NCBI RefSeq assembly: GCF_036208045.1
Contig: NZ_CP121472.1
Span: 3,669,531 to 3,733,530 of the forward strand
Source of the DNA: Thiorhodovibrio winogradskyi
Lineage (GTDB): Bacteria; Pseudomonadota; Gammaproteobacteria; Chromatiales; Chromatiaceae
DNA length: 64,000 nucleotides
Direction: 5' to 3'
Below the pieces are notes generated by a model. That model saw only the letters and a program-made list of their open reading frames with translations. It had not been told where the DNA came from and did not search any database. Both the position numbers and the translations under genes were made by a program. Below are positions 1 to 64,000 of the stretch, piece by piece. Numbering within the stretch: position 1 is the stretch's first letter; the number at the start of each line of letters is the position of its first letter.

Positions 1-484
1 CCCATTTCTCGTGCAGATAGCCGTCGCCGGCGTAATCGAGCGGACGCGGGTGGCCATCGCCGCCATGCACACGCAGGCCGACACGAATGCTGAGCACCCC
101 GCGCGCCACCATCCAGCCGAGCAACTCGACGCCATTGCGAACCGCCACCGGCCATCGCGGCGCGTCGTCCAGTTGCGCCAGCAAGCGTGCTTCGGCGCGC
201 GCCTGGTCGCCGTCGAGAATCGCCTGAGCATCTTCGGGGTCAAGCTGCAAGCCGACAACAAAACGCGCCTGCCCGCCTTGACCGACGAAATGGGAAAAGC
301 CTTGGGAAGCCGCCGCCAGCGAGCTGGAGGTGAAATAGCCCGCCACCCGGTCATAGCGAATCGCGCGCGTAAGCGCCGGGAGGTAAAAATCCCGCAGCAT
401 GTCCACCGGCTGGCCCGTCGCCGGAAGATCCGAGGTCGCATAGCTCGGCCGCCAGGGATAGTCGCGCAAACGCAAGCTGGTCAT
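1..484 (-). CDS. PLD-like domain helicase, N-terminal part (runs off left edge)
   Basis: The minus strand is open from an ATG at 484 to the window edge (161 codons). After the start come PATGQPVDML and then IRYDRVAGYFTSSS, followed by an alternating hydrophobic stretch ending near VGLQLDPEDAQAI. This is the usual start of the phospholipase D-like domain that precedes a DEAD/SNF2 helicase in defence-island proteins, where YDRVAGYF..SSL is a recurrent motif. The helicase part is outside the window. Minus-strand remnants of DUF1156 and DUF499 genes further right suggest it was the last gene of one operon. Whether it is intact cannot be seen. Confidence 0.7.
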   Translation of the reverse strand, partial: MTSLRLRDYPWRPSYATSDLPATGQPVDMLRDFYLPALTRAIRYDRVAGYFTSSSLAAASQGFSHFVGQGGQARFVVGLQLDPEDAQAILDGDQARAEARLLAQLDDAPRWPVAVRNGVELLGWMVARGVLSIRVGLRVHGGDGHPRPLDYAGDGYLHEKW

Positions 485-498
485 GCTCTGGCTTCGAG

Positions 499-1077
499 TT
501 ACACCCAAAGAAGCTCAAGATTGAGCAACAGTTCGCCGAACGGCGGTGCTCGCACCTGCTGCGCCTCGCCCGCCTCCAGCACTAGGCGCCAGTTGGGTTG
601 TTGTCCGCCCCCAGCATCTAACGCATAGACTTCCAGCCGGCGTTTTTTCGGATCCAACAGCCAGGCATGGGATACTCCATAGTGAGCATAAAGTGGCAGT
701 TTGATCTCGCGATCCTTGCTCTCGGTCCCGGGCGAGAGAATTTCGCACACCCAGTCCGGCGCCACCTCGAAGCGATGGCCGTCGGGAATCCGCGGCATGC
801 GCTCGCGGCACCAGCCGGCTAGATCAGGCACGGCGACTTCGGTATCGCGAATGAAGTGAACTTCTGGCTCCATAAGGATCCACCAGCCGCCCGGGCCGCC
901 GCGCCCGCGCTCGAAAGGCGTGACCAGATCGCTGGCCAGTCCGGTTTGCACATGCCCATGTCGCCCACTCGGGCGCGGCTGGGTGTAAAGCTGCCCGTTC
1001 AAAATCTCCCCGCTCAGCCCCTCCGGCAGGGCTGCGAGATGGTCATAAAGTGTGAGTTGGTAGGCAAGAGCTGTCAT
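499..1077 (-). CDS. Uma2 family endonuclease (DUF820)
   Basis: This 192-residue protein has the normal length of a Uma2/DUF820 PD-(D/E)XK-fold nuclease. Visible landmarks are MEPEVHF followed by VAVPDLAGW, then PDWVCEILSPGTESKDREIKLPLYAHYGV, which holds the conserved acid and lysine of the fold, and AWLLDPKKRRLEVY. The C terminus FGELLLNLELLW is also typical. These proteins occur in many copies in cyanobacteria and some gammaproteobacteria, and their biological role is mostly unknown. It lies 14 bp beyond the PLD-helicase start on the same strand. Broken relatives of its two ends occur at 2046-2146 and near 31291. Confidence 0.85.
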   Translation of the reverse strand: MTALAYQLTLYDHLAALPEGLSGEILNGQLYTQPRPSGRHGHVQTGLASDLVTPFERGRGGPGGWWILMEPEVHFIRDTEVAVPDLAGWCRERMPRIPDGHRFEVAPDWVCEILSPGTESKDREIKLPLYAHYGVSHAWLLDPKKRRLEVYALDAGGGQQPNWRLVLEAGEAQQVRAPPFGELLLNLELLWV

Positions 1078-1146
1078 GTGCGATCTCAGTGCTAGAAGGT
1101 CGGCTCACCGGGCCGTCAGTCCCTGATATAACGACCCGTGATTCGG

Positions 1147-1632
1147 TCATGGGGCTTCTCCGACGAATGCCAAGGCATTGGACAGCAAGTCCGGAGAGAG
1201 TCGATAGCCGCTGGCGGCTAAGTGATAGAGATCCTCGCGTATGGCGGGGATGAGTTCCCGTTGCTTGGCCAGCGTTAGCAGGCCGACCGTGCCGATTAGC
1301 GGTAGCCCAAGCCTTGTGGCGGTTCGCCGCGCTGCCCGTTCGTCAATCAGCACCGCTGCCTGGTGCGCCAGCGCCAAGCTGATGGCAGAGGTTTCTCCCA
1401 GTCCCAGACGCCAATCATGGGGCAATGCGGGAACGGCGACCCGCTCAACCCATCCCGCGGCAAGGGCCAGATTCAACCGAGCTTGTTCCACATCAGATGG
1501 ATTGGCAAAGCACTCTGACCAGACAATCTCAGTGGTGATGGTTTGCGCAAAGAGACGAGGCAGCAGCCAGAGTCGATCAATCCGCGCCAGCGCGATCAGT
1601 GGTCCAGCATCGGCGATGAGCAGTTCACGCAA
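1147..1632 (-). CDS. PIN-like toxin, DUF3368 family
   Basis: This 161-residue protein starts LLIADAGPLIALARI, the first conserved aspartate block of DUF3368 PIN-domain proteins. It continues with TEIVWSE, a glutamate in GLGETSAISLAL, and AAVLIDERAARRTATRLGLPLIGTVGLL, which supplies the second acidic cluster and the typical C-terminal half. PIN toxins of this kind are taken to be ribonucleases. Its start overlaps the stop of the upstream UPF0175-type antitoxin by 8 bp, so the two form one toxin-antitoxin operon. Length and motifs look complete. Confidence 0.85.
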   Translation of the reverse strand: MRELLIADAGPLIALARIDRLWLLPRLFAQTITTEIVWSECFANPSDVEQARLNLALAAGWVERVAVPALPHDWRLGLGETSAISLALAHQAAVLIDERAARRTATRLGLPLIGTVGLLTLAKQRELIPAIREDLYHLAASGYRLSPDLLSNALAFVGEAP

Positions 1633-1948
1633 ACTCCGCTAACTCCTGTTGCAATTCCTCCGGCGAATAGCGCACCACTGGGATCCCCATTTCACCAAGA
1701 AGGTTCATGAAGTCGATGCGATTCATACCTGCCAGCTCGGCGGCGCGTCCCAAGGAGAGGACATCCTCATCGAAAAGCTTAATCGCCAAGTCAAGGTTCA
1801 AGCCGCGTTTTACCATGGCTTCGTCGAAGGGAACCGCCAAAAAAATGGGGCGGCCCTCGTCGGTGACCACGGCGAGCTGACCTGACTGACTATCATTGAG
1901 CACGTCGGTTCTGAACTGTGTTAATTCGGACAAAGGATAAGTGCGCAT
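1625..1948 (-). CDS. Antitoxin, Phd-like N terminus plus UPF0175 domain
   Basis: I place the start at the ATG at 1948, giving 107 residues from MRTYPLSEL, because AAGGAAGACTCC lies just upstream. An in-frame extension to 2029 has no ribosome site. The first half (TDVLNDSQSGQLAVVTDEGRPIFLAVPFD) looks like a Phd/YefM DNA-binding antitoxin. The second half (ALKLFDEDVLSLGRAAELAG-type, ending MNRIDFMNLLGEMGIPVVRY) is the helix-turn-helix UPF0175 domain. It pairs with the overlapping DUF3368 toxin and probably represses its own promoter. Confidence 0.82.
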   Translation of the reverse strand: MRTYPLSELTQFRTDVLNDSQSGQLAVVTDEGRPIFLAVPFDEAMVKRGLNLDLAIKLFDEDVLSLGRAAELAGMNRIDFMNLLGEMGIPVVRYSPEELQQELAEFA

Positions 1949-2045
1949 GGAGTCTTCCTTATGAAAATTGGCAATCACTTGTTGAAGCGTTACATGCGCC
2001 AGCCGCTGCAGGACTTTTTGCGCAATCAAAGCGCATAATCAATCT

Positions 2046-2146
2046 GCTTGAGTATAAAGCTGCCCATTCAAACTCTCCCCTGTCAGCCCTTAAGGCTGGG
2101 CTGCAAGATGGTCATAGCGTGTGAGTTGGTCGGCCAAGGCTGTCAT
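2046..2146 (-). pseudogene. Relic of a second Uma2 gene (N-terminal 33 codons)
   Basis: Read from an ATG at 2146, the minus strand gives MTALADQLTRYDHLAAQP, a TAA stop, then GLTGESLNGQLYTQ. The intact Uma2 gene at 1077 begins MTALAYQLTLYDHLAALPEG and has LNGQLYTQ at the same place. The match also covers about 16 bp before the start codon. The stop replaces the glutamate codon GAG, and similarity ends at codon 33, so this is a duplicated 5' end that has decayed. Confidence 0.8.
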
Positions 2147-2187
2147 GCGCGATCTCAGTGCGAGATTATCTGCTTGGAACGCTTGTT

Positions 2188-2439
2188 TTAAGGAAAAATA
2201 CTCCGCATGGCCTGTTCAATCGCTCGATCATTGAGTCGCAGACCCGCGTGGCGAAGCGACTGCACCAGAGATTGCGGTGATTGAACAAGCCCCTTTCGTG
2301 TGGATTGCAAGACAATCCCAAGCGTACCCACCACAGGAACCTTCAGCGCACAAGCGGCTCGGCGGGCTTCGCGATCATCCATCACTGTTAAAGACGCGGA
2401 TTGCAACGCCAGACTCAGTACTGCGTCAAGATAGGCGGC
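2188..2439 (-). pseudogene. Decapitated DUF3368 toxin remnant
   Basis: After the stop of the neighbouring antitoxin the minus strand reads AAYLDAVLSLALQ, then SLTVMDDREARRAACALKVPVVGTLGIV, and ends AIEQAMRSIFP. This is the C-terminal half of a DUF3368 PIN protein. The first conserved aspartate block (DAGPLIALA in the intact copy at 1632) and about 70 residues are missing. The frame opens directly after a TGA only 10 bp past the antitoxin stop, so a deletion appears to have joined the antitoxin to the toxin's tail. No function is expected. Confidence 0.75.
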
Positions 2440-2448
2440 TCAAATCTG

Positions 2449-2724
2449 TCAGCCACCTCCAGACCCAAGCCAGCGATCGAGCATTTTGATATCCGCCAGA
2501 ATTTCATCGCCTGTCTGTTGAAAGGGCGTCACTCCAAAATCACCCAGTGCGGAGATAAATTCAGCCCGCGAGAGACCAGCGATTTCCGCCGCTCGCCCTT
2601 GGCTGATCCGCTCGAGTTCATACCATTTCACCGCGGCAGCCAAACGCAGTTCGCGCACGAACTCGTCAGGATCATGGCGCACACTGGCAAATACCCCGGG
2701 GTCGATTTCAAAGGCCAGATTCAT
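2449..2724 (-). CDS. UPF0175-type antitoxin, partner lost
   Basis: This 91-residue protein starts at the ATG at 2724, with AGAGAGG about 10 nt upstream; a TTG at 2733 is also in frame. ELRLAAAVKWYELERISQGRAAEIAGLSRAEFISALGDFGVTPFQ is the UPF0175 fold: a helical part followed by a helix-turn-helix. The toxin gene behind it survives only as a C-terminal remnant. It may be a solitary antitoxin that still represses its promoter or neutralises related toxins such as the one at 1147-1632. Confidence 0.75.
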   Translation of the reverse strand: MNLAFEIDPGVFASVRHDPDEFVRELRLAAAVKWYELERISQGRAAEIAGLSRAEFISALGDFGVTPFQQTGDEILADIKMLDRWLGSGGG

Positions 2725-2798
2725 TGCAAACAACCTCTCTAAAACAAAGGCAATCCGTCGCTCGTCTAAGGGTTCATGACATCATCATGACGTTTCGG

Positions 2799-3575
2799 CT
2801 AAAGCTCATAATCAATCAACCGCGCCTCGCGTTGCAGGGTCTCATCGCCGCATTCGTTGGCCCAGACCTTGAGCAAGCCGCGCAGGGCGGGATTGTCGAG
2901 CTGGCCGTGGGCACTGAGATAATTGCGCGCGGCGACGATGCCGCCGTCGCGATAGAGCAGAATCAGACCGCAGAGCCGATCCCAAAGCGTTTGGGGGTTG
3001 TCGAGACGGACGCGAGCGCGTTCTTCGGGTTTGAGCAAGCGCAGCCGATTGCCGCGAATGGCCAGGGGCGCGGCGCGTTCGCTGTCACTGGCGCTGGCGT
3101 AGGCAACCAGGGCGTCGCTGACGCGATAGTTGCCATTGCGCTGTTGCAGGTGAAAATTGAGCGAGCGGCTCATCTGCAAGGCGTCGTCGAAGGCAAAGTC
3201 ACCCAGCCCGTTGATGCCGAGCGCAATCACCGCCAGGCGCGATTCGGCATCGAGATCCTCGACGGTAACCAGGCCGCCGGACAGGCGGCTGACTTCCTCT
3301 TCCGCCACCACCCGGGCCGCCTCGCGCATCGCACGGGTGGGCGGCACCAGCTCGTCGCCATCCCGCACCGGCCAGTGTTGGGAATAGACCCGCGGCGCCC
3401 GACCCCAGCAGGCGATCATGCGATCCACCGGATTGAGCTTGAGGCGCGCGAACTCGGCCAGCCCATCGCGCACGGCGGTTTCCAGCCGGGCGCGCACCTC
3501 GTAGGCCCAGCTTGAAGGTTGGCGCTCGGCGCGTTCGGCGCACGCGGTGGGGTAACAGGCCAGCGAGATCTTCAA
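2799..3575 (-). pseudogene. DUF1156 DNA methylase, C-terminal fragment
   Basis: The frame holds 258 codons from a TTG at 3575; an in-frame TAG lies five codons upstream. WPVRDGDELVPPTRAMREAARVVAEEEVSRL, VEDLDAESRLAVIALGINGLGDF, ALQMSRSLN and PQTLWDRLCGLILLYRDGG are the conserved tail of DUF1156 adenine-methylase-like proteins, whose full length is about 900 residues or more. The catalytic methylase part is absent. The matching N terminus of a DUF1156 gene lies at 6060-6209 on the same strand, with a restriction-modification cassette between them. Confidence 0.72.
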
Positions 3576-3662
3576 GACAGTTCTTCTCTATTGAATGCGG
3601 ATGTCGACCATGAACATGCGACAGGCTATCCTAGGCGCTTGCACGTGACGGCCGAATTTAAC

Positions 3663-4178
3663 ATGTCGGGACTCAGGCAGCGATCAATCCATCGACCGCG
3701 CCGACCGAAAACCACGGTTTTGGACGAGGATTTCACGGACACGCTGACCCCATCCGAACGCAGTGAACGCATGTCGAGAATCCGCGGCAAGGATTCCACG
3801 GCGGAACTGCGCCTGCGACGCATGATCCACGGCATGGGTTACAGGTACCGTTTGCATGTCAAGGACTTGCCAGGCACGCCGGATCTGGTGTTCCGTTCTC
3901 GCAAGGCCGTGATTTTCATGCACGGTTGTTTCTGGCATCGTCACCACGGCTGCGCCCTGGCGCGCCTGCCCAAATCGAAACGCGCGTTTTGGGAGGAGAA
4001 GCTCAATTCCAACAAGGAACGGGACAACAGGAACCAACAGCGGCTAGTCGATATGGGATGGAAGGTCATGGTCATTTGGGAATGTGAAATGCAGCAAAAA
4101 GACTTGGCCGGACTTGCCAAGCGGATCAAGCACTTCCTGATCGGCAATGACGGAGAAAATCGCGATGAAATCCGTTGA
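3663..4178 (+). CDS. vsr: Very short patch repair endonuclease (Vsr)
   Basis: This 171-residue protein nicks DNA at T:G mismatches that arise when 5-methylcytosine deaminates. SERSERMSRIRGKDSTAELRLRR, YRYRLHVKDLPGTPDLVF (holding the catalytic aspartate in PDLVF) and AVIFMHGCFWHRHHGC (zinc and metal-binding Cys/His) are the standard Vsr motifs. WEEKLNSNKERDNRNQQRL and MVIWECE complete the fold. The ATG at 3663 is chosen because the family starts shortly before TPSERSERM; the open frame extends upstream. It overlaps the cytosine methylase by 14 bp, as expected of a protector for that methylase. Confidence 0.93.
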   Translation: MSGLRQRSIHRPRRPKTTVLDEDFTDTLTPSERSERMSRIRGKDSTAELRLRRMIHGMGYRYRLHVKDLPGTPDLVFRSRKAVIFMHGCFWHRHHGCALARLPKSKRAFWEEKLNSNKERDNRNQQRLVDMGWKVMVIWECEMQQKDLAGLAKRIKHFLIGNDGENRDEIR

Positions 4179-5382
4179 ACTCTTTGCCGGTGCCGGTGGA
4201 CTGGCGATGGGGGTCGGCTTTGCTGGCTTCGACTCGCTCGGCGTCTTCGAGCGGGATCCCTGGGCGTGCAAGACGGTGAGGCAGAACCAGCAAAGAGGCT
4301 ACGCCCCAGTGGCGGATTGGCCCCTGTTCGAGGGCGATGTGCGGGACTTCGACTGGTCGTCCATGGTCGAACAAGTCGATCTTCTGGCCGGCGGACCACC
4401 CTGTCAGCCGTTTTCCATGGGAGGTAAACATCGCGCGGATAATGATCCGCGCGACATGTTCCCCATCACGGCGGATATCGTCCGCGTATTGCGCCCACGT
4501 TCCTTTCTCATCGAAAACGTCAAGGGTCTCACGCGTTCGAGCTTCGCCAACTACTTTCAGTATATCCTGCTGCAACTGGAATTCCCCCAGGTCGCGCGCA
4601 AGGCACGGGAGAACTGGACTGAGCATCTGCAACGGCTCCAAGCCAAGAAAACTTCCAACGCGCGGGGCACCACGGACCTAACCTATCACCTGCTACCGAC
4701 CTTGGTGAATGCCGCCGACCATGGCGTGCCGCAATGCCGTGAACGGGTCTTCATCGTGGGTTTTCGCTCCGATCTCGATGTTGACTGGTCATTTCCAAGA
4801 GCCACGCACAGTCTGGACGCCTTGCTCTATTCCCAATGGGTGAGCGGGGAGTACTGGGAACGGCATCGCATCACCAAGCAACGCCGCCCGCCATTGCCCG
4901 CGAAATTCGCCAAACGGATTCGCCAACTGTCCGGGGGCTTCGCGCTTTTCAATGAAGCGCCCTGGCGAACCGTCCGCGATGCGCTCGTTGATCTGCCCGA
5001 CCCCACGCAACCGCTGGGAATGCACGGATTCCACAATCATGTTTTTCAGGACGGCGCCAAAGCCTACCCAGGTCATACCGGAAGCCCGGTGGACTTACCG
5101 GCGAAGACGCTCAAGGCCGGAGATCACGGCGTCCCCGGCGGGGAAAACATGATGCGCCTTTCAAACGGCGCTGTGCGCTATTTCACTGTGCGCGAATCCG
5201 CGCGCTTGCAGACCTTTCCCGATGGGTATGTCTTCCATGGATCCTGGACGGAAACCATGCGCCAGTTGGGAAACGCTGTGCCCGTCGCGCTCGCGCGTCG
5301 CGTGGCGGCATCGGTCGCCATGCACCTGGCACTGTGCGACGAGCGCGGGCTGCTGAATCAACGCGCCAGGAAGCGGGCATGA
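4165..5382 (+). CDS. DNA (cytosine-5) methyltransferase
   Basis: This 405-residue protein transfers methyl from S-adenosylmethionine to C5 of cytosine. MKSVELFAGAGGLAMG is motif I, GGPPCQPFSMGG is motif IV with the catalytic cysteine near residue 79, and LIENVKGL is motif VI. QCRERVFIVGF is motif VIII, and RESARLQTFPD with QLGNAVPVALA are motifs IX and X. I chose ATG 4165 because GGAG lies 8-9 nt upstream; an in-frame ATG at 4147 lacks one. It overlaps vsr upstream and the Eco29kI-type endonuclease downstream (ATGA), so the three genes are one operon. By association the target is probably CCGCGG. Confidence 0.93.
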   Translation: MKSVELFAGAGGLAMGVGFAGFDSLGVFERDPWACKTVRQNQQRGYAPVADWPLFEGDVRDFDWSSMVEQVDLLAGGPPCQPFSMGGKHRADNDPRDMFPITADIVRVLRPRSFLIENVKGLTRSSFANYFQYILLQLEFPQVARKARENWTEHLQRLQAKKTSNARGTTDLTYHLLPTLVNAADHGVPQCRERVFIVGFRSDLDVDWSFPRATHSLDALLYSQWVSGEYWERHRITKQRRPPLPAKFAKRIRQLSGGFALFNEAPWRTVRDALVDLPDPTQPLGMHGFHNHVFQDGAKAYPGHTGSPVDLPAKTLKAGDHGVPGGENMMRLSNGAVRYFTVRESARLQTFPDGYVFHGSWTETMRQLGNAVPVALARRVAASVAMHLALCDERGLLNQRARKRA

Positions 5383-6023
5383 ACGACAACAATGTCATCC
5401 CCTTCAATCCGCTGCATAAGCGCCATCTGGGCGAAAGTGTCGGTCAGGCGCTGCTGCGCCGACCGCCGACCGCGATGGCGGATCTCACCAGCTTCTCGGG
5501 CGCGGGAGTTTACGCAATCTATTACCAGGGTGAATTTCCCGCCTACGAAGCGATTGCATCCATGAACCGCCAACGGGGTTGCCTCGTCCCAATTTATGTT
5601 GGCAAGGCCGTGCCCAAGGGCGCGAGAAAAGGCGGCGACCTAGAGGCAAATCCGGGGAAAGCGCTCTTCAATCGCCTCACGCAACACCGGCGTAGTATCG
5701 AGGAGGCCACGAATCTCAACCTTGCCGATTTCCACTGTCGCTTTCTTGTCGTCGACGATATCTGGATCCCTTTGGGCGAATCCTTGTTGATCGCTAAATT
5801 CAACCCGTTGTGGAATCTTCTCATCGACGGGTTCGGCAACCACGACCCAGGCTCCGGTCGGCATGCGGGTGTTCGACCAAGATGGGATGTGCTACATCCA
5901 GGACGTGCGTGGGCGCAAAAATGCCGACCACGAGAAGAAAGCGCTGAACAAATCGTGGCGGACGTAAAGCAATACCTACGAGACAACCCGCCAACAGATG
6001 ATGCCGAATTGATCACGCCCTAG
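5379..6023 (+). CDS. Eco29kI-type restriction endonuclease (GIY-YIG)
   Basis: This 214-residue protein starts at the ATG overlapping the methylase stop (ATGA). GAGVYAIYYQGEFPAYEAI carries the GIY-YIG variant. LVPIYVGKAVPKGARKGG supplies the lysine and arginine of the active site. LTQHRRSIEEATNLNLADF, DDIWIPLGESLLI and LWNLLIDGFGNHDPG..GR..G (with the general acid glutamate and asparagine) follow, then WDVLHPGRAWA. All match R.Eco29kI, a type IIP enzyme that cuts CCGCGG. The CCGCGG specificity is transferred from the family, not read from this sequence. Confidence 0.88.
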   Translation: MNDNNVIPFNPLHKRHLGESVGQALLRRPPTAMADLTSFSGAGVYAIYYQGEFPAYEAIASMNRQRGCLVPIYVGKAVPKGARKGGDLEANPGKALFNRLTQHRRSIEEATNLNLADFHCRFLVVDDIWIPLGESLLIAKFNPLWNLLIDGFGNHDPGSGRHAGVRPRWDVLHPGRAWAQKCRPREESAEQIVADVKQYLRDNPPTDDAELITP

Positions 6024-6059
6024 AGCCATCCGGATAGACCAGTGATTGCATCATCCGAC

Positions 6060-6209
6060 GCCGCTTGCCGTCAGCGGGCGGCGCGCCCACTAGGCGTGCA
6101 GACGGTGCATCGGCGGCGCTAAGCCGGTATTTCGCTCGCGCCGGGTCTCGGCGCCCACCTGATGACAGGGAAAGCCGGCTTCGATCAGGCGGGTGTCCTT
6201 GGAATCCAT
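6060..6209 (-). pseudogene. DUF1156 DNA methylase, N-terminal fragment
   Basis: From an ATG at 6209 the minus strand reads MDSKDTRLIEAGFPCHQVGAETRRER, then LAPPMHRLHA, a TAG stop, and WARRPLTASG. DUF1156 proteins begin with RLIE..FP...VG.E..RE and LH.WWARRPL.ASR, so the TAG sits exactly at the first tryptophan of WWARRPL (TGG to TAG). Similarity stops after TAS, about 35 bp before the Eco29kI-type gene ends. Together with 2799-3575 these are two ends of a methylase gene on one strand, separated by the vsr-methylase-endonuclease cassette. Confidence 0.75.
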
Positions 6210-6214
6210 GGGTG

Positions 6215-6610
6215 TCAATCCTGTTCCTTGTTTATGTGATCAGGGTCAAGCTCAAAGGCTTCTTGATCCGGCAAGCCTTTCAATTGATCGAGCAGCGCTG
6301 GAATATCGTCCTGAATGATGCTCCAAACGGTGTCATCATCGATACCCAGATAGCCATGAATGATCCGGTTGCGTGTGGCAATCATCATGCGCCAGGGAAT
6401 CTCCGGATAAGCATTGCGCACAGCGTCCGGTAACTGACTGGCTGCTTCGCCGATGAGTTCGAGATTGCGCAAGGTCGCGTCATAGGTGATTCCGCTGTCA
6501 ATAAAATGCTCTTGATTAAGTCCACCGGTATATCTGAGAACACGATGACAGAAGTCAATGATGTCATCAATATAGAGACGCCAATCACGCCGCGGCGTTT
6601 GCTTTGACAT
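6215..6610 (-). CDS. HepT-like HEPN ribonuclease toxin (DUF86)
   Basis: This 131-residue protein is a DUF86/HepT protein. It has WRLYIDDIIDFCHRVLRYTGG, then TYDATLRNLELIGEAA, and the HEPN active-site motif R-x4-H in MIATRNRIIHGYLGIDDDTVW. In HepT-MntA systems the HEPN protein is an RNase toxin that is blocked when the partner nucleotidyltransferase adds AMP near the conserved tyrosine three residues after the histidine; HGY is present here. It overlaps the mntA-like gene by 26 bp. The pair lies between the DUF1156 and DUF499 remnants. Confidence 0.9.
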   Translation of the reverse strand: MSKQTPRRDWRLYIDDIIDFCHRVLRYTGGLNQEHFIDSGITYDATLRNLELIGEAASQLPDAVRNAYPEIPWRMMIATRNRIIHGYLGIDDDTVWSIIQDDIPALLDQLKGLPDQEAFELDPDHINKEQD

Positions 6611-6893
6611 AGATCATTTCTTTTTCAATAAAGGGTTTTAATTCCGCGCGCAGGGCTTTATCGGTGACCAGATCAATGGGGCACCCGAGCAGATCTTCCA
6701 GATAAAACAGGACGCCAAAATAACGCGCTGATGTCGCCGGGCCATCGAAGCAGGCGAGAATATCAATATCGCTGTCGGGCCGTGCCTGATCGCGCGCCAT
6801 GGAGCCGAACAGCGCCAGCGATGCAATACCGAAGCGGTTGGCCAGGTGCGGCAAATGAGCGCTTAGTTGACTGAGGGTTTCGGCGCGGCTCAT
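6585..6893 (-). CDS. MntA-like nucleotidyltransferase antitoxin
   Basis: This protein has 102 residues if it starts at the ATG at 6893 (MSRAETLSQLSAHL), which is where the MNT fold begins. ATGs at 6950 and 7097 are in frame but overlap the upstream gene. SLALFGSMARDQARPDSDIDILACF is the minimal nucleotidyltransferase signature GS-x-R and SD-x-D. FYLEDLLGCPIDLV and the C-terminal FIEKEMIYVKANA follow. It should AMPylate and neutralise the overlapping HepT-like toxin. Confidence 0.88.
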   Translation of the reverse strand: MSRAETLSQLSAHLPHLANRFGIASLALFGSMARDQARPDSDIDILACFDGPATSARYFGVLFYLEDLLGCPIDLVTDKALRAELKPFIEKEMIYVKANAAA

Positions 6894-6936
6894 TCGCGAC
6901 CGGGGTTGCTGTGCGCTCCTGTGGTGTGTGATACCT

Positions 6937-7122
6937 TCACTCAGATTCATTTCTGGCTTCAAGAATGCTGTTTTTAATCCCTGGAATGCCGCGAATATCG
7001 GTGTCATCATCAATGTATTCACTTTGCTCCAAAATCTGAACTTTATTTGGTGAAAAATGTTCAAGCAGCCAGGTAAATTGATCGCTGATACGATCATCGA
7101 TTTTTAATGTCAAGGTTTTCAT
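6937..7122 (-). CDS. Small antitoxin-like protein
   Basis: This 61-residue acidic protein, MKTLTLKIDDRISDQFTWLL..F, has a central EYIDDDTDIRGIPGI and ends SILEARNESE. It resembles a widespread group of short antitoxin-like proteins that begin M..LTL.IDD.....F..LL.HF and carry a D/E-rich turn before a final helix. No RelE or ParE toxin is next to it. Its end overlaps the upstream frame of the MntA-like gene, so it may be transcribed with that pair. Confidence 0.5.
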   Translation of the reverse strand: MKTLTLKIDDRISDQFTWLLEHFSPNKVQILEQSEYIDDDTDIRGIPGIKNSILEARNESE

Positions 7123-7145
7123 CCGCTATTGTGCCTTTCGTTTCG

Positions 7146-7384
7146 GCCTATCCCCGCGCCCTTAGCCGCTCCAGCACTGCTGCAGCGCGCTTGTCGCCAG
7201 ACTCACCACAGAGCATCAGGCGCAGACCGCTGACCGCCCAACTGCGCAGAGCCTAGTCGGCGCTGCTGACATTGGACAACCAGTAAACGGCTTCCTCGCG
7301 CGAGAGCATGGCCACGCGCCGGCCAACCAGTTCGATGCGATCAACATCGCGCACCTTGGCTTGCAAGCGGAAAAACAGCGCGAG
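7146..7384 (-). pseudogene. Decayed C-terminal remnant of a defence-island protein
   Basis: In a frame shifted by one from the DUF499 fragment, the minus strand reads LALFFRLQAKVRDVDRIEL, VGRRVAMLSREEAVYWLSNV, a TAG stop at about 7254, then WAVSGLRLMLCGESGDKRAAAVLERL. This looks like genuine protein with a YWL core and basic C-terminal helices, of the kind found at the end of proteins in DUF499-type islands. I cannot name the family with confidence. It is joined directly to the DUF499 N terminus, so a deletion has removed everything between. Confidence 0.45.
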
Positions 7385-7922
7385 GCGCGACCTGCGCATC
7401 GGTGTCGAAAAACAGCTTGCCGACCAGCGTCAGCGTCTCCGCTGTGGTGGCGCGCTCGGTGGTGATCAGCTCGCCCTCGTCCGAGAGCTGCTTGATGATG
7501 GTGCTTTCCAGATGCAATCCACCGGAGCCGCCGCCGGTCGGGCCGGCGTTCTTGCCGACGATGCCGTCGAGATAGGGAGCGACATCCTGTCCCTGCTTGG
7601 CGGCATGGGTGACGGCGATCAGGGTGTGGGTCTTGCCGCCGCCGAAAGCTTCATCGAGACGCTGCATTCCCGGTCGCGCGGCATCGTTCCGCACCAGGCG
7701 CGCCAGCACATTGTCGAGAATGTCGCGCAGCCCCTGGGTGGGATAGGTGGCATCGCGAAAAAAGGCGACCGGATCGGAATACAGGGACGCGGCGCCTTCG
7801 CGTGCCTCACCGCGCGCATAGTCGCCGAGTACCCGACTGAGGCTCGCGGTAAAAATTTCCGGGTTGAAGGTGCCGGCGAGGATCTCCGGCCGGGGTTGGC
7901 AGCTTGAGCGCACCTCTTGCAT
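7341..7922 (-). pseudogene. DUF499 ATPase, N-terminal fragment
   Basis: The family start is the ATG at 7922 (MQEVRSSCQPRPEILAGTF), preceded by CGAGG. TFNPEIFTASLSRVL, DPVAFFRDATYPTQGLRDIL and RLDEAFGGGKTHTLIAVTH, the Walker A motif at residues 94-98, are hallmarks of DUF499. Full-length members have about 1,000 residues. Here similarity ends after TLVGKLFFDTDAQV, where the frame slips into the remnant at 7146-7384. DUF499 ATPases commonly head DISARM-like operons with DUF1156 methylases and helicases, and remnants of both types occur to the left. Confidence 0.75.
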
Positions 7923-8070
7923 GTCCGTGTCCCTCGGGGCAATTGTTTCGGGGTCAGCTTGATCGGGGTGGATGCTGATGGCATTGAACGCGTGGGGAGA
8001 ACATGATACATCACGGCTCGCGTATTCACGCAATGCGAAGGTCACGAATCCCTGCGGCATCCTTTATCCA

Positions 8071-8136
8071 CTGCGAGTCTGGCCAGTGCACCTGGTGGAT
8101 GTCGATGTCGTCGGCGCCCAACCGGCGCGGGGAATC
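8071..8136 (-). pseudogene. Aldo/keto reductase relic (about 22 codons)
   Basis: The minus strand reads DSPRRLGADDIDIHQVHWPDSQ. The intact aldo/keto reductase at 10141-11145 contains DSLRRLGTDYIDLYQVHWPDPQ, the segment with the catalytic histidine. The relic has no flanking similarity that I can follow. The rest of 7923-8398 shows no gene; it lies between the DUF499 start and the PRC-barrel gene. Confidence 0.6.
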
Positions 8137-8398
8137 TCCTCGACGAGAGCATCCATGCCAAAGCATCCATCGCAGCGCCAAGATGAAAGGCCGCGCTTGA
8201 GACGCCGCAATCTGGTTCAAATCCCCCTGCTCCGGGGCATATCCCCTGCTTGCCTGACCCGCACCGGCCCGTGCCTGCAAGGCGCGCGCGCTGTTCAACA
8301 ACTGGCTCGATTTCTGCATGGCTTTATGCATACACCCATGCGCGGCGCCATGGCGGTCTTCGCCGGCGTTGCGCACTGAAAAAACCACGGAGGATTCG

Positions 8399-9247
8399 AT
8401 GCTCAGAAGCTTGTCAGAGCCCAAAGGTTACCGCCTCGAAGCACGCGATGGCGAGATCGGGCGGTGCAAAGATTTCCTGTTCGACGATGAGCGCTGGACC
8501 CTGCGCTACATGGTGGCCGATACCGGCGGTTGGCTGTCGGGGCGCAAGGTGCTGATCTCACCGGCACAGATCGAGGACCTGGACTGGCAGCTTGAGCATA
8601 TCGCGGTCAAGCTGACCCGGGAACAGATCGAACAAAGCCCGCCGCTGGAAACCGATGCCCCGGTCTCGCGCCGCTATGAACAAGCCTACAACAGCTTCCA
8701 TGCGCTCCCGGACTATTGGCTTGGCAGCGGGCTGTGGGGCGACTTTCCGCTCCCCTCCGGTCTGACGGGCACGCAGGCGGCGCGCCTGGAGCCGCTGGCC
8801 TACGAGGCCGCGCTGGGGGAGGCGGATGCCGAGTCGGGCGCCAACTCTGACACCAGCCCAGGCGGTATTGCGGAAAATGAAGACGTCCACCTGCGCTCCG
8901 TGCGCGAGGTGACCGGGTATGACCTGGTCGCTGTCGGCGCCGAGCGGGATAGCGACGGCGGCAATGGTTCCGAGAAGATCGGACGGATTGTCGATTTCAT
9001 TGTCGAGGATAGCAGCTGGGCGCTGCACGCGCTGGTTGTGGACAGCTCGCGCCTGCCGCTATCGAAGAAAATTCTGCTGCCAGTCGATGCCGTGATCGAC
9101 ATCGATTGGGTTTCGCGCCAGGTGAACGCGGATGTTCCGCCCGATATCATCGACAAGGCGCCCCCATTTGATCCGAACGAACCCATTAATGCGCGGCTGG
9201 AAGTCGTGCGCTATGACGCCGTCGGTCGCCCTTATCGCGCGCAATGA
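8399..9247 (+). CDS. PRC-barrel domain protein with two barrels
   Basis: This 282-residue protein starts at the ATG at 8399 with ACGGAGGA at a good distance. The first PRC-barrel is near residues 5-75 (DGEIGRCKDFLFDDERWTLRYMVADTGGW then RKVLISPAQI). The second is near residues 165-255 (IGRIVDFIVEDSSWALHALVVDSSRLPLSKKILLPVDAVI). The linker contains an acidic segment. Two-barrel proteins of this kind are frequent in bacterial stress islands and their role is not known. A second one is encoded at 28469-29215. The stop overlaps the ATG of the ftsH remnant. Confidence 0.82.
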   Translation: MLRSLSEPKGYRLEARDGEIGRCKDFLFDDERWTLRYMVADTGGWLSGRKVLISPAQIEDLDWQLEHIAVKLTREQIEQSPPLETDAPVSRRYEQAYNSFHALPDYWLGSGLWGDFPLPSGLTGTQAARLEPLAYEAALGEADAESGANSDTSPGGIAENEDVHLRSVREVTGYDLVAVGAERDSDGGNGSEKIGRIVDFIVEDSSWALHALVVDSSRLPLSKKILLPVDAVIDIDWVSRQVNADVPPDIIDKAPPFDPNEPINARLEVVRYDAVGRPYRAQ

Positions 9248-9742
9248 GTTCACGAAAGGACAAGCCTAAAAAGCGGCGCACGGAAGATCCAATGTCTCGT
9301 TCCGACTCCAACCGCAAACTCAGCGGACAACTCAAGGCGCTGCGTCACCAGGCCTGGCATCCCGGCGAGCCCGATGGCCCGCCCTGGCGCAATGACATCC
9401 ACGCACTGATCGCCATCTTTGCGCTCGCCGCCGCCCTGACCCTGCTGCGCTCGCCCGCGCCACAAGAACTGAGCTACACCGAGCTAAAGCAGGCGGAGCG
9501 CGAGGATCGCATCGCACAGGTGACCTTCGCAGCATGGGGTCGAGATTGACGCTGAGCCGACCGATACCGGCCTATTGACGCGTGTGTTGAGCAGGCGACC
9601 AAGCTGGCCCGGCGTCGAGCGCGACAGCCGGCAGTTGATCGAGGAAAACCGTGATCGGCTTGAACGCCTGGCGAAAAACCTGCTTGAGGCCGAAACCCTG
9701 GGGCGCGAACAGATCGACGCCATTCTTGATCCCGCGTCTTGA
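9244..9742 (+). pseudogene. ftsH: FtsH protease, both ends with the middle deleted
   Basis: The first frame (9244-9549) has one hydrophobic segment, HALIAIFALAAALTLL, and then ELSYTELKQAEREDRIAQVTF, the FtsH membrane anchor and start of its periplasmic domain. The frame then shifts, and 9545-9742 reads DRLERLAKNLLEAETLGREQIDAIL, the C-terminal tail of FtsH. The whole AAA and zinc-protease core is missing. A stretch of an FtsH AAA domain lies 14 kb away at 23564-23916. The start overlaps the PRC-barrel stop as ATGA. Confidence 0.75.
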
Positions 9743-9801
9743 TCCCGCGCGCTGAATTGATCACGCGGGTCACCACTGAAACGCCATCATCGGAGAACAG
9801 T

Positions 9802-10008
9802 ATGCCTTATCAGACCACCGCCGATCTTCCCGACTCGGTGCGCGACAACCTGCCCGAAGGCGCCCAGAATATCTATCTGAAGGCCTTCAACAGCGCCTGG
9901 GATCAATACGCGGACCAAAGCGATCAGGAAACCACCGCCCACAAGGTCGCTTGGTCCGCGGTGAAACAGCGCTACGAAAAACGCGACGGCCAGTGGGTTT
10001 CGCGCTGA
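9802..10008 (+). CDS. ChaB family protein
   Basis: This 68-residue protein starts at the ATG at 9802 after GGAGAACAGT. MPYQTTADLPDSVRDNLP, AQNIYLKAFNSAWDQY and AHKVAWSAVKQRYEK.DGQW cover the entire ChaB domain. ChaB was described as a regulator of the cation transporter ChaA in Escherichia coli, but stand-alone members such as this one usually accompany general stress genes. No chaA is nearby. Confidence 0.92.
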   Translation: MPYQTTADLPDSVRDNLPEGAQNIYLKAFNSAWDQYADQSDQETTAHKVAWSAVKQRYEKRDGQWVSR

Positions 10009-10140
10009 TCCGGGAAGCCCGCCATTCGTTGCGGTGTTTTCGAGGGGTTAGCCGACTCCACAGCCAACCGAAATCGGTGCTCAGGCGCCATCATCAGCCT
10101 TTTGCATTCACCACCAACACACCTACTCTGCGAGGACTCA

Positions 10141-11145
10141 ATGGAACGCATCACCTTACCCAATACCGATCTCAAGGTTTCCCGCATTGGACTTGGCACC
10201 TGGGCCATCGGCGGCTGGATGTGGGGCGGAACCGATGAAGAAGCCTCCATCCAGACCGTCCTGCGCGCCACCGAACAAGGCATCAACCTGATCGACACAG
10301 CACCGGTTTATGGCTTCGGGCGCAGCGAGGAGCTGGTTGGCAAAGCCATCGCCCAACATGGCCGGCGCGAGGAATTGGTCATCGCCACCAAGACCGCCCT
10401 GGAATGGAGCGAGGACCACGGCAGCGTCTGGCGCAATGCCAGTCGCGCACGCATTGAGCGCGAGGTCGAGGACTCGCTGCGCCGACTGGGGACCGACTAT
10501 ATCGATCTCTACCAGGTCCACTGGCCGGACCCGCAAACGCCCATCGCCGAGACCGCCGAGGCCATGCGTGCGCTGCTCGACGCGGGTAAGATCCGCGCCA
10601 TCGGCGTGAGTAACTTCTCGCCGGCACAATGCGAGGCATTTCGCGCCGTGGCGCCCTTGCATAGCGTGCAGCCGCCCTACAACCTCTTCGAGCGCCAGAT
10701 TGAGGCCGATCTGCTGCCCTGGGCGCGCGAGCATGCGGTGGTCGCGCTCTGCTACGGCGCCATCTGCCGCGGTCTGCTCTCCGGGCGCATGCAGGCGGAC
10801 ACCCAGTTCGAGGGCGACGACCTGCGCCTGTCGGATCCCAAGTTTCAGCCACCGCGTTTCGAGCAATACCTCGCCGCCGTCGAAGACCTCAAGGCGCTTG
10901 CGAGCGAACGCGGCGGCCATTCGGTCCTTGGCCTCGCGCTGCGCTGGCTGCTGCAGCAATACGAGGGCAACATCGCACTCTGGGGCGCGCGTCATCCCGG
11001 ACAGCTGTCCGCCATCGACGAGGTCTTCGACTGGACACTCAGCGAGGCCGATCTGGCCGAGATCGAGCGGATTCTCGCCAGCCGGATTCAAGACCCCGTT
11101 GGTCCGGAGTTCATGGCCCCGCCGGCGCGCGAGCCATCACGTTAA
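10141..11145 (+). CDS. Aldo/keto reductase
   Basis: This 334-residue protein starts at the ATG at 10141 with GCGAGGA upstream. It should reduce aldehydes or ketones with NADPH. The catalytic tetrad is visible as D52 and Y57 in IDTAPVYGFGRSE, K84 in ATKTALEW, and H127 in YQVHWPDP. GVSNFSPAQ and GALCRGLLSG-type segments of the barrel follow, and ALRWLLQQ..GNIALWGAR forms the nucleotide-binding end. Length matches the family. A 22-codon relic of a close relative lies at 8071-8136. Confidence 0.93.
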   Translation: MERITLPNTDLKVSRIGLGTWAIGGWMWGGTDEEASIQTVLRATEQGINLIDTAPVYGFGRSEELVGKAIAQHGRREELVIATKTALEWSEDHGSVWRNASRARIEREVEDSLRRLGTDYIDLYQVHWPDPQTPIAETAEAMRALLDAGKIRAIGVSNFSPAQCEAFRAVAPLHSVQPPYNLFERQIEADLLPWAREHAVVALCYGAICRGLLSGRMQADTQFEGDDLRLSDPKFQPPRFEQYLAAVEDLKALASERGGHSVLGLALRWLLQQYEGNIALWGARHPGQLSAIDEVFDWTLSEADLAEIERILASRIQDPVGPEFMAPPAREPSR

Positions 11146-11168
11146 AATTCTCGATCCGGCGTTATCTT

Positions 11169-11197
11169 TGCAAATTGCAGATAGAAACTGCAAATTG
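11169..11197. promoter_or_regulatory. Direct repeat upstream of DUF4143 ATPase
   Basis: TGCAAATTG occurs at 11169-11177 and again at 11189-11197, 20 bp apart or about two helical turns. The first copy is part of the near-palindrome TGCAAATTGCA. The pair ends 12 bp before the ATPase start codon, in a locally AT-rich spacer. A dimeric regulator site is the simplest reading. Confidence 0.4.
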
Positions 11198-11209
11198 TAA
11201 GATTCGGCC

Positions 11210-12073
11210 ATGATTCCCCGTCACGCGCAAGAGACAGCCCTGCGACTCGCGCGCGGTTTCCCCATTCTGGTGGTGACCGGACCGCGGCAATCTGGCAAAA
11301 CCACCCTGGCACGCGCCCTTTTCCCTGATCGGGACTATGTGACCCTGGAGGATCCAGAACAGCGCGAGTTCGCAACGACTGATCCGCGGCGTTTCCTGGC
11401 GCGATTTCGTTCAGGCGCGGTTATCGACGAGGTCCAGCGGGCGCCTGACTTGCTGTCCTACCTACAGGGCATCGTGGATGAGCGCCGCGTGATCTCGCAC
11501 AGCACCGCGAGCGAATGGCTGTCGGTGCTGGAGGCAAGCTATCTGGTGGTCCGCCTGCCGCCCTACCATGTCAATTTCGGTAAACGACTGGTCAAGAGCC
11601 CAAAACTCTACTTTCTCGACACCGGCTTGGCCGCGGCCCTGTTGGGCATCGGTGACGCCGACGGTCTGTCCATCCATGCCCAGCGCGGCGCCCTGTTCGA
11701 GACCTGGGTGGTCTCGGAAGTGATGAAACAGCGCTGCAATGCGGGGCAACCTCATGGGTTGTTTTTCTGGCGCGACAACACGGGCAACGCAGTCGATCTG
11801 CTGTTCAAGAACGCCGGCCAACTCCATACCGTGGAAATAAAATCCGGCGCGACCTTCACCCGCGACTGGCTCAAGGCCCCGAAACGCTGGCGGCAACTCG
11901 CCGGCGATCAGGCCGCCCAACCGCTGCTGATCCATGGCGGCGAGCACGGCTACGAGCGCGAAGACATCAAGATACTTCCCTGGCGGTCCGTCGGTGAGCT
12001 TCTTCCTATTCGAACCCATTGGCGACCAAAGGAACGGCATGACGGGTGCTTGAGCGACGAAAAAGACCCTTGA
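11210..12073 (+). pseudogene. DUF4143 AAA ATPase with internal in-frame deletion
   Basis: The 287 codons are open, whereas the family has about 380-420. The Walker A GPRQSGKTT is at residues 24-32 and the Walker B GAVIDEVQRAPDLLSYLQ at about 70-86. The frame then jumps near residue 92 from GIVDER to ISHSTASEWLSVLEASYLV, and continues with the DUF4143 part (KRLVKSPKLYFLDTGLAAALLG, ETWVVSE, TVEIKSGAT). Missing are the sensor region (usually LTGS) and the arginine-rich middle. ATP hydrolysis is unlikely. It could be translated as a shortened protein. Confidence 0.72.
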
Positions 12074-12111
12074 TACGACGTATCGGCGGTTTCACGTCAG
12101 ATAATCCGCTT

Positions 12112-12146
12112 TTATGTCGCCTAAGCGTTTTTCGCGACATATAATC
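12112..12146 (+). promoter_or_regulatory. Inverted repeat and -10 box before the Fic gene
   Basis: TTATGTCGC at 12112-12120 is mirrored by GCGACATA at 12134-12141, and TATAAT follows at 12140-12145, overlapping the right arm. The motif ATAATCCGC also appears twice (about 12100 and 12141). A repressor bound to the inverted repeat would cover the -10 region of the Fic gene start at 12153. Confidence 0.45.
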
Positions 12147-12152
12147 CGCCAC

Positions 12153-12810
12153 ATGCCAAAGCGCATTCCAGAACAAGAACTCAACGCCATCCGCGCCATC
12201 GTGGCGAACCATCATCCGAACGCTGTGCCGGTCGGGACCATTCGCGACGCCTTGGCGGATGAGGTTCCGCCGAGAATGCTGCAACGGCGCCTGGCCTTGT
12301 TGGTCGCTCGTGCACCTCGCGTATCTACAACCCTTCGAAGACGCAAACAAGCGGGTTTCGCGTCTTGCGGCGAATATCCCCCTGATTCGACAGAACCTCT
12401 GCCCGCTGTCATTCGTCGATGTCCCGGAACGAGCCTATATCGATGGCGTGCTGGGTATCTATGAATTGAATCGCGTTGAACTGTTGCGCGATGTTTTCAT
12501 TTGGGCCTACCAGCGCTCCTGCGCGCGCTACTCCGCCGTGCGCCAGTCGCTCGGCGAGCCGGATCGATTCCGTTTGCGTTACCGCGCGCTGATCGCCGAG
12601 GTGGTCGCGGCAGTGGTTCGCGACGGGCTGGACAAGAAGGCCGCAACCGCTTTGATCCGGCAACACGCCGCCGAGCAAGTCCCGGCGGAAGATCAAGGGC
12701 GCTTTGTCGAGGTCGCGGAAACCGAGCTGATGAGCCTTCATGAAGGCAACATCGCGCGCTACCGCTTGCGGCCTTCTGAGTACGAGGCCTGGCGGCAAGG
12801 CTGGCATTGA
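12153..12810 (+). pseudogene. Fic family protein, frameshifted and internally deleted
   Basis: The first frame starts at ATG 12153 with KRIPEQELNAIRAIVANH and a winged-helix-like NAVPVGTIRDALADEVPPRMLQRRLALL. At about 12300 the reading frame changes, and the downstream frame gives LVHLAYLQPFEDANKRVSRLAANIPLI, the Fic active-site loop in the form HPFxDANKR-like with Q for the catalytic His. LSFVDVPERAYIDGVLGIYELN and a long helical C terminus follow. About 200 residues between the N-terminal domain and the Fic loop are missing. AMPylation activity is therefore not expected. Confidence 0.7.
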
Positions 12811-12914
12811 TGGCGTTTGCGCCTCCCGAAACCCGGAACACACAAAACCCTTTTTCCGCATGTAATCAGAAAGCCGTGGTCCGCGCCCGATTTCGGAATG
12901 CGACCCGACCGGGA

Positions 12915-12934
12915 TACAATCAGACGAAACGTCT
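12915..12934 (+). promoter_or_regulatory. Promoter-like element before the type I restriction operon
   Basis: TACAAT at 12915-12920 could be a -10 box. It is followed at once by the inverted repeat AGACG-AAA-CGTCT (12922-12934), which would cover the transcription start. The first gene of the restriction operon begins at 12937. No strong -35 is visible. The preceding 100 bp after the Fic gene shows nothing else. Confidence 0.35.
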
Positions 12935-12936
12935 AA

Positions 12937-13233
12937 GTGCCAATCGTGAGCGACCTGAACCCACTCCGCCAGCTCTGCCAGCAACTCGCGCGTGCCCAGT
13001 CCGAAGCGGCGGCCTTGGGACTCTTTGTCGACGACCGCGAGCTGCTCGATTGCCCCAAGTGCAAGCTCTTCGAGGATGTCACGGCTGGCGGACTGCTCAT
13101 GACCTCCCGCAAGCTCGCCACTCCAGCCATCGACACCGGCTTGCGGTTTCGCCAGGTTTCTTCCACGACATTCCAATGCCCGGCCTGCGCCGAGATCATC
13201 AACATCCAAGAAGACGTCCATGGCGAAGACTAA
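12937..13233 (+). CDS. Small zinc-ribbon protein at head of type I RM operon
   Basis: This 98-residue protein starts at a GTG (12937); a second GTG at 12946 is equally possible. LLDCPKCKLFEDVTAGG and STTFQCPACAEIINI form two CPxC knuckles of a zinc ribbon. The N terminus is helical with many glutamines and alanines. I do not recognise a named family. It overlaps hsdM by 14 bp and is probably translated with it. Confidence 0.6.
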   Translation: MPIVSDLNPLRQLCQQLARAQSEAAALGLFVDDRELLDCPKCKLFEDVTAGGLLMTSRKLATPAIDTGLRFRQVSSTTFQCPACAEIINIQEDVHGED

Positions 13234-14773
13234 GCCCGAAAAATCCAAATCCCTCGAATCCTGGATCTGGAACGCCGCCTGCTCCATCCGCGGGGCCAAG
13301 GACGCACCCAAGTACAAGGACTACATCCTGCCGCTGATCTTCACCAAGCGCCTCTGCGACGTCTTCGACGATGAGCTAAACCGCATCGCCGCCGAGGTCG
13401 GCTCACGCAAGAAAGCCTTCGCGCTCGCCAAGGCCGACCACAAGCTGGTGCGCTTCTACCTGCCGCTGGCGCCGGATGATCCCGAGCAACCCGTCTGGTC
13501 GGTCATCCGCAAGCTCGCGGACAGAATCGGCGAAGGCGTCACCACCCAGATGCGCGCCATCGCGCGCGAAAACCCGCTGCTGCGGGGCATCATCGACCGC
13601 GTCGACTTCAACGCCACCACCCACGGCCAGCGCGACCTCGACGACGACCGCCTGTCCAATCTCATTGAAGCGATCAGCACCAAGCGTCTGGGCCTGGACG
13701 ATGTCGAGGCCGACATCATCGGTAAGAGCTACGAATACCTCATCCGCAAGTTCGCCGAGGGCGGCGGCCAGAGCGCCGGCGAGTTCTACACCCCGCCCGA
13801 GGTCGGGACTATCATGTCGCGTGTGCTCCAGCCCGAGCCGGGCATGGAAATATACGACCCCTGCTGCGGCTCCGGCGGTCTGCTGATCAAATGCGAGATC
13901 GCGATGGAAGAGGCGGCGCAGACCGAGCAACCCGCCCCGCTCAAGCTCTATGGCCAGGAATACACCGCCGACACCTGGGCCATGGCCAACATGAACCTGA
14001 TCATCCACGACTTCGAGGGCGAGATCGAGATCGGCGATACCTTCAAGAACCCCAAATTCCGCCGACACGGCCGGCTGCGCACCTTCGACCGCGTCGTCGC
14101 CAATCCGATGTGGAACCAGAACTGGTTCACCGAGGCCGACTACGACAACGACGAGCTCGACCGCTTTCCCGCTGGCGCCGGTTTTCCCGGCAAATCCTCC
14201 GCAGACTGGGGCTGGGTGCAGCACATGCACGCCAGCCTCAACGACACAGGCCGTGCAGCCGTGGTCCTCGACACCGGCGCCGCCTCGCGCGGCTCGGGCA
14301 ATGCCGGCGCCAACAAGGAAAAGACCGTCCGCCAGTGGTTCGTCGACCACGACCTGATCGAAAGCGTCCTCTACCTGCCCGAGAACCTCTTCTACAACAC
14401 CACCGCGCCCGGCATCGTGTTGTTCCTGAACAAGGCCAAGCCCGCGCCGCGCCAGGACAAGGTCTTCCTCGTCAACGCCAGCCAGGTCTTCGAAAAGGGC
14501 GACCCCAAGAACTTCATCCCCGAGGCAGGCATCGCGCGCATCGCCGACACCCTCATTGGCTGGAAGGAAGCGGACAAGCTCAGCCGCATCGTCGATCTCG
14601 CCGAGTTGAAGAAGAACGACTACAACATCTCCCCCAGCCGCTACATCCACACCAGCGACGCCGAAACCTATCGGCCGCTGGCGGAAATCGTCGCCGACCT
14701 GGACGCGGTTGAGGCCGAGGCGCGGGAGGCCGATGCGGCGCTGCGTGAAATCCTGCGGAAGATCGGAGTATGA
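13220..14773 (+). CDS. hsdM: Type I restriction-modification methylase subunit HsdM
   Basis: This 517-residue protein forms the N6-adenine methylase with HsdS. The N-terminal domain (SLESWIWNAACSIRG, YKDYILPLIFTKRLCDVF) is normal. GEFYTPPEVGTIMSRVL precedes motif I MEIYDPCCGSGGLL. The catalytic motif IV reads VVANPMWNQNW instead of the usual NPPF/Y. The C-terminal end has YNISPSRYI and then an acidic coiled coil. It overlaps the zinc-ribbon gene upstream and the DUF1016 fragment downstream (ATGA). Confidence 0.93.
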   Translation: MAKTKPEKSKSLESWIWNAACSIRGAKDAPKYKDYILPLIFTKRLCDVFDDELNRIAAEVGSRKKAFALAKADHKLVRFYLPLAPDDPEQPVWSVIRKLADRIGEGVTTQMRAIARENPLLRGIIDRVDFNATTHGQRDLDDDRLSNLIEAISTKRLGLDDVEADIIGKSYEYLIRKFAEGGGQSAGEFYTPPEVGTIMSRVLQPEPGMEIYDPCCGSGGLLIKCEIAMEEAAQTEQPAPLKLYGQEYTADTWAMANMNLIIHDFEGEIEIGDTFKNPKFRRHGRLRTFDRVVANPMWNQNWFTEADYDNDELDRFPAGAGFPGKSSADWGWVQHMHASLNDTGRAAVVLDTGAASRGSGNAGANKEKTVRQWFVDHDLIESVLYLPENLFYNTTAPGIVLFLNKAKPAPRQDKVFLVNASQVFEKGDPKNFIPEAGIARIADTLIGWKEADKLSRIVDLAELKKNDYNISPSRYIHTSDAETYRPLAEIVADLDAVEAEAREADAALREILRKIGV

Positions 14774-15072
14774 GCGAGCCCCAGGATCTCACCGAAGCCT
14801 CCAACCGCCTGCTGGGTGAGTTGCGGGGCATGATCACGGATGCGAGGGAGCAGCTCGCCCAGACCACCAATGCCGGGCTCACGATGCTCTACTGGAACCT
14901 GGGGAGCCGGCTGCACCGCGAGATTCTCGGCGAGAAACGTGCTGAATACGGCAAACGGATTGTCGCCGCGGTGGGGCGACAATTGTCCGGCGAGTTCGGA
15001 AGCGACCTCAGTGAAAAAACCTCTGGCGCATGGTTCAGTTGTCCAGGATTTTCGGATAACTGCCGCAGGTGA
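14770..15072 (+). pseudogene. DUF1016 (YhcG-type) protein, N-terminal fragment
   Basis: The 100 codons begin ASNRLLGELRGMITDAREQ and contain NAGLTMLYWNLGSRL, EILGEKRAEYGKRIVAAVG and SGEFGSDLSEKTSG. This is the N-terminal half of DUF1016, whose full members have about 340 residues with a PD-(D/E)XK nuclease domain at the end. Similarity stops after the seventieth residue or so and the nuclease is absent. It overlaps hsdM as ATGA, so it once was, or still is, part of the operon. Confidence 0.72.
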
Positions 15073-15096
15073 CAGAAAGAAGAAAGGACTTTCGGC

Positions 15097-15425
15097 ATGA
15101 CGAAAAAAGCGACCACCGCGAAAATCAGCGTCCAGGGGACAGACATCACCGTCATACACCATCAGGATGCCGACTTCATCTCCCTGACCGACATGGTGCG
15201 ACACTTCGACGGTGGTCCCGCTCTGATCGAGCAATGGCTCAAAAACAAGGACACCGTTCTCTTTCTCGGCATTTGGGAGCAACTCAACAACCCGAATTTC
15301 AAAACCCCCGAATTCGAGGGAATTAGAAACGAGGCCGGACGGAACAGCTTCTACCTCTCCGCCAAAAAATGAACGCAGACCACGGACGCCATCGGCTTGA
15401 TCGCCAAAGCAGGTCGCTACGACGG
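15097..15425 (+). pseudogene. KilA-N domain protein, interrupted and truncated
   Basis: The frame starts at ATG 15097 with DADFISLTDMVRHFDGGP, IEQWLKNKDTVLFLGIWEQLNN and FEGIRNEAGRNSFYLSAKK, then a TGA. Beyond the stop the same frame continues TDAIGLIAKAGRYDG, which is the expected continuation. KilA-N proteins have KKW at the stop, so TGG became TGA. The remaining two thirds of the domain are missing. KilA-N proteins of this type often accompany type I restriction operons. Confidence 0.75.
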
Positions 15426-15472
15426 CAAACCCTCACCGCACGGACCGCAAAGGAATTTAAAGGAGGCGAAGA

Positions 15473-16876
15473 GTGAACGCTAAAAGGAACGCGGACATTC
15501 CTGTCCGCGAATCGAAATCCAAACACGGTTTGGAAAACCCAAGCTCCGTTAAAGAAAATTCCGGCGAAGATCGGGCTATGAGCGACGCCAATCTCCTGAT
15601 CAAACCGTTGCCGACTGGATGGGAAAATCACCAGTTCGCCGACGTGTGTGATCGTGTGAAGGACTCACATAAACCGGTTGAAGGAGGTTCCACGCCTTAC
15701 GTCGGACTGGAACATCTAGCACAAGGCTTTCCGGCGTTTGTCGGTCGCGGAACGGAAAGCGACATCAAATCTTCAAAGACGGCATTTAAAATTGGAGACA
15801 TTCTGTTTGGAAAGCTTCGTCCATACTTACGCAAAGGAACACAAGCAGATTTCGAAGGCATTAGCTCAACTGACATTCTGGTGTTCCGTGCGGCGGAAAT
15901 CTGCGAGTCCGATTTCTTAAAGTATCTCATCCATAGCGACGAGTTCATCGGCCACGCCCAATCAACGACGTCCGGGGTTCAGCATCCGCGAACTTCGTGG
16001 CCTTCATTACGGGAGTTCCGCCTTTCGCTCCCCCCACTGCCCGAGCAGAAGAAGATCGCGCACATCCTTTCGACGGTGCAGCGGGCGATCGAAGCGCAGG
16101 AGCGGATCATTCAGACCACCACCGAGCTGAAAAAGGCCCTCATGCACAAGCTCTTCACCGAAGGCCTCCGCAACGAACCCCAAAAACAAACCGAAATCGG
16201 CCTCGTCCCCAAAAGCTGGGAAGTTTTGACCGTTCAAGACCTCGTCGACCGGAACATTCTTGATAAGCCAATCGATGGAAACCATGGCGAAATCCATCCG
16301 AAGGTCTCGGACTTCGTTCCAGAGGGCATTCCGTTCATCATGGCGTCCGACCTAAAAGGCGGCTCGGTAAATCTCAAAACCTGTAACTTCATCACGAAGG
16401 AAAGGGCTGATCGCCTACGCAAGGGTTTCTCTTTGCCCGGAGATGTTTTGATCTCCCACAAGGCTACTATCGGAGAAACGGCTATCGTTCCAGAGATTGA
16501 GCATTACATCATGCTGACGCCACAGGTCACCTACTATCGCGTGTTGGATCGCGACGCATTGTCGAATCAATACCTGCGCTGCTACTTCGATTCTCCGACA
16601 TTCCAAAAGCCGTTGAAGAACGTCGCTGGCGACGGATCAACAAGAGCCTACATCGGTATCACGAAGCAACGCGGCCTTCCCGTTCTTCTTCCGGAAATCG
16701 ACGAGCAGCGGGAACTCGCAGACGTTTCAGGGCGCCTCGACGAAAAGATCCGTCAAGCCATCGCGAAGAAGAATGCTTTCTCCGACCTCTTCCGAACCCT
16801 CCTACACGAAATGATGAAAGCGAAGACTCGCGTTCACAAACACGATTTTCCGCAGGAGGACATACCGCATGATTGA
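15473..16876 (+). CDS. hsdS: Type I restriction specificity subunit HsdS
   Basis: This 467-residue protein has two target recognition domains. The first is at about residues 45-210 (LPTGWENHQFADVCDRV, GDILFGKLRPYLRK, LPPLPEQKKIAHILSTVQ) and the second at about 240-440 (VPKSWEVLTVQDLV, GDVLISHKATIGE, LPEIDEQRELADVSGRL). The central and terminal coiled-coil repeats are visible. GTG 15473 has AAAGGAGG at the right spacing. ATG 15578 lacks a good site but begins where the family does, and the extra 35 residues look like translated spacer. The DNA target cannot be predicted. Confidence 0.88.
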   Translation: MNAKRNADIPVRESKSKHGLENPSSVKENSGEDRAMSDANLLIKPLPTGWENHQFADVCDRVKDSHKPVEGGSTPYVGLEHLAQGFPAFVGRGTESDIKSSKTAFKIGDILFGKLRPYLRKGTQADFEGISSTDILVFRAAEICESDFLKYLIHSDEFIGHAQSTTSGVQHPRTSWPSLREFRLSLPPLPEQKKIAHILSTVQRAIEAQERIIQTTTELKKALMHKLFTEGLRNEPQKQTEIGLVPKSWEVLTVQDLVDRNILDKPIDGNHGEIHPKVSDFVPEGIPFIMASDLKGGSVNLKTCNFITKERADRLRKGFSLPGDVLISHKATIGETAIVPEIEHYIMLTPQVTYYRVLDRDALSNQYLRCYFDSPTFQKPLKNVAGDGSTRAYIGITKQRGLPVLLPEIDEQRELADVSGRLDEKIRQAIAKKNAFSDLFRTLLHEMMKAKTRVHKHDFPQEDIPHD

Positions 16877-19121
16877 AAGGATCGTAATCAGCAATGTCGC
16901 GACTTACGGCACCAGTCCGAAAGCGCTGAGTGATCTAAAGGAGATTAACTTTGTCTATGGTTCCAACGGAACCGGCAAGACAACGATCTCCCGGGTTATC
17001 GCGGACTGTGCATCGCACACGAATTGCTCGCTCATTTGGCGAGGAGGCTCACCAATGGAGCTTCTCGTTTACAACCGGGATTTCGTGGAACGGAATTTCA
17101 ATCAGCCTGACGAGCTGAAGGGCATCTTCACACTCGGCGAGAAAGACAAGGCGACGCTCGACAAGATCGACGCGGCGAAGGGCGAACTTGATGAAATCAA
17201 GAAGAAGATCGTCCAGCTAAAGTGCGTGCTCCATGGCGAGGATGGAAATGGCGGGAAAGGTGCCGAACTTGCAGATCTGGAGGACACATTTGAAGGCAAG
17301 TGCTGGGATCTCAAATTGAAGCACGACGATAAGTTGCAAGGAGCGTTTGCTGGCGTCCGAGGAAAGAAAAGCGCCTTCAAGGCACGCCTCCTTGCGGAAT
17401 CCGCATCAAACTCGTCGGCGGCTGTTTCTCTCCCCGATCTCGAGAACAAAGCCTCTACCGTTTTCGGGGAAGCTCCACAGGCAGCCCTGACCTTGGCAGT
17501 TCCGAATGGGGCTGAACTGCTCGCCCACGAAACCAACGGGATCCTGAAGAAAAAGCTGATCGGAAAGACGGACGTCAACATTGCTGCGCTCATCCAAAAG
17601 CTCGGTAATAGTGATTGGGTTAAGCAGGGCCGCGACTACTACGACCCCGATGAACGTGTCTGTCCATTTTGCCAGCAAGACACGCCGCCATCCTTGGAAG
17701 ACAGTTTGAACGAGTATTTCGACGAGACATTTCTCGCGGACTCTGCCTCCATCGAAAAACTTTACACTGATTACAAAACAGATTCCGGGCGGCTCCAGCA
17801 AAACGTTCAGACACTCCTTGATGATCCATCAGAATTTCTGGATACGGAAAAACTTCAGTCCGAAAGCGAGCTGCTCGCCTCAAAAGTTCGGATAAACATC
17901 CAGCGCATCGAAGAGAAACGGCGTGAGTCGGGCAAATCCATCGAGCTTGACTCCCTGCAAGACGTTCTGAGTGCGGTTACAAAGCTTGTTGAAGAGGCAA
18001 ACACTGCGATTCAGAAGCACAATACAATGGTTGCGAATCTTGCAGCCGAACGCACTCTGCTAACCGGCCAAGTGTGGCGATACTTGCTCGATCATGAAAT
18101 CAAGGCTGACTTGGCAACCTATACCGCCCAGAAGTCGGGAATCGAGAAGGGCATTAAAAACCTCGAAACTCAAATCGCGGACAAGACCAAGGAACTGCGA
18201 ACCAAAGACCAGGAGATAAAATCTCTGGAGAAGGATACGACGAGCATTCAACCGACAATCGACGGTATCAATGCTTTGCTACACTCTTTCGGCTTCACCG
18301 GTTTTGCCTTGGCGAAATCGGAGAGGGAACCGTTTTACAAAATTCAGCGTCCAGATGGCTCGGACGCCAAGGAGACGCTCAGCGAGGGAGAGACGAGCTT
18401 CATCACGTTCCTTTACTTCTACCACCTCCTCAAGGGAAGCGAGACCCAGACGGGAATGACTTCCGACCGGGTTGTTGTCTTTGACGATCCAGTCTCAAGC
18501 TTGGACAGCGACATTCTGTTTATCGTGAGCAACCTTATAAAGGGCGTGTTCGATGAAGTGCGGAATGGAGGCGGGACGATAAGGCAGGTTTTCGTGCTGA
18601 CGCACAACGTATATTTCCACAAGGAGGTCTCGTTCCACCCCAAGCGATGCGCGGACGGGCGCTTGAAGGACGAGACGTTCTGGACGGTAAGAAAATCAAA
18701 CCAGGAATCAAAGCTTCGGCATCACGAGACGAACCCGATCAAGACGTCCTATGATCTTCTCTGGACTGAAGTGCGCAATCCTGACCGAGACAATCTCGCG
18801 ATTCAGAACACGATGAGGCGGATACTTGAGAACTACTTCAAGATCCTTGGGAACGTCGACCCCGATGACATCAGCGCCCATTTTGAGGGCAAAGAAAAGC
18901 TGATCTGCCGGTCGTTGTTCTCTTGGGTCAACGATGGATCACATTTTGCCCACGATTCTCTTTACGTCTCGATCGACGACTCAATGGTCGAAAGCTATTT
19001 GAGCGTCTTCAAACGCATCTTCGACGAGACTGGGCACATCGCCCACTACAACATGATGATGGGCGAAACTGCGGCTCCCGCAGCAGTCGAGGCTGTGAAT
19101 TCAGCGACACCGCTTACCTGA
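16869..19121 (+). CDS. RloC/PrrC-like anticodon nuclease, AAA ATPase
   Basis: This 750-residue protein overlaps hsdS by 8 bp. The Walker A YGSNGTGKTT is at residues 31-39. A long charged coiled-coil region is split near residue 265 by a CPFCQQ motif, like the zinc hook of RloC. SEGETSFITFLYF gives the ABC signature region and VVVFDDPVSSLDS (near 535) the Walker B, with LTHN following. The C-terminal part has RRILENYFKIL (R-x3-E) near 649 and WVNDGSHFAH about 38 residues later, which may correspond to the Arg-Glu-His triad of PrrC and RloC. Position between hsdS and hsdR is the classical place for such suicide tRNA nucleases. Enzyme activity is inferred. Confidence 0.65.
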   Translation: MIERIVISNVATYGTSPKALSDLKEINFVYGSNGTGKTTISRVIADCASHTNCSLIWRGGSPMELLVYNRDFVERNFNQPDELKGIFTLGEKDKATLDKIDAAKGELDEIKKKIVQLKCVLHGEDGNGGKGAELADLEDTFEGKCWDLKLKHDDKLQGAFAGVRGKKSAFKARLLAESASNSSAAVSLPDLENKASTVFGEAPQAALTLAVPNGAELLAHETNGILKKKLIGKTDVNIAALIQKLGNSDWVKQGRDYYDPDERVCPFCQQDTPPSLEDSLNEYFDETFLADSASIEKLYTDYKTDSGRLQQNVQTLLDDPSEFLDTEKLQSESELLASKVRINIQRIEEKRRESGKSIELDSLQDVLSAVTKLVEEANTAIQKHNTMVANLAAERTLLTGQVWRYLLDHEIKADLATYTAQKSGIEKGIKNLETQIADKTKELRTKDQEIKSLEKDTTSIQPTIDGINALLHSFGFTGFALAKSEREPFYKIQRPDGSDAKETLSEGETSFITFLYFYHLLKGSETQTGMTSDRVVVFDDPVSSLDSDILFIVSNLIKGVFDEVRNGGGTIRQVFVLTHNVYFHKEVSFHPKRCADGRLKDETFWTVRKSNQESKLRHHETNPIKTSYDLLWTEVRNPDRDNLAIQNTMRRILENYFKILGNVDPDDISAHFEGKEKLICRSLFSWVNDGSHFAHDSLYVSIDDSMVESYLSVFKRIFDETGHIAHYNMMMGETAAPAAVEAVNSATPLT

Positions 19122-19124
19122 ACC

Positions 19125-19443
19125 ATGCCCACACCCGGAGAACGCAAAGCCGTCCAAACCCGGATCCTCGCCTCCGCCGAGGCCATCGGTTGGACAATTG
19201 TGTTCCGCGAGAAAGCCGAGCGCCGGCGCGGGTTTGATCTGGACGCGCCGCCCGCCGACCGCGCCAAAAAATACCGTTCGATCTTCTTCGACGACCTGCT
19301 CGACGCCAAGGTGCGGGAATTCAACCCGCTTTCCGCCCAGACCGAGGGCGCGTTGCTCGGGCAGTTACGCCGTCTCCGGACCAACATCTGCGCCAACCGG
19401 GAATTCATCGAGCACCTGCGCAACCGGGGCAAATGCTTCGACC
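19125..19443 (+). pseudogene. 5' fragment of a second hsdR
   Basis: From ATG 19125 the frame reads MPTPGERKAVQTRILASAEA, EKAERRRGFDLDAPPADRA, IFFDDLLDAKVREFNPLS and NREFIEHLRNRGKCFD. The intact hsdR at 20218 begins MPTPGEHKTVQSRILEYAQA and follows the same path, but the two differ at roughly a third of positions. Similarity stops after about 106 codons, exactly where the intact gene continues NRGKFFDVDAK. The toxin-antitoxin pair begins 64 bp later. This is a leftover of a different hsdR allele. Confidence 0.82.
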
Positions 19444-19506
19444 ACCTCGCAGATGTTCATTGTCGGCGGTCAAACCGCACACCTGATGCTTTTCGGACTA
19501 AAACCC

Positions 19507-19707
19507 ATGAACAACACGCTGATCGAGGCTGAACTTCCTACGGAGCTTGCAGCTCAAGCCCAAGCATTTGTCGCGGCAGGCTGGGCGACGGACTTCAATG
19601 ACCTGCTGGCGGAGGCGCTACGGCGATTTCTTGAGTCCCATGAAGCATCGGTGACCGAATCCTTTATCAAGGACGATATAGAGTGGGGTCTCCATGGAAG
19701 AGACTGA
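19507..19707 (+). CDS. Antitoxin of a PIN toxin pair
   Basis: This 66-residue protein starts at the ATG at 19507. LIEAELPTELAAQAQAFVAAGW, DFNDLLAEALRRFLESH and IKDDIEWGLHG form a short ribbon-helix-helix-like antitoxin followed by an acidic tail. It overlaps the toxin start by 14 bp. The pair is inserted between the hsdR fragment and the intact hsdR. Confidence 0.72.
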   Translation: MNNTLIEAELPTELAAQAQAFVAAGWATDFNDLLAEALRRFLESHEASVTESFIKDDIEWGLHGRD

Positions 19708-20212
19708 CCAGCGACCGCCGCTGGTAGTCTGTGATGCGGGACCGCTCATTCACCTGGACGAAGTCGGGTGCCTGGACCTGTTGGCTGACTTCCCAGTTGT
19801 CTTGGTGCCGGGTGAGGTTTGGCGCGAAGCGCAGCGGCACCGGCCGAGTGTGCTAGTTCAATCTGTTGTGACACTGCGGCAGCTCACATCCACTCGACCC
19901 GTGCCGCCCGCACTCGCCGCCATGGCCCGGCTCCTTTCCCTGCATGCAGGGGAAATGGAGGCGCTTCGGGTTGCGCTGGAGCATGATCCCGCTCTGTTGT
20001 TGACCGATGACACGGCGGCACGCCTGGCAGCCCGCAATCTCTTGATCAGGGCGCATGGAACACTCGGCATTCTGCTGCGCGCGATCCGTCGCGGTCAGCG
20101 GTCGAAGGACGAGCTGATTGAGGTGCTGCGAGAACTGCCCAAAAAATCGACCCTGCACCTGAAGCGCAGTCTTCTGGACGATGTGATCCGCGAAGCCGAA
20201 AGACTCCCCTGA
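19694..20212 (+). CDS. PIN-like toxin (DUF3368-type)
   Basis: This 172-residue protein starts PPLVVCDAGPLIHLDEV, the first acidic block. VLVPGEVWREAQ, LHAGEMEALRVAL with the central glutamate, and PALLLTDDTAARLAARNLL with the second acidic pair follow, then the characteristic AHGTLGILLRAI. All catalytic positions are present, so it should be an active ribonuclease when free of its antitoxin. hsdR starts 5 bp after its stop, so transcription probably continues through. Confidence 0.83.
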   Translation: MEETDQRPPLVVCDAGPLIHLDEVGCLDLLADFPVVLVPGEVWREAQRHRPSVLVQSVVTLRQLTSTRPVPPALAAMARLLSLHAGEMEALRVALEHDPALLLTDDTAARLAARNLLIRAHGTLGILLRAIRRGQRSKDELIEVLRELPKKSTLHLKRSLLDDVIREAERLP

Positions 20213-20217
20213 TACCA

Positions 20218-23139
20218 ATGCCAACCCCCGGCGAGCACAAGACCGTTCAGTCGCGAATTCTGGAATACGCTCAGGCCGTCGGTTGGACCTTTGTGCCCCG
20301 CAAGCAAGCGGAGCAGCGGCGGGGGTTTGACCCCGACGCGCCAGCCGCCGACCGCGCCAGGAGCCGCTCCCTCTTCTTCGACGACCTGCTCGCCGCCAAG
20401 GTGCGGGAATTCAACTCGCGCTACATCGAGGCCGGGGGCGCGTTGCTCGGCCAGTTCCGCCATCTGCGCGCCGACATCCATGGCAACCGGGAATTCGTCG
20501 AGTATCTGCGCAACCGGGGCAAGTTCTTCGACGTGGATGCGAAGCGCGAGCGCGACCTGATCCTGATCGATTATGAGCATCCCGAAAGGAACGTCTACGA
20601 GGTTACCGAGGAATGGGCCTTTCACAACGGCCACCATGGCACGCGCGAGGATGTCGTCTTTCTCATCAACGGCATCCCGGTGCTGGTGATCGAGTGCAAG
20701 AACGCCAACAAGGACGAGGCGATTGCGCTGGGGGTGGACCAGATCCGGCGCTATCACCGCGAGACGCCCGAGCTGTTCGTACCACAGCAGCTGTTCACCG
20801 CCACCGATGCCATCGGTTTTTGCTACGGGGTTAGCTGGAACACGGTGCGGCGGAACATTTTCAACTGGAAGGACGCGGAGGTCGGCAAGCTGGAGGCCAA
20901 GGTGAAGGGCTTCTGCGCCATCCCGCAAATGCTCGGCTTCCTGAAGGATTACATCGTCTTTGCCGAGAAGGACGAGGAGCTGAACAAGTACATCCTGCGC
21001 CAGCACCAGACCGGCGCGGTGGAGGCGGCGGTCCGCCGCGCCCTTGATCCCCTGCGCACCCGCGGTCTGGTATGGCATACCCAGGGCAGCGGCAAGACCT
21101 TCACCATGATCAAGGCGGCGGAGCGCTTGTTCCGCGCGCCCGAGGCGGACAAGCCCACCGTGCTGCTGATGATCGACCGCAACGAGCTGGAAGATCAGAT
21201 GCTGAAGAACCTCGCGGCGCTGGGCCTGGGCAATCTGGAGCACGCCGGCAGCATCGCCCGGCTCAACCAGCTGTTGCGCGACGACTATCGCGGCATCATC
21301 CTGACCATGATCCACAAGTTCCGCGACATGCCGGCGAACCTCAACAGGCGCGCGAATATCTACGTGCTGATCGACGAGGCCCACCGCACCACCGGCGGCG
21401 ATCTCGGCAATTTTCTGATGGCTGGTCTGCCGAACGCGACCTTCATCGGCTTCACCGGCACGCCGGTGGACAAGACAGCTTACGGCAAGGGCACCTTCAA
21501 GACCTTCGGCAGCGAGGACGACCAGGGCTACCTGCACAAGTATTCCATTGCCGACAGCATCGAGGACGGCACGACACTGCCGCTCTACTACCAGCTCGCG
21601 CCGAACGAGATGCTGGTCCCGCACGAGACGCTGGACAAGGAGTTCTTGTCGCTGGCCGAGGCCGAGGGGGTAGCGGACATCGAGGAGCTGAACAAGATCC
21701 TCGAGCGGGCGGTGAATCTGAAGAACTTTCTCAAGGGCAAGAAACGGATCGGGAAGGTGGCCGAGTTCGTCGCCCGCCACTATCGCGAGAACGTCGAGCC
21801 GCTCGGCTACAAGGCGTTTCTCGTCGGCGTGGACCGCGAGGCCTGCGCCCACTACAAGCACGCGCTGGACAAGTTTCTCCCGCCCCAGTATTCGGAGGTC
21901 GTCTATACCGGCAGCAACAAGGACTCGAAGCGGCTGAAGGCATTCCATCTCGAACCGAAGCGGGAGCGGCAGATCCGCAAGAGCTTCAGCAAGCTCGACC
22001 AGCAACCCAAGATTCTCATCGTCACCGAGAAACTGCTGACCGGCTTCGACGCGCCGGTGCTCCATGCCATGTATCTCGACAAGCCGATGCGGGATCACAC
22101 CCTGCTGCAGGCCATCGCCCGGGTGAACCGCCCCTATGAGAACGAGGCGCGGGAGATGGTGAAGCCCCACGGCTTCGTGTTGGATTTTGTCGGCATTTTC
22201 GACAACCTGGAAAAGGCGCTGGCCTTCGATAGCGACGAGATCAACGCCATCGTCAAGGACCTGAAGCTGCTCAAGGTGCTGTTCAAGAACAAGATGGCGT
22301 CCGAGGCTCCGGCCTACCTCGGCCTGATTGAGCGCCACTTCAACGACAAGGACGTGGACACCCTCATCGAGCACTTCCGCGACCCCGAGCGGCGCAAGGC
22401 GTTCTTCAAGGCGTACAAGGAAATCGAGATGCTCTACGAGATCATCTCGCCCGATGCCTTTCTGCGGCCTTTCATGGACGACTATGCCACCCTGTCCGCC
22501 ATCTACGCGGTGGTCCGCAAGGCGTACAGCAAACGCGTGTCGGTGGACCGAGATTTCCAGCGCAAGACCAACCAGCTGGTGCAGGACCAGGTCAGCATCT
22601 ACGAGGTGCAACGCGTCGACGGGCTGGTCGAGATCAATGCCGAGACCATCGAGCTGATCAAGCAGCGCCAGGGCGGCGACGCCACCAAGGTGATCAACCT
22701 GATCAAGGGCATCGAGCGCAAGGCCGAGGAGGAGAGCGAGGACCCCTACCTGATCGCCATGGCCGAGCGCGCGCGGGCGGTGCAGGATGCCTTCGAGAGC
22801 CGCCAGCTCGACACGGCGGAGGCCCTGGCGGCACTGCTGCGGGAGGTCGAGTCGAACGAGACCCGAAAGCAGGAGCAGGCCGAGAAGTCCTTCGATGGCC
22901 TGACCTATTTCGTCTACCGGACCCTGTTGGATGCCGGCATCGGCAACCCCGAGGCCGTCAGCCGCAAGATCCGGCTGGCCTTTGGGGAATTCTCCAACTG
23001 GAAGCGAAGCGAGAACGCCTTGCGCGAGCTGCGCAAGCAGGTGACCTTCGCGCTCTTGGCCGAGACGGAGGATCTGGACCGGGTCACGACATTGGTGGAT
23101 GAGCTATTCACACTGCTCGACAAGGCGCAGCGGATCTAA
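20218..23139 (+). CDS. hsdR: Type I restriction endonuclease subunit HsdR
   Basis: This 973-residue protein supplies DNA translocation and cleavage to the HsdMSR complex. The nuclease domain shows DVVFLINGIPVLVIECKNANK near residue 158 with the E-x-K catalytic pair. The helicase motor has the Walker A HTQGSGKTFTM near 290, VLIDEAHRTTGG (DEAH) near 386, FTGTPVDK, and LTGFDAPVLHAMYLDKPM with QAIARVNRP as motifs V and VI. The C-terminal helical part is complete. Length is normal for the family. It follows the toxin gene at 5 bp. Confidence 0.95.
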   Translation: MPTPGEHKTVQSRILEYAQAVGWTFVPRKQAEQRRGFDPDAPAADRARSRSLFFDDLLAAKVREFNSRYIEAGGALLGQFRHLRADIHGNREFVEYLRNRGKFFDVDAKRERDLILIDYEHPERNVYEVTEEWAFHNGHHGTREDVVFLINGIPVLVIECKNANKDEAIALGVDQIRRYHRETPELFVPQQLFTATDAIGFCYGVSWNTVRRNIFNWKDAEVGKLEAKVKGFCAIPQMLGFLKDYIVFAEKDEELNKYILRQHQTGAVEAAVRRALDPLRTRGLVWHTQGSGKTFTMIKAAERLFRAPEADKPTVLLMIDRNELEDQMLKNLAALGLGNLEHAGSIARLNQLLRDDYRGIILTMIHKFRDMPANLNRRANIYVLIDEAHRTTGGDLGNFLMAGLPNATFIGFTGTPVDKTAYGKGTFKTFGSEDDQGYLHKYSIADSIEDGTTLPLYYQLAPNEMLVPHETLDKEFLSLAEAEGVADIEELNKILERAVNLKNFLKGKKRIGKVAEFVARHYRENVEPLGYKAFLVGVDREACAHYKHALDKFLPPQYSEVVYTGSNKDSKRLKAFHLEPKRERQIRKSFSKLDQQPKILIVTEKLLTGFDAPVLHAMYLDKPMRDHTLLQAIARVNRPYENEAREMVKPHGFVLDFVGIFDNLEKALAFDSDEINAIVKDLKLLKVLFKNKMASEAPAYLGLIERHFNDKDVDTLIEHFRDPERRKAFFKAYKEIEMLYEIISPDAFLRPFMDDYATLSAIYAVVRKAYSKRVSVDRDFQRKTNQLVQDQVSIYEVQRVDGLVEINAETIELIKQRQGGDATKVINLIKGIERKAEEESEDPYLIAMAERARAVQDAFESRQLDTAEALAALLREVESNETRKQEQAEKSFDGLTYFVYRTLLDAGIGNPEAVSRKIRLAFGEFSNWKRSENALRELRKQVTFALLAETEDLDRVTTLVDELFTLLDKAQRI

Positions 23140-23143
23140 CGGG

Positions 23144-23467
23144 ATGGCCGATGCCGCGCGCAAACAGGCATTCAAACACCGGGTCCGCCATTGGGCGGAT
23201 CGGTTGGAGGTGCGGGTGGTCCAGCTCAGCGTCCGTCCCATGCGCAGGAAGTGGGCGTCCTGCTCCACCAAGGGTCGGCTGAATTTCAACGACGCACTGC
23301 TCGGGCTGGATACCGAGCTATGGGACTACGTCATCGTCCACGAGCTGCTGCACTTCTCGGTACCCAATCACGGCAAGCTCTGGAAGAGCCTGATGCAGGC
23401 GCACCTGGGGGATTACGCGGCAATGGAGCAACGGTTGGCCGAGATGGCCAGCTCGGCACGGGCATGA
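23144..23467 (+). CDS. Short M48/YgjP-type metallopeptidase
   Basis: This 107-residue protein starts at the ATG at 23144, 4 bp after hsdR. RPMRRKWASCSTKGRLNFN is followed by YVIVHELLHFSVPNHGKLW, giving the zinc motif HELLH at residues 66-70 and a third histidine at 76. This is the core of YgjP/DUF45-like proteins without the usual N-terminal half. Such short versions commonly follow hsdR in type I operons, and their function there is unknown. The stretch from 23468 to 23563 has no gene. Confidence 0.78.
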   Translation: MADAARKQAFKHRVRHWADRLEVRVVQLSVRPMRRKWASCSTKGRLNFNDALLGLDTELWDYVIVHELLHFSVPNHGKLWKSLMQAHLGDYAAMEQRLAEMASSARA

Positions 23468-23563
23468 CGGCCCGCCGCTCCTTGAGGATCTCATGCAGAC
23501 GGTTTGCCTTAGAAGTCGAGCCAACCGCCAATCGCCCAGGCGCCGAGTCCAACTCTTTCTCCG

Positions 23564-23916
23564 CGCATGAGGATGTCGTGGTGCTGGCCGCCACCAATCG
23601 GCCGGATGTGCTCGACCAGGCACTGTTGCGTCCCGGACGCTTCGACCGCAAGGTCTATCTGGAAATGCCGGATCGCGAAGCGCGCCTCGCCATCCTCAAA
23701 ATCCACGCGGCCAGGGTGGCCATGGCGGAGGATCTGGATCTGGCGCGGGTGGCCGAGCGCACGGTCGGTTTTTCCGGGGCCGATCTTGAGAACCTGGTCA
23801 ACGAGGCCGCCTTGCTCGCCGGGCGGGCGCGCAACCAGGAGGTCGGAATGTCCGAGTTCACCCGCGCCCGCGACAAGATCGTGCCGGCGTGTGGCGGTGA
23901 GTCCGGGCTGGTCTAA
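23564..23916 (+). pseudogene. ftsH: FtsH fragment (end of AAA domain)
   Basis: The plus strand reads EDVVVLAATNRPDVLDQALL, RPGRFDRKVYLEMPDREARLAIL and VGFSGADLENLVNEAALLAGRA, then FTRARDKIV. This is the second region of homology and the arginine finger part of the FtsH AAA module. Walker motifs and the HEAGH zinc protease are absent. The membrane anchor and tail of an FtsH lie at 9244-9742, which lack exactly this central part. The frame ends inside the stop of phhB on the other strand. Confidence 0.78.
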
Positions 23917-24266
23917 GCCGCGCTGAAATCCTTAAGAAGCTGATCCGTTTTCGCCGCCATCACGAAGTCATTGCGGTGCAGCCCGCCGATTTTGTGGGAC
24001 CACCAGGTGACGATGACACTGCCCCACTCGGTCGTGAGCTTCGGATGATGGCCTTCGCGCTCGGCGATCTCGCCAACACGGTTGGTAAAGGCAAGCGCTT
24101 GGACGAAGTCGGGGAACTCGAAACCTCGCTCGAGTTGACGCACCCCGTCACGGGTTTCGACCCGCCAGTTCGGGATCTCGGTCATCAGGTCGTTCATCTC
24201 CTGAGCGGAGATTTGCGACGCATCGACGCGGCACGCATCGCAGGATTCTTGGCTGAGTGTTGTCAT
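23913..24266 (-). CDS. phhB: Pterin-4a-carbinolamine dehydratase
   Basis: This 117-residue protein dehydrates 4a-hydroxytetrahydropterin and so regenerates the cofactor of aromatic amino acid hydroxylases. [16 protein letters not shown] is the family start and [24 protein letters not shown] carries the active-site H73-H74. [21 protein letters not shown] gives the third histidine at 91. No phhA or other partner is nearby. Its stop overlaps the ftsH fragment by 4 bp, tail to tail. Confidence 0.94.
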
Positions 24267-24334
24267 AGAATTTCTCCTCGTGTTTTAACCCTTGATGATA
24301 CGCGAGTCTGTTGGCTCGATGCAGTTTACAGCGG

Positions 24335-24880
24335 TCAATTCAACTTCTCGATCACACCGCAGGCAATGCGCGGCCCGGCCGCGCCAGCGGGTTGAGACTG
24401 GTAATCATCCGGGCCTTGATGAATGACCACTGCAGCGCCGTCGTCATCAAAGATTTGCGCGTCCATGTCCGAGACGCGCGTCATCACCTCGAGATTCAAC
24501 TGGCCGCTATCCGGCACATGGATATTGGGCATGTCGCCAAGGTGCGGCCCTGCCTCGGGAATGTAGCCGTGTGCACGTGGCGTCTCGCCGGTGAGATGAC
24601 CGCCAGCGGACTTGAACGGCGGTTCACACAGGCCCGTCTCATGCAGATGGAAGGCATGCACGCCGCTCGGCAGACCATCAAGCTTTGCGTAAAGCAGCAC
24701 CCCATTCGGGGTCTCGGCCATGGTGATTTCTCCGACCTTGTTGCCGTCGCGATCATGCAGTTGGCTTTCGCCCAGGGTCGCCGTGGCGCCGGCCGGAAGG
24801 CTGAGCAGCATTCCAAGGCAGGTCGCGGGCAAGACAAGCCATGCATGGCGACGAAACGATGTGGAATTTGTGTGAGGCAT
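24335..24880 (-). CDS. sodC: Superoxide dismutase [Cu-Zn], periplasmic
   Basis: This 181-residue protein begins with a signal peptide ending near PAGATA. VHAFHLHETGLC (H78, H80, C85), GGHLTG (H95), AHGYIPEAGPHLGDMPNIHV (H104, D116) and VVIHQGPDDYQSQPAGAAGPRIACGVI (H154, R171, C174) supply the copper and zinc ligands, the disulfide and the guiding arginine. It removes superoxide in the periplasm. phhB lies downstream on the same strand with a 68 bp gap. Confidence 0.95.
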   Translation of the reverse strand: MPHTNSTSFRRHAWLVLPATCLGMLLSLPAGATATLGESQLHDRDGNKVGEITMAETPNGVLLYAKLDGLPSGVHAFHLHETGLCEPPFKSAGGHLTGETPRAHGYIPEAGPHLGDMPNIHVPDSGQLNLEVMTRVSDMDAQIFDDDGAAVVIHQGPDDYQSQPAGAAGPRIACGVIEKLN

Positions 24881-25349
24881 GAGTAAGTCTCCTTAATGCT
24901 GGGTTGATGGACTTTCAGGAATCTCTGACAAACAGCTCCGCGGGTCGCGCCCGCGAAGCCCTTGCGCGCCCACCAGTCGCAGGGCAAGCAACCAGGATGC
25001 CGATCCCGATGATCCTGCGTCGCGCTCCAGGCATCGCGCGCCCGAAGGCGCTTTCCGTGCCACGACGGCCGGTGGTCACGACCCCATCACGGGGTTCTTT
25101 CCACCACCTCCGGTGGAATTGCCCCACTCCAGTCGTTCCCTAGCCCCAAGACTTTTTCCTCGGCAAACCACTCGCCGCGCGTGAAGGCTCCGCCCGAGCA
25201 CTCGCGTTGCCCCCCGGCAGCGCGCGGTTTGCCGACCAAGGCACCCTTCTTGCAACCCGGTTGGGGAGCGCATTGCAGCGTGCCGGTCGTTTCGGCGACC
25301 GCGCGCGTTGCAATCCCTTTCAAACCCTCAACCAAGGAGCCGAACCCCG
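24881..25349. other. Spacer between sodC and the encapsulin operon
   Basis: The two flanking genes are divergent, so this 469 bp stretch must hold both promoters. I see no convincing -35/-10 pair. A small stem, CCACCTCCGGTGG, lies near 25104. Open frames on both strands here show no recognisable protein. Confidence 0.4.
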
Positions 25350-25763
25350 ATGGCCGATTCGACCAAGGGTCTGCATGAAGACCCGGCTGAACTCAGCGCA
25401 CTGACCCAGGACGTGCATCGCGCGCTTGTCTCTCTGCAAGAAGAACTCGAGGCGGTCGACTGGTATCGCCAGCGCGCCGAGGCCTGTCGCGACGGCGAGT
25501 TACGCGCGGTGCTCTTGCATAACATGCGCGAAGAAATCGAGCACGGCGCCATGGTGCTGGAATGGCTGCGCCGCCGCGATGCCGCCTTCGATGAGCATCT
25601 GCACACCTACCTCTTCACCGAAGTACCGATCACCGAAGCCGAGGAAGCCGCGACCCAGGGCGATGCACAGACCGCCGCGGAAAACCCCGCTCGCGAGCGC
25701 CGCCCGGCGCCGCCGCGAGGACTCACCCTTGGCAGTCTGAAACAACCCAACCAGGAGGTTTAA
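25350..25763 (+). CDS. Encapsulated ferritin-like protein (EncFtn cargo)
   Basis: This 137-residue protein starts at the ATG at 25350 with AAGGAG upstream. LQEELEAVDWYRQRAEACRDGEL and VLLHNMREEIEHGAMVLEWLRRRD give the two helices. E32, E62 and H65 fall at the numbers of the ferroxidase ligands of Rhodospirillum rubrum EncFtn. After an alanine/proline-rich linker the C terminus carries LTLGSLKQ (residues 125-132), the cargo-loading peptide of family 1 encapsulins. It should oxidise Fe(II) and be packed into the shell encoded 3 bp downstream. Confidence 0.94.
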   Translation: MADSTKGLHEDPAELSALTQDVHRALVSLQEELEAVDWYRQRAEACRDGELRAVLLHNMREEIEHGAMVLEWLRRRDAAFDEHLHTYLFTEVPITEAEEAATQGDAQTAAENPARERRPAPPRGLTLGSLKQPNQEV

Positions 25764-25765
25764 GA

Positions 25766-26572
25766 ATGAGTAATCTGAATCGCGAGGCCGCTGGCCTGCC
25801 CGAATCCGTCTGGGAACGCATCGATGCGAGCGCGCTCGATGCGGCGAGCGACCTGCTCACCGGGCGCCGCTTCCTGGATCTCGACGGCCCTTATGGCCTG
25901 GGGCTGACCAGTCTCGAGGCGGGTCCGGAAACCATGGCCGAGGATGCCAGTGACGACCTGGCCGCGACCATTGGCAGTCGCGCGCTGCCGGTGCCGCTGC
26001 TGCAACGCTCATTCAGCCTGAGCCGCCGCCGCATTGAGGGACACATGGACCTCGGGCTGCCGCTCGATCTGCGCGCCGCCGAGGACGCCGCCGAAGCCGT
26101 CGCCCGCCGCGAAGAGCAGGTCATCTACCAGGGTGTGCCGGAACTTGGCCTGGAAGGTTTGCTAAACGCCAGCGGCCGTGCCACCTCGCCCGCTGGCGAT
26201 TGGACCCAGGTCGAGCAGGCGCTCGATGATGTGCTAAACGCGGTCAACCAGCTCGACGCCAATGGCTTCAGCGGCCCTTATGCCCTGGCGCTGTCGCCGG
26301 CCCGTTACAACGCCCTGTTCCGCCGCTACCAGTGCGGCGACATGCTACAAGTCGACCATCTGCGCCGCCTGTGCGAGGCCGGCGTCCATAAGGCCCCCAT
26401 CGACGGCGCCGTGCTGGTCGACCCGCGCGTTGGCGAGCTCAAGATCGGCCAGGATCTGCGCGTCGGCTTCGCCGCCAGCGACGGCATCCATCTGAAGCTG
26501 TTTATCTCCGAAAGCCTGGTGTTTCTACTCGATGATCCAGCGGCGATCTGTACTCTGGACGGCGACGGCTGA
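25766..26572 (+). CDS. Encapsulin shell protein, family 1
   Basis: This 268-residue protein starts after AGGAGGTTTAAGA. It has the HK97-like encapsulin sequence: LPESVWERIDASALDAASDLLTGRRFLDLDGP, then VPLLQRSFSLSRRRIEG, GLPLDLRAAEDAAEAVARREEQVIYQG, PYALALSPARYNALFRR, and at the C terminus AASDGIHLKLFISESLVFLLDDPAAI. The length suits a 60-subunit or larger nanocompartment. With the ferritin-like cargo it forms an iron storage and detoxification organelle in the cytoplasm. The intact two-gene operon is among the best preserved loci in the window. Confidence 0.95.
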   Translation: MSNLNREAAGLPESVWERIDASALDAASDLLTGRRFLDLDGPYGLGLTSLEAGPETMAEDASDDLAATIGSRALPVPLLQRSFSLSRRRIEGHMDLGLPLDLRAAEDAAEAVARREEQVIYQGVPELGLEGLLNASGRATSPAGDWTQVEQALDDVLNAVNQLDANGFSGPYALALSPARYNALFRRYQCGDMLQVDHLRRLCEAGVHKAPIDGAVLVDPRVGELKIGQDLRVGFAASDGIHLKLFISESLVFLLDDPAAICTLDGDG

Positions 26573-26739
26573 ATCGGGCGCGACCTCGACATGATGTTGC
26601 CCGCTATTCGTTCGTTGATCGCATGGCGCCTTAGGTTCTTGCCGTAGCCATCCAGATAAAAGCTGCGATAGGCATCGTCGAACAGGATGCAGCGGGTATA
26701 TTCGGCATGCAGCGCGAAGTCCGCCGGAATCTTCTTGCA
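26573..26739 (-). pseudogene. Unrecognised coding remnant
   Basis: Between encapsulin and the AAA ATPase stop, one minus-strand frame is open without a start. It reads KIPADFALHAEYTRCILFDD, then AYRSFYLDGYGKNLRRHAIN and ERIAGN. The mix of residues and GC-rich third positions look like real protein, but I do not recognise the family. It lies 3' of the ATPase gene on the same strand. Confidence 0.3.
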
Positions 26740-28317
26740 TCAAGCCCGAATCACTTGCACACAGCGCCCGCCCGGGCTGCGCACCTGCTCGACGCTGGTG
26801 CGCTCGGCGATGGGCGGCTGTCCGGCGCGGCGGTCGAACAACACCAGCCAGCCGTTGTCCAGTCCCAGGCCGGCCAGATAGCCGTCAAGCTGGATTAAGC
26901 CCTGCGTGAGTGGATCGGGACGACCGTCGCGCCAGACTTTCAGCTCCAGGCCGAGGGTCGTCTCGCCATGGCGCAGGCACAAATCCATGCGCCCCGCGCC
27001 GATGTCATACTCGCGCTCAAGGCTGCCGCCGCCATTCACGACCCGATGCAAAAAGGCCATGAGCACCAGGTGCGGGGCGATTTCAGCATAGGGTGCGCTA
27101 CGCAGCAGTGGCTCCCCGTGCTGGCGCCAGAAGTCGAGAAAGGCCTTTAGCAGTCGCTCGGGGTCGAGCCGGCCTTGGGCATCGAGCCAGATGGGAGCAC
27201 TCCGCGGCAGCGAATCTTGCGGCCCCGATGCCAGCATGCGCGGCAGCACTTCGCGATAGATGGGATTGGCCACCTCCAGCCCGCCGCCCTGGGCGCGGCG
27301 CAGCAGACCAAGGTCGACCAGGTCGTCGCGATCATCCAGAGGCACGCTGTCCAGCGTCTCACCGGCCAGCATCGGCTCGATGACGCGCCGCACCCGCTCC
27401 TCGCGCAGCTTGTCGGCAAGCTGATCGAGATGGGTGACGCGCTCGACAATCATGGATTCCTTGGCCGCATCGATCATCGCGACACTGATGGCTCGGCGGC
27501 GATCCCGCCCCTCGGGTTGTTCAAAACAGGTGCGATCAGCGAGCGCATTGACCAGCCAGGGCTGGCCTTGGGTCAGCTCCCACACACGCGTGAGCGCCTG
27601 GGGGGTGAAGGCCTGACCGGTCTCCTGGGTGTGCTCTTGCAGCAGCCGATGGGTTTCCTCCGCCGAGAAGTCGCCCAACCGCAGCGATTTGGCCTTAACG
27701 TTGAGGGCACTGCCGCCGGTGATGGGCGCCGGCTCGGAGCGCGCGTGGATGCGGTAGTCGCGCAGATCGCGCACACCGCACAGCATCACGCTTTGGGGAA
27801 AGGGCAGCCCCGGGCGCTGGGTGTAGCCGGTGCGCAGTTGCCGCAGCAGGGACACCAGGGTATCGCCGATCAGGGCATCGACCTCGTCGAGCAGCAGCAC
27901 GATGGGGCGCTCGGCCGCCGCGCTCCAGCGGGTGAGCATGCCGCTCAGCGCACCGTCGGCGCCCTGTTCAGCCAGGGCCTCGTTAATCCAGGTAAACAGG
28001 CGCTCCTCGCCAAGAAGGCCGCGTGCCGAAGCGCCGATAGCGCCACAGATGGCACGCATGGCGCGGGGCACATCCTCACGCGCGGTCTGCGCCGTTTCGA
28101 TGTTGACATAGAGCGCCTGATACGGCCCGACACGATTAAGATGCTCCATCAGCGCGATCATGCAGCTGGTCTTGCCGGTCTGGCGCGGGGCGTGGAGTAG
28201 GAAATACTTCTGGCGCCCGATCAGCCCGAGAATCTCGTCCAGATCCCAGCGCGTGAGCGGCGGCAGGCAGTAATGCTGGGTGCAGTGGACTGGCCCTTCG
28301 GTGTTAAAAAAGCGCAT
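26740..28317 (-). CDS. AAA-like ATPase with C-terminal PD-(D/E)XK nuclease-like domain
   Basis: This protein has 525 residues from the ATG at 28317, chosen because GGAG lies 10 nt upstream; TTG 28341 is in frame. YFLLHAPRQTGKTSCMIAL is the Walker A and PIVLLLDEVDALIG the Walker B. LTQGQPWLVNALADR is a winged-helix sensor seen in AAA-like domain proteins. The end has REYDIGAGRMDLCLRHGETTLGLELKVW, a nuclease-fold D...E-x-K signature, then LDGYLAGLGLDNGWLVLFD. Such proteins are common near mobile elements and possibly act in defence. It appears complete and alone. Confidence 0.75.
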   Translation of the reverse strand: MRFFNTEGPVHCTQHYCLPPLTRWDLDEILGLIGRQKYFLLHAPRQTGKTSCMIALMEHLNRVGPYQALYVNIETAQTAREDVPRAMRAICGAIGASARGLLGEERLFTWINEALAEQGADGALSGMLTRWSAAAERPIVLLLDEVDALIGDTLVSLLRQLRTGYTQRPGLPFPQSVMLCGVRDLRDYRIHARSEPAPITGGSALNVKAKSLRLGDFSAEETHRLLQEHTQETGQAFTPQALTRVWELTQGQPWLVNALADRTCFEQPEGRDRRRAISVAMIDAAKESMIVERVTHLDQLADKLREERVRRVIEPMLAGETLDSVPLDDRDDLVDLGLLRRAQGGGLEVANPIYREVLPRMLASGPQDSLPRSAPIWLDAQGRLDPERLLKAFLDFWRQHGEPLLRSAPYAEIAPHLVLMAFLHRVVNGGGSLEREYDIGAGRMDLCLRHGETTLGLELKVWRDGRPDPLTQGLIQLDGYLAGLGLDNGWLVLFDRRAGQPPIAERTSVEQVRSPGGRCVQVIRA

Positions 28318-28468
28318 CTTGACGGTGCTCCGGCGAAACAAGAGTCAGTAGCCAAGCATAGCAGCCCTTGGCGCTAACCTTGGATTCCGAGCGAGGATGG
28401 CGTCGGGTGAATCTTGCTCACCCAGGGTCATGCCAGCAAACGCCAAGCTGCTCGGGCGCTTCAAGCCC

Positions 28469-29215
28469 TCAGTCGCCTGAATCAGGATAGACGCGCACCT
28501 GTGCGCGCTCATCTAGGGCCACCGGGCTTGGCATGGGCGGCGCCGTGCGCAGCTCCCGCGCCGAGATCGCCAGGTACAAGGTTTCCTCTTGACGGTTGAG
28601 CGAGTTGATCGACTGCCTCGGCAGCAGGCATGGCAGTTCGCCCTCCTCGCCGAGTGCCACCTCAAGATACATCAAGGCCCAATCACGGTCATCCAGCACC
28701 AGGTCGTTGATCCTTATCGCCACACCGTCGGCGGTTTCGGCGGACCAACCGAGCAGGGTTTCGGCGCGCAGCAGGTCATCCGCCGACAGATTAGTCTCGG
28801 CGCCGAGATCCGCCGCGACCTCGCTCTCCAACTCATCGGTTGGCGCCGGCGGCGGATCGACCACGTCTTCCGGATCGATCTCGGCACGCCAATGCGCCTC
28901 CCAGGACGCTGGCAGTGCCGCTTCGTCGCCAAAACCGGCGAGTCCGTCCTCCATGACCAAGGCTGGACTCGATGCGAGCATCTCCGCATCGACGTCCAGC
29001 TCAAGCTCGGCACGCGCCGCGCCATAGCCGGTGACCATGCGCGGGGCGATCAGCAACTCGCGCTCCGGCGCCCAGCCTTCCGCCTCGGCCACAAGCAGGC
29101 GGGCCGTCCAGGAATCGCGATCAAACAGCAGATCGCGCAGACCAGCGGTCAGGCCGTCGGTGGTGCGCAAGCGCCAGCCAAGGAGGGTATTCACTGAAAG
29201 AAAGTTCTGATTCAT
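28469..29215 (-). CDS. PRC-barrel domain protein with two barrels
   Basis: This 248-residue protein has SVNTLLGWRLRTTDGLTAGLRDLLFDRDSWTARLLVAEAEGW for barrel one and AETLLGWSAETADGVAIRINDLVLDDRDWALMYLEVALG for barrel two. A proline- and acid-rich linker near residue 125 separates them. It has the same architecture as 8399-9247 but clearly different sequence. The cysteine-rich small protein gene lies 12 bp upstream on the same strand, so the two may be one operon. Confidence 0.8.
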   Translation of the reverse strand: MNQNFLSVNTLLGWRLRTTDGLTAGLRDLLFDRDSWTARLLVAEAEGWAPERELLIAPRMVTGYGAARAELELDVDAEMLASSPALVMEDGLAGFGDEAALPASWEAHWRAEIDPEDVVDPPPAPTDELESEVAADLGAETNLSADDLLRAETLLGWSAETADGVAIRINDLVLDDRDWALMYLEVALGEEGELPCLLPRQSINSLNRQEETLYLAISARELRTAPPMPSPVALDERAQVRVYPDSGD

Positions 29216-29227
29216 TACTTGCTCCGT

Positions 29228-29500
29228 TTACCCATCGCGCCCGCCGTGCTTGCGGTGACTTGAAGCCACAGGCTCGACCTCCCTGTCGCGCCACACCGCG
29301 TGACAGCCAGGCGAACAAAAGGCCAGCGTATAGTCCTGCCCCTCGGGATGCAGCGCCTCGTCGGGAGGAATCTCGCGTTGGCACTGCTCGCAGTGCAAAG
29401 TGTGGGGCCAGTGGCTTGCCTGGCCCGGATGCTGGTCAATGGGACTCTGGTCAATGGGACTGTGATCAGTTGGATTGTGATCAGTTGGATTGTGATTCAT
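29228..29500 (-). CDS. Small four-cysteine zinc finger protein with repeat N terminus
   Basis: This 90-residue protein begins with near-identical pentads (NPTDH, NPTDH, SPIDQ, SPIDQ) encoded by a 15-bp tandem repeat. It continues with LHCEQCQREIPPDEA, DYTLAFCSPGCHAVW and a short basic tail. The CxxC...C..xC arrangement resembles DUF3330/YHS-type metal-binding domains. The repeat runs past the chosen start, so the true start and the number of pentads are uncertain. The role is unknown. Confidence 0.62.
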   Translation of the reverse strand: MNHNPTDHNPTDHSPIDQSPIDQHPGQASHWPHTLHCEQCQREIPPDEALHPEGQDYTLAFCSPGCHAVWRDREVEPVASSHRKHGGRDG

Positions 29501-29521
29501 TGGGTTGTCACCGATTGAGTT
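29432..29521. repeat. 15-bp tandem repeat, six units
   Basis: Units read TGGTCAATGGGACTC, TGGTCAATGGGACTG, TGATCAGTTGGATTG (twice), TGATTCATTGGGTTG and TCACCGATTGAGTTG. Neighbouring units are most alike, as expected of slippage. The array spans the start codon of the zinc finger gene. Confidence 0.85.
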
Positions 29522-29563
29522 GTCATCCTTGACTGACAGCCTAGCCCTCCGCCTCCCAGCCGG

Positions 29564-29791
29564 TCATGCCGCGGAGTACACCTTGTAGACCTCTCGCTGA
29601 CCGCGTGCCTTGAGCACGCTGGCCGCGACCGAAGAGCGATAGCCACTGTGCCGACCCAGGTCGCGCGCTTCGGCAAACTAGATCTCGACAGCGCGGCGCA
29701 CATCGAGCACCAGTGCCTCGCCGCTGTCCTCCGAACCGACGAGATAGGAAGCATGCCCAAGGCTGGGCAAATAGAACTGTTTGAAAACCAT
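29564..29791 (-). pseudogene. MBL-fold/rhodanese protein, middle deleted
   Basis: From ATG 29791 the frame reads MVFKQFYLPSLGHASYLVGS then EALVLDVRRAVEI, the N terminus of persulfide dioxygenase-like metallo-beta-lactamase proteins. After a TAG the same frame gives HSGYRSSVAASVLKARGQREVYKV, the end of a rhodanese domain, and a TGA. The metal-binding HxHxDH motif, the rhodanese cysteine (CRSGYRS is expected) and about 300 residues between are gone. One deletion explains it. Confidence 0.75.
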
Positions 29792-30273
29792 CAGTGCGCT
29801 CCGCAAGGCTGTTGGCAGGCTCGGGTGAACCCGTCCAAGGACCAACCGCGCTGCAAAGGCCGCGCCAAGCTTGGAACGCACAGAATCTGGGCGCCAAGAC
29901 CGCCAACCGCGGCCTCAACCAGCCTGTCTTGGGGTGGAGCACACTCACCTGACTGGACCAATTCAACCGGAGACTGGGGCAAATGCCCAATCGCGCAGGC
30001 GCAGTGTGCCGATACGCATGACCGAAGGCTCGGCGCCCGCGCCTTCGCTGCCGCGAGAGCGCTGGGATTGGCGTGATGGCGACCTGACTTGGCATGATCG
30101 CTGCTGATCCATTGCCTCATTGCCGGCGATCAGCGTCACCTGAAACGGCTACCCCTTGCCTCCTGTTCCCGTTTTCAACCCCGCTGATCGCTCTCCCTTT
30201 TCCAAACCCCTTTTCCAAACCCCTTCTCCAAACCCCTTCTCCAAACCCCTTCTCCAAATCAGGGAGTCCAAAC
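29792..30273. other. Gene-free stretch before the BON protein
   Basis: About 480 bp with no supported gene on either strand. It contains the 13-bp repeat array listed separately and ends with the ribosome site AGGGAG of the BON gene. The upstream 300 bp may be further wreckage of the MBL-rhodanese gene, but I found no matching peptide. Confidence 0.4.
30198..30262. repeat. 13-bp tandem repeat, five units
   Basis: The unit TTCTCCAAACCCC recurs every 13 bp (cores at 30202, 30215, 30228, 30241 and 30254). The first two units carry TTTT instead of TTCT, and the last decays into TCCAAATCAG. It ends 11 bp before the BON gene start, so copy number would change promoter or leader length. Confidence 0.85.
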
Positions 30274-31128
30274 ATGACCAAGCACCCACTTCAGCAAACA
30301 ACGCAGCAACAGAAACCCATCGCCGCCCTCGCCGCCGTCCTCTTTGCTGTGGCGCCCTTGGCCGCTCCACTGCAAGCACAGACCAAACTCCCGGATGCCG
30401 GGGAACGCATTCCGGGCTCGGATGTCGCGTTGGAAGCGCGCTTAATCACGGCTTACAGCCTCAATGAGTATCTGAATCCCTACGACCTGAAGGTGGACGT
30501 CGAGAAAGGCCTGGTGACCTTGCGCGGATCGGTGCCGAGCGAGGTGCAGCGCTGGCTGAGCGAACGCCTGGCGCGTGACCTGGGTATTGGCGGCGCCATC
30601 GACAACCAGCTCGAAGTCACTGCGGTCGTCGGCGACGCCACACCAAGCGACCTCTATCGCCTGGTGGCGGACACCAATACCACCACTCGAGTGCAATTGC
30701 GTCTGCTATGGAACCAGGCCACTGGCGATCAGCCCATCCTGGTCAGCACCTCCGATGGGCGGGTCCGGCTTCATGGCACAGCGGGCAGCGAACGCGCAAG
30801 CGAGGCGGCGCTACGCCTGGCGAAGCAGACCAACGGAGTGCGCTCGGTCAATAATGACATCAAGATCGAACAGAACCCCTCGGCGGCCAGCGCCAATCTA
30901 ACACTGGATAACACGGATGCCGGCATTGCCGAGCGCCTGCGCGAGAGCTTGCGCTTCGACACCCGGGTGCCGGCGCGCGACATCGACACCAAGGTCCGCG
31001 ACGGCGCGGCCATTCTGACAGGGAAGGTGCAAACCGAGACTCAGCGCGAACAGGCGAGCGCCATCGCCAACCGTCTGGTCGGCGTGACCCGAGTTGAGAA
31101 TCGCCTGCGTGTCGAACCTCAGGCTTAA
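30274..31128 (+). CDS. Periplasmic protein with three BON domains
   Basis: This 284-residue protein starts at the ATG at 30274 with AGGGAG upstream. A signal peptide ends near APLQA. Three BON units follow: ARLITAYSLNEYLNPYDLKVDVEKGLVTLRGSV.., ..QLRLLWNQATGDQPILVSTSDGRVRLHGTAGS.. and ..RLRESLRFDTRVPARDIDTKVRDGAAILTGKV... Each ends with the V..V.N.L glycine-bordered strand. BON domains bind membranes or phospholipid, as in OsmY of the osmotic stress response. It fits the stress setting of neighbouring genes. Confidence 0.85.
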   Translation: MTKHPLQQTTQQQKPIAALAAVLFAVAPLAAPLQAQTKLPDAGERIPGSDVALEARLITAYSLNEYLNPYDLKVDVEKGLVTLRGSVPSEVQRWLSERLARDLGIGGAIDNQLEVTAVVGDATPSDLYRLVADTNTTTRVQLRLLWNQATGDQPILVSTSDGRVRLHGTAGSERASEAALRLAKQTNGVRSVNNDIKIEQNPSAASANLTLDNTDAGIAERLRESLRFDTRVPARDIDTKVRDGAAILTGKVQTETQREQASAIANRLVGVTRVENRLRVEPQA

Positions 31129-31425
31129 AGGACCCTTGGGCGGCCCTTCACCTGGCAACCCGTGACTGAGTCTCTGTCATCGGCGTCGCTGGCGATGAAC
31201 CGCACTATTCGCTATTCGCCGTCGATGCATAGAGATTCAATTCCAATTCCGGGGACATACTTAATTCCTAGGCGCGGACCGACAAATGGTGAATTCCAGT
31301 AACAGTTTACCGAACAGCAATGCCGGAGACCATCCGCGCCGAGATCGACTGGCGCCATCAATGGATTTTACCGATGATATCATGATATCATTCCCGGCAA
31401 GAAACCCAGAAACATTCTGTGCTCT
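31129..31425. other. Spacer with traces of a Uma2 gene and a transposase-flank motif
   Basis: Near 31291-31322 the minus strand resembles the last codons of the Uma2 gene at 499-1077 (FGKLLLEF versus FGELLLNLE). At about 31246-31271 the text ATTCCGGGGACATACTTAATTC resembles the short sequence that often precedes REP-associated tyrosine transposases, but no transposase gene is present. The operator palindrome of the FitAB pair is listed separately. Confidence 0.4.
31374..31391. promoter_or_regulatory. Perfect 18-bp palindrome, likely FitAB operator
   Basis: ATGATATCATGATATCAT is a perfect palindrome 35 bp before the antitoxin start. FitA-type ribbon-helix-helix antitoxins bind short inverted repeats with their toxin to repress the operon, so this is the expected operator. 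Confidence 0.6.
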
Positions 31426-31668
31426 ATGGCTCAAGTCATCGTTCGAAATCTTGACAATACGCTGAAAAACTTGCTCAAAAAACGTGCACAGCGCCACGGC
31501 TGGAGCATGGAGGAAGAGGTCCGGCAGATTCTCCGTCGCGCGATGAACGAAGAACCGGCACCGGAACCTCGTCTGGGTTCGCGTATTGCTGCACGTTTCT
31601 CGGGCATCGGCTTAGAAGCGCCATTGCCGGAAGGTCAGGGTCAACAGATCGATCCTCCCTGCCTTTGA
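31426..31668 (+). CDS. FitA-like antitoxin (ribbon-helix-helix)
   Basis: This 80-residue protein reads MAQVIVRNLDNTLKNLLKKRAQRHGWSMEEEVRQILRRA, the FitA/Arc DNA-binding part. A proline-rich link and a C-terminal toxin-binding segment (RIAARFSGIGLEAPLPE) follow. The toxin begins 3 bp after its stop. An 18-bp palindrome upstream is the likely autoregulatory site. Confidence 0.9.
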   Translation: MAQVIVRNLDNTLKNLLKKRAQRHGWSMEEEVRQILRRAMNEEPAPEPRLGSRIAARFSGIGLEAPLPEGQGQQIDPPCL

Positions 31669-31671
31669 CAG

Positions 31672-32091
31672 ATGATTATCCTCGATACCAACGTGCTCTC
31701 GGCACTGATGCAGCAGCAGCCCGATGCCGTTGTGGTTGGATGGCTAGATAGACAAGCGGCGGAAACCGTCTGGATTAGCAGCATCACCCAGTTCGAGGTT
31801 TACTACGGGTTGAATGTGCTTGCTGATGGTCAACGAAAGATCTTATTGCATCAGCGCTTCAATGAAGTGGTGCAAATAGATCTTGCCAACCGCATCGCGG
31901 TTTTTGACGTACGCGCTGCCAACCATGCAGCACAACTTGCCGCGGATCGCAAAATGCGTGGTCGTCCCGTTGATATCCGCGACACCTTCATTGCCGGTAT
32001 TGCCATCACCCATGGCGCGACGCTCGCAACGCGTAATACTAAGCATTTCGAGGACTTGCCAAACTCTGTGGTCAATCCGTGGGCAGGCTAG
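31672..32091 (+). CDS. FitB/VapC-like PIN ribonuclease toxin
   Basis: This 139-residue protein shows the PIN domain: MIILDTNVLSALM (first Asp), SSITQFEVYYGL (Glu), RPVDIRDTFIAGIAITHGATLATRNTKHFEDL (third and fourth acids). The order and length match FitB. It should cleave RNA and be blocked by the upstream FitA-like protein. Confidence 0.92.
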   Translation: MIILDTNVLSALMQQQPDAVVVGWLDRQAAETVWISSITQFEVYYGLNVLADGQRKILLHQRFNEVVQIDLANRIAVFDVRAANHAAQLAADRKMRGRPVDIRDTFIAGIAITHGATLATRNTKHFEDLPNSVVNPWAG

Positions 32092-32161
32092 CTCGCGGGG
32101 GTTGAATTAAAAAAACTATGCAGGCCATCCAAGTCTAAGTCTCGAGATTCATCCTGTATAT

Positions 32162-32180
32162 AGACCGACACTATCGGTCT
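32162..32180 (+). terminator. Hairpin after the FitAB pair
   Basis: AGACCGA, a 5-base loop CACTA and TCGGTCT form a perfect 7-bp stem 70 bp past the toxin stop, followed by GGAAAATAATTTT. The stem is modest and the T-run weak, so termination is a guess. The stretch 32181-32328 holds no gene that I can support. Confidence 0.35.
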
Positions 32181-32328
32181 GGAAAATAATTTTGAGTCGC
32201 TTGCTTTTTTGGGGGAAAGCTGGCGGTCGTGGAGCATGTTTGCCGCTGCTCGATGCCCGAGCGCGCCTCGCCGCGCAAGGGTGCTAGGCCTAAACCACCG
32301 CTCGGCTGGGCGTCGCGCAACATCGCCG

Positions 32329-32571
32329 TCAAGCGCCGCGATCATGATGCGCGGCCTCGACTTCCTCGTCACGGTAGTGCGGATCGGTCCAGGCGCGTGG
32401 CAGCGCCTCGCCGGAGGGAAACTGCAGCGCCTGTTTGGCGACGGATTCAGCATCCTGCACTTCCTCGCCGTAGTGTAGGCGCATCGCGACCTGTTCGTGC
32501 AGTGGATTGATCAGGTCTTGCAGCTCAACGACCTGCATCAGCTTTCCGGTTGAAGTGTGTTTGAGAAACAT
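32329..32571 (-). CDS. Conserved small hypothetical protein
   Basis: This 80-residue protein starts at the ATG at 32571 right after GGAGGTCCC. MFLKHTSTGKLMQVVELQDLINPLHEQVAMRLHYGEEVQD, QFPSGEALPRAWTDPHYRDE match a short family seen in cyanobacteria and purple bacteria, sometimes labelled acetyltransferase without evidence. FPSGE.LP..W.D.HYR is its signature. No catalytic function is known to me. Confidence 0.7.
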   Translation of the reverse strand: MFLKHTSTGKLMQVVELQDLINPLHEQVAMRLHYGEEVQDAESVAKQALQFPSGEALPRAWTDPHYRDEEVEAAHHDRGA

Positions 32572-32632
32572 GGGACCTCCTGGGTCAGTGGGTGATGGGG
32601 ATCGTCTTTCATCATCGTGGTACTCACAAGTA

Positions 32633-33604
32633 TCAGCCCCGCGCCGCTTGCCAGTAGCATTGCAGGCGTCGGTCGAGCTGCTTCGGCTTCTCCGCGTACA
32701 GGCGAGAGCCGAGTCCATGGGCGGCCTCGCGAAGTTGCGCGCTGCGCTGCGCGCTCAGCGCGAGCAGGATCTGCTCGGGGTCGCGGTTTGGGCTGAACGC
32801 ATCGGCCTGGTCGATGAGCTGCTCGAGCACCGCAAGATCGTGGTCATCGCCAAGCAGGTCGCCGAGGTGCTTGGCCTCCTTGTAGGTCGCTTTGAGCACG
32901 CGTGGCCAGGCCGCGCGTACCAGTCTCAGGTGATAGCGCAAATACTTGGCGCGCTTGCGCCATTCATGGAAAGCCGCGACGCTCGGCTGCGCGTAGGCAT
33001 CCTGCATGGCCCGACGGCCGCGTTGGTAGGTCTTGTGCAAGCCGGCCCCGATCAATGACCAACCGGCTTCCCCGTGCGCATCGGCGTGAGCACGATCAGT
33101 TGGAAGCACCCACTCCGGAACGCGCTCGCGGGCCGCGACCAGGGCGGTGCGCGCCAGATCAAGCTGCTCGTCGAGTGCTTGAGCACCGGCCGCGACCGAG
33201 GCCTTGTGATCCTCGAACCCTTGCCGCAGTGGCGCGAGCGACTCAGGATCGAGATTCGCGCGGAAATGGTCGATCAAGGCGTCAAAGGTCTCGATCGCCG
33301 CCTCGGCATCGCGCAGCCCCGAGAGCGCGGCGGCGGCATCGCGAAAGACCGCGTTTTCCTGCTTGTAGAGACTCGGCACCGCCGGTCGAATCAGCCGCAG
33401 CAGGCCGCGCAGCTTTTTGCAATCCTTGCGAACCTCGTGCACGGCTTCATGGGGCGCGGCCTCGGCGGCTTCGATCTGGGCAAGCGCATGATCGATCAAG
33501 TTGATGGCAATGCGTCGGACCTCGGCGTCAAGCGGCTGTGCTGGGTCGAGTTCGTAGGCCATGGGCCTCCGACCGCCGCTGGGTTCGGCGTTGCTGTTGG
33601 GCAT
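32633..33604 (-). CDS. CHAD domain protein
   Basis: This 323-residue protein starts at the ATG at 33604 with GGAGG upstream. Two halves each have the CHAD signature: APHEAVHEVRKDCKKLRGLLRLIRPAV and VAAFHEWRKRAKYLRYHLRLVRAAW, with the conserved histidine and basic residues that bind polyphosphate, and HLGDLLGDDHDLAVL near the end. CHAD proteins attach to polyphosphate granules. The gene follows the transaldolase-transketolase fusion (81 bp) on the same strand. Confidence 0.88.
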   Translation of the reverse strand: MPNSNAEPSGGRRPMAYELDPAQPLDAEVRRIAINLIDHALAQIEAAEAAPHEAVHEVRKDCKKLRGLLRLIRPAVPSLYKQENAVFRDAAAALSGLRDAEAAIETFDALIDHFRANLDPESLAPLRQGFEDHKASVAAGAQALDEQLDLARTALVAARERVPEWVLPTDRAHADAHGEAGWSLIGAGLHKTYQRGRRAMQDAYAQPSVAAFHEWRKRAKYLRYHLRLVRAAWPRVLKATYKEAKHLGDLLGDDHDLAVLEQLIDQADAFSPNRDPEQILLALSAQRSAQLREAAHGLGSRLYAEKPKQLDRRLQCYWQAARG

Positions 33605-33685
33605 GGAATCCTCCGTTGGTCTGGGACTTGCGCACACTTGCCCGGGTGCCGGCGACGGGCCGCCGGCCGGCACAGGTCGGCGCCA

Positions 33686-36600
33686 TCAAGCGGCGATGGC
33701 CAGCGCCTCACGCTCAATCTGCCGGCCCGAGAGCCGATGGCGCTCCAGCAGTTGTTCTGGCGCGCCAGAGCGCGGATCCCCGCTGACCCCAAGCCGGAAC
33801 ACCCGAGCGAGCCGCCCGATCTGGGCCGCGACCGCGTCACCAAGCCCAGCGTCGCGATGATGGTCCTCGACCACCAGCAGGGTTCCGGTCTCCTCGGCGG
33901 CCCGCTGCAGGGTCGCCACATCGAGCGGCTTAATCGAGTAGGCATCGATCACCCGCGTGTGCACGCCCTGCTCGCGCAGGCGCGCGCTCGCCTCCAGGGC
34001 GGTGTGAACCGTGATGCCGGCGGCCACCAGGGTGAGGCGGTCATCGAGCGATTCCACCAGGGTCTTGCTACCGCCGATCTCGAACCGCTCGTCGGACGGG
34101 TAAAGCACCGGCGTCTTGCCGCGGGTGGTGCGCAGATAGACCATGCCGTCGTGCTCAAGCCCGGCCTCGGTCAAGCGCTCGGCGCTGACGCCATCGCTGG
34201 GATAGAGCACCGTGGTGCCATTGAGGGCACGGAACATCGCGATGTCCTCAAGCCCCATCTGCGAGGGGCCGTCCTCGCCGATCGACACCCCGGCATGGCT
34301 GCCGCAAATCAGCATGCGCGGATGTTGCGAATGGGCCGCCATGCGGATGCTGTCGAAGGCGCGGGTCAGAAAGGCGGCGAAGGTCGCGACACAAGGCCGC
34401 TTGCCGCTGGCGGCAAGGCCAAGCGCCACCCCAAGCATGTTCTGCTCGGCGATCCGCGCCTCGACAAAGCGTTCGGGATAGGTCTCGGCGAACAACTCGG
34501 TCTTGGTGGAGTTCTTCACATCGCCATCGACCACGACGAGATCGGCGAAACGGCTGCCGAGCTTCCGCAGCGCCGTGCCGAAGGCGGCGCGGGTCGCGAC
34601 CTCCTCGCCGCGTTCATACGCGACCTTCAGCGGCGGTTGACTGTACTCTTGCGCGTCTTCCCTGGTGTTCCGAGCGATGGTCGCGCGCCTCGGCTCGGCA
34701 CGCGGCACGCGGCGCGGCTCCATCTCTAGGCGGACCTCCGGCGCGGCGATCCCGGCGAGCGCTTGGGCCAACTGCTCCTCGTCGAGCGCCTTGCCGTGCC
34801 AGCCCGCGGCGCCTTCGAGGAAGGAGACCCCCTTGCCCTTGATGGTTCGCGCGATGATCGCTGTCGGACGGTCCCCGGGAGCCCCGGAATCGGAGGCTCG
34901 CGTCGCCTTGAGCGCCGGCAGGATGGCGGCGAAGTCGTGGCCGTCGATCTCCAGCGCGCGCCAGCCGAAGGCACGGAAGCGCCCGGCCAGCACCGAGGTG
35001 TCGTGCCCGTAGGGGGCCGGTCCGCTTTGCGCGAGGCCATTGGCATCGACGATGGCGACGACCTGCCCGAGTCCTTGATCGGCGGCGAATTGCGCCGCCT
35101 CCCAGACCGACCCCTCCGAGCACTCGCCATCGCCGAGCAGGCAGAACAGCCGAGCCTCGATCCCGTCGAGGCGATCCGCCAAGGCCATGCCATTGACGGC
35201 GGAGAGGCCCTGCCCCAGGGAACCGGTGGCGACCGGAATCCAGGGATTGCGCGGGGTCGGATGGCCCTCCAGATCGCTGTCGTGCTGTCGAAGGGTGAGC
35301 GGATCGGTGCTGATCGCCCCGGCCTCGAACAAGGCCGCCCACAGAATCGGCGCGGCATGGCCCTTGGAGAGCAGGAAGCGATCCTGGTCGCGAGCGCCGG
35401 GCGCGCTCGGGTCCCAGCGCATCTCGTGGAAGAACAGCGCGGTGATCAGGTCGGCGCACGACAGTGATGATGTCGCATGACCCGAGCCGGCATGACTGGT
35501 CATGCGCAGCACCGATGCGCGCAGACGCTTGGCTTGGCCGAGCAGCGGCGAGGCACGCCCCGTCGCCGCCCGGGCATCCCGGAAGCGCTCCATGCGCTCG
35601 GCGAGTCGCTGTAGCAGCTGATCATAGGGGTCGATGAACTTCTGCACCCCGTCGGCGACCAGCTGATGGGTGATGGCATCAAGGTCGATCGCGAGGTTGC
35701 GCTCCAGGCGCTCGAGCAAGGTCGCCGCCTCGGTGAAGCGCTCGGGCGCCGGCACCTCAATGCGGCCGTGGTCGTTGAAGGCGTCCGCGGTCGCCTCGGG
35801 CATGGTCGAGATGGTCTCCGGCAGGATCAGTGCGTCGATGTAGTGGGTGTCCGACAGGCTCGGGTCCTTGGTGCCGGTACTGGCCCAGACCAGCCGTTGC
35901 GGACGCGCGCCGGCCTTGGCCAATCGCTGCCAGCGCTCGCTCTCGCCGACCTCGCGATAACGCGCATAGGCCAGCTGGGCGTTGGCGACCGCGGTGCGCC
36001 CGAGCAGGGACTCGGCCTCGGCGACAAGGCCCGCGCTGACCCGCGCACCCATGCGCTGGCGCAGTTCGCGATCCACGGCGGTGTCGATCCGGCTCAGGAA
36101 GAAGCTGGCCACCGAGGCGACGCTATGCAGATCCTTGCCATCGCGCAGCCGCTGCTCCATGGCACGCAGGTAGCATTGCAGGGTCTCCTCGTAGGCATCG
36201 CGGCCGAACAGCAGGGTGATGTTGACCTTGATGCCATCCACCAGCAACGCCTCGACCGCATCCAAACCTTGCGGCGTACCCGGCACCTTGATGAACAGGT
36301 TGGGACGCCCGACCCGGTCCCAGAGTTCGCGCGCCTGTTGCCGGGTCGCGACCGCGTCGTAGGCCAGGTGCGGCGAGACTTCAAGACTGACGAAGCCGTC
36401 CAGGCCGTCGCTCGCCTCATGGAGCGGCAACAGCAGATCACAGGCATCGCGCACGTCATCGGTCGCCAGGCGTTCGTAGACGGCCTCGGCCGGGGCCGAG
36501 CCGTCCTCCGCCAGGGTGTTGAGCGCGGCGGCGATGCGCGCATCATAGGCCGGCGAGTCCGCCATGGTCTTGGCGAAGATCGCAGGATTGGAGGTGATCC

Positions 36601-36724
36601 CGGACAGACCCTGCTCGCGGATGCGCGAGGCCAGTTGGCCATTATCGAGCATGTCGCGTGACAGGCTGTCGAGCCAGAAGCGCTGGCCGTGGTCGTTGAG
36701 CTTGGCGAGTTGGTGATGCGGCAT
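33686..36724 (-). CDS. Transaldolase-transketolase fusion protein
   Basis: This 1012-residue protein starts after GGGAGG. Residues 1 to about 375 are transaldolase: SGITSNPAIFAKTM, LEVSPHLAYD, LFIKVPGTPQGLDAVE with the Schiff-base lysine K146, and VWASTGTKDPSLSDTHYIDAL. From about 395 on it is a full transketolase: SHAGSGHATSSLSCADL, KGHAAPILWAAL, GDGECSEGSVWEA for thiamine diphosphate, ARIAEQNMLGVALGLA with the proton-transfer glutamate, and the C-terminal domain. It joins the two non-oxidative pentose phosphate enzymes, whose pathway interconverts sugar phosphates. Both halves keep their motifs. Confidence 0.93.
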   Translation of the reverse strand: MPHHQLAKLNDHGQRFWLDSLSRDMLDNGQLASRIREQGLSGITSNPAIFAKTMADSPAYDARIAAALNTLAEDGSAPAEAVYERLATDDVRDACDLLLPLHEASDGLDGFVSLEVSPHLAYDAVATRQQARELWDRVGRPNLFIKVPGTPQGLDAVEALLVDGIKVNITLLFGRDAYEETLQCYLRAMEQRLRDGKDLHSVASVASFFLSRIDTAVDRELRQRMGARVSAGLVAEAESLLGRTAVANAQLAYARYREVGESERWQRLAKAGARPQRLVWASTGTKDPSLSDTHYIDALILPETISTMPEATADAFNDHGRIEVPAPERFTEAATLLERLERNLAIDLDAITHQLVADGVQKFIDPYDQLLQRLAERMERFRDARAATGRASPLLGQAKRLRASVLRMTSHAGSGHATSSLSCADLITALFFHEMRWDPSAPGARDQDRFLLSKGHAAPILWAALFEAGAISTDPLTLRQHDSDLEGHPTPRNPWIPVATGSLGQGLSAVNGMALADRLDGIEARLFCLLGDGECSEGSVWEAAQFAADQGLGQVVAIVDANGLAQSGPAPYGHDTSVLAGRFRAFGWRALEIDGHDFAAILPALKATRASDSGAPGDRPTAIIARTIKGKGVSFLEGAAGWHGKALDEEQLAQALAGIAAPEVRLEMEPRRVPRAEPRRATIARNTREDAQEYSQPPLKVAYERGEEVATRAAFGTALRKLGSRFADLVVVDGDVKNSTKTELFAETYPERFVEARIAEQNMLGVALGLAASGKRPCVATFAAFLTRAFDSIRMAAHSQHPRMLICGSHAGVSIGEDGPSQMGLEDIAMFRALNGTTVLYPSDGVSAERLTEAGLEHDGMVYLRTTRGKTPVLYPSDERFEIGGSKTLVESLDDRLTLVAAGITVHTALEASARLREQGVHTRVIDAYSIKPLDVATLQRAAEETGTLLVVEDHHRDAGLGDAVAAQIGRLARVFRLGVSGDPRSGAPEQLLERHRLSGRQIEREALAIAA

Positions 36725-36796
36725 GCTGGTTTCCTCCCGATGATGCTGGTTGGGTCATTGACTGCGTCACAGATGCTCTGCAAGAGCGAGGCCAAA

Positions 36797-36840
36797 TCAC
36801 CAAACAGGCCACCAGACAGGCCACCAGACAGGTCACCAAG
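36797..36840. repeat. 12-bp tandem repeat, 3.7 units
   Basis: TCACCAAACAGG, CCACCAGACAGG (twice) and TCACCAAG follow each other without gaps. It is in the leader of the transaldolase-transketolase gene. Confidence 0.8.
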
Positions 36841-37047
36841 GGAGCGGAGCCGCGTCCAGAATGGCCGGGCGCGGGCTCGGCCATTTTCCCCGACACCGGG
36901 CAATGGGCGGGGGGAAATGCCCCGCCAATGGCGCAAAACACCCGCCCGCGCGGGTGTCGCCCCAGCCACGGGATGCCGCACGCCTGCCGCAGCCCCGGCG
37001 CGTCAATACAGCCGAACCGAGCGGCCCGCCGACAGGTCCGGCACGCC

Positions 37048-37063
37048 TGGCACGAAACTGGCT
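37048..37063 (+). promoter_or_regulatory. Sigma-54-like promoter element
   Basis: TGGCACGAAACTGGCT has GG and GC exactly 10 bases apart, as in the -24/-12 consensus TGGCACG-N4-TTGCA, with one mismatch in the second block. It is 55 bp before the small DUF3096 gene. A better match precedes treZ. Confidence 0.35.
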
Positions 37064-37117
37064 TGGTGTGATGGGCACTTCATTCACTCGTCTCATCCCA
37101 CAACAGGAGAAAACGCG

Positions 37118-37261
37118 ATGTTGCATCCAATCCTCCAACCCCTGATTGCATTGATCGCCGGAATTCTGATCCTGGTCCGGCCCGCGCTGCTCAGTTACAT
37201 CGTCGCGATCTACCTGATCGCCGTCGGCGTGCTTGGGCTGCTTGGCATGGCTGGGGGCTGA
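37118..37261 (+). CDS. DUF3096 small membrane protein
   Basis: This 47-residue protein starts at the ATG at 37118 after ACAGGAGAAAACGCG. PLIALIAGILILVRPALLSYIVAIYLIAVGVLGLLG contains two hydrophobic helices joined by a short arginine-proline turn, the full DUF3096 pattern. It probably sits in the inner membrane. Members occur beside stress genes; the function is unknown. Confidence 0.8.
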   Translation: MLHPILQPLIALIAGILILVRPALLSYIVAIYLIAVGVLGLLGMAGG

Positions 37262-37396
37262 AGGGGAATCCGCCTTTTTCGTCCTGCCTGCTCCCGTGCC
37301 AGGGCCGTCGCGGGGCAAAGCGGTAGTGGCTCTCATCGTCGACTCTGTGCACCATGGGGCGCGCCGACACTGGCAGTCTTCGGCGGTCTTCCGCTC

Positions 37397-37429
37397 GGGC
37401 GCGCCCCGGTCCTGGACCGGAGCGCGCCC
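37397..37429. terminator. Near-perfect 16-bp inverted repeat
   Basis: GGGCGCGCCCCGGTCC and GGACCGGAGCGCGCCC pair around a single T with one mismatch. It stands between the DUF3096 gene and the convergent host-attachment gene, in an otherwise gene-free 285 bp. No T-run follows, so it could be a bidirectional terminator or a cruciform-forming site. Confidence 0.4.
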
Positions 37430-37546
37430 CAGGCGCAAGGCGCCCTTGCCATTTCCCGCTGCGCGCCCTCCCGATGCGCAAGCCCGTGAGCGGATGCTCG
37501 CCGGTGATCGTGCGCGGACCGCCCGGCTGCGCACCCGAACCGAGGT

Positions 37547-38014
37547 TTAACGCAGCGGGGTCTTAAACAGCCGCTCCGGCAAACGCGCCCGCACGCCATC
37601 GGCATCATGGCGGGTCAAATCCTTATCGATCTCAAGCACGACCTGGCGGGCTGTCTCATCCGGCAAGCGCTTGCGCAGCAGGCCGAGAAAGGCCGGCGGC
37701 GCCACCAGCCCGAGCATCTCGAAGCGCTGCTCGGCTCTGGCCTGATCCAGGATCTCGGCGAGCCGTTTGGCGAAGCGCTCGGCCTCGACATCTCCCGGCT
37801 GCGTGCTCGGCTCGAGCGTGTGGCCTCCTTGCCCAGCCGAGCCGAACCCCCGACCGGGGCGGTCCGTGACCAAATCCTGGTCCAGGAGGCGGCTGTTGGG
37901 CTCGATGAAATCCTGGATTTCGGTGAGCGGGCCGCGCGAACTCTCGGCCGCGTAGAGCGCGGCACGACCGGCATCGGCCACGATTAACCAGAGTTTTGAA
38001 TTAGGATTAGGCAT
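37547..38014 (-). CDS. Host attachment family protein
   Basis: This 155-residue protein has KLWLIVADAGRAALYAAESSRGPLTEIQDF, RGFGSAGQGGHTLEPSTQPGDVEAERFAKRLAEIL and GLVAPPAFLGLLRKRLPDE. This is the complete host-attachment (AtsE-like) domain, related in fold to the eRF1 middle domain. The role is unclear despite the name. It is a frequent member of stress islands with BON and PRC-barrel proteins. A 167 bp gap without genes separates it from the OB-fold protein gene on the same strand. Confidence 0.85.
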   Translation of the reverse strand: MPNPNSKLWLIVADAGRAALYAAESSRGPLTEIQDFIEPNSRLLDQDLVTDRPGRGFGSAGQGGHTLEPSTQPGDVEAERFAKRLAEILDQARAEQRFEMLGLVAPPAFLGLLRKRLPDETARQVVLEIDKDLTRHDADGVRARLPERLFKTPLR

Positions 38015-38181
38015 CAGGACCTCCGAATGAGATCGTCAAAGGAGCGCCCGCGCTGGACGCCGACCGAGCGTCGACTGGACGCCGACTGGGCGACCATGGG
38101 CGCGGGCGCATGTTTGGCCGGCAGGCTCGCCGAATCCGACGAGTCCATGATCCGAGCCGGGCAATCATCCGAGCCGATCCA

Positions 38182-38832
38182 TCAGCTGCTGCTCGACAAG
38201 GTCACCACCGAGTCCGCGACCAATTCACGCCCCTTGAAGAGGCCATCATCGATATGACCGGTCACGCTCACGCGGTCGCCGGCCTCGATTTTCTGATAGC
38301 CCTCATCATCGAGTGGGTTGTAGCTCATCTCCCCGACATCGACGCGCACCTGGCGCAGGCCGGTATTGACCATAAACTCCTCGGAATTGACCTCGGTCAC
38401 GATGCCTTGAACAGTCATCGCCGAGATCACCACCGGCGTCGAGACGGTCACGATGACATCCCGGATGTCTTCCTCATCAACGGCCGAAGCATAGAAGGTG
38501 GTGCCAATGTTTTCGACATAGACACTGCTTGCCTCCAGGGTTCGCGCCTCGAAAAGATCATCGTCGATGCGCCCGTTAACCGTGACCTTATCGCCGTGGA
38601 TCAATTTGTAGGCATCCGCGTCGCGATCACCATCATCCATTTCGACGGTCATGAGGCCATCGCCGTAATTCAGCACGAAAGCGTCGGCGGTCACCTTCTC
38701 GACGGTCCCGCTAACACTGAGCCAGCTGTCATCGGGCGCGGTCATTGGGTCCGCCGCCCAGGTCGCTGTCGCACCCGTCACGGCCAGGGCCAGCGCGGAA
38801 AGGGTGGTCAGTTGTTTGGCATCGAATCGCAT
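38182..38832 (-). CDS. Secreted OB-fold protein, two repeats (NirD/YgiW/DUF5666-like)
   Basis: This 216-residue protein has a signal peptide ending near ATATWA. Two similar halves follow: WLSVSGTVEKVTADAFVLNYGDGLMTVEMDD..ITVNGRID and MTVQGIVTEVNSEEFMVNTGLRQVRVDVGEM..VSVTGHID, each a five-strand OB barrel with a terminal F..R.L.A..V. The acidic surface suggests cation or peptide binding in the periplasm. Precise family assignment is uncertain. Confidence 0.7.
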   Translation of the reverse strand: MRFDAKQLTTLSALALAVTGATATWAADPMTAPDDSWLSVSGTVEKVTADAFVLNYGDGLMTVEMDDGDRDADAYKLIHGDKVTVNGRIDDDLFEARTLEASSVYVENIGTTFYASAVDEEDIRDVIVTVSTPVVISAMTVQGIVTEVNSEEFMVNTGLRQVRVDVGEMSYNPLDDEGYQKIEAGDRVSVTGHIDDGLFKGRELVADSVVTLSSSS

Positions 38833-39511
38833 GAAAACCTCCGGTTGTTACTATTTGACATCAATGATCAAGGGCGAGCCAGCAGGCGCCAGATTCAGCA
38901 GACATTGGACTCGGCGCCCTGACTCGCTCCCAACCCAGTATTGAAGGCTCATCATTGGGCGAGCCCATTGCCATGGGCGAGCGCATTTGGATCGCCTCCC
39001 TCGGCATGGGCAAGCCTGATGATCAACAACGATGAGCAACCAGGACCAGCAATAGCAATGCCAAATGATCCTGAGCGATCCTGAGCGATCCCAATGCGCG
39101 GCGGCGCGGCGACGAGCACCTAGGCATCCCTGGGGTGGCATCCCTGGGGTGGCATCCCTGGGGTCGAACAAAACGCCGCGCTTCGAGGCACGCGCCCGCG
39201 GCCGAGACCCGCCGGCCGGAACCTCAAAGTGGTGTTCTCGCCCAATCCAACGCGTGATTTCAACCATCAGGGTTGTTTTGCCCTGATTGGCGCTTGCGCC
39301 TTGGTCGTCTGACGCCCTGTTCCGTCCCGGGTCATCGCCGCCAGTTGCGAGACCGATCCCACGCGCGCGACAAGATCGCGCGGCGGAATCGGCGCGAAGT
39401 TTGCTGTGCAAGATTCACCCGGCAATGATTCAGGCTGATCCTGAGTCAGTCCTGATAAGGGCCGCAACCTCGGCCGGGCCGGCCAGCCTTAACCCAGCAA
39501 TGGAGACAACC
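38833..39511. other. Gene-free stretch before the EF-hand gene
   Basis: The 679 bp hold the 14-bp repeat listed separately, a short duplication GATCCTGAGC near 39066, and no protein that I recognise. A 186-codon minus-strand frame here has an unlikely composition (many Cys, Trp and Arg) and no similarity. The two flanking genes point away from each other, so promoters must lie here. Confidence 0.4.
39123..39164. repeat. 14-bp tandem repeat, three perfect units
   Basis: GGCATCCCTGGGGT is repeated three times without mismatch, which indicates a recent expansion in this non-coding stretch. Confidence 0.88.
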
Positions 39512-39985
39512 ATGAGATTCCCCACCGCAACAAGATTCGTCACCGCAACCACAAAGCGTTCAACATTAACGAGAGCATTAAGCCTCGGTGTGCTCGCCCT
39601 CGCCTTCGCGCCAGCACTCAGCCCGCTACTCGCCCAGGACAGCGCGCCGCCGGAACCCGGCATGGGACCCGGCATGGGACCCGGCATGGGCCGGGCAATG
39701 GGCCGAGCAATGGACCAGGGAATGGGCTGGATGGGCGGTCAAATGCCGAGGTTCTCGTCCTTCGATGCCGACAATGATGGCCTGATCACCAAGGACGAGT
39801 TCGACAGCGGCCGGGCCGAGCGCATCAAGGAACGCTCGCGGCAGGGGGCTCAGATGCGCAACCTTGCCAAAGCGCCGTCCTTTGATGACATCGATCAAAA
39901 CGACGACGGCCAGATCGACAAGCAGGAGTTCGAGAGCGCGCAGCGCCAACAGCAGCGCGAGCAGCAGCGCATGATGCAACCCTAG
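39512..39985 (+). CDS. Secreted EF-hand protein
   Basis: This 157-residue protein starts at the ATG at 39512 with GGAG spaced 6 nt; ATG 39500 is in frame. A signal peptide ends near PLLAQ. A methionine/glycine repeat (GPGM, GPGM, GRAM, GRAM) encoded by 12-bp units at 39659-39706 comes next. Two EF-hand loops follow: DADNDGLITKDEF and DQNDDGQIDKQEF. The C terminus is a glutamine/arginine helix. It should bind calcium outside the cytoplasm; the target is unknown. Confidence 0.82.
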   Translation: MRFPTATRFVTATTKRSTLTRALSLGVLALAFAPALSPLLAQDSAPPEPGMGPGMGPGMGRAMGRAMDQGMGWMGGQMPRFSSFDADNDGLITKDEFDSGRAERIKERSRQGAQMRNLAKAPSFDDIDQNDDGQIDKQEFESAQRQQQREQQRMMQP

Positions 39986-40168
39986 GCTAGGCGACTGGGC
40001 AACCCAGATGCGCAACCACGCCGCGCAGACACCCGGCCCCCTTTGCCATTGGCGAGCGGAGCCGGGCGCGATCATCGCCGATGGCATCCCGCGCATCCGG
40101 GTCGCCCCACGGGTCGGCTTGCGCCAATTCACAGCTGGCCGCTCGGCCCGGCCACCAACGGTCTCTGG

Positions 40169-40369
40169 CTACGCGGCTCCTGGAAGCTCGCGGTAGTGCG
40201 CGCGCAGCGCATCGATCACGCTCCAATGATCATCGGTTAGCCTCATCCCGAGTTCGTCAGCCTTCTCTTGCGCCCATTCACGACTCCATTCCGCAAGGTC
40301 GTACTCGCGGTCCGCCTGCAGCGGACTTGAGGTATCGGGATTGTTGATGACTTGCTTGATATCGGTCAT
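40169..40369 (-). pseudogene. DsrC/TusE-like protein, truncated
   Basis: The 66 codons start at ATG 40369 with TGGAGA upstream. YDLAEWSREWAQEKADELGMRLTDDHWSVIDALRAHYRE is the helical first half of the DsrC/TusE sulfur carrier fold. It stops at LPGAA and TAG. The second half with KYLY.LFP and the C-terminal cysteine arm is missing, so sulfur transfer is impossible. The following 180 bp to the EF-hand gene contains no recognisable continuation. Confidence 0.65.
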
Positions 40370-40769
40370 GGTTGGTCTCCACGCGGTTGCTTCAATAAAG
40401 GTGGCGCCTTGTGGTAGCAGCGCCAGGATTAACCAAAACAGCACTCACCAGCGCCGCTCCTAAGATCGTCTGGCACTCGGCACATCGCGGGCAGGAGCGC
40501 TGCATCCCCCCGAGACCCGATAGGCCGACTGGGTCGTCCGAATATCAGCATCCACCGTGCCAGGTTGACCAAGGGGGTCCGACGTCGCAACGGTGTCCGT
40601 GCGATGGACGAAATCCCCCGACCGTTGGTGCATTCCAACCAAAATCGGCGTCGCCACAAATACCTTCTTGCTCGTGGACTCGAGGCCGATCAGCCCATCA
40701 CCATTGAGAAGCTGATCGCCCTCTTCAGCTCAAGCGACACCGCCATCAGCTTCTACCTGGGCGCAGAGA
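40370..40769. other. Spacer without supported gene
   Basis: Four hundred bases between the DsrC-like fragment and the zupT pseudogene. A 74-codon plus-strand frame (40565-40789) ends across the zupT stop and has no recognisable features. I see no repeats or promoters worth naming. Confidence 0.35.
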
Positions 40770-41376
40770 TCAGAGCAGCAGCAGGCTGAACGCCATGACC
40801 GCCATGCCAGCGACCAGCGCGTACACTGTTGGATTGTGCTCACCATAGGCCTCGGCTGCGGGCAGTAACACATCGAACGAGATGAAGATCATGATCCCGG
40901 CGACCGCCGGCAACGACAGACCCAACAAGGCCTGCGACCAAAAGCCCGACAAGATCAACAGGCCGAGCAACGCACCGAGCGGCTCGGACAGCCCTGAGAG
41001 CGCGGACCAGCCGAACGCCTGCCAGCGGCTGCCGGAAGCCTCCGCGTTTGCCGCGCTGCCAGGAGAGTCCTGCGTGCCCTCAGAGTCCAGTGTGCCAGGA
41101 GCGCGCATCTCATGCGGGTTGTAGCCAAGCGGAACCGAGCGGTCGATCACGGCGACCAGCAGCATGCCGACGAACAAAGCAACAACGGCAGTGGTTTGCG
41201 GCGCGCTGCTGATCTCCTCAAGCGCGTCGATGCCGGATGGCAGCAGCTCAACGAACGGAGACCTAGATCATCACTCCCGCCGAGAACCCGAGCGCGATCC
41301 CGAGGAAGCGGGTGTCGGCGCGAGGGGCAAAGAAGGCGATCGCGCTGCCAATCGCAGTGCCGAGGCCGGCAAGCAT
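40770..41376 (-). pseudogene. ZIP family metal transporter (ZupT-like), frameshifted
   Basis: From ATG 41376 the frame gives [37 protein letters not shown], then TAG where the family has tyrosine. One base further on, the frame shifts to VELLPSGIDALEEI, followed by FVGMLLVAVIDRSVP, WSALSGLSEPLGALLGLLIL, AGIMIFISFDVLLPAA and AGMAVMAFSLLL. The histidine normally found before or in the metal-binding helices (HNFPEG) is missing between the two halves. One stop, one extra base and a deletion inactivate it. Confidence 0.72.
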
Positions 41377-41808
41377 GATCCAGGACGATCTGACTTCGCG
41401 GCGCCGCAGCCGATCAGGGTCGACATCGCGGTTGGCTCCTGAGCATTAGCGATACGTCCGCTTATGCAGGCGCGGATACTGAGGTTGAAAGGCAGCCCGA
41501 GAGGTCAACGACTGAGCCAAAGCCGAGGGACCGTGACTCGCATGGGCGGAGACCGCGAAACGACCGCCCCGACCAACCGACCCCAATGGCACGCGAGACC
41601 GAGGACACCCAGGCTCGGGACGACGTACCCCTTGAGTGGCAAGATACCGCCAGCTGAGGCGGCATCAAGCGTCCAAGATCTCGCACGCCACAGAGAGGCG
41701 CCATTCCAGACCGCTTAGGCGGTGCGTCACTAGGACGGAGGGATCGCGGACAGCGGCAGGAACATTGGCATAGGCTGCGGGCGTTCGAGCAAGGCCCCTT
41801 CCAGCACC
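41377..41808. other. Spacer between zupT pseudogene and orphan antitoxin
   Basis: The 432 bp lack a convincing gene on either strand. After the antitoxin stop the minus strand stays open for a few dozen codons (LPEVLEGALLERPQPMPMFLPL) without family resemblance. A toxin gene may have been lost here. Confidence 0.35.
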
Positions 41809-42084
41809 TCAGGGAGCGGCTGCAACAGGGTCGTCAAAAAGCGCCTGCATGGCCTGATTCGGCGACTCGTTCGACGCCAACCGCTCCAGAAGCCGGTCGC
41901 CGACGTCTGGACCAACGACGAGTCGTGGGGGGATCAAGACATCGTCGGGAATTTCACTGGCCGCTTGGAGATGGTGCAGAAGCGCCTGCTCAATGACGAA
42001 CCCCTTTTTCAAGCCACGCGCCCGAACATAGCGCTCCAGGCGGTCCCGTGTTTCAGCGGAGATCGTTGCCGAGATCTGGGTCAT
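41809..42084 (-). CDS. Ribbon-helix-helix antitoxin without toxin
   Basis: This 91-residue protein reads MTQISATISAETRDRLERYVRARGLKKGFVIEQALLHHLQA, the CopG/RHH DNA-binding part, then an extended tail with ERLASNESPNQAMQALFDD. No toxin gene follows within 400 bp. An inverted repeat upstream (42102-42123) is the probable operator, so it may regulate itself only. Confidence 0.72.
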   Translation of the reverse strand: MTQISATISAETRDRLERYVRARGLKKGFVIEQALLHHLQAASEIPDDVLIPPRLVVGPDVGDRLLERLASNESPNQAMQALFDDPVAAAP

Positions 42085-42101
42085 ATCAAGCTTGCTCAGT
42101 T

Positions 42102-42123
42102 TTTTCTACAGGAACGTAGAAAA
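42102..42123. promoter_or_regulatory. Inverted repeat operator of the orphan antitoxin
   Basis: TTTTCTAC and GTAGAAAA are perfect 8-bp arms around AGGAAC, 18 bp before the antitoxin start. Position and symmetry fit a binding site for the encoded ribbon-helix-helix protein. The next 175 bp to treS contain no gene. Confidence 0.55.
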
Positions 42124-42300
42124 GTCTAGCATAGAAAAACTGGACCAATGTTAACGATCCTCGCTGGTTAGCTCATCTCGAAGATGCAGGTTTTTTCTTC
42201 GATCTGAGCAGTCCGATACAGCCACTCAACAGACTTGACCACAAGAATCCACCTAAGGATGTAATAACAAAATTACGTCTTAAAGAAATGAGGTCGGCTG

Positions 42301-45300
42301 CTAGCACTCCTCCTGCTCCGTGAGGCTGGAAAGCACGCGGATCGCCGCACCTAGCTCGGCTGAGACCCCGGATACCCCTTGCGGCTCCAGCATCCGATCC
42401 CGCTCCAGCACATTCCACAGCCGCGTCGAGGCTCCGTGCAGCGCCAACAGACGAGTGAGTGCAGCCTCCTGTGTCGGCGATTCCGGCCAACTCAGTGCCC
42501 CGCCCGCGGCCGCGAGTGCGTCCCGATACGCGCTCAGGAATCGACGGCATATCCGGCCACGCCAATCAATGATCGCATCGACAACGGGCCTGCGCTGGAC
42601 AGCGCTTAAAGGATCGATACAGACCGCCTGCACCGCCTCGTCGGCAACCTCATGAAACGACCTCAGAACCCGGGCCACATCGGCCAGCGGGCTCTGCTTC
42701 TCAGGTGTCGCTTCCGCTGTGCGTTTCCAGCCAACCCCAAAGTCGATGAAGAAGATGTCGTTTTCGACCACGAGCATCCCGCTCAGCGTCGGATCGCCAT
42801 GGACGCGGATGCGCAGCGCGGTGCAGCCATCGCTATCAAGATCGGCACCGGCGCTCACACTGACATCAGCATTGGCATTGGCATCGGACATTGGCCGCAG
42901 CACCTCGTCGCGTTGCGCAAGCAGTGCCGTTGCCAGTGGCCTCACCTCATCGGGTAGCGTCTCGTGAGAGCGTTCGAGCCGCGTCAGTGTGCACTCCAAG
43001 TCATCAGCGATCGAAGCGGCCCAGGTCGCGAGCGCCTCTGCATCGGTCCGCTCTGGGGCGAAGACAGCACCGGCATCCTCTCGAGCGAGCGCCTGGTGAA
43101 GCTCGGCAAGGCGGCGTCCGACATTGTCGATCAGCGTCTCGTAGCTCAGGTGGGCCGCATCGGCCTCCCAGCCTTCGATGTGCTCGCCGTGGGCATCGCA
43201 GAGCCGGGAAAGCAGCTCGAGCGTGAAGGTCCGCAGATTGCCCTGGTTGTGGATGTACTCTTCAAGAACCGCCAAGGTGCAGCCCCCCTGTTCGCCAGTT
43301 CGGTAGCTGAGCGAGCCTGCGAGCGCGGGGATGTTGGCGAAGCCAGCGACCTCTTGGAGGTATTGCCGGATCTCGATGCCAGGATCAAGCGCGGGATCAA
43401 TCAGGGGTGTTTCTTCGTGCGTTGATGCGACCGATGATGCGCTGGCCGATGTCCTGGACGCACAAGGCAACAACTTGAGAACCAATTGATCGCCGAGCGC
43501 GGCACTATGGCCGGCATCTTCGGGCGGAATACGCACCTGGGCTCCGGCGCAAGCGGAGGTCAGCCGCTCGAAGGCTTTCGTTGGCGCACCTGAGAGCGCC
43601 CCGTCGCCGAGCGCCAGCTCCGATCCGCCACCGATCAAAGCGATCATCGCGTGCACGAATCCGGGGTCGGCGAGTGCATCACAGAGCAGGCCGGGGGTCG
43701 CATGGCGCCGCGCCCGCGAGAGCGTGGTCGCCGCGGGCGACGCAGCGGTCAGCTCGGCGCCCTCCTGTTGCCAGACCAGCCAAAGCGGCAGCAACATTTG
43801 CGCGCGATGGCCATCGGCGAGATCGATGTCGATCAGGGTCAAGAGCCAGTCGCGCCAGACCTCGATGGCGCTGAGCCTCACCGCGCGCCGGCCATCGCTC
43901 GGAGTCCTTTGGAAACGATGGCCGAGGTAACCGGGGAGAATTCGCTCCTCCAGCAGGCGCAACGCGCGCCGCGCCGGCTCGGGCCGCTTGGCCCGGTCCG
44001 GGCGCAGGCTCCGCCACCCTTCCGGCAGGACCAGCGTCGCCAGACGCGGCGCCGGGAGCCGTTCGTCGTGCCACGCGGGAGCGTCATCTTGATCGGAGAG
44101 CAGGAACCAATAGAAGCCATGGCCCGCAAGGGTGAGCAGATAGGGCAGCTCGCCGATCGGCGGAAAGGGCGTGCGGCCCAGCAGCTCGATCGGCACGCGT
44201 CCCTGAAACCGCGCCAGGTCGAGTTCGACCGGTTGCGCGCCGCGGCCGAGATTGACGACACAAAGCAGGATCTCGTGCTTGTCCTTGGCGCCCTCCGGAA
44301 TCGGGTCGGCAGCGGTCGACTCGCGCACATAGGCCAACACCTTGCGGTTGCCCGGATGGAGAAACTCGATACTGCCGCGCCCGAACACCCGATGCGCCTT
44401 GCGCACCTCGATGATGCGCCGCATCCAATTCAGCAGCGATGAGGCTGAGCGGGACTGGGCCTCGGCGTTGACCGACTGATAGCCATAGACCGCATCCATG
44501 ATCGGCGGCAGATAGAGCTGCTCCGGATCAGCGCGGGAGAAGCCGGCGTTGCGGTCGGGCGTCCACTGCATGGGGGTGCGCACCGAATTGCGATCACCCA
44601 GATAGATATTGTCCCCCATCCCAAGCTCATCGCCGTAGTAGAGGATCGGTGAGCCCGGCATCGACAACAGCAGGCTGAACATCAGCTGGATCTTGGTCGG
44701 ATTGTTGTCGAGCAGGGGTGCAAGCCGCCGACGGATGCCGACGTTGACGCGCATGCGCGGGTCCGTCGCATAGGTCTGATACATGTAATCGCGCTCGCGG
44801 TCGCTGACCATCTCCAGGGTCAGCTCGTCGTGATTGCGCAGGAACAGCGCCCACTGACAATCGGCTGGGATGTCGGGGGTCTGCTCCATGATCTCGACGA
44901 TCGGATGCCGGTCCTCCTGAGCCAGTGCCATGTACATGCGCGGCATCAACGGGAAGTGGTAGGCAACATGGCACTCGTCGCTGTCGCCAAAATAGTCGCG
45001 CACGTCCTCGGGCCATTGATTGGCCTCGGCCAGGAACATCCGATTCTCGTAATGGGCGTCGACCACCGCCCGCATCTGCTTGATGACCGCATGGGTCTCC
45101 GGAAGATTCTCGTTGCTGGTGCCGTCGCGCACGCAGAGGTAGGGGATCGCATCGAGGCGCAGGCCGTCGACGCCGAGATCGAGCCAGGCGCGCATCACCC
45201 GGATTATGGCCTTCACCACCTGCGGGTTGTTGTGGTTCAGATCCGGCTGATGCGCGAAGAACCGGTGCCAGTAGTACTGCTCGGCAACCGGGTCCCAGGT

Positions 45301-45816
45301 CCAGTTCGAGGCCTCGCTGTCGGTGAAGATGATGCGGGTCTCGGAGAAGCGGCTGTCGTCGTCGCTCCAGACGTAGAAGTTGCGCTTGCTCGAGCCCTTC
45401 GGCGCCCGGCGCGCGGCCTGGAACCAGGGGTGCTGATCGGAGGTGTGGTTGATGATCAGCTCGATGATGACTCGAATGCCACGGCGGTGCGCGGCACTGA
45501 TGAAGCGACGAAAGTCACGCCTGCTGCCGTAGGTCGGATGGACATTGCGATAGTCGCTGATGTCGTAGCCATCGTCGCGCATCGGCGACGGATAGAACGG
45601 CAGCAGCCAGATCGCGTTGACGCCAAGTGCTTGCACGTAGTCGAGCTTCTGGGTCAAGCCGCGAAAATCGCCCGTGCCATCGCCGTCGGTATCGAAAAAG
45701 GCCTTCACATGGGCCTGATAGATGATCGCGTCCTTGTACCAGAGCGGATCGGCGGTCGGGATCTCGGCATCGGTGAAATCAAGGTCGGAAAGATCGAGGT
45801 TGGAGAGATCAGGCAT
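42301..45816 (-). CDS. treS: Trehalose synthase-maltokinase fusion
   Basis: In this 1171-residue protein, residues 20 to about 580 are a GH13 trehalose synthase that interconverts maltose and trehalose. WYKDAIIYQAHVKAF, INHTSDQHPWFQ, DGLRLDAIPYL (nucleophile D222), FLAEANQWP (acid/base E264) and LRNHDELTL (D330) are all present. The rest is a maltokinase-type domain that would make maltose 1-phosphate. Its catalytic loop reads VHGDPTLSGML and its metal loop FIDFGVGW, where typical maltokinases have HGDYHLGQ and DFEGEP, so kinase activity is doubtful. It is divergent from treZ with a 454 bp gap. Confidence 0.92.
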   Translation of the reverse strand: MPDLSNLDLSDLDFTDAEIPTADPLWYKDAIIYQAHVKAFFDTDGDGTGDFRGLTQKLDYVQALGVNAIWLLPFYPSPMRDDGYDISDYRNVHPTYGSRRDFRRFISAAHRRGIRVIIELIINHTSDQHPWFQAARRAPKGSSKRNFYVWSDDDSRFSETRIIFTDSEASNWTWDPVAEQYYWHRFFAHQPDLNHNNPQVVKAIIRVMRAWLDLGVDGLRLDAIPYLCVRDGTSNENLPETHAVIKQMRAVVDAHYENRMFLAEANQWPEDVRDYFGDSDECHVAYHFPLMPRMYMALAQEDRHPIVEIMEQTPDIPADCQWALFLRNHDELTLEMVSDRERDYMYQTYATDPRMRVNVGIRRRLAPLLDNNPTKIQLMFSLLLSMPGSPILYYGDELGMGDNIYLGDRNSVRTPMQWTPDRNAGFSRADPEQLYLPPIMDAVYGYQSVNAEAQSRSASSLLNWMRRIIEVRKAHRVFGRGSIEFLHPGNRKVLAYVRESTAADPIPEGAKDKHEILLCVVNLGRGAQPVELDLARFQGRVPIELLGRTPFPPIGELPYLLTLAGHGFYWFLLSDQDDAPAWHDERLPAPRLATLVLPEGWRSLRPDRAKRPEPARRALRLLEERILPGYLGHRFQRTPSDGRRAVRLSAIEVWRDWLLTLIDIDLADGHRAQMLLPLWLVWQQEGAELTAASPAATTLSRARRHATPGLLCDALADPGFVHAMIALIGGGSELALGDGALSGAPTKAFERLTSACAGAQVRIPPEDAGHSAALGDQLVLKLLPCASRTSASASSVASTHEETPLIDPALDPGIEIRQYLQEVAGFANIPALAGSLSYRTGEQGGCTLAVLEEYIHNQGNLRTFTLELLSRLCDAHGEHIEGWEADAAHLSYETLIDNVGRRLAELHQALAREDAGAVFAPERTDAEALATWAASIADDLECTLTRLERSHETLPDEVRPLATALLAQRDEVLRPMSDANANADVSVSAGADLDSDGCTALRIRVHGDPTLSGMLVVENDIFFIDFGVGWKRTAEATPEKQSPLADVARVLRSFHEVADEAVQAVCIDPLSAVQRRPVVDAIIDWRGRICRRFLSAYRDALAAAGGALSWPESPTQEAALTRLLALHGASTRLWNVLERDRMLEPQGVSGVSAELGAAIRVLSSLTEQEEC

Positions 45817-45895
45817 AGCGGCAAGAGTCGGCTCTGTCGGTGATGATGCGGCAAGAGCGCAGGCGTCGACCTGGGACTCGGACTCGAGAACTGAA

Positions 45896-45925
45896 TAGGG
45901 TTAGGTTCAGTAGGGTTAGGTTCAG
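45896..45925. repeat. 15-bp tandem duplication
   Basis: TAGGGTTAGGTTCAG occurs twice in a row without mismatch, 80 bp upstream of treS in its leader or promoter. Confidence 0.8.
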
Positions 45926-46154
45926 GGTCATACTTCAGATTTTTGCAATTGTCGCGCCAATCCCACGCTTACCCCGGAACATCAAACAGCATTCCGCATC
46001 TGGCAACCAGGGCAGCCAGATCCTCGGGGCGCCGTCTCGAAATGGTTCATAGCAACCCGAATGCGGTTCAAATCGACCTGGTTCATCAAGGCCATTCGGC
46101 GCGGATCGGCCTGCAGACCGGGACAGCACCGAGCCACCGGGTCAGCACTCAAGT

Positions 46155-46170
46155 TGGCACAGCCCATGCT
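46155..46170 (+). promoter_or_regulatory. Sigma-54-like promoter upstream of treZ
   Basis: TGGCACAGCCCATGCT matches the -24/-12 consensus TGGCAC(A/G)-N4-TTGC(A/T) at all but one position, with GG and GC ten bases apart. It is 100 bp before the treZ start and in the right direction. No enhancer-binding protein gene is in the window. Confidence 0.45.
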
Positions 46171-46270
46171 CTGACAGGCTCTAAATCGCAGCGAGCGCAC
46201 GCCGCCCGATCACAAGGCAAGCCAGAACGGCGTGGTCTCAGAGCAAAATGATTCGATAGAGGAGCCTGGC

Positions 46271-48222
46271 ATGTCGAGCTCGAAACACCGGATGCCCTTC
46301 GGCGCGGAATCTTTGTCCGACGGCAGCCTTCGCTTTCGCCTTTGGGCACCGGCGGCCGATCAGGTCGTGCTGCGGCTCTTCAACGGCGATGACGAGCAGG
46401 ACCTGGGCATGAACAGCGCTGGCGACGGCTGGTTTGAGCTGGCCACGGCGAGCGCCCGGCCGGGGATGCGCTATGCCTTCCGCATCGCCGGCGAGCACGT
46501 CGAAGGCCAGCAGACCCTGCCCGACCCCGCCTCCCGCTTCCAGCCAGCCGACGTTCACGGCCCGAGCGAGATCATCGAGCCGAACGACTTCCGCTGGCCG
46601 GACGGCGAACCCTGGCGTGGACGCCCATGGGAAGAAGCGGTCTGCTACGAACTGCATCTCGGCACCTTCTCGCCCGAGGGCACCTTTGCTGGCGCGGCCA
46701 AGCGACTGGATCAGCTCGCTGATCTCGGCGTCACGGTCGTCGAGCTGATGCCGGTGGCGGCATTTCCCGGTCAGCGCAACTGGGGCTACGACGGCGTGCT
46801 GCCGTTCGCGCCGGACGCCAGCTACGGCCGCCCCGAAGCGCTCAAGGCCCTGGTGCAAGCCGCCCATGATCGCGGCCTGATGATCCTGCTCGACGTGGTC
46901 TATAACCATTTCGGCCCCGAGGGTAACTATCTCCACCTCTATGCCCCGCGGTTCTTCAACGCGGAACACCAAACCCCCTGGGGGGCGGCGATCAACTTCG
47001 ACGGCCCCGACAGCCGCACAGTGCGTGACTTTTTCATCCACAACGCGCTGTACTGGCTTGAGGAATATCGTTTCGATGGCCTACGCCTGGATGCCGTGCA
47101 TGCGATCGCCGACGGCTCCGAGCCGGACATCCTGACCGAGCTGGCCGACGCCGTTCAGAACCAGTTCGGACCGCGCCGGCTGGTGCACCTGGTCCTCGAG
47201 AACGATGGCAATGAATCCCGTTATCTGGCTCGGCGCCCGAACGGCATGGCGTATTGGTACCGGGCGCAATGGAACGACGACTTCCACCACGCCGCCCACG
47301 TGCTGATGACCGGCGAGGACGACGGCTATTACGCCGATTACAGCGAGGCGCCGGCGCGTCACCTCGCCCGCTGTCTGGCCGAGGGCTTCGCCTATCAGGG
47401 CGATCCCTCGCCGTTTCGCGATGGCGCCCGGCGCGGCGAACCCAGCGCGGGCTTGCCGCCGAGCGCCTTCATCAACCTGCTGCAGAATCACGATCAGATC
47501 GGCAATCGCGCCTTCGGCGAGCGCATCGCCACACTCGCCGTTCCCGAGGCGCTGCGCGCGCTGAGCGCGGTGATGCTGCTGGCGCCCTCACCGCCGTTGT
47601 TGTTCATGGGGCAGGAATTCATGACCGAGACCCCGTTCCTGTTCTTCTGCGACTTCGGCGACGACCTTGCCGACTCGGTCACCGAGGGACGGCGGCGCGA
47701 ATTCCAGCGCTTCGAGCGCTTCGCTGATCCCCAGGCGCGCGAGGCCATCCCGGATCCGAACGATCCGGCCACCTTCGAGCGCTGCCGGCTCGACTGGGAG
47801 GCGCTCGAGGGTGATCCCCGCCACCGCGAATGGCACCACTTCCATCAGGAGCTGCTGCAACTGCGCCAGCGCGAGATCGTCCCGCGCCTGGCCGGGGTCG
47901 AACCGGGCCAGAGCCGCTTCGAGGTCGTCGCGCCCCCTGTCATCCAGGTGCAATGGCGGCTCGGCGACGGCGCCGTTCTGACCCTGACCGCCAACCTCGG
48001 CGACAGTGATCGGCGCTGTGATGCACTGCCGATACCCATGCCGTTGAATGGCGAGGGCGGAGCGCTGTATCTGGAGCCGACGGGTCTCGCCGACGCGCTC
48101 GCTGAGCGGCATCTGCCACCCTGGGCGGTTGCCTGGCATCTCGCCTCCCCAGCACTGAGTCCAGATTTGGGCCATCCCCAACCGGTCGGCAAAGACAGCC
48201 AGACTCACGAGGTGACCGAGCC

Positions 48223-48226
<4 letters not shown>
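46271..48226 (+). CDS. treZ: Malto-oligosyltrehalose trehalohydrolase
   Basis: This 651-residue protein starts at the ATG at 46271 with AGAGGAG upstream. It releases trehalose from the end of malto-oligosyl trehalose. The N-terminal domain (RFRLWAPAADQVVLRL) is of the early-set type. GH13 motifs are LLDVVYNHFGPEGNY, FDGLRLDAVHAI with the nucleophile near 273, LVLENDGNESRYL with the acid/base glutamate near 308, and NLLQNHDQIGNRAFG. ALMLLAPSPPLLFMGQEF is also visible. It overlaps the MalQ-TreY gene as ATGA, so production is coupled with TreY. Confidence 0.95.
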
Positions 48227-53847
<5,621 letters not shown>

Positions 53848-53849
53848 CC

Positions 53850-54532
53850 AACTGAAACACCAGCCAGGCGGAGATCTCGCGGCGCGGGTCAACTTTGCCA
53901 GCAGCAACAGCTCGGGCGAGATCACGGATCGCCGCGCTGGACGCATCCCCACCGACCTCAACCAGCGCCTCTGCGCCAAAATCCTGAATGCGCTCGATTT
54001 GGACTTCGACGGCGAGGTCTTCCTTGAGACCGAATCCCAGCACCGCGCCGTGCTGGTGCTGCGCGGCAATCCGGCTGCACTGGCACTCTATGACGACCTG
54101 CCTGACACCGACCCTCAAGTCACCGGGCGCGCGCCGATCCCCATGGAACCGCAGTCCAAACAAGCTACGACCGCATCCCAGGTGGTCGCGCAGTTCATCG
54201 AGCAGGCGCGGGCGGCGATCGCCGATGAGCAGCCCGCCAACGCGCTGCTGCTGCGCGGCTTTCAGCGTCACCATGCCATCCCCGGGTTGCGGGAGCGCTT
54301 TGGTCTGAAGGGACTCTGCATCGCCGAGTATCCGATGTACCGCGGACTCTCGCGCCTGCTTGGAATGGACGTCGCCGAGCCGCCGACTGACCTGGACGGT
54401 CTCCTCGAGCGCTTCGAACAGCAGTTCGATGAGGCGCACGATTTCTACTTCCTCCATGTCAAAGGCACCGACTCGGCGGGCGAGGATGGCGATGTGACCG
54501 GTGGCGGTGATCGAAGCGGTCGACCAGCGTAA
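53850..54532 (+). pseudogene. ApgM-type phosphoglycerate mutase, internal fragment
   Basis: The frame is open from inside the preceding gene: PGGDLAARVNFASSNSSGEITDRRAGRIPTDLNQRLC, HRAVLVLRGN, NALLLRGF, GLCIAEYPMYRGLSRLLGMDVAEPP and HDFYFLHVKGTDSAGEDGD. These match the middle and end of archaeal-type 2,3-bisphosphoglycerate-independent phosphoglycerate mutase. The metal-binding N terminus is absent, and the frame shifts before VAVIEAVDQR near 54500. The remaining 290 bp to the next gene show only scraps. Confidence 0.72.
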
Positions 54533-54826
54533 GTTCGGGGCCTAGCGATCAACCGCGGGCGCCGATGGAATTGCTGTCAAGCCTGGGGCCGGAGGCGCGG
54601 CGATGAATCGCCTCGCCGAACGTCGCATCAATCCATCCTGCGCATCGGCGCCATCCCGGTGCCGATCGACAGCCAGATCGGCGAGCGCGACCTGGCCCAT
54701 TCGACGACACTGATCGGCTGGTGCTGCCACTGCCGCTGCATCACGTCTATCCGTTCTCGCTCGATGTGAGGATGGCGTGCATTTGAATCGCTTGAAATTC
54801 ATGCATCGCTTGAAACGCAGCGCTTT
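54533..54826. other. Spacer with coding scraps
   Basis: Just after the ApgM fragment a plus-strand frame gives VAVIEAVDQRKFGA, which continues that protein. Further right, LRIGAIPVPIDSQIGERDLAHST is open near 54645-54715 but I cannot place it. No intact gene is here. Confidence 0.35.
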
Positions 54827-55312
54827 TCAGGGAAACGGCGGTGATCCGCGCGCATCCGGCCCAAGCACCATGAGTTCGGGGTGGCGTCGGTTGATCCGCT
54901 CCTCGATCCGCGGCGCCTCGGCCTCCGGCAGATCCGCGACGACCAGGAGTTCGCCACCACGCAGGGCCTCCTGCTGGGCGGATAGCGGAAGATTGGCGCC
55001 ACGGTTGCGTCGCAGCCACCAGCCGCCGCCGATGGCGGCGGCGATGGCGACCAGCGCCAGCACCGCGGATGGCTCCAGGACCCGCGGCGGCAACAGCGAG
55101 ACCGCCAACATCAGCGCCGCGCCGACGAGTGCACCGCGCAGTCCCGCGCTTGAATCCGTTTGCCAGCGCCTGGCGTCGACCGGCAGTCCGCCTGGGATCT
55201 GTTTGCCGATCAAAGTGAAAGCACCGGGAGAGACCCCGTCAGCGATCAGCTCTTCAACTAAACGCCGACCGTTTTGTGGATCGCGGGCGCGAATATAGAT
55301 GCGGATCGCCAT
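54827..55312 (-). CDS. Membrane protein of unknown function
   Basis: This protein has 161 residues from the second of two adjacent ATGs (55312), set by GGAGGATA. MAIRIYIRARDPQNGRRLVEELIADGVSPGAFTLIGKQ forms an alpha/beta domain, LRGALVGAALMLAVSLLP and AVLALVAIAAAIGGGWWL are two membrane helices, and the end GELLVVADLPEAEAPRIEERINRRHPE is another small fold. The architecture (ferredoxin-like ends around a helical hairpin) resembles proteins predicted to sense or regulate, but I know no characterised member. Confidence 0.65.
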   Translation of the reverse strand: MAIRIYIRARDPQNGRRLVEELIADGVSPGAFTLIGKQIPGGLPVDARRWQTDSSAGLRGALVGAALMLAVSLLPPRVLEPSAVLALVAIAAAIGGGWWLRRNRGANLPLSAQQEALRGGELLVVADLPEAEAPRIEERINRRHPELMVLGPDARGSPPFP

Positions 55313-55471
55313 CATTATCCTCCGAGACTCATGGTGTGAAAGGCTGCGGCGCGCGCAGCTAATCCTGTCATCCCGTCTTCTGTTCTCCCGTCTCCTTAGG
55401 CAGCCTGCAAGCAACCGTGATCACTGGAGAAACCGGGGAAGACCGGGGCAGGATCCGCGCTGAGGCTTGGA

Positions 55472-56209
55472 TCAGGGCGTCTCCGCGCTGCTCAGCAGGC
55501 TTGGCGACATCGGATCCTCGACCTTGCCGCTGATGATCTCGGTCGCCGTCACCTCACCGTCATAGTAGGCGCTGTTTGCATCCGCGTCCCAGAAGACATC
55601 CGAGACGCTGGCGGCGAAGTCGCCGTAGAGTCCCTCGGTAGCGGACCAGACGACCACGTCGGCACCTTTGCCAATTGAGGTCTGCTGGCGCTCGGAATCC
55701 TCGGCGACCGTGTAGCCGGCGTCCGAGTTGAGCGCAAAATTGTGCATATCGCCAAAGCTTTGCAGAAGATCACCCGACATGATCATGAAGGCCACCGGGC
55801 CAACCTCGACGCCCAATGCAGCGCCAATCTCAATAGTGCCGACATTGTAGAAGGCCGGCGCGGACCATTCGCCGTCATGCTTGGCGATGAGCACGCCCTG
55901 ACCGCCGGCGCCGCCCACAATCAGCGCGGCCCGAGCATAATCGGGAATCAGCAAGATCGCCTTGGCCTGACCGAGCAGGTCGCCAGCCTGGGGGTCGGAC
56001 TTGATCTTCTGGACGAGGTCCGCTGCCTTCCGAACCCTTTCCTTGGCGTTCTTCAGCTCGTCCGAGGTCGATGCTTCGGTAGCCCGGGCGCTGGCGGATT
56101 GATCATCTGATTGCCCGTCTTCGGCGGCGAGCGCTTCAGCAGTGAGCAATGATCCGCTCAAAATCAGTGACAGGGTCATGCCAATCAATGGAGTGATGTA
56201 GTGGCTCAT
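55472..56209 (-). CDS. SYLF/Ysc84 lipid-binding domain protein, secreted
   Basis: This 245-residue protein starts at the ATG at 56209 after AGAGGAG. A signal peptide ends near AEALA. A charged low-complexity part precedes LLGQAKAILLIPDYARAALIVGGAGGQGVLIAKHDGEWSAPAFYNVGTIEIGAALGVEVGPVAFMIMS and GKGADVVVWSATEGLYGDFAASVSDV. This is the SYLF domain, which binds phosphoinositides in eukaryotes and has an unknown bacterial role. It is frequent in stress islands. Confidence 0.85.
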   Translation of the reverse strand: MSHYITPLIGMTLSLILSGSLLTAEALAAEDGQSDDQSASARATEASTSDELKNAKERVRKAADLVQKIKSDPQAGDLLGQAKAILLIPDYARAALIVGGAGGQGVLIAKHDGEWSAPAFYNVGTIEIGAALGVEVGPVAFMIMSGDLLQSFGDMHNFALNSDAGYTVAEDSERQQTSIGKGADVVVWSATEGLYGDFAASVSDVFWDADANSAYYDGEVTATEIISGKVEDPMSPSLLSSAETP

Positions 56210-56940
56210 GGATGAACTCCTCTGGTGATCGAGTGTGAAGCCGTGAAGCGGCATGATGATCGGGAGTTCCGCGCCAGCAATGCTCGCTGTGATGCACGCG
56301 AGTCCCGACTCATCGCTCAACGCAGATGCATCGAACGTGCCACCTGCCTCTCGGACCCCCGTGCAATCCCGCTTGCAACCCGGACTGCCGACCCCCGGCA
56401 GCCGTTGCATCCGAATCATTGACCGCCGACGGACCATCACAGTCGCGGGAATGGCACAGCCGCGGGGATGGGACTTAACCCCTATCGCTGCCCTGGTGCA
56501 TAGCCGCCATGATCGGTTAAAAACCCCCAGAGTGATGCCAATTTCGTGCCCCTGACCGGCCAGCGAAACGGCAAGCCCTGAGATGCCCGACGCAATCCCC
56601 AAACCGCTGCACTTGCTCACCTGGGCTAATCCGCCGACTTAGGGGCAAATACCCCAGTGCTCAGGAGCAAATACCCCGGCAACATCTCTGATCTCTCGTT
56701 GGTCAGGCATGCGCGTTCGCCCATTGACCATTGCCTCAGCCGGCTCCGTTTCTGCCACGAATTCGCGGCGCCGCGAGCGATGACACCGCAGCGAGAGGCG
56801 CCGGACAACAACGGACCATGGGGTAGGCCCGAAACATGCAGCGGAAACATGCAGCGGATGCTTGAGACACCCGATTCCGCTGTGGGCGCTGACAGAGAGC
56901 ATCGCGCCGCAGAGTCCAGACGCCATGAGGAGGTAAGCCG
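56210..56940. other. Long spacer before the short-chain dehydrogenase
   Basis: The 731 bp contain no protein I can support. Near 56641-56680 the phrase GCAAATACCCC occurs twice within 27 bp (AGGGGCAAATACCCCAGTGC and AGGAGCAAATACCCC), and the first copy forms a GGGG/CCCC stem. A ribosome site GAGGTAAGCCG ends the stretch. Confidence 0.45.
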
Positions 56941-57795
56941 ATGACGGACGATCTTCGAGGCCATGTGGCCCTAATCACTGGAGCGACCGACGGCATCGGC
57001 CGGCTAACGGCCTCGCGCCTGAGCGCGCGGCGCGCGACCGTGCTGGTGCACGGGCGCAGCCGCGATAAGGTGGATGCCGTGGTCGCCGAGATCGAAGGCA
57101 AAGGCGGCAAGGCGCGGGGCTTGGTCGCCGATCTGGCTGCGGCCGGACGGGTGCGCGCGCTGGCCGGCGAGGTGCTCGAGGCAACGCCCCAGCTCGATAT
57201 CCTGATCAACAATGCCGGTGTCGGCGATCCGGGCGGGCCACGCCGCGAGAGCGACGACGGCTACGAGCTGCACTTCGCGGTGAACACTCTGGCGCCGGTG
57301 GTGCTGACCCGGCTCCTGGCCGGTCGGCTCGCGGAAAGGGCCCCGGATACTTACCAGGATACCTCCCAGGATAAGGGCGGCGCGCGGGTGGTGATGGTCG
57401 CGTCCGCCGCCCAGGCCGAGATCGATTTCGACAACCTGATGCTGACCCGTGGTTATGACGGCAAGCGCGCCTACGCTCAGAGCAAGCTGGCCCTGATCAT
57501 GGCCACGATGGAGCTGGCCGAGGAGCTGAAGTCACAAGGCGTCACCGTCAACGCGCTCCATCCCGGCACCCTGCTCAACACCAAGATGGTCCGGCAGGGC
57601 TTCGGCAGCGCGCTGGGACCGGCCGACGCAGGCGCCGAGGCCGAAGAGCACCTGGCAACGGCGCCGATGCTCGCCGATATCACCGGCGCCTATTTCGACC
57701 GCATGGATCAGGCCGAGCCCGAAGTCCAGGCCGGCGACGGCGAGGCGCGCCGGCGGCTGATGGCGCTGATCGACCAACTCGCTGAAGCAGTCTGA
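56941..57795 (+). CDS. Short-chain dehydrogenase/reductase
   Basis: This 284-residue protein starts at the ATG at 56941 after GAGG. VALITGATDGIGRLTA binds NAD(P), LDILINNAGVG is the NNAG motif, and VVMVASAA with RAYAQSKLALIM near 178 provide the Ser-Tyr-Lys active site. NALHPGTLLNTKMV follows. A short duplicated stretch (YQDTSQDKG) lies in a loop and comes from a 12-bp repeat. It resembles retinol dehydrogenase-like members. The UPF0182 gene starts 14 bp later. Confidence 0.9.
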   Translation: MTDDLRGHVALITGATDGIGRLTASRLSARRATVLVHGRSRDKVDAVVAEIEGKGGKARGLVADLAAAGRVRALAGEVLEATPQLDILINNAGVGDPGGPRRESDDGYELHFAVNTLAPVVLTRLLAGRLAERAPDTYQDTSQDKGGARVVMVASAAQAEIDFDNLMLTRGYDGKRAYAQSKLALIMATMELAEELKSQGVTVNALHPGTLLNTKMVRQGFGSALGPADAGAEAEEHLATAPMLADITGAYFDRMDQAEPEVQAGDGEARRRLMALIDQLAEAV

Positions 57796-57809
57796 CGAGG
57801 ACCCCTGCC

Positions 57810-60746
57810 ATGTACCTGATCCTGTTCTTCGGCCTCGTTGCTGCCGGCCTCGCGCTGGCGCGCTTCGGCGTCGTTCGCAAGCAACCGTGGCTGAGCTGGG
57901 TTGGCGGCGCCCTCGTGGTTCTGACCACCGCGCTGTTCCTGGTCCTCGATGTTTGGGGTGAGGTGCTGTGGTTCGATGCGGTCGGCTTCGCGGAACGGTT
58001 CTGGACCTTCGTCGGCGCGCGCGCCTATACCGCCGGCTTCGGTGCGTTGCTCGCCGTCGGCGTGATCACGCTGCTGGCGACACCAGCGCGGCGATTGACG
58101 CCGGCGATCTCGCCTTGGACCGAAGGCGTCGCTGCCGCTGGAGGACTGCTTGGGGTCTTGGCGCCTGGGAGCCGGCACTGCTGTTCCTGAATCGCGCCGA
58201 GGCGGGAATCAGCGAGCCGATCCTGGGTCTCGATGCCGGCTTCTACCTGTTCACGCTGCCGTTCCTCAAGGCGCTGCACGGGTTGCTGCTGTGGGTACTG
58301 CTCGTGCTGGTGGTGGCCACCCTCGTGGCGCTCGGGCTGCGATTGCGCGAGCGCGCATCTGCATCCGCTCAAGCGCCAGCCGACGCGCCAGCTGACGACC
58401 CAGACGGCGATGCAGTCGGCGACCGGACCCAGCAGCGAATGGCGCTCGCGGCCGGCGTGCCAAGCGCGGTCCTCGGGCTACTGATCGGCACCCATGCGCT
58501 GCTCAAGACCTTCGATCTGCTCTACTCGCAAGAGGGTGTTACGGCTGGACCGGGCTGGACCGATGTCAACGTCCGCCTGCCGGCCTATCTGCTGCTTGCG
58601 CTCCTGAGTCTCGCACTCGGACTGGCACCGCTGATACCGAGACTGCGCACCTGGGCCAGTGCATGGCTCGGCGGACTCTGGAAACGCCTGTCCAGCGCTG
58701 GCGTCCAACCGCTTCCGCCGACCAGCTTGGAGCCCGTCGCGGTGACCGCCACCACCGCTTGGGGCCTTGTGATCGCGCTCTGGGCGCTGTTTGTTGGCCG
58801 GCATCCTTCCATCGGGCTTCCAGGCGCTGGCCGTCGAGCCGAACGAGATCACCTATGAGGAGCCGTACATCGCGCACAACATCGAGCTGACTCGGCATGC
58901 CTTCGGTCTCGATCGGGTCGAACAGCGTCAGTACCCGGCCGACAAGTCCTTCACCCGCGAGACAGTCGAGCAGAATCAGCAACTGATCTCCGAGATCCGG
59001 CTCTGGGACTGGCGCGCGCTCGACGCGGTCTACAAGCAGTTCCAGGAGATCCGGCTCTACTACGAGTTCGTCGACGTCGACATGGATCGCTATCAGATTG
59101 GCGACCGTTACCGGCAGGTGATGGTCTCGGCGCGCGAGATGTCACAGGAGAACCTGCCCGAGCAGAGCAAGAACTTCGTAAACCACCGCTTCAAGTACAG
59201 CCACGGCTACGGGCTGACGGTGGCAACCGTGAGCGACTTCACGCCTCAAGGACTGCCAAAGCTGCTGGTCAAGGACATCCCGCCGCAGGCCGAGTATGCA
59301 TCGCTGCAGGTCAAGCGCCCGGAGATCTACTACGGCGAGCTCACCTGGGAGCCGGTGGTGGTCAACAGCGCGGAGCGCGAGTTCGACTTCCCGCGTGGCG
59401 AGCAGAACGCCTACAGCCATTATCAGGGCACGGGCGGGGTCGAGATGCGCAATCTGTGGCGCAAGTTCGTGTTCGGCTGGAAGCTCGACGGCACCCGGCT
59501 GCTGCTCTCGGGCTATCCACGTCCCGAGAGCCGGTTCATGATCCATCGCCAGATCCAAGAGCGCGTGCAGACACTGGCGCCCTTCCTGACCTTTGATCAG
59601 GATCCCTATCTGGTGCTGGTCGATGGCCGGCTGAAGTGGATCATCGACGCCTATACGACCTCGACCCGCTTCCCCTACAGTCAGCCGTTCGAGGCCCCGA
59701 TCGAGCGCGGTGCGCTGCTCGTCGACGCCCCAAGCGACCCGGCCGCAAGCGCGGTCAAGGATCTCGACGGCGTCAACTACCTGCGCAACGCGGTCAAGGT
59801 CGTGGTCGACGCCTACGACGGCGCGGTCGATTTCTACAGCTTCGACGCCGCCGACCCGATCCTGGCCGCCTGGCACAATGCGCTGCCGGGGATGTTCAAA
59901 CCGCGCAGCGCGATGCCGGAACAGCTAAAAGCGCACATCCGCTACCCGGAGGGCCTGCTACTGACCCAAGGGCTGGTCTACGCCAAGTATCACATGGACG
60001 ACCCGGAGGTGTTCTACAACCAGGAGGACCTCTGGGTGCGCGCCACCGAGAAGCACTATGGTCGGGTACAGCCGGTCGAGCCCTATTATGTGATGTGGGA
60101 GCTACCGGGCTCGGACCAGGCCGAGTTCGTGCTGATGCTGCCGTTCACGCCGAAGAACCGCCAGGTGCTGATCGGCTGGATCGCGGGTCTTTCGGACGGC
60201 GACAACTTCGGGCGCTTCCTCGCCTATCAGTTCCCGAAGGAGCGCCGCGTGCTCGGGCCGAAGCAGGTCGAGACCAAGATCGACCAGGACAGCTATCTCT
60301 CCGGGCAGCTCTCGCTTTGGGACCAGCGCGGCTCCAATGTCATCCGCGGCAACGTGCTGGCGATCCCGCTCGATGACACCCTGCTCTACGTCGAGCCGAT
60401 CTACCTGGAGGCCGAGACCGCGGCCTATCCGGAGCTGCGCCTGGTCGCGGTGATGCAGGACGATGATCTCAGCTACGCCGAGACCCTGGATGAGGCGCTT
60501 GAGGGCCTGTTCGGTGCCGAGCCGTCGGCTGCCGCCGGCGCCGCCGGACAACTTTTGCTGCAACAGGCCGGCGCCGAGGCGATGAGCAAGTTGCAGAGGC
60601 TGCTCGAACAGCTTGCGGCCTGGTCCGAGCCGCCTGCCGGGCGAGCGTCGGGGCTGCCATCAAAGCAGGCAACCGAGCCAGCAGTTGGGCAGCCGAGCAG
60701 TGACAACGCCGAACGAGATGCAATACGGGGTGCGGACGGCGGCTGA
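57810..60746 (+). pseudogene. UPF0182 membrane protein with two frameshifts
   Basis: The gene runs through three frames. From ATG 57810, VRKQPWLSWVGGALVVLTTALFLVLDVWGEVLWFDAVGF and further helices are in frame one. At about 58160 it passes to a second frame (WEPALLFLNRAEAGISEPILGLDAGFYLFTLPFLKALHG, then more helices). At about 58800 it returns to the first frame with ILPSGFQALAVEPNEITYEEPYIAHNIELTRHAFGLD and the long soluble domain. UPF0182 proteins have about 900-1000 residues and seven helices; the reconstructed length fits. The two shifts cancel. Either both are mutations or the sequence has errors; programmed shifting is unlikely. Confidence 0.8.
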
Positions 60747-60785
60747 GTGGAACGGCTCCTGTCCCTCATTCTATGCGAATGCATG

Positions 60786-61688
60786 CTAGCGAAAGAGCTG
60801 GCTGCGCACCTTCTCCTTCAGCGCGTCGAAACGCTCGCGGAGCTTGCGCAGTTGCTCCTCCTGGAGGCCGGTGGTCTGCCTCACCTCCTGCGACAGGCGC
60901 TCGAGGGTGTCGGTATAGTCCTGATTCCAATCGGCGAGACCCTGGCGTAGCCGGGTCAGGACCGGGTTCTGCGGGCCGCGCTGGTGCTCCGAGTCGTACC
61001 CGAACTGATAATCGACGACCGCCTCGGTAGCTTCGCCGTGGAAGAGACGGTGCAGCTCGACACGCAGACATTTACCGGCATAGTTGACGCGGCCATCCTT
61101 GACGAGGCGGCGGACGTTCACGCGGATGCGCGTCGAGTGCAGGAAGTGGAGCGGCGCCTGGGTCGCGGCGCGCTTCACGAGTTCGTGATCCTCGGCCAGC
61201 TTGAGGCTTTCGTCGAAGCCGCCGATCCGCTCGAAGAGGGCACGCTCAATGAAGATCGCGAAGCCGCCGGCATGGGGGTCGGTGCGCAGGCTCAGCTTGA
61301 CGTAGAGATTGGCCAAATCGAACAGGAGCGCGTCCAGCGGGTGATCCGAGTCTGGCTCAAACCAGCAGGTGGCCAGACGTATCCCCTCTTCCTCCATCTC
61401 CGCGATCGCCTTGGCAAGAAAATCTGGCGGTGGCAGGACATCGGCGTCGAAGAAAAAGAACCAGTCGCCGCGGGCGATTGCCGCGCCACGATTGCGCCCG
61501 ACGCCGGGCAGCCCCCCGTCAGTGAGGATTAGGCCGCGTTCGCGCACCAGCTCGCGGGTGCCGTCGTTGGAGTCCGCATCGGCGACAATCACCTCGAAGT
61601 CGCGGAAGGTCTGGGCAGCCAACCGATCAAGCAGCCGCGGCAGCAGCTCGGCCTCGTTGAGGGTTGGGATGACAATACTGGCCTTCAT
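60786..61688 (-). CDS. Family 2 glycosyltransferase
   Basis: This 300-residue protein has MKASIVIPTLNEAELLPRLLDRL and DFEVIVADADSNDGT for nucleotide-sugar binding, GVGRNRGAAIARGDWFFFFDADV with the DxD-type motif, and LKLAEDHELVKRA with the ED base. After the GT-A fold a basic part and a coiled coil (ERLSQEVRQTTGLQEEQLRKLRERFDALKEKV) complete it. No clear membrane helices are present. The substrate is unknown. The stop is 39 bp from the UPF0182 stop, tail to tail. Confidence 0.88.
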   Translation of the reverse strand: MKASIVIPTLNEAELLPRLLDRLAAQTFRDFEVIVADADSNDGTRELVRERGLILTDGGLPGVGRNRGAAIARGDWFFFFDADVLPPPDFLAKAIAEMEEEGIRLATCWFEPDSDHPLDALLFDLANLYVKLSLRTDPHAGGFAIFIERALFERIGGFDESLKLAEDHELVKRAATQAPLHFLHSTRIRVNVRRLVKDGRVNYAGKCLRVELHRLFHGEATEAVVDYQFGYDSEHQRGPQNPVLTRLRQGLADWNQDYTDTLERLSQEVRQTTGLQEEQLRKLRERFDALKEKVRSQLFR

Positions 61689-61717
61689 TCGGCATTCTCC
61701 TGCAGATCGCCTGGTTT

Positions 61718-61779
61718 GATCAGGACTCGATCAGGACTCGATCAAGACTCGATCAGGGTTCGATCAGGGTTCGATCAGG
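61718..61779. repeat. 11-bp tandem repeat, 5.6 units
   Basis: GATCAGGACTC (twice), GATCAAGACTC, GATCAGGGTTC (twice) and GATCAGG follow each other. The array lies between the glycosyltransferase start and the end of the beta-glucosidase, whose stop codon (61764) is inside it. Units of 11 bp change the reading frame, so the end of the glucosidase depends on copy number. Confidence 0.88.
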
Positions 61780-63169
61780 TCATGGACGGCGTCTTCGGTC
61801 CCGTCCAACACCTCTTGCAGCCAGCGCTCGTCGACGTCGAAGCCGCCGGTGCGGCAGATCCCGGCATACCAGCGGGCACTGGCCTTCGGAGTACGGCGCT
61901 GGGTCGCATAGTCGACGTGGACGAGTCCGAAGCGCTTTGATAACCCGAAAGCCCACTCGAAATTGTCGAGCAGGCTCCAGACAAAATAACCGCGAATATC
62001 GCTCCCCGCGTCCAGGGCCTTGCGCAACATGACCAGGTAGGCCGCCAGATAGCGGCGCCGCGCCGGGTCCCGGACCTCGCCATCAAGGTCGATCCGATCA
62101 TCGAAGGCGGCGCCGTTTTCGGTCACATAGACCGGTGGATTGCGGTAGCGTTCGCGCAACCAGGTCAGGGTGGCGAGAAAGCTCTGCGGATAGATCTCCC
62201 AGTCCATGTCGGTGTAGCGGACCTTCGGGTCTTCGCGGGCGCCGACACGGAAGCCAAGGACCGGCGGCCAACCGCGCTTACGACGATGCGCGAGTAGTGG
62301 TTGACGCCGATGAAGTCCACCGGCCGTGAGATCAGCGCCAAGTCCTCTGGCCTCATGCTGCGATTGAGAAGACCCATCAGGCGCCGTATCGAGCGCGGGT
62401 AGCGACCGCGCAGGATCGGGTTGGCGAAGAACCGATTGGCCAAGCGATCGAGGCGCTCGGCGATCCACACATCTCGCCGGCGCTGCGGGAGCACCGGAAA
62501 GAGGTTTAGTGCCGGGTCGACCCGCGCCCCGGGCACCTGGGCGCGCAGCGGCTCGAGGGCGGCGCCATGGGCGAGCAGCAGGTGATGCGCTGCCTGCATC
62601 GCGCGCACCAGGTTACGTCGCCCGGGTGCATGCTGGCCAACCAGATAGCCGGCGGCCGTGACCGTCAGCGGTTCGTTAATCGTCACCCAGTCCTGTACGC
62701 GGTCGCCCAGGCGGCGAGCGACTACCTCGGCGTAATCAGCAAAGCGCCAGGCCGTCTCCCGACGCTCCCAACCGCCGCGCTGCTCCTCGAACCACGGCAG
62801 GTCCCAATGGTAGAGCGTCGCGAAGGGGCGAATCCCGCGGGCGAGCAGGCCGTCGACCAGGCGCTCGTAGAAATCGAGGCCGCGGTCATTAACCTGCCCT
62901 GCTGGATCGGTCATCACGCGCGGCCAGGCGATCGAGAAACGATACGACTGCAGCGCGAGATTCGCCATCAGGTCCATGTCCTCGCCATAGCGGCGATAGT
63001 GCTCGCAGGCCACAGCGCCGTCGGTACCATCGGAGATCCGGTCCGGCCGTGCGGTGAAGCGATCCCAGATCGAGTCGACCTTGCCATCCGCCGTCGGCGA
63101 CCCTTCGATCTGGTAGGCAGAGGTCGCTGCCCCCCACAGCAACTGGTTGGGGAATTGCACATGCATCAT
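61764..63169 (-). pseudogene. GH1 beta-glucosidase with one frameshift
   Basis: The first frame, from ATG 63169 or better 63166 (AGGAG upstream), holds LWGAATSAYQIEGSPTADGK, YRFSIAWPRV, LYHWDLPWFEEQRGGW and DWVTINEPLTVTAAGY with the acid/base glutamate near 166, then DFIGVNHYSRIVV. At about 62270 the frame shifts, and the second frame continues GWPPVLGFRVG, MDWEIYPQSF, PVYVTENGAAFDDR with the nucleophile, DIRGYFVWSLLDNFEWAFG and RFGLVHVDY. All GH1 motifs exist, so one base change or a sequencing error separates it from a normal 460-residue enzyme. Confidence 0.82.
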
Positions 63170-63438
63170 CGGACTCCTGACTGTCGGTTTCTCGAAAGTA
63201 TGCTTATTGGCGCTATGGCAGCCCCTGGCAAGAGGGTCAGTTCGGATGCGATCCTGGCGCCGAGGTCAACTGCATTTTGGATCCGAGCACATGCGCAATC
63301 GACATCATCAAGGCAAATGATATCGCGATGTTGCGTTCTGGCCCAGATCTCTCCCATGTACCGATTTCAATATCACTGACGCAGAAACCCTGCGATAATC
63401 GACGCTAAAGTCGCGAAGAGAAGCATTTTCAGACACTC
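63170..63438. other. Spacer between beta-glucosidase and AAA ATPase
   Basis: The 269 bp have lower GC content. A 63-codon minus-strand frame starting at 63357 (MGEIWARTQHRDIICLDDVD) ends inside the glucosidase start. It has no recognised family, and I would not call it a gene. No clear promoter is seen. Confidence 0.35.
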
Positions 63439-64000
63439 ATGCTGATCGAATTTCGGGTCGAGAATCATCGCTCCCTGCGAGATGAGCAGGTCCTGACCAT
63501 GCAGGCAGGCTCCGAGGCCAACAACCAGGATCAGCGTCCCCGCAAGATCGAGGGCATCCGCAAGCCCCTGTTGCCCGCCGCCGCCATCTATGGGGCCAAT
63601 GCGAGTGGCAAGAGCAATGTCCTTTCGGCACTTGGCTTCATGCGCGACGCTGTCATCCACTCGCACCGTGCATGGTCGCCAGAGGAGGAGGTTCCACGAG
63701 ATCCCTTCGGCTGGGGACCCAAGGCTGCGGAGCCATCATTCTTCGAGGTGTCCTTCCTGGCCGAAGGCATTCGATACCAGTACGGCTTTGTTGCTAACGA
63801 CGAGCGATTCCTCGAAGAGTGGCTCTACGCTTGGCCTCAGGGTCGCAAGCAGACCTGGTTCGAGCGCGACGGCGACGCTTATGCGTTCGGCGACAACCTG
63901 AAAGGCGAGAACCAGCTGGTCACGGAAGTCACCCGACCCAATGCCCTGTTCGTGTCATCGGCGGTGCAGCTGCGCCATCACCAGCTCCAACCGATTTATC
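63439..64000 (+). CDS. AAA ATPase, RloA/AAA_15-like (runs off right edge)
   Basis: The plus strand is open from the ATG at 63439 to the window end (187 codons). LIEFRVENHRSLRDEQVLTMQAGS is the usual start of RloA-type ATPases. AAIYGANASGKSNVLSALGFMRD is the Walker A. EPSFFEVSFLAEGIRYQYGFV and EWLYAWPQGRKQTWFERDG form the expected sheet. The C-terminal ABC-type motifs lie outside the window. Such ATPases often pair with RloB nucleases in defence loci. Confidence 0.8.
   Translation, partial: MLIEFRVENHRSLRDEQVLTMQAGSEANNQDQRPRKIEGIRKPLLPAAAIYGANASGKSNVLSALGFMRDAVIHSHRAWSPEEEVPRDPFGWGPKAAEPSFFEVSFLAEGIRYQYGFVANDERFLEEWLYAWPQGRKQTWFERDGDAYAFGDNLKGENQLVTEVTRPNALFVSSAVQLRHHQLQPIY

Follow-up and report, generated by a model that had tools for sequence, protein, structure and literature searches.

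A Vsr-methylase-endonuclease trio of the Eco29kI family within the split DUF1156 methylase gene of a remnant Hma/BREX-related operon

In Thiorhodovibrio winogradskyi, non-homologous recombination has quite probably placed a type II restriction-modification (R-M) trio of the Eco29kI family inside a DUF1156 methylase gene, which belongs to a decaying Hma or BREX-related operon. The window, i.e., the whole stretch of 64,000 nucleotides analysed here, belongs to a genome consisting of a single contig of 5.48 Mb; the comparison set includes 210 genomes of its order. The cassette is intact, the DUF1156 gene is split, and the operon around it is colinear with an intact counterpart and multiply deleted. 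The ends of the insert carry no repeats, and the cassette most likely has an origin separate from that of the copy in a genus mate.

The cassette and its relatives

The three genes of the cassette lie on the plus strand. The first (positions 3663-4178) encodes a Vsr-type T:G mismatch endonuclease of 171 residues (Pfam PF03852, 1.2e-27; PADLOC Vsr, 3.7e-32). It is followed by the gene of a C5-cytosine DNA methyltransferase at 4147-5382 (Pfam PF00145, 2e-53), the product of which contains all of the motifs FAGAGG, PPCQPFS, ENV, QCRER and GNAV. Because relatives begin there, ATG 4165 is probably the methylase start, which would give an overlap of 14 nt with the end of vsr; the homologue in the genus mate G001 begins with MKSVELFAG. 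The third gene (5382-6023) encodes an Eco29kI-family GIY-YIG type II restriction endonuclease of ~213 residues, matched by Pfam PF09517 (2.5e-70; score 236 bits, cut-off 30.8) and by PDB entries 3mx4 and 3nic (E ~1e-43). The genes overlap or abut one another and, therefore, probably form one operon.

The active site of R.Eco29kI is formed by residues Y49, Y76, R104, H108, E142 and N154 (PMC1952068). Alignment places Y44, Y72, R98, H102, E133 and N145 of the window endonuclease at the corresponding positions, so that all six are kept. At near-invariant columns, Vsr shows no deviation (39 columns), nor does the endonuclease, and the methylase deviates at 2 of 158. Since both the active-site residues and the near-invariant columns are retained, the cassette looks functional, as far as its sequence can tell. 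Decay of the cassette, at which a long branch in the tree had hinted, was considered and ruled out, with deviations at just 2 of the 276 near-invariant columns. The GC content is 58% in the insert and 66% in the adjoining piece of DUF1156.

The cassette thus has the endonuclease family, the six active-site residues and the adjacent m5C methylase in common with Eco29kI. It differs in the gene order, which is vsr, methylase, endonuclease (vsr-M-R), and in the added Vsr; its specificity is assigned by analogy only, and the endonuclease is just ~46% identical to the Eco29kI type carried by small plasmids of E. coli and Salmonella.

Related cassettes are common, as the search proposed in the earlier note bore out. 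Across 84,980 species genomes, 274 related stretches were detected, the best 80 of which were compared together with order-wide matches, giving 96 loci that include the window itself and six duplicates. The vsr-M-R order was found at 46 of these 96 loci, or at 43 of 89 distinct loci once the window and the duplicates are set aside. M-R alone was present at 28 of the 96, some of them cut by contig ends, and M-R with vsr on the opposite strand at 10; a few loci have other orders. The vsr-M-R order is spread over several phyla. The trio is also carried by the temperate Burkholderia phage Milagro and by a Paraburkholderia plasmid. A Halomonas phage has the M-R pair, as does a Halomonas plasmid of 6.1 kb. 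Among 94 crudely chosen flanking ORFs, no integrase or transposase family stands out as recurring beside the cassettes. The window's cassette is the only one of the Eco29kI type found inside an operon of this kind.

A tree built from methylase and endonuclease together places the window with sequences from Chloroflexota, Rhodocyclales and Hydrogenedentota (SH-aLRT 98). The cassette of G001 belongs to another supported clade, with Thiogranum and Porticoccaceae, and occupies an unrelated locus. The window and G001 cassettes were most likely acquired separately. The end branch of the window cassette is long (0.46), and the donor lineage is therefore unsampled.

The split DUF1156 gene and the ends of the insert

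The intact 1064-residue DUF1156 protein of the family-mate genome G092, an HmaB-like N6 methylase, served as the reference for the host gene, and both junctions could be mapped with it. The 5' piece of the DUF1156 pseudogene occupies 6059-6209 on the minus strand (79.6% identity to G092, E 4e-19), and the 3' piece, still an open frame, 2802-3575 on the same strand (81.6%, E 1e-124). At the protein level, residues 1-49 correspond to window positions 6209-6063 and residues ~812-1064 to 3569-2802. Thus, the cassette, which is oriented opposite to the flanking pieces, has non-overlapping parts of one DUF1156 gene on its two sides. The earlier note's description of a compact plus-strand Vsr-M-R operon flanked by the ends of DUF1156 is therefore accurate; the overlap or difference in subfamily that would have spoken against it is absent, both ends being ~80% identical to one and the same protein. 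The homologues in G019 and G479, to which the 3' piece is 75% and 77% identical, give the same split. The 5' piece has a TAG at codon 40, which is Trp40 in G092. Relaxed selection on the 3' piece was considered and not accepted: its amino-acid changes relative to G092 are in excess at a merely suggestive level (codon test, p 0.24; codon-position test, p 0.06), and the intact helicase shows a comparable excess (p 0.008 and 0.36, respectively).

Relative to G092, residues 50-811 are gone, i.e., ~762 residues or ~2.3 kb. The earlier note had put the loss at about 600 residues and had dated it to the insertion. That a segment is missing is correct; its size is larger, and its timing is not established, given that deletions free of any insert occur elsewhere in the operon.

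In ungapped comparison, DNA homology to the DUF1156 gene of G092 stops at ~6059 on the right and at ~3570-3575 on the left. The foreign stretch accordingly runs from ~3576 to 6058, with the left junction at ~3570-3580 and the right one at ~6058. A gapped alignment that stretched the left homology to 3637 was not credited, as it needed many gaps. Outside its genes the insert consists of a non-coding leader of ~87 nt (3576-3662), without counterpart in the compared Eco29kI loci, and a short trailer of ~35 nt (6024-6058). When 3576-3725 and 6024-6058 were compared with the fetched Eco29kI loci, there were zero matches, and conserved cassette ends are thus absent from them.

The absence of an integrase, a transposase and terminal repeats, claimed in the earlier note, holds. 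No phage, integrase, transposase or plasmid gene lies between the junctions. The search for short repeats that the note had called for gave nothing above chance: the longest direct or inverted repeat common to both ends is 7 nt, a length reached by ~54% of shuffles. No target duplication accompanies the insert, and the DUF1156 pieces do not overlap. The insert, therefore, has neither the terminal inverted repeats nor the target duplication of a transposon-like R-M unit.

The host operon and its surroundings

The Hma system, to which the host operon corresponds, has recently been reinterpreted as DUF499-centred BREX-related (BR) systems (PMC12839542). The intact relatives of the host operon share the DUF499 ATPase, the DUF1156 methylase and the PLD(HKD)/SNF2 helicase with the Type-2 set of these systems (PMC12839542), from which the host operon differs in having DUF7680 in place of DUF3780 and, in addition, an MNT/HepT pair and Uma2. 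The intact operon of G092 (locus L137) reads DUF499 - DUF7680 - MNT/HepT - DUF1156 - Uma2 - PLD/SNF2 helicase, and the minus strand of the window is colinear with it from DUF499 to the helicase.

Most of the operon is damaged. The remnant of the HmaC-like DUF499 ATPase (7386-7922, minus strand; found with the proteins of G092 and G019 as tblastn queries) joins residues 1-122 to residues 734-787, and PADLOC HmaC matches it at 8e-16, compared with 7e-61 for the intact homologue. DUF7680 is represented by its C-terminal residues 130-209 (7151-7390, minus strand; 76% identity to G092; PF24728 in the intact homologue), interrupted by one in-frame TAG. The toxin-antitoxin-like MNT/HepT pair lies just 5' of DUF1156 (6218-7097, minus strand; Pfam HepT-like 1e-27, NTP_transf_2 4e-14). 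At the operon end, positions 1-478 of the minus strand encode the N-terminal part of the PLD/SNF2 helicase, an intact protein of 1281 residues that continues to the left of the window (67% identity to G092 over 1273 residues; PADLOC PLD_Helicase 1e-54, HmaA 2.5e-47). Uma2 and the helicase are the only operon genes that are still whole.

Two of the deletions in the operon, of ~1.3 and ~1.9 kb, contain no insert. DUF499 has lost residues ~123-733 (~610 residues), and a further loss runs from residue ~788 of DUF499 to residue ~129 of DUF7680. Nonsense codons are present in two operon fragments, the 5' piece of DUF1156 and the DUF7680 remnant, and are unconnected with any insert. The core trio of the Hma or DUF499-centred BR systems is thus recognizable in the DUF499 and DUF1156 remnants and the intact helicase, and a complete translatable set of core genes is lacking. 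Because DUF499, DUF7680 and DUF1156 are truncated and two of the fragments contain stops, the host operon is a remnant and no working member of these systems. Truncated or rearranged DUF1156 genes also occur in the family members G089, G094, G140, G144 and G180. Together with the insert-free deletions in the window, these cases indicate that this type of operon decays through large deletions. It follows that the loss within DUF1156 need not date from the arrival of the cassette.

The MNT/HepT pair is 31-38% identical to that of G092 (L137, 8304-8953), far below the ~70-80% of the neighbouring genes, which suggests that the pair may have been swapped. In the related loci L139, L140 and L141, repeated DUF1156 tails are accompanied by several full or partial copies of Uma2, and the Uma2/DUF1156 end of the operon seems to have been duplicated repeatedly.

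Several observations concern the surroundings. A toxin-antitoxin-like UPF0175 and DUF3368 pair (1147-2029) has a copy of the Uma2 5' end on either side (980-1096 and 2049-2165; 85% identical over 118 aligned bases), one truncated and the other leading into the intact Uma2 gene; the pattern would be that of an insertion with a long target duplication. A DUF4143/AAA_14 ATPase gene (11210-12073) encodes just 287 residues, with an internal stretch seemingly gone, possibly through another in-frame deletion near the locus. A complete-looking HsdM-type N6 methylase of a type I R-M system (13220-14773) lies 7 kb from the cassette, and the area may therefore be a larger defence island. In the genus mates G001 and G002, a relic of 97 bases that resembles the beginning of DUF499 (L117, 7365-7461; L118, 6893-6989) adjoins a Uma2 gene, with pgi-like and leuA-like genes on either side; it may be all that is left of such an operon there.

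Order of events and relation to known R-M insertions

The course of events would be as follows. A self-contained type II R-M trio would have been acquired horizontally and lodged in the DUF1156 gene through non-homologous recombination, and the host would now be a pseudo-operon that sheds pieces via large deletions. By the biochemistry inferred for its members, the methylase would mark a cytosine of the recognized sequence (presumably CCGCGG, as for Eco29kI), the endonuclease would cut DNA lacking the mark, and Vsr would begin the repair of T:G mismatches left by deaminated methylated cytosines. Defence and post-segregational killing would keep the cassette in place. The whole window contains 45 CCGCGG sites compared with 65 +/- 8 in dinucleotide shuffles; this mild under-representation is compatible with exposure to an enzyme of that specificity and is an indirect hint.

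The order of these steps is inferred, and we lean towards entry of the cassette into a gene that had lost its use beforehand or was to lose it later, the adjoining 2.3 kb having been removed through ordinary deletion. The earlier note had favoured replacement by recombination or non-homologous repair after cleavage, which is possible and not established. In a one-step replacement, the cassette would have come on a DNA end, and a single event of illegitimate recombination or repair would have both inserted it and removed the middle of DUF1156. The loss does border the insert at either end, homology being clean as far as ~6059 and ~3570; the lack of repeats and of a target duplication is what end joining predicts; and rearrangements frequently accompany the insertion of R-M systems (PMC3874152). 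However, deletion was ongoing in this operon anyway, as the ~1.3- and ~1.9-kb losses without inserts attest, and the fresh junctions are found in no relative. Such a single event is the less likely reading. Because two further large deletions and two nonsense codons arose without inserts, decay by deletion, independent of the insertion and either earlier or later than it, accounts for the loss no less well. None of the genomes compared showed an intermediate state, such as the cassette within a DUF1156 gene that is complete apart from it or a deleted gene that lacks the cassette, and the genus mates G001 and G002 offer no orthologous empty site, the C-terminal piece of DUF1156 being absent from them and the flanking genes elsewhere. 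Direct displacement, in which the arriving cassette removed the resident BREX-related methylase in one replacement and the remaining genes of the operon decayed afterwards, is unlikely.

The two remaining alternatives concern the origin of the arrangement itself. Systems of the Eco29kI family ride phages and plasmids, so a larger element, prophage or island, could have brought the cassette and later been deleted down to a trio that is kept because its loss kills the cell; no phage, integrase or plasmid gene is left between the junctions, where the non-coding flanks are only ~87 and ~35 nt long, and we regard this origin as rather improbable. A chance flanking of the cassette by two separate DUF1156 remnants from tandem operon copies is brought to mind by the repeated DUF1156 tails of L139, L140 and L141. 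Nevertheless, the order in the window (DUF499-DUF7680-MNT/HepT-DUF1156 N-DUF1156 C-Uma2-helicase) is exactly that of G092, and both pieces match a single G092 protein equally closely, at ~80%, which makes this reading very improbable indeed.

Insertion of R-M systems that have no mobility genes into genomes, operons and other R-M systems is already published (PMC3874152, PMC2630997, PMC10273834), and the window is an ordinary, well-mapped further case. As in the insertions of Helicobacter pylori and Campylobacter upsaliensis (PMC2630997, PMC10273834, PMC3874152), a type II unit without mobility genes of its own is found inside another genetic unit. Unlike them, the window shows no target duplication, and the target, a BR/Hma methylase gene, has lost 2.3 kb. 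A truncated host gene, it should be noted, is no proof that the insert did the cutting. With an intact operon as reference, the window shows an R-M trio that lies within the methylase gene of a BREX-related system, and it offers one more well-mapped instance of the turnover for which defence islands are known.

Follow-up and report, generated by a model that had tools for sequence, protein, structure and literature searches.

Why a purple sulfur bacterium should hold a transaldolase and a transketolase in one polypeptide is the question raised by a gene of Thiorhodovibrio winogradskyi that lies in the window analysed here, a whole stretch of 64,000 nucleotides of contig NZ_CP121472.1. The reactions of the two enzymes are interlocked, the products of each being the substrates of the other, and together they convert three pentose phosphates into two molecules of fructose-6-phosphate and one of glyceraldehyde-3-phosphate. 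Whether the enzymes of central sugar metabolism profit from being kept together has long been asked, and a passage of PMC6345930 describes a model that calculated when proximity helps, using the transketolase–transaldolase pair. A sequence-only reading of the window had noted that both enzymes act on sugar phosphates of the pentose phosphate and Calvin pathways, and had seen a hint of a stress-specific pentose pathway in a CHAD-domain protein beside the fusion and in glucan genes nearby.

The fusion gene and its product

The product consists of a transaldolase, a linker of about 15 residues and an animal-type transketolase, in this order (Table 1). The first half matches the Pfam family TAL_FSA (PF00923) with E = 3.5e-71 (240.3 bits against a cut-off of 27) and the NCBIfam family NF002881 with 448.8 bits (cut-off 367); the second carries all three Pfam transketolase domains and belongs to the animal-type family NF004559 (866.7 bits, cut-off 488). 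With both sets of domains above their cut-offs in an intact reading frame, the claim that the two enzymes share one polypeptide holds. A scan for promoters and terminators around the gene gave nothing useful.

Table 1. Features of the window at and around the fusion gene
Feature	Position	Strand	Remarks
Transaldolase–transketolase fusion gene	33686..36724	(-)	1012 aa, one intact ORF, ATG start
Transaldolase half, TAL_FSA, residues 16-373	35606..36679	(-)	Pfam
Added linker, about residues 379-394	35543..35590	(-)	inside predicted continuous helix 348-411
Transketolase ThDP-binding domain, residues 399-655	34760..35530	(-)	Pfam Transketolase_N
Transketolase pyrimidine-binding domain, residues 708-871	34112..34603	(-)	Pfam Transket_pyr
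Transketolase C-terminal domain, residues 888-1003	33716..34063	(-)	Pfam Transketolase_C
Shine-Dalgarno-like GGGAGG, 5' of the fusion ATG	36733..36738	(-)	read by eye
CHAD-domain gene	32633..33604	(-)	likely ATG start at 33604, 81 bp past the fusion stop
Small DUF3096 membrane-protein gene	37118..37261	(+)	divergent, ~0.4 kb upstream of the fusion; start codon inferred
baeRF family 12 / Host_attach gene	37547..38014	(-)	Pfam
Encapsulin-associated ferritin-like cargo	25353..25763	(+)	NCBIfam; C-terminal GLTLGSLK
Family 1 encapsulin shell protein	25766..26572	(+)	NCBIfam
Cu/Zn superoxide dismutase-like gene	24335..24880	(-)	below NCBIfam cut-off

The active-site columns were located via alignments to solved structures, and we take the residue roles to be those of the known enzymes. 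All 26 catalytic or cofactor positions examined, 10 in the transaldolase and 16 in the transketolase, are identical in the 24 aligned fusions, which bears out the earlier description of a transaldolase placed first, a short linker and catalytic residues kept. In the transaldolase half these positions are D19, N46, E115, K146 (presumably the Schiff-base lysine), N168, T170, S207, R212, S282 and K286. The invariant transketolase set includes H416, H456, H488, the GDG of 531–533, N562 and H643, as well as E760, H810, D818 and R865, and in a comparison with seven other proteins the fusion of the window kept 17 of 17 TKT positions. On the evidence of its sequence the ORF is a genuine transaldolase–transketolase fusion with its catalytic residues kept, and it very probably has both activities.

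By PDB sequence and by fold, the transketolase half is closest to the animal-type short transketolase represented by human TKT (TMt 0.92 for the modelled half), whose checked cofactor and substrate positions it keeps; the human enzyme stands alone, whereas here an N-terminal transaldolase is attached. The transaldolase half is 37–39% identical to the Corynebacterium and Neisseria transaldolases (PDB 3r5e, 3clm), which are standalone proteins, and its model resembles 3r5e and 7bbx with TMt 0.94–0.96. The Neisseria transaldolase has a lysine–cysteine switch.

Other fusions of this kind are already known. In Tal-Pgi (NF007080) a related N-terminal transaldolase is likewise joined to another sugar-phosphate enzyme, but the C-terminal partner is phosphoglucose isomerase instead of transketolase. 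The protein of the window was rejected as a Tal-Pgi, its score being 444.3 bits against a cut-off of 712 with a match over 5–381 of 949 only, and neither Pfam nor NCBIfam gave a match to a PGI domain in it. Passages of a Sulfobacillus and a Gluconobacter paper mention Tal-Pgi (PMC4378227, PMC6191907), and plasmid pTK2 of Sphingobium carries the cluster rpiA-tkt-(tal-pgi)-gnd with a glucoamylase, in which tkt and tal-pgi are separate genes. A natural fusion of transketolase with a pentose-pathway enzyme, the Rpe-Tkt(N) of Thaumarchaeota, is on record in a passage of PMC11237513 together with a split archaeal transketolase; according to that passage the partner is ribulose-phosphate 3-epimerase and the N-terminal transketolase part alone is fused, unlike in our fusion. 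Among the matches listed in the open-licence PMC literature there was no description of a transaldolase–transketolase fusion, and this pairing, as identified from sequence, appears not to have been described.

Distribution and accessory status

Full-length fusions were present in 13 of the 210 genomes of the window's family (6 of 61 genera), where one more was cut by a contig end and another was split into two ORFs. Bradyrhizobium had intact fusions in 5 of 195 genomes, plus one partial and one broken, and an even draw of Pseudomonadota yielded none in 397 genomes, the window's own aside. The carriers include Lamprobacter and Halochromatium, whose fusions are nearest to that of the window (82–84% identity), Thiohalocapsa, Allochromatium and Thiobacillus, and further Methylocaldum, Methylocapsa, Methyloversatilis, Rhodocyclaceae and Bradyrhizobium sp. 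WSM3983; several of the named genomes are metagenome-derived drafts. Not one of 72,556 plasmid records had a single place covering 80% of the fusion protein, and the 13 records that match it do so essentially over the transaldolase half. The survey of its spread thus finds the fusion to be rare, and this rare and patchy occurrence gives it the look of an accessory, sometimes transferred gene.

The host genome, a single 5.48-Mb contig, is otherwise well provided with such enzymes. It encodes a canonical transketolase of 689 aa, a split transketolase-like pair and a standalone animal-type transketolase (L002) that is 65% identical to the fusion's transketolase half and has N for H at the place of human H77 and S for G at G154, two positions fixed otherwise in the compared transketolases. 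There are also a canonical transaldolase encoded within a frame of 344 codons, a further standalone transaldolase, a transaldolase relic with 81–89% DNA identity and two glucose-6-phosphate dehydrogenases. An apparent extension of this further standalone transaldolase (L003) into a transketolase did not stand, no transketolase being found past its stop. Since the host carries these other transketolases and transaldolases, the fusion is, judged by gene content, an extra copy and not the sole housekeeping enzyme of the pentose pathway. The same was seen when housekeeping tal and tkt genes were sought in 31 genomes, of which 25 have the fusion intact and the others carry it split or frameshifted or have standalone versions. 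Each of the 25 intact-fusion genomes has a canonical transketolase, and 22 of them have a second TAL_FSA gene, which is absent from the genomes of L031 (a small draft), L033 and L034. The fusion is therefore not the only such enzyme of its relatives, as it would have to be if it were standard metabolism.

Origin and later splitting

The phylogenies comprised 58 rows for the transaldolase and 59 for the transketolase; in each, 27 rows were counted as fusions, among them a split row and a frameshifted one. In the transaldolase tree all 27 form one clade (support 99) with the standalone proteins L104 and L015; in the transketolase tree they form one clade (support 99) with five standalones, namely L040, L041 with L042, and L002 with L014. 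Constraining the fused transketolases apart from the standalones was rejected (p-AU 4e-6). The same constraint was not rejected on the transaldolase tree (p 0.14), for which reason fission is unsupported on that side. The distances of the two halves are correlated over 26 fusions with r = 0.93, a value reached in none of 2000 permutations. The standalone transketolase L040 of Thiobacillus starts with KSIDPQDAFT, which corresponds to the last part of the transaldolase half of those fused relatives that are syntenic with it, and for each of three references none of 2000 shuffles matched this stump as well. A linker remnant on the standalone L002 and L014 transketolases was unconvincing (in the best case 86 of 2000 shuffles were as good).

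Because the halves are congruent, the standalone transketolases are nested among the fusions and L040 retains a stump, we conclude that a single old fusion event was followed by at least three losses of the transaldolase half, as counted on the transketolase tree. In this reading the fusion arose once, spread patchily alongside the housekeeping enzymes in Alpha-, Beta- and Gammaproteobacteria, and was split several times later. Such fission events show that the joined state is dispensable.

The linker

The last fixed residue of the transaldolase, P366, and the first of the transketolase, L401, are separated by 30 residues in 20 of 24 fusions and by 34 in the other four (the window, L018, L019 and L025). 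The linker core shows a mean pairwise identity of 23%, against 59% and 68% for the two halves, and in the same alignment the transketolase's own inner linker varies from 52 to 73 residues. A length that is fixed while the sequence is free points to a spatial constraint, and we think it somewhat probable, with the predicted structure in mind, that the linker is a rigid spacer of fixed geometry; the difference of four residues would amount to about one helical turn. In the AlphaFold2 monomer model (mean pLDDT 84.6, pTM 0.63, linker block pLDDT 68) one helix leads out of the end of the transaldolase, spans the linker and passes into the first helix of the transketolase. Several linkers contain proline or glycine and, given this together with the values of pTM and linker pLDDT, a straight rigid helix is unsure.

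Gene neighbourhood

The 24 fusion flanks were compared with 19 canonical-tkt and 16 canonical-tal loci drawn from some of the genomes to which these flanks belong. The queries were picked from the fusion loci themselves, and neighbour genes were chosen by codon bias, a first clustering having been swamped by antisense ORFs. The CHAD gene of the window, which lies on the strand of the fusion and has its own Shine-Dalgarno-like site, is adjacent as the sequence-only reading had stated, but as a clue to stress the adjacency is not supported, CHAD being near the fusion in 2 of 24 loci only. A conserved link to CHAD and polyphosphate as key partner was rejected, weak CHAD matches occurring in 6 of 16 canonical-tal flanks. 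The glucan genes exist too (TreS-maltokinase at 42301–45816, TreZ at 46232–48226), but they lie 5.6 to 11.5 kb from the fusion and are not conserved neighbours, with TreS within 8 kb in 1 of 24 fusion loci and TreZ in none.

Of the 24 fusion loci, 5 have encapsulin no more than 8 kb away, against 0 of 35 control loci, with a Fisher p of 0.008 that is uncorrected for the number and choice of queries or for kinship, four of the five loci belonging to one genus, Thiohalocapsa. Encapsulin proximity is expected by chance at about 0.35% per genome, and with Thiohalocapsa counted once the count becomes 2 of 9 (p ~4e-4). In L022, L023, L024 and L035 of this genus, though not in L021, encapsulin and its ferritin cargo are divergent from the fusion and adjoin it. 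In the window the pair lies 7 kb from the fusion, and we take the C-terminus of the ferritin-like protein to be a cargo-peptide-like motif. Altogether 12 of 25 intact-fusion genomes have an encapsulin, within 8 kb of the fusion in 5; in Allochromatium it lies about 24 kb away. The sister genome G002, with a standalone transketolase only, has encapsulin 11 kb and SodC 2 kb from that gene. In L025 the gene immediately upstream of the fusion is SodC, and in L018 this place has a partial SodC match. A SodC gene is also present 9 kb from the fusion in the window, and at a distance of 2 kb from the transaldolase relic. With 2 of 24 fusion flanks against 0 of 35 control flanks, the difference for SodC does not reach significance (p 0.16).

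Other neighbours differ by lineage, and most fusion loci have no common neighbour. Two Rhodocyclaceae loci (L028 and L039) have the fusion, GH15, gnd and zwf in one run, and zwf occurs near 5 of 24 fusions against 4 of 35 controls, which is not clearly more often (Fisher p 0.27). Thiobacillus-type fusions lie between cydAB, on the upstream side, and a PLD/VTT gene, on the downstream side; those of Bradyrhizobium have an HtrA-like protease upstream, and L038 a rhodanese upstream. The idea that the standalone transketolase loci share a conserved gene order with the window was discarded: some of the genes recur nearby (DUF3096, CHAD, SodC), but rearranged.

Discussion

Our preferred reading, which we regard as likely, is that the fusion works in the non-oxidative pentose phosphate pathway as an accessory bifunctional enzyme, that it is of single origin and that it is probably put to use under stress in Chromatiaceae. 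The transketolase half would turn two pentose phosphates into sedoheptulose-7-phosphate and glyceraldehyde-3-phosphate, from which the transaldolase half would make erythrose-4-phosphate and fructose-6-phosphate, and the transketolase half would then use erythrose-4-phosphate with a second xylulose-5-phosphate. As the products of each half feed the other, one chain would hold the complete rearrangement and could run all three carbon-shuffling steps, from three C5 to two C6 and one C3, at 1:1 stoichiometry. The spacer would set two transaldolases at set places around a transketolase dimer. With glucose-6-phosphate dehydrogenase and 6-phosphogluconate dehydrogenase the fusion would close an NADPH-making cycle, into which the gene run of the Rhodocyclaceae suggests that glucan breakdown may also lead. 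In Chromatiaceae, pentose phosphates would probably be recycled to hexose phosphate, with the oxidative branch going on to make NADPH under oxidative or iron stress. The nearby encapsulin, ferritin and superoxide dismutase genes suggest such a use and leave the stress-specific pathway of the sequence-only reading plausible, by a route other than the CHAD and glucan genes; for the stress role taken separately we are tentative, with the balance slightly against it.

That the fusion is an artefact of assembly or gene calling can practically be dismissed: splits or frameshifts do affect three related loci (L013, L045, G857), but the gene is unbroken in a genome of one contig and in 24 others, named isolates included. 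It is also very improbable that one half is non-catalytic and acts as scaffold or regulator of the other. Paralogues can decay, as the two substitutions in the host's standalone transketolase illustrate, yet no checked position varies in any of the aligned fusions and neither half falls below its NCBIfam cut-off. Repeated independent fusion of adjacent tal and tkt genes, in place of one fusion with later fission, is somewhat less far-fetched though still quite improbable. The standalone transketolases nested in the fusion clade could be ancestral, and a passage of PMC5702140 describes tal and tkt as frequent neighbours in bacteria; against this stand the common order and linker length, the congruence of the halves and the stump on L040, which is syntenic with the Thiobacillus-type fusions.

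The more serious competitor is a plain isozyme, in which a long tether would provide co-expression and the 1:1 ratio only, with no channelling and with a part in ordinary pentose or glycogen catabolism, not stress. Repeated fission on the transketolase tree suggests that the linkage is dispensable, neighbours vary widely between lineages, the GH15, gnd and zwf operon reads as glucan breakdown, and the Sphingobium plasmid cluster with its glucoamylase repeats this theme with a different fusion. The near-exact linker length at so low an identity would not be expected of a loose tether, however, and the encapsulin linkage also speaks against it; we hold the plain isozyme for a real possibility, though not the one we would choose. 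At the other extreme, real channelling between the halves is doubtful, and a fixed-geometry machine that channels glyceraldehyde-3-phosphate, sedoheptulose-7-phosphate and erythrose-4-phosphate and recycles hexose for NADPH under the stress marked by encapsulin/ferritin and SOD is unlikely, a little more so than channelling itself.

The members of the clade that are naturally unfused offer a ready comparison of the joined with the separate state: the transketolases L040, L041, L042 and L002/L014 on one side, and the transaldolases L104 and L015 on the other. If the stress role is true, purple sulfur bacteria would have one additional enzyme of the pentose pathway among their stress genes.

Possibly duplicated or split genes

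The intact transaldolase-transketolase fusion gene of the window and its internally deleted ZIP transporter copy are found in opposite states at a second locus of the same genome, L170, where an intact ZIP gene adjoins a transaldolase relic in which residues 1-36 are joined to 94-164. This pattern looks like a duplicated module that has undergone reciprocal decay.

In genome G045, of the same family, transaldolase and transketolase lie in separate frames that overlap by ATGA where they meet (L013). This may reflect a recent split or an error in the sequence, or the two may be a coupled pair. Two further genes of the window's own genome, side by side at about 1715740-1717807, look like a split transketolase (L007 and L006).

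Coordinates of the features discussed
Feature	Location	Remark
Type I restriction genes	window 13220-23139	
Encapsulin shell and encapsulin-associated ferritin-like cargo genes	window 25353-26572	
ZIP transporter copy with internal deletion	window 40770-41375	
1874-aa protein gene	window 48223-53847	comes after TreZ
Standalone transketolase, window's genome	L002:1336-3309	
Transketolase Pyr and C part	L006:1357-2529	391-codon frame
Transketolase N part	L007:1174-2232	353-codon frame
Transaldolase/transketolase frame overlap	L013:3258-3723	G045
Transaldolase-phosphoglucose isomerase open frame	L105:382-4098	1239 codons
Pentose-pathway gene cluster, Sphingobium sp. TKS plasmid pTK2	L169:5116-17278	
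Intact ZIP transporter gene	L170:7571-8406	adjoins relic
Transaldolase relic	L170:8938-9249	outside window
Standalone transketolase, sister species without fusion	L172:7231-9144	

Other genes of the window

Together the encapsulin shell and its ferritin-like cargo protein, which ends in GLTLGSLK, make up a complete two-gene iron-storage nanocompartment; another encapsulin gene of the same genome lies at 1101670. The 1874-aa protein is probably a fused MalQ-TreY: its GH77 4-alpha-glucanotransferase domain (198-718) is followed by one of alpha-amylase type. The restriction run comprises HsdM, an AAA_13 protein (750 aa) and HsdR.

Transaldolase fusions and the standalone transketolase

The other known transaldolase fusion, with phosphoglucose isomerase rather than transketolase, occurs as tal-pgi on the mobilizable plasmid pTK2, where rpiA, tkt, tal-pgi, gnd, pgl and a glucoamylase-family gene make up a plasmid-borne pentose pathway. 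The L105 open frame likewise carries transaldolase (384-736) and phosphoglucose isomerase (783-1037), preceded by approximately 380 codons without a domain match.

In the window's genome the standalone transketolase carries N and S at two cofactor-site positions that are fixed in the other compared sequences, while that of the fusion-less sister species retains H and G there. Perhaps the standalone enzyme is decaying where the genome also has the fusion.
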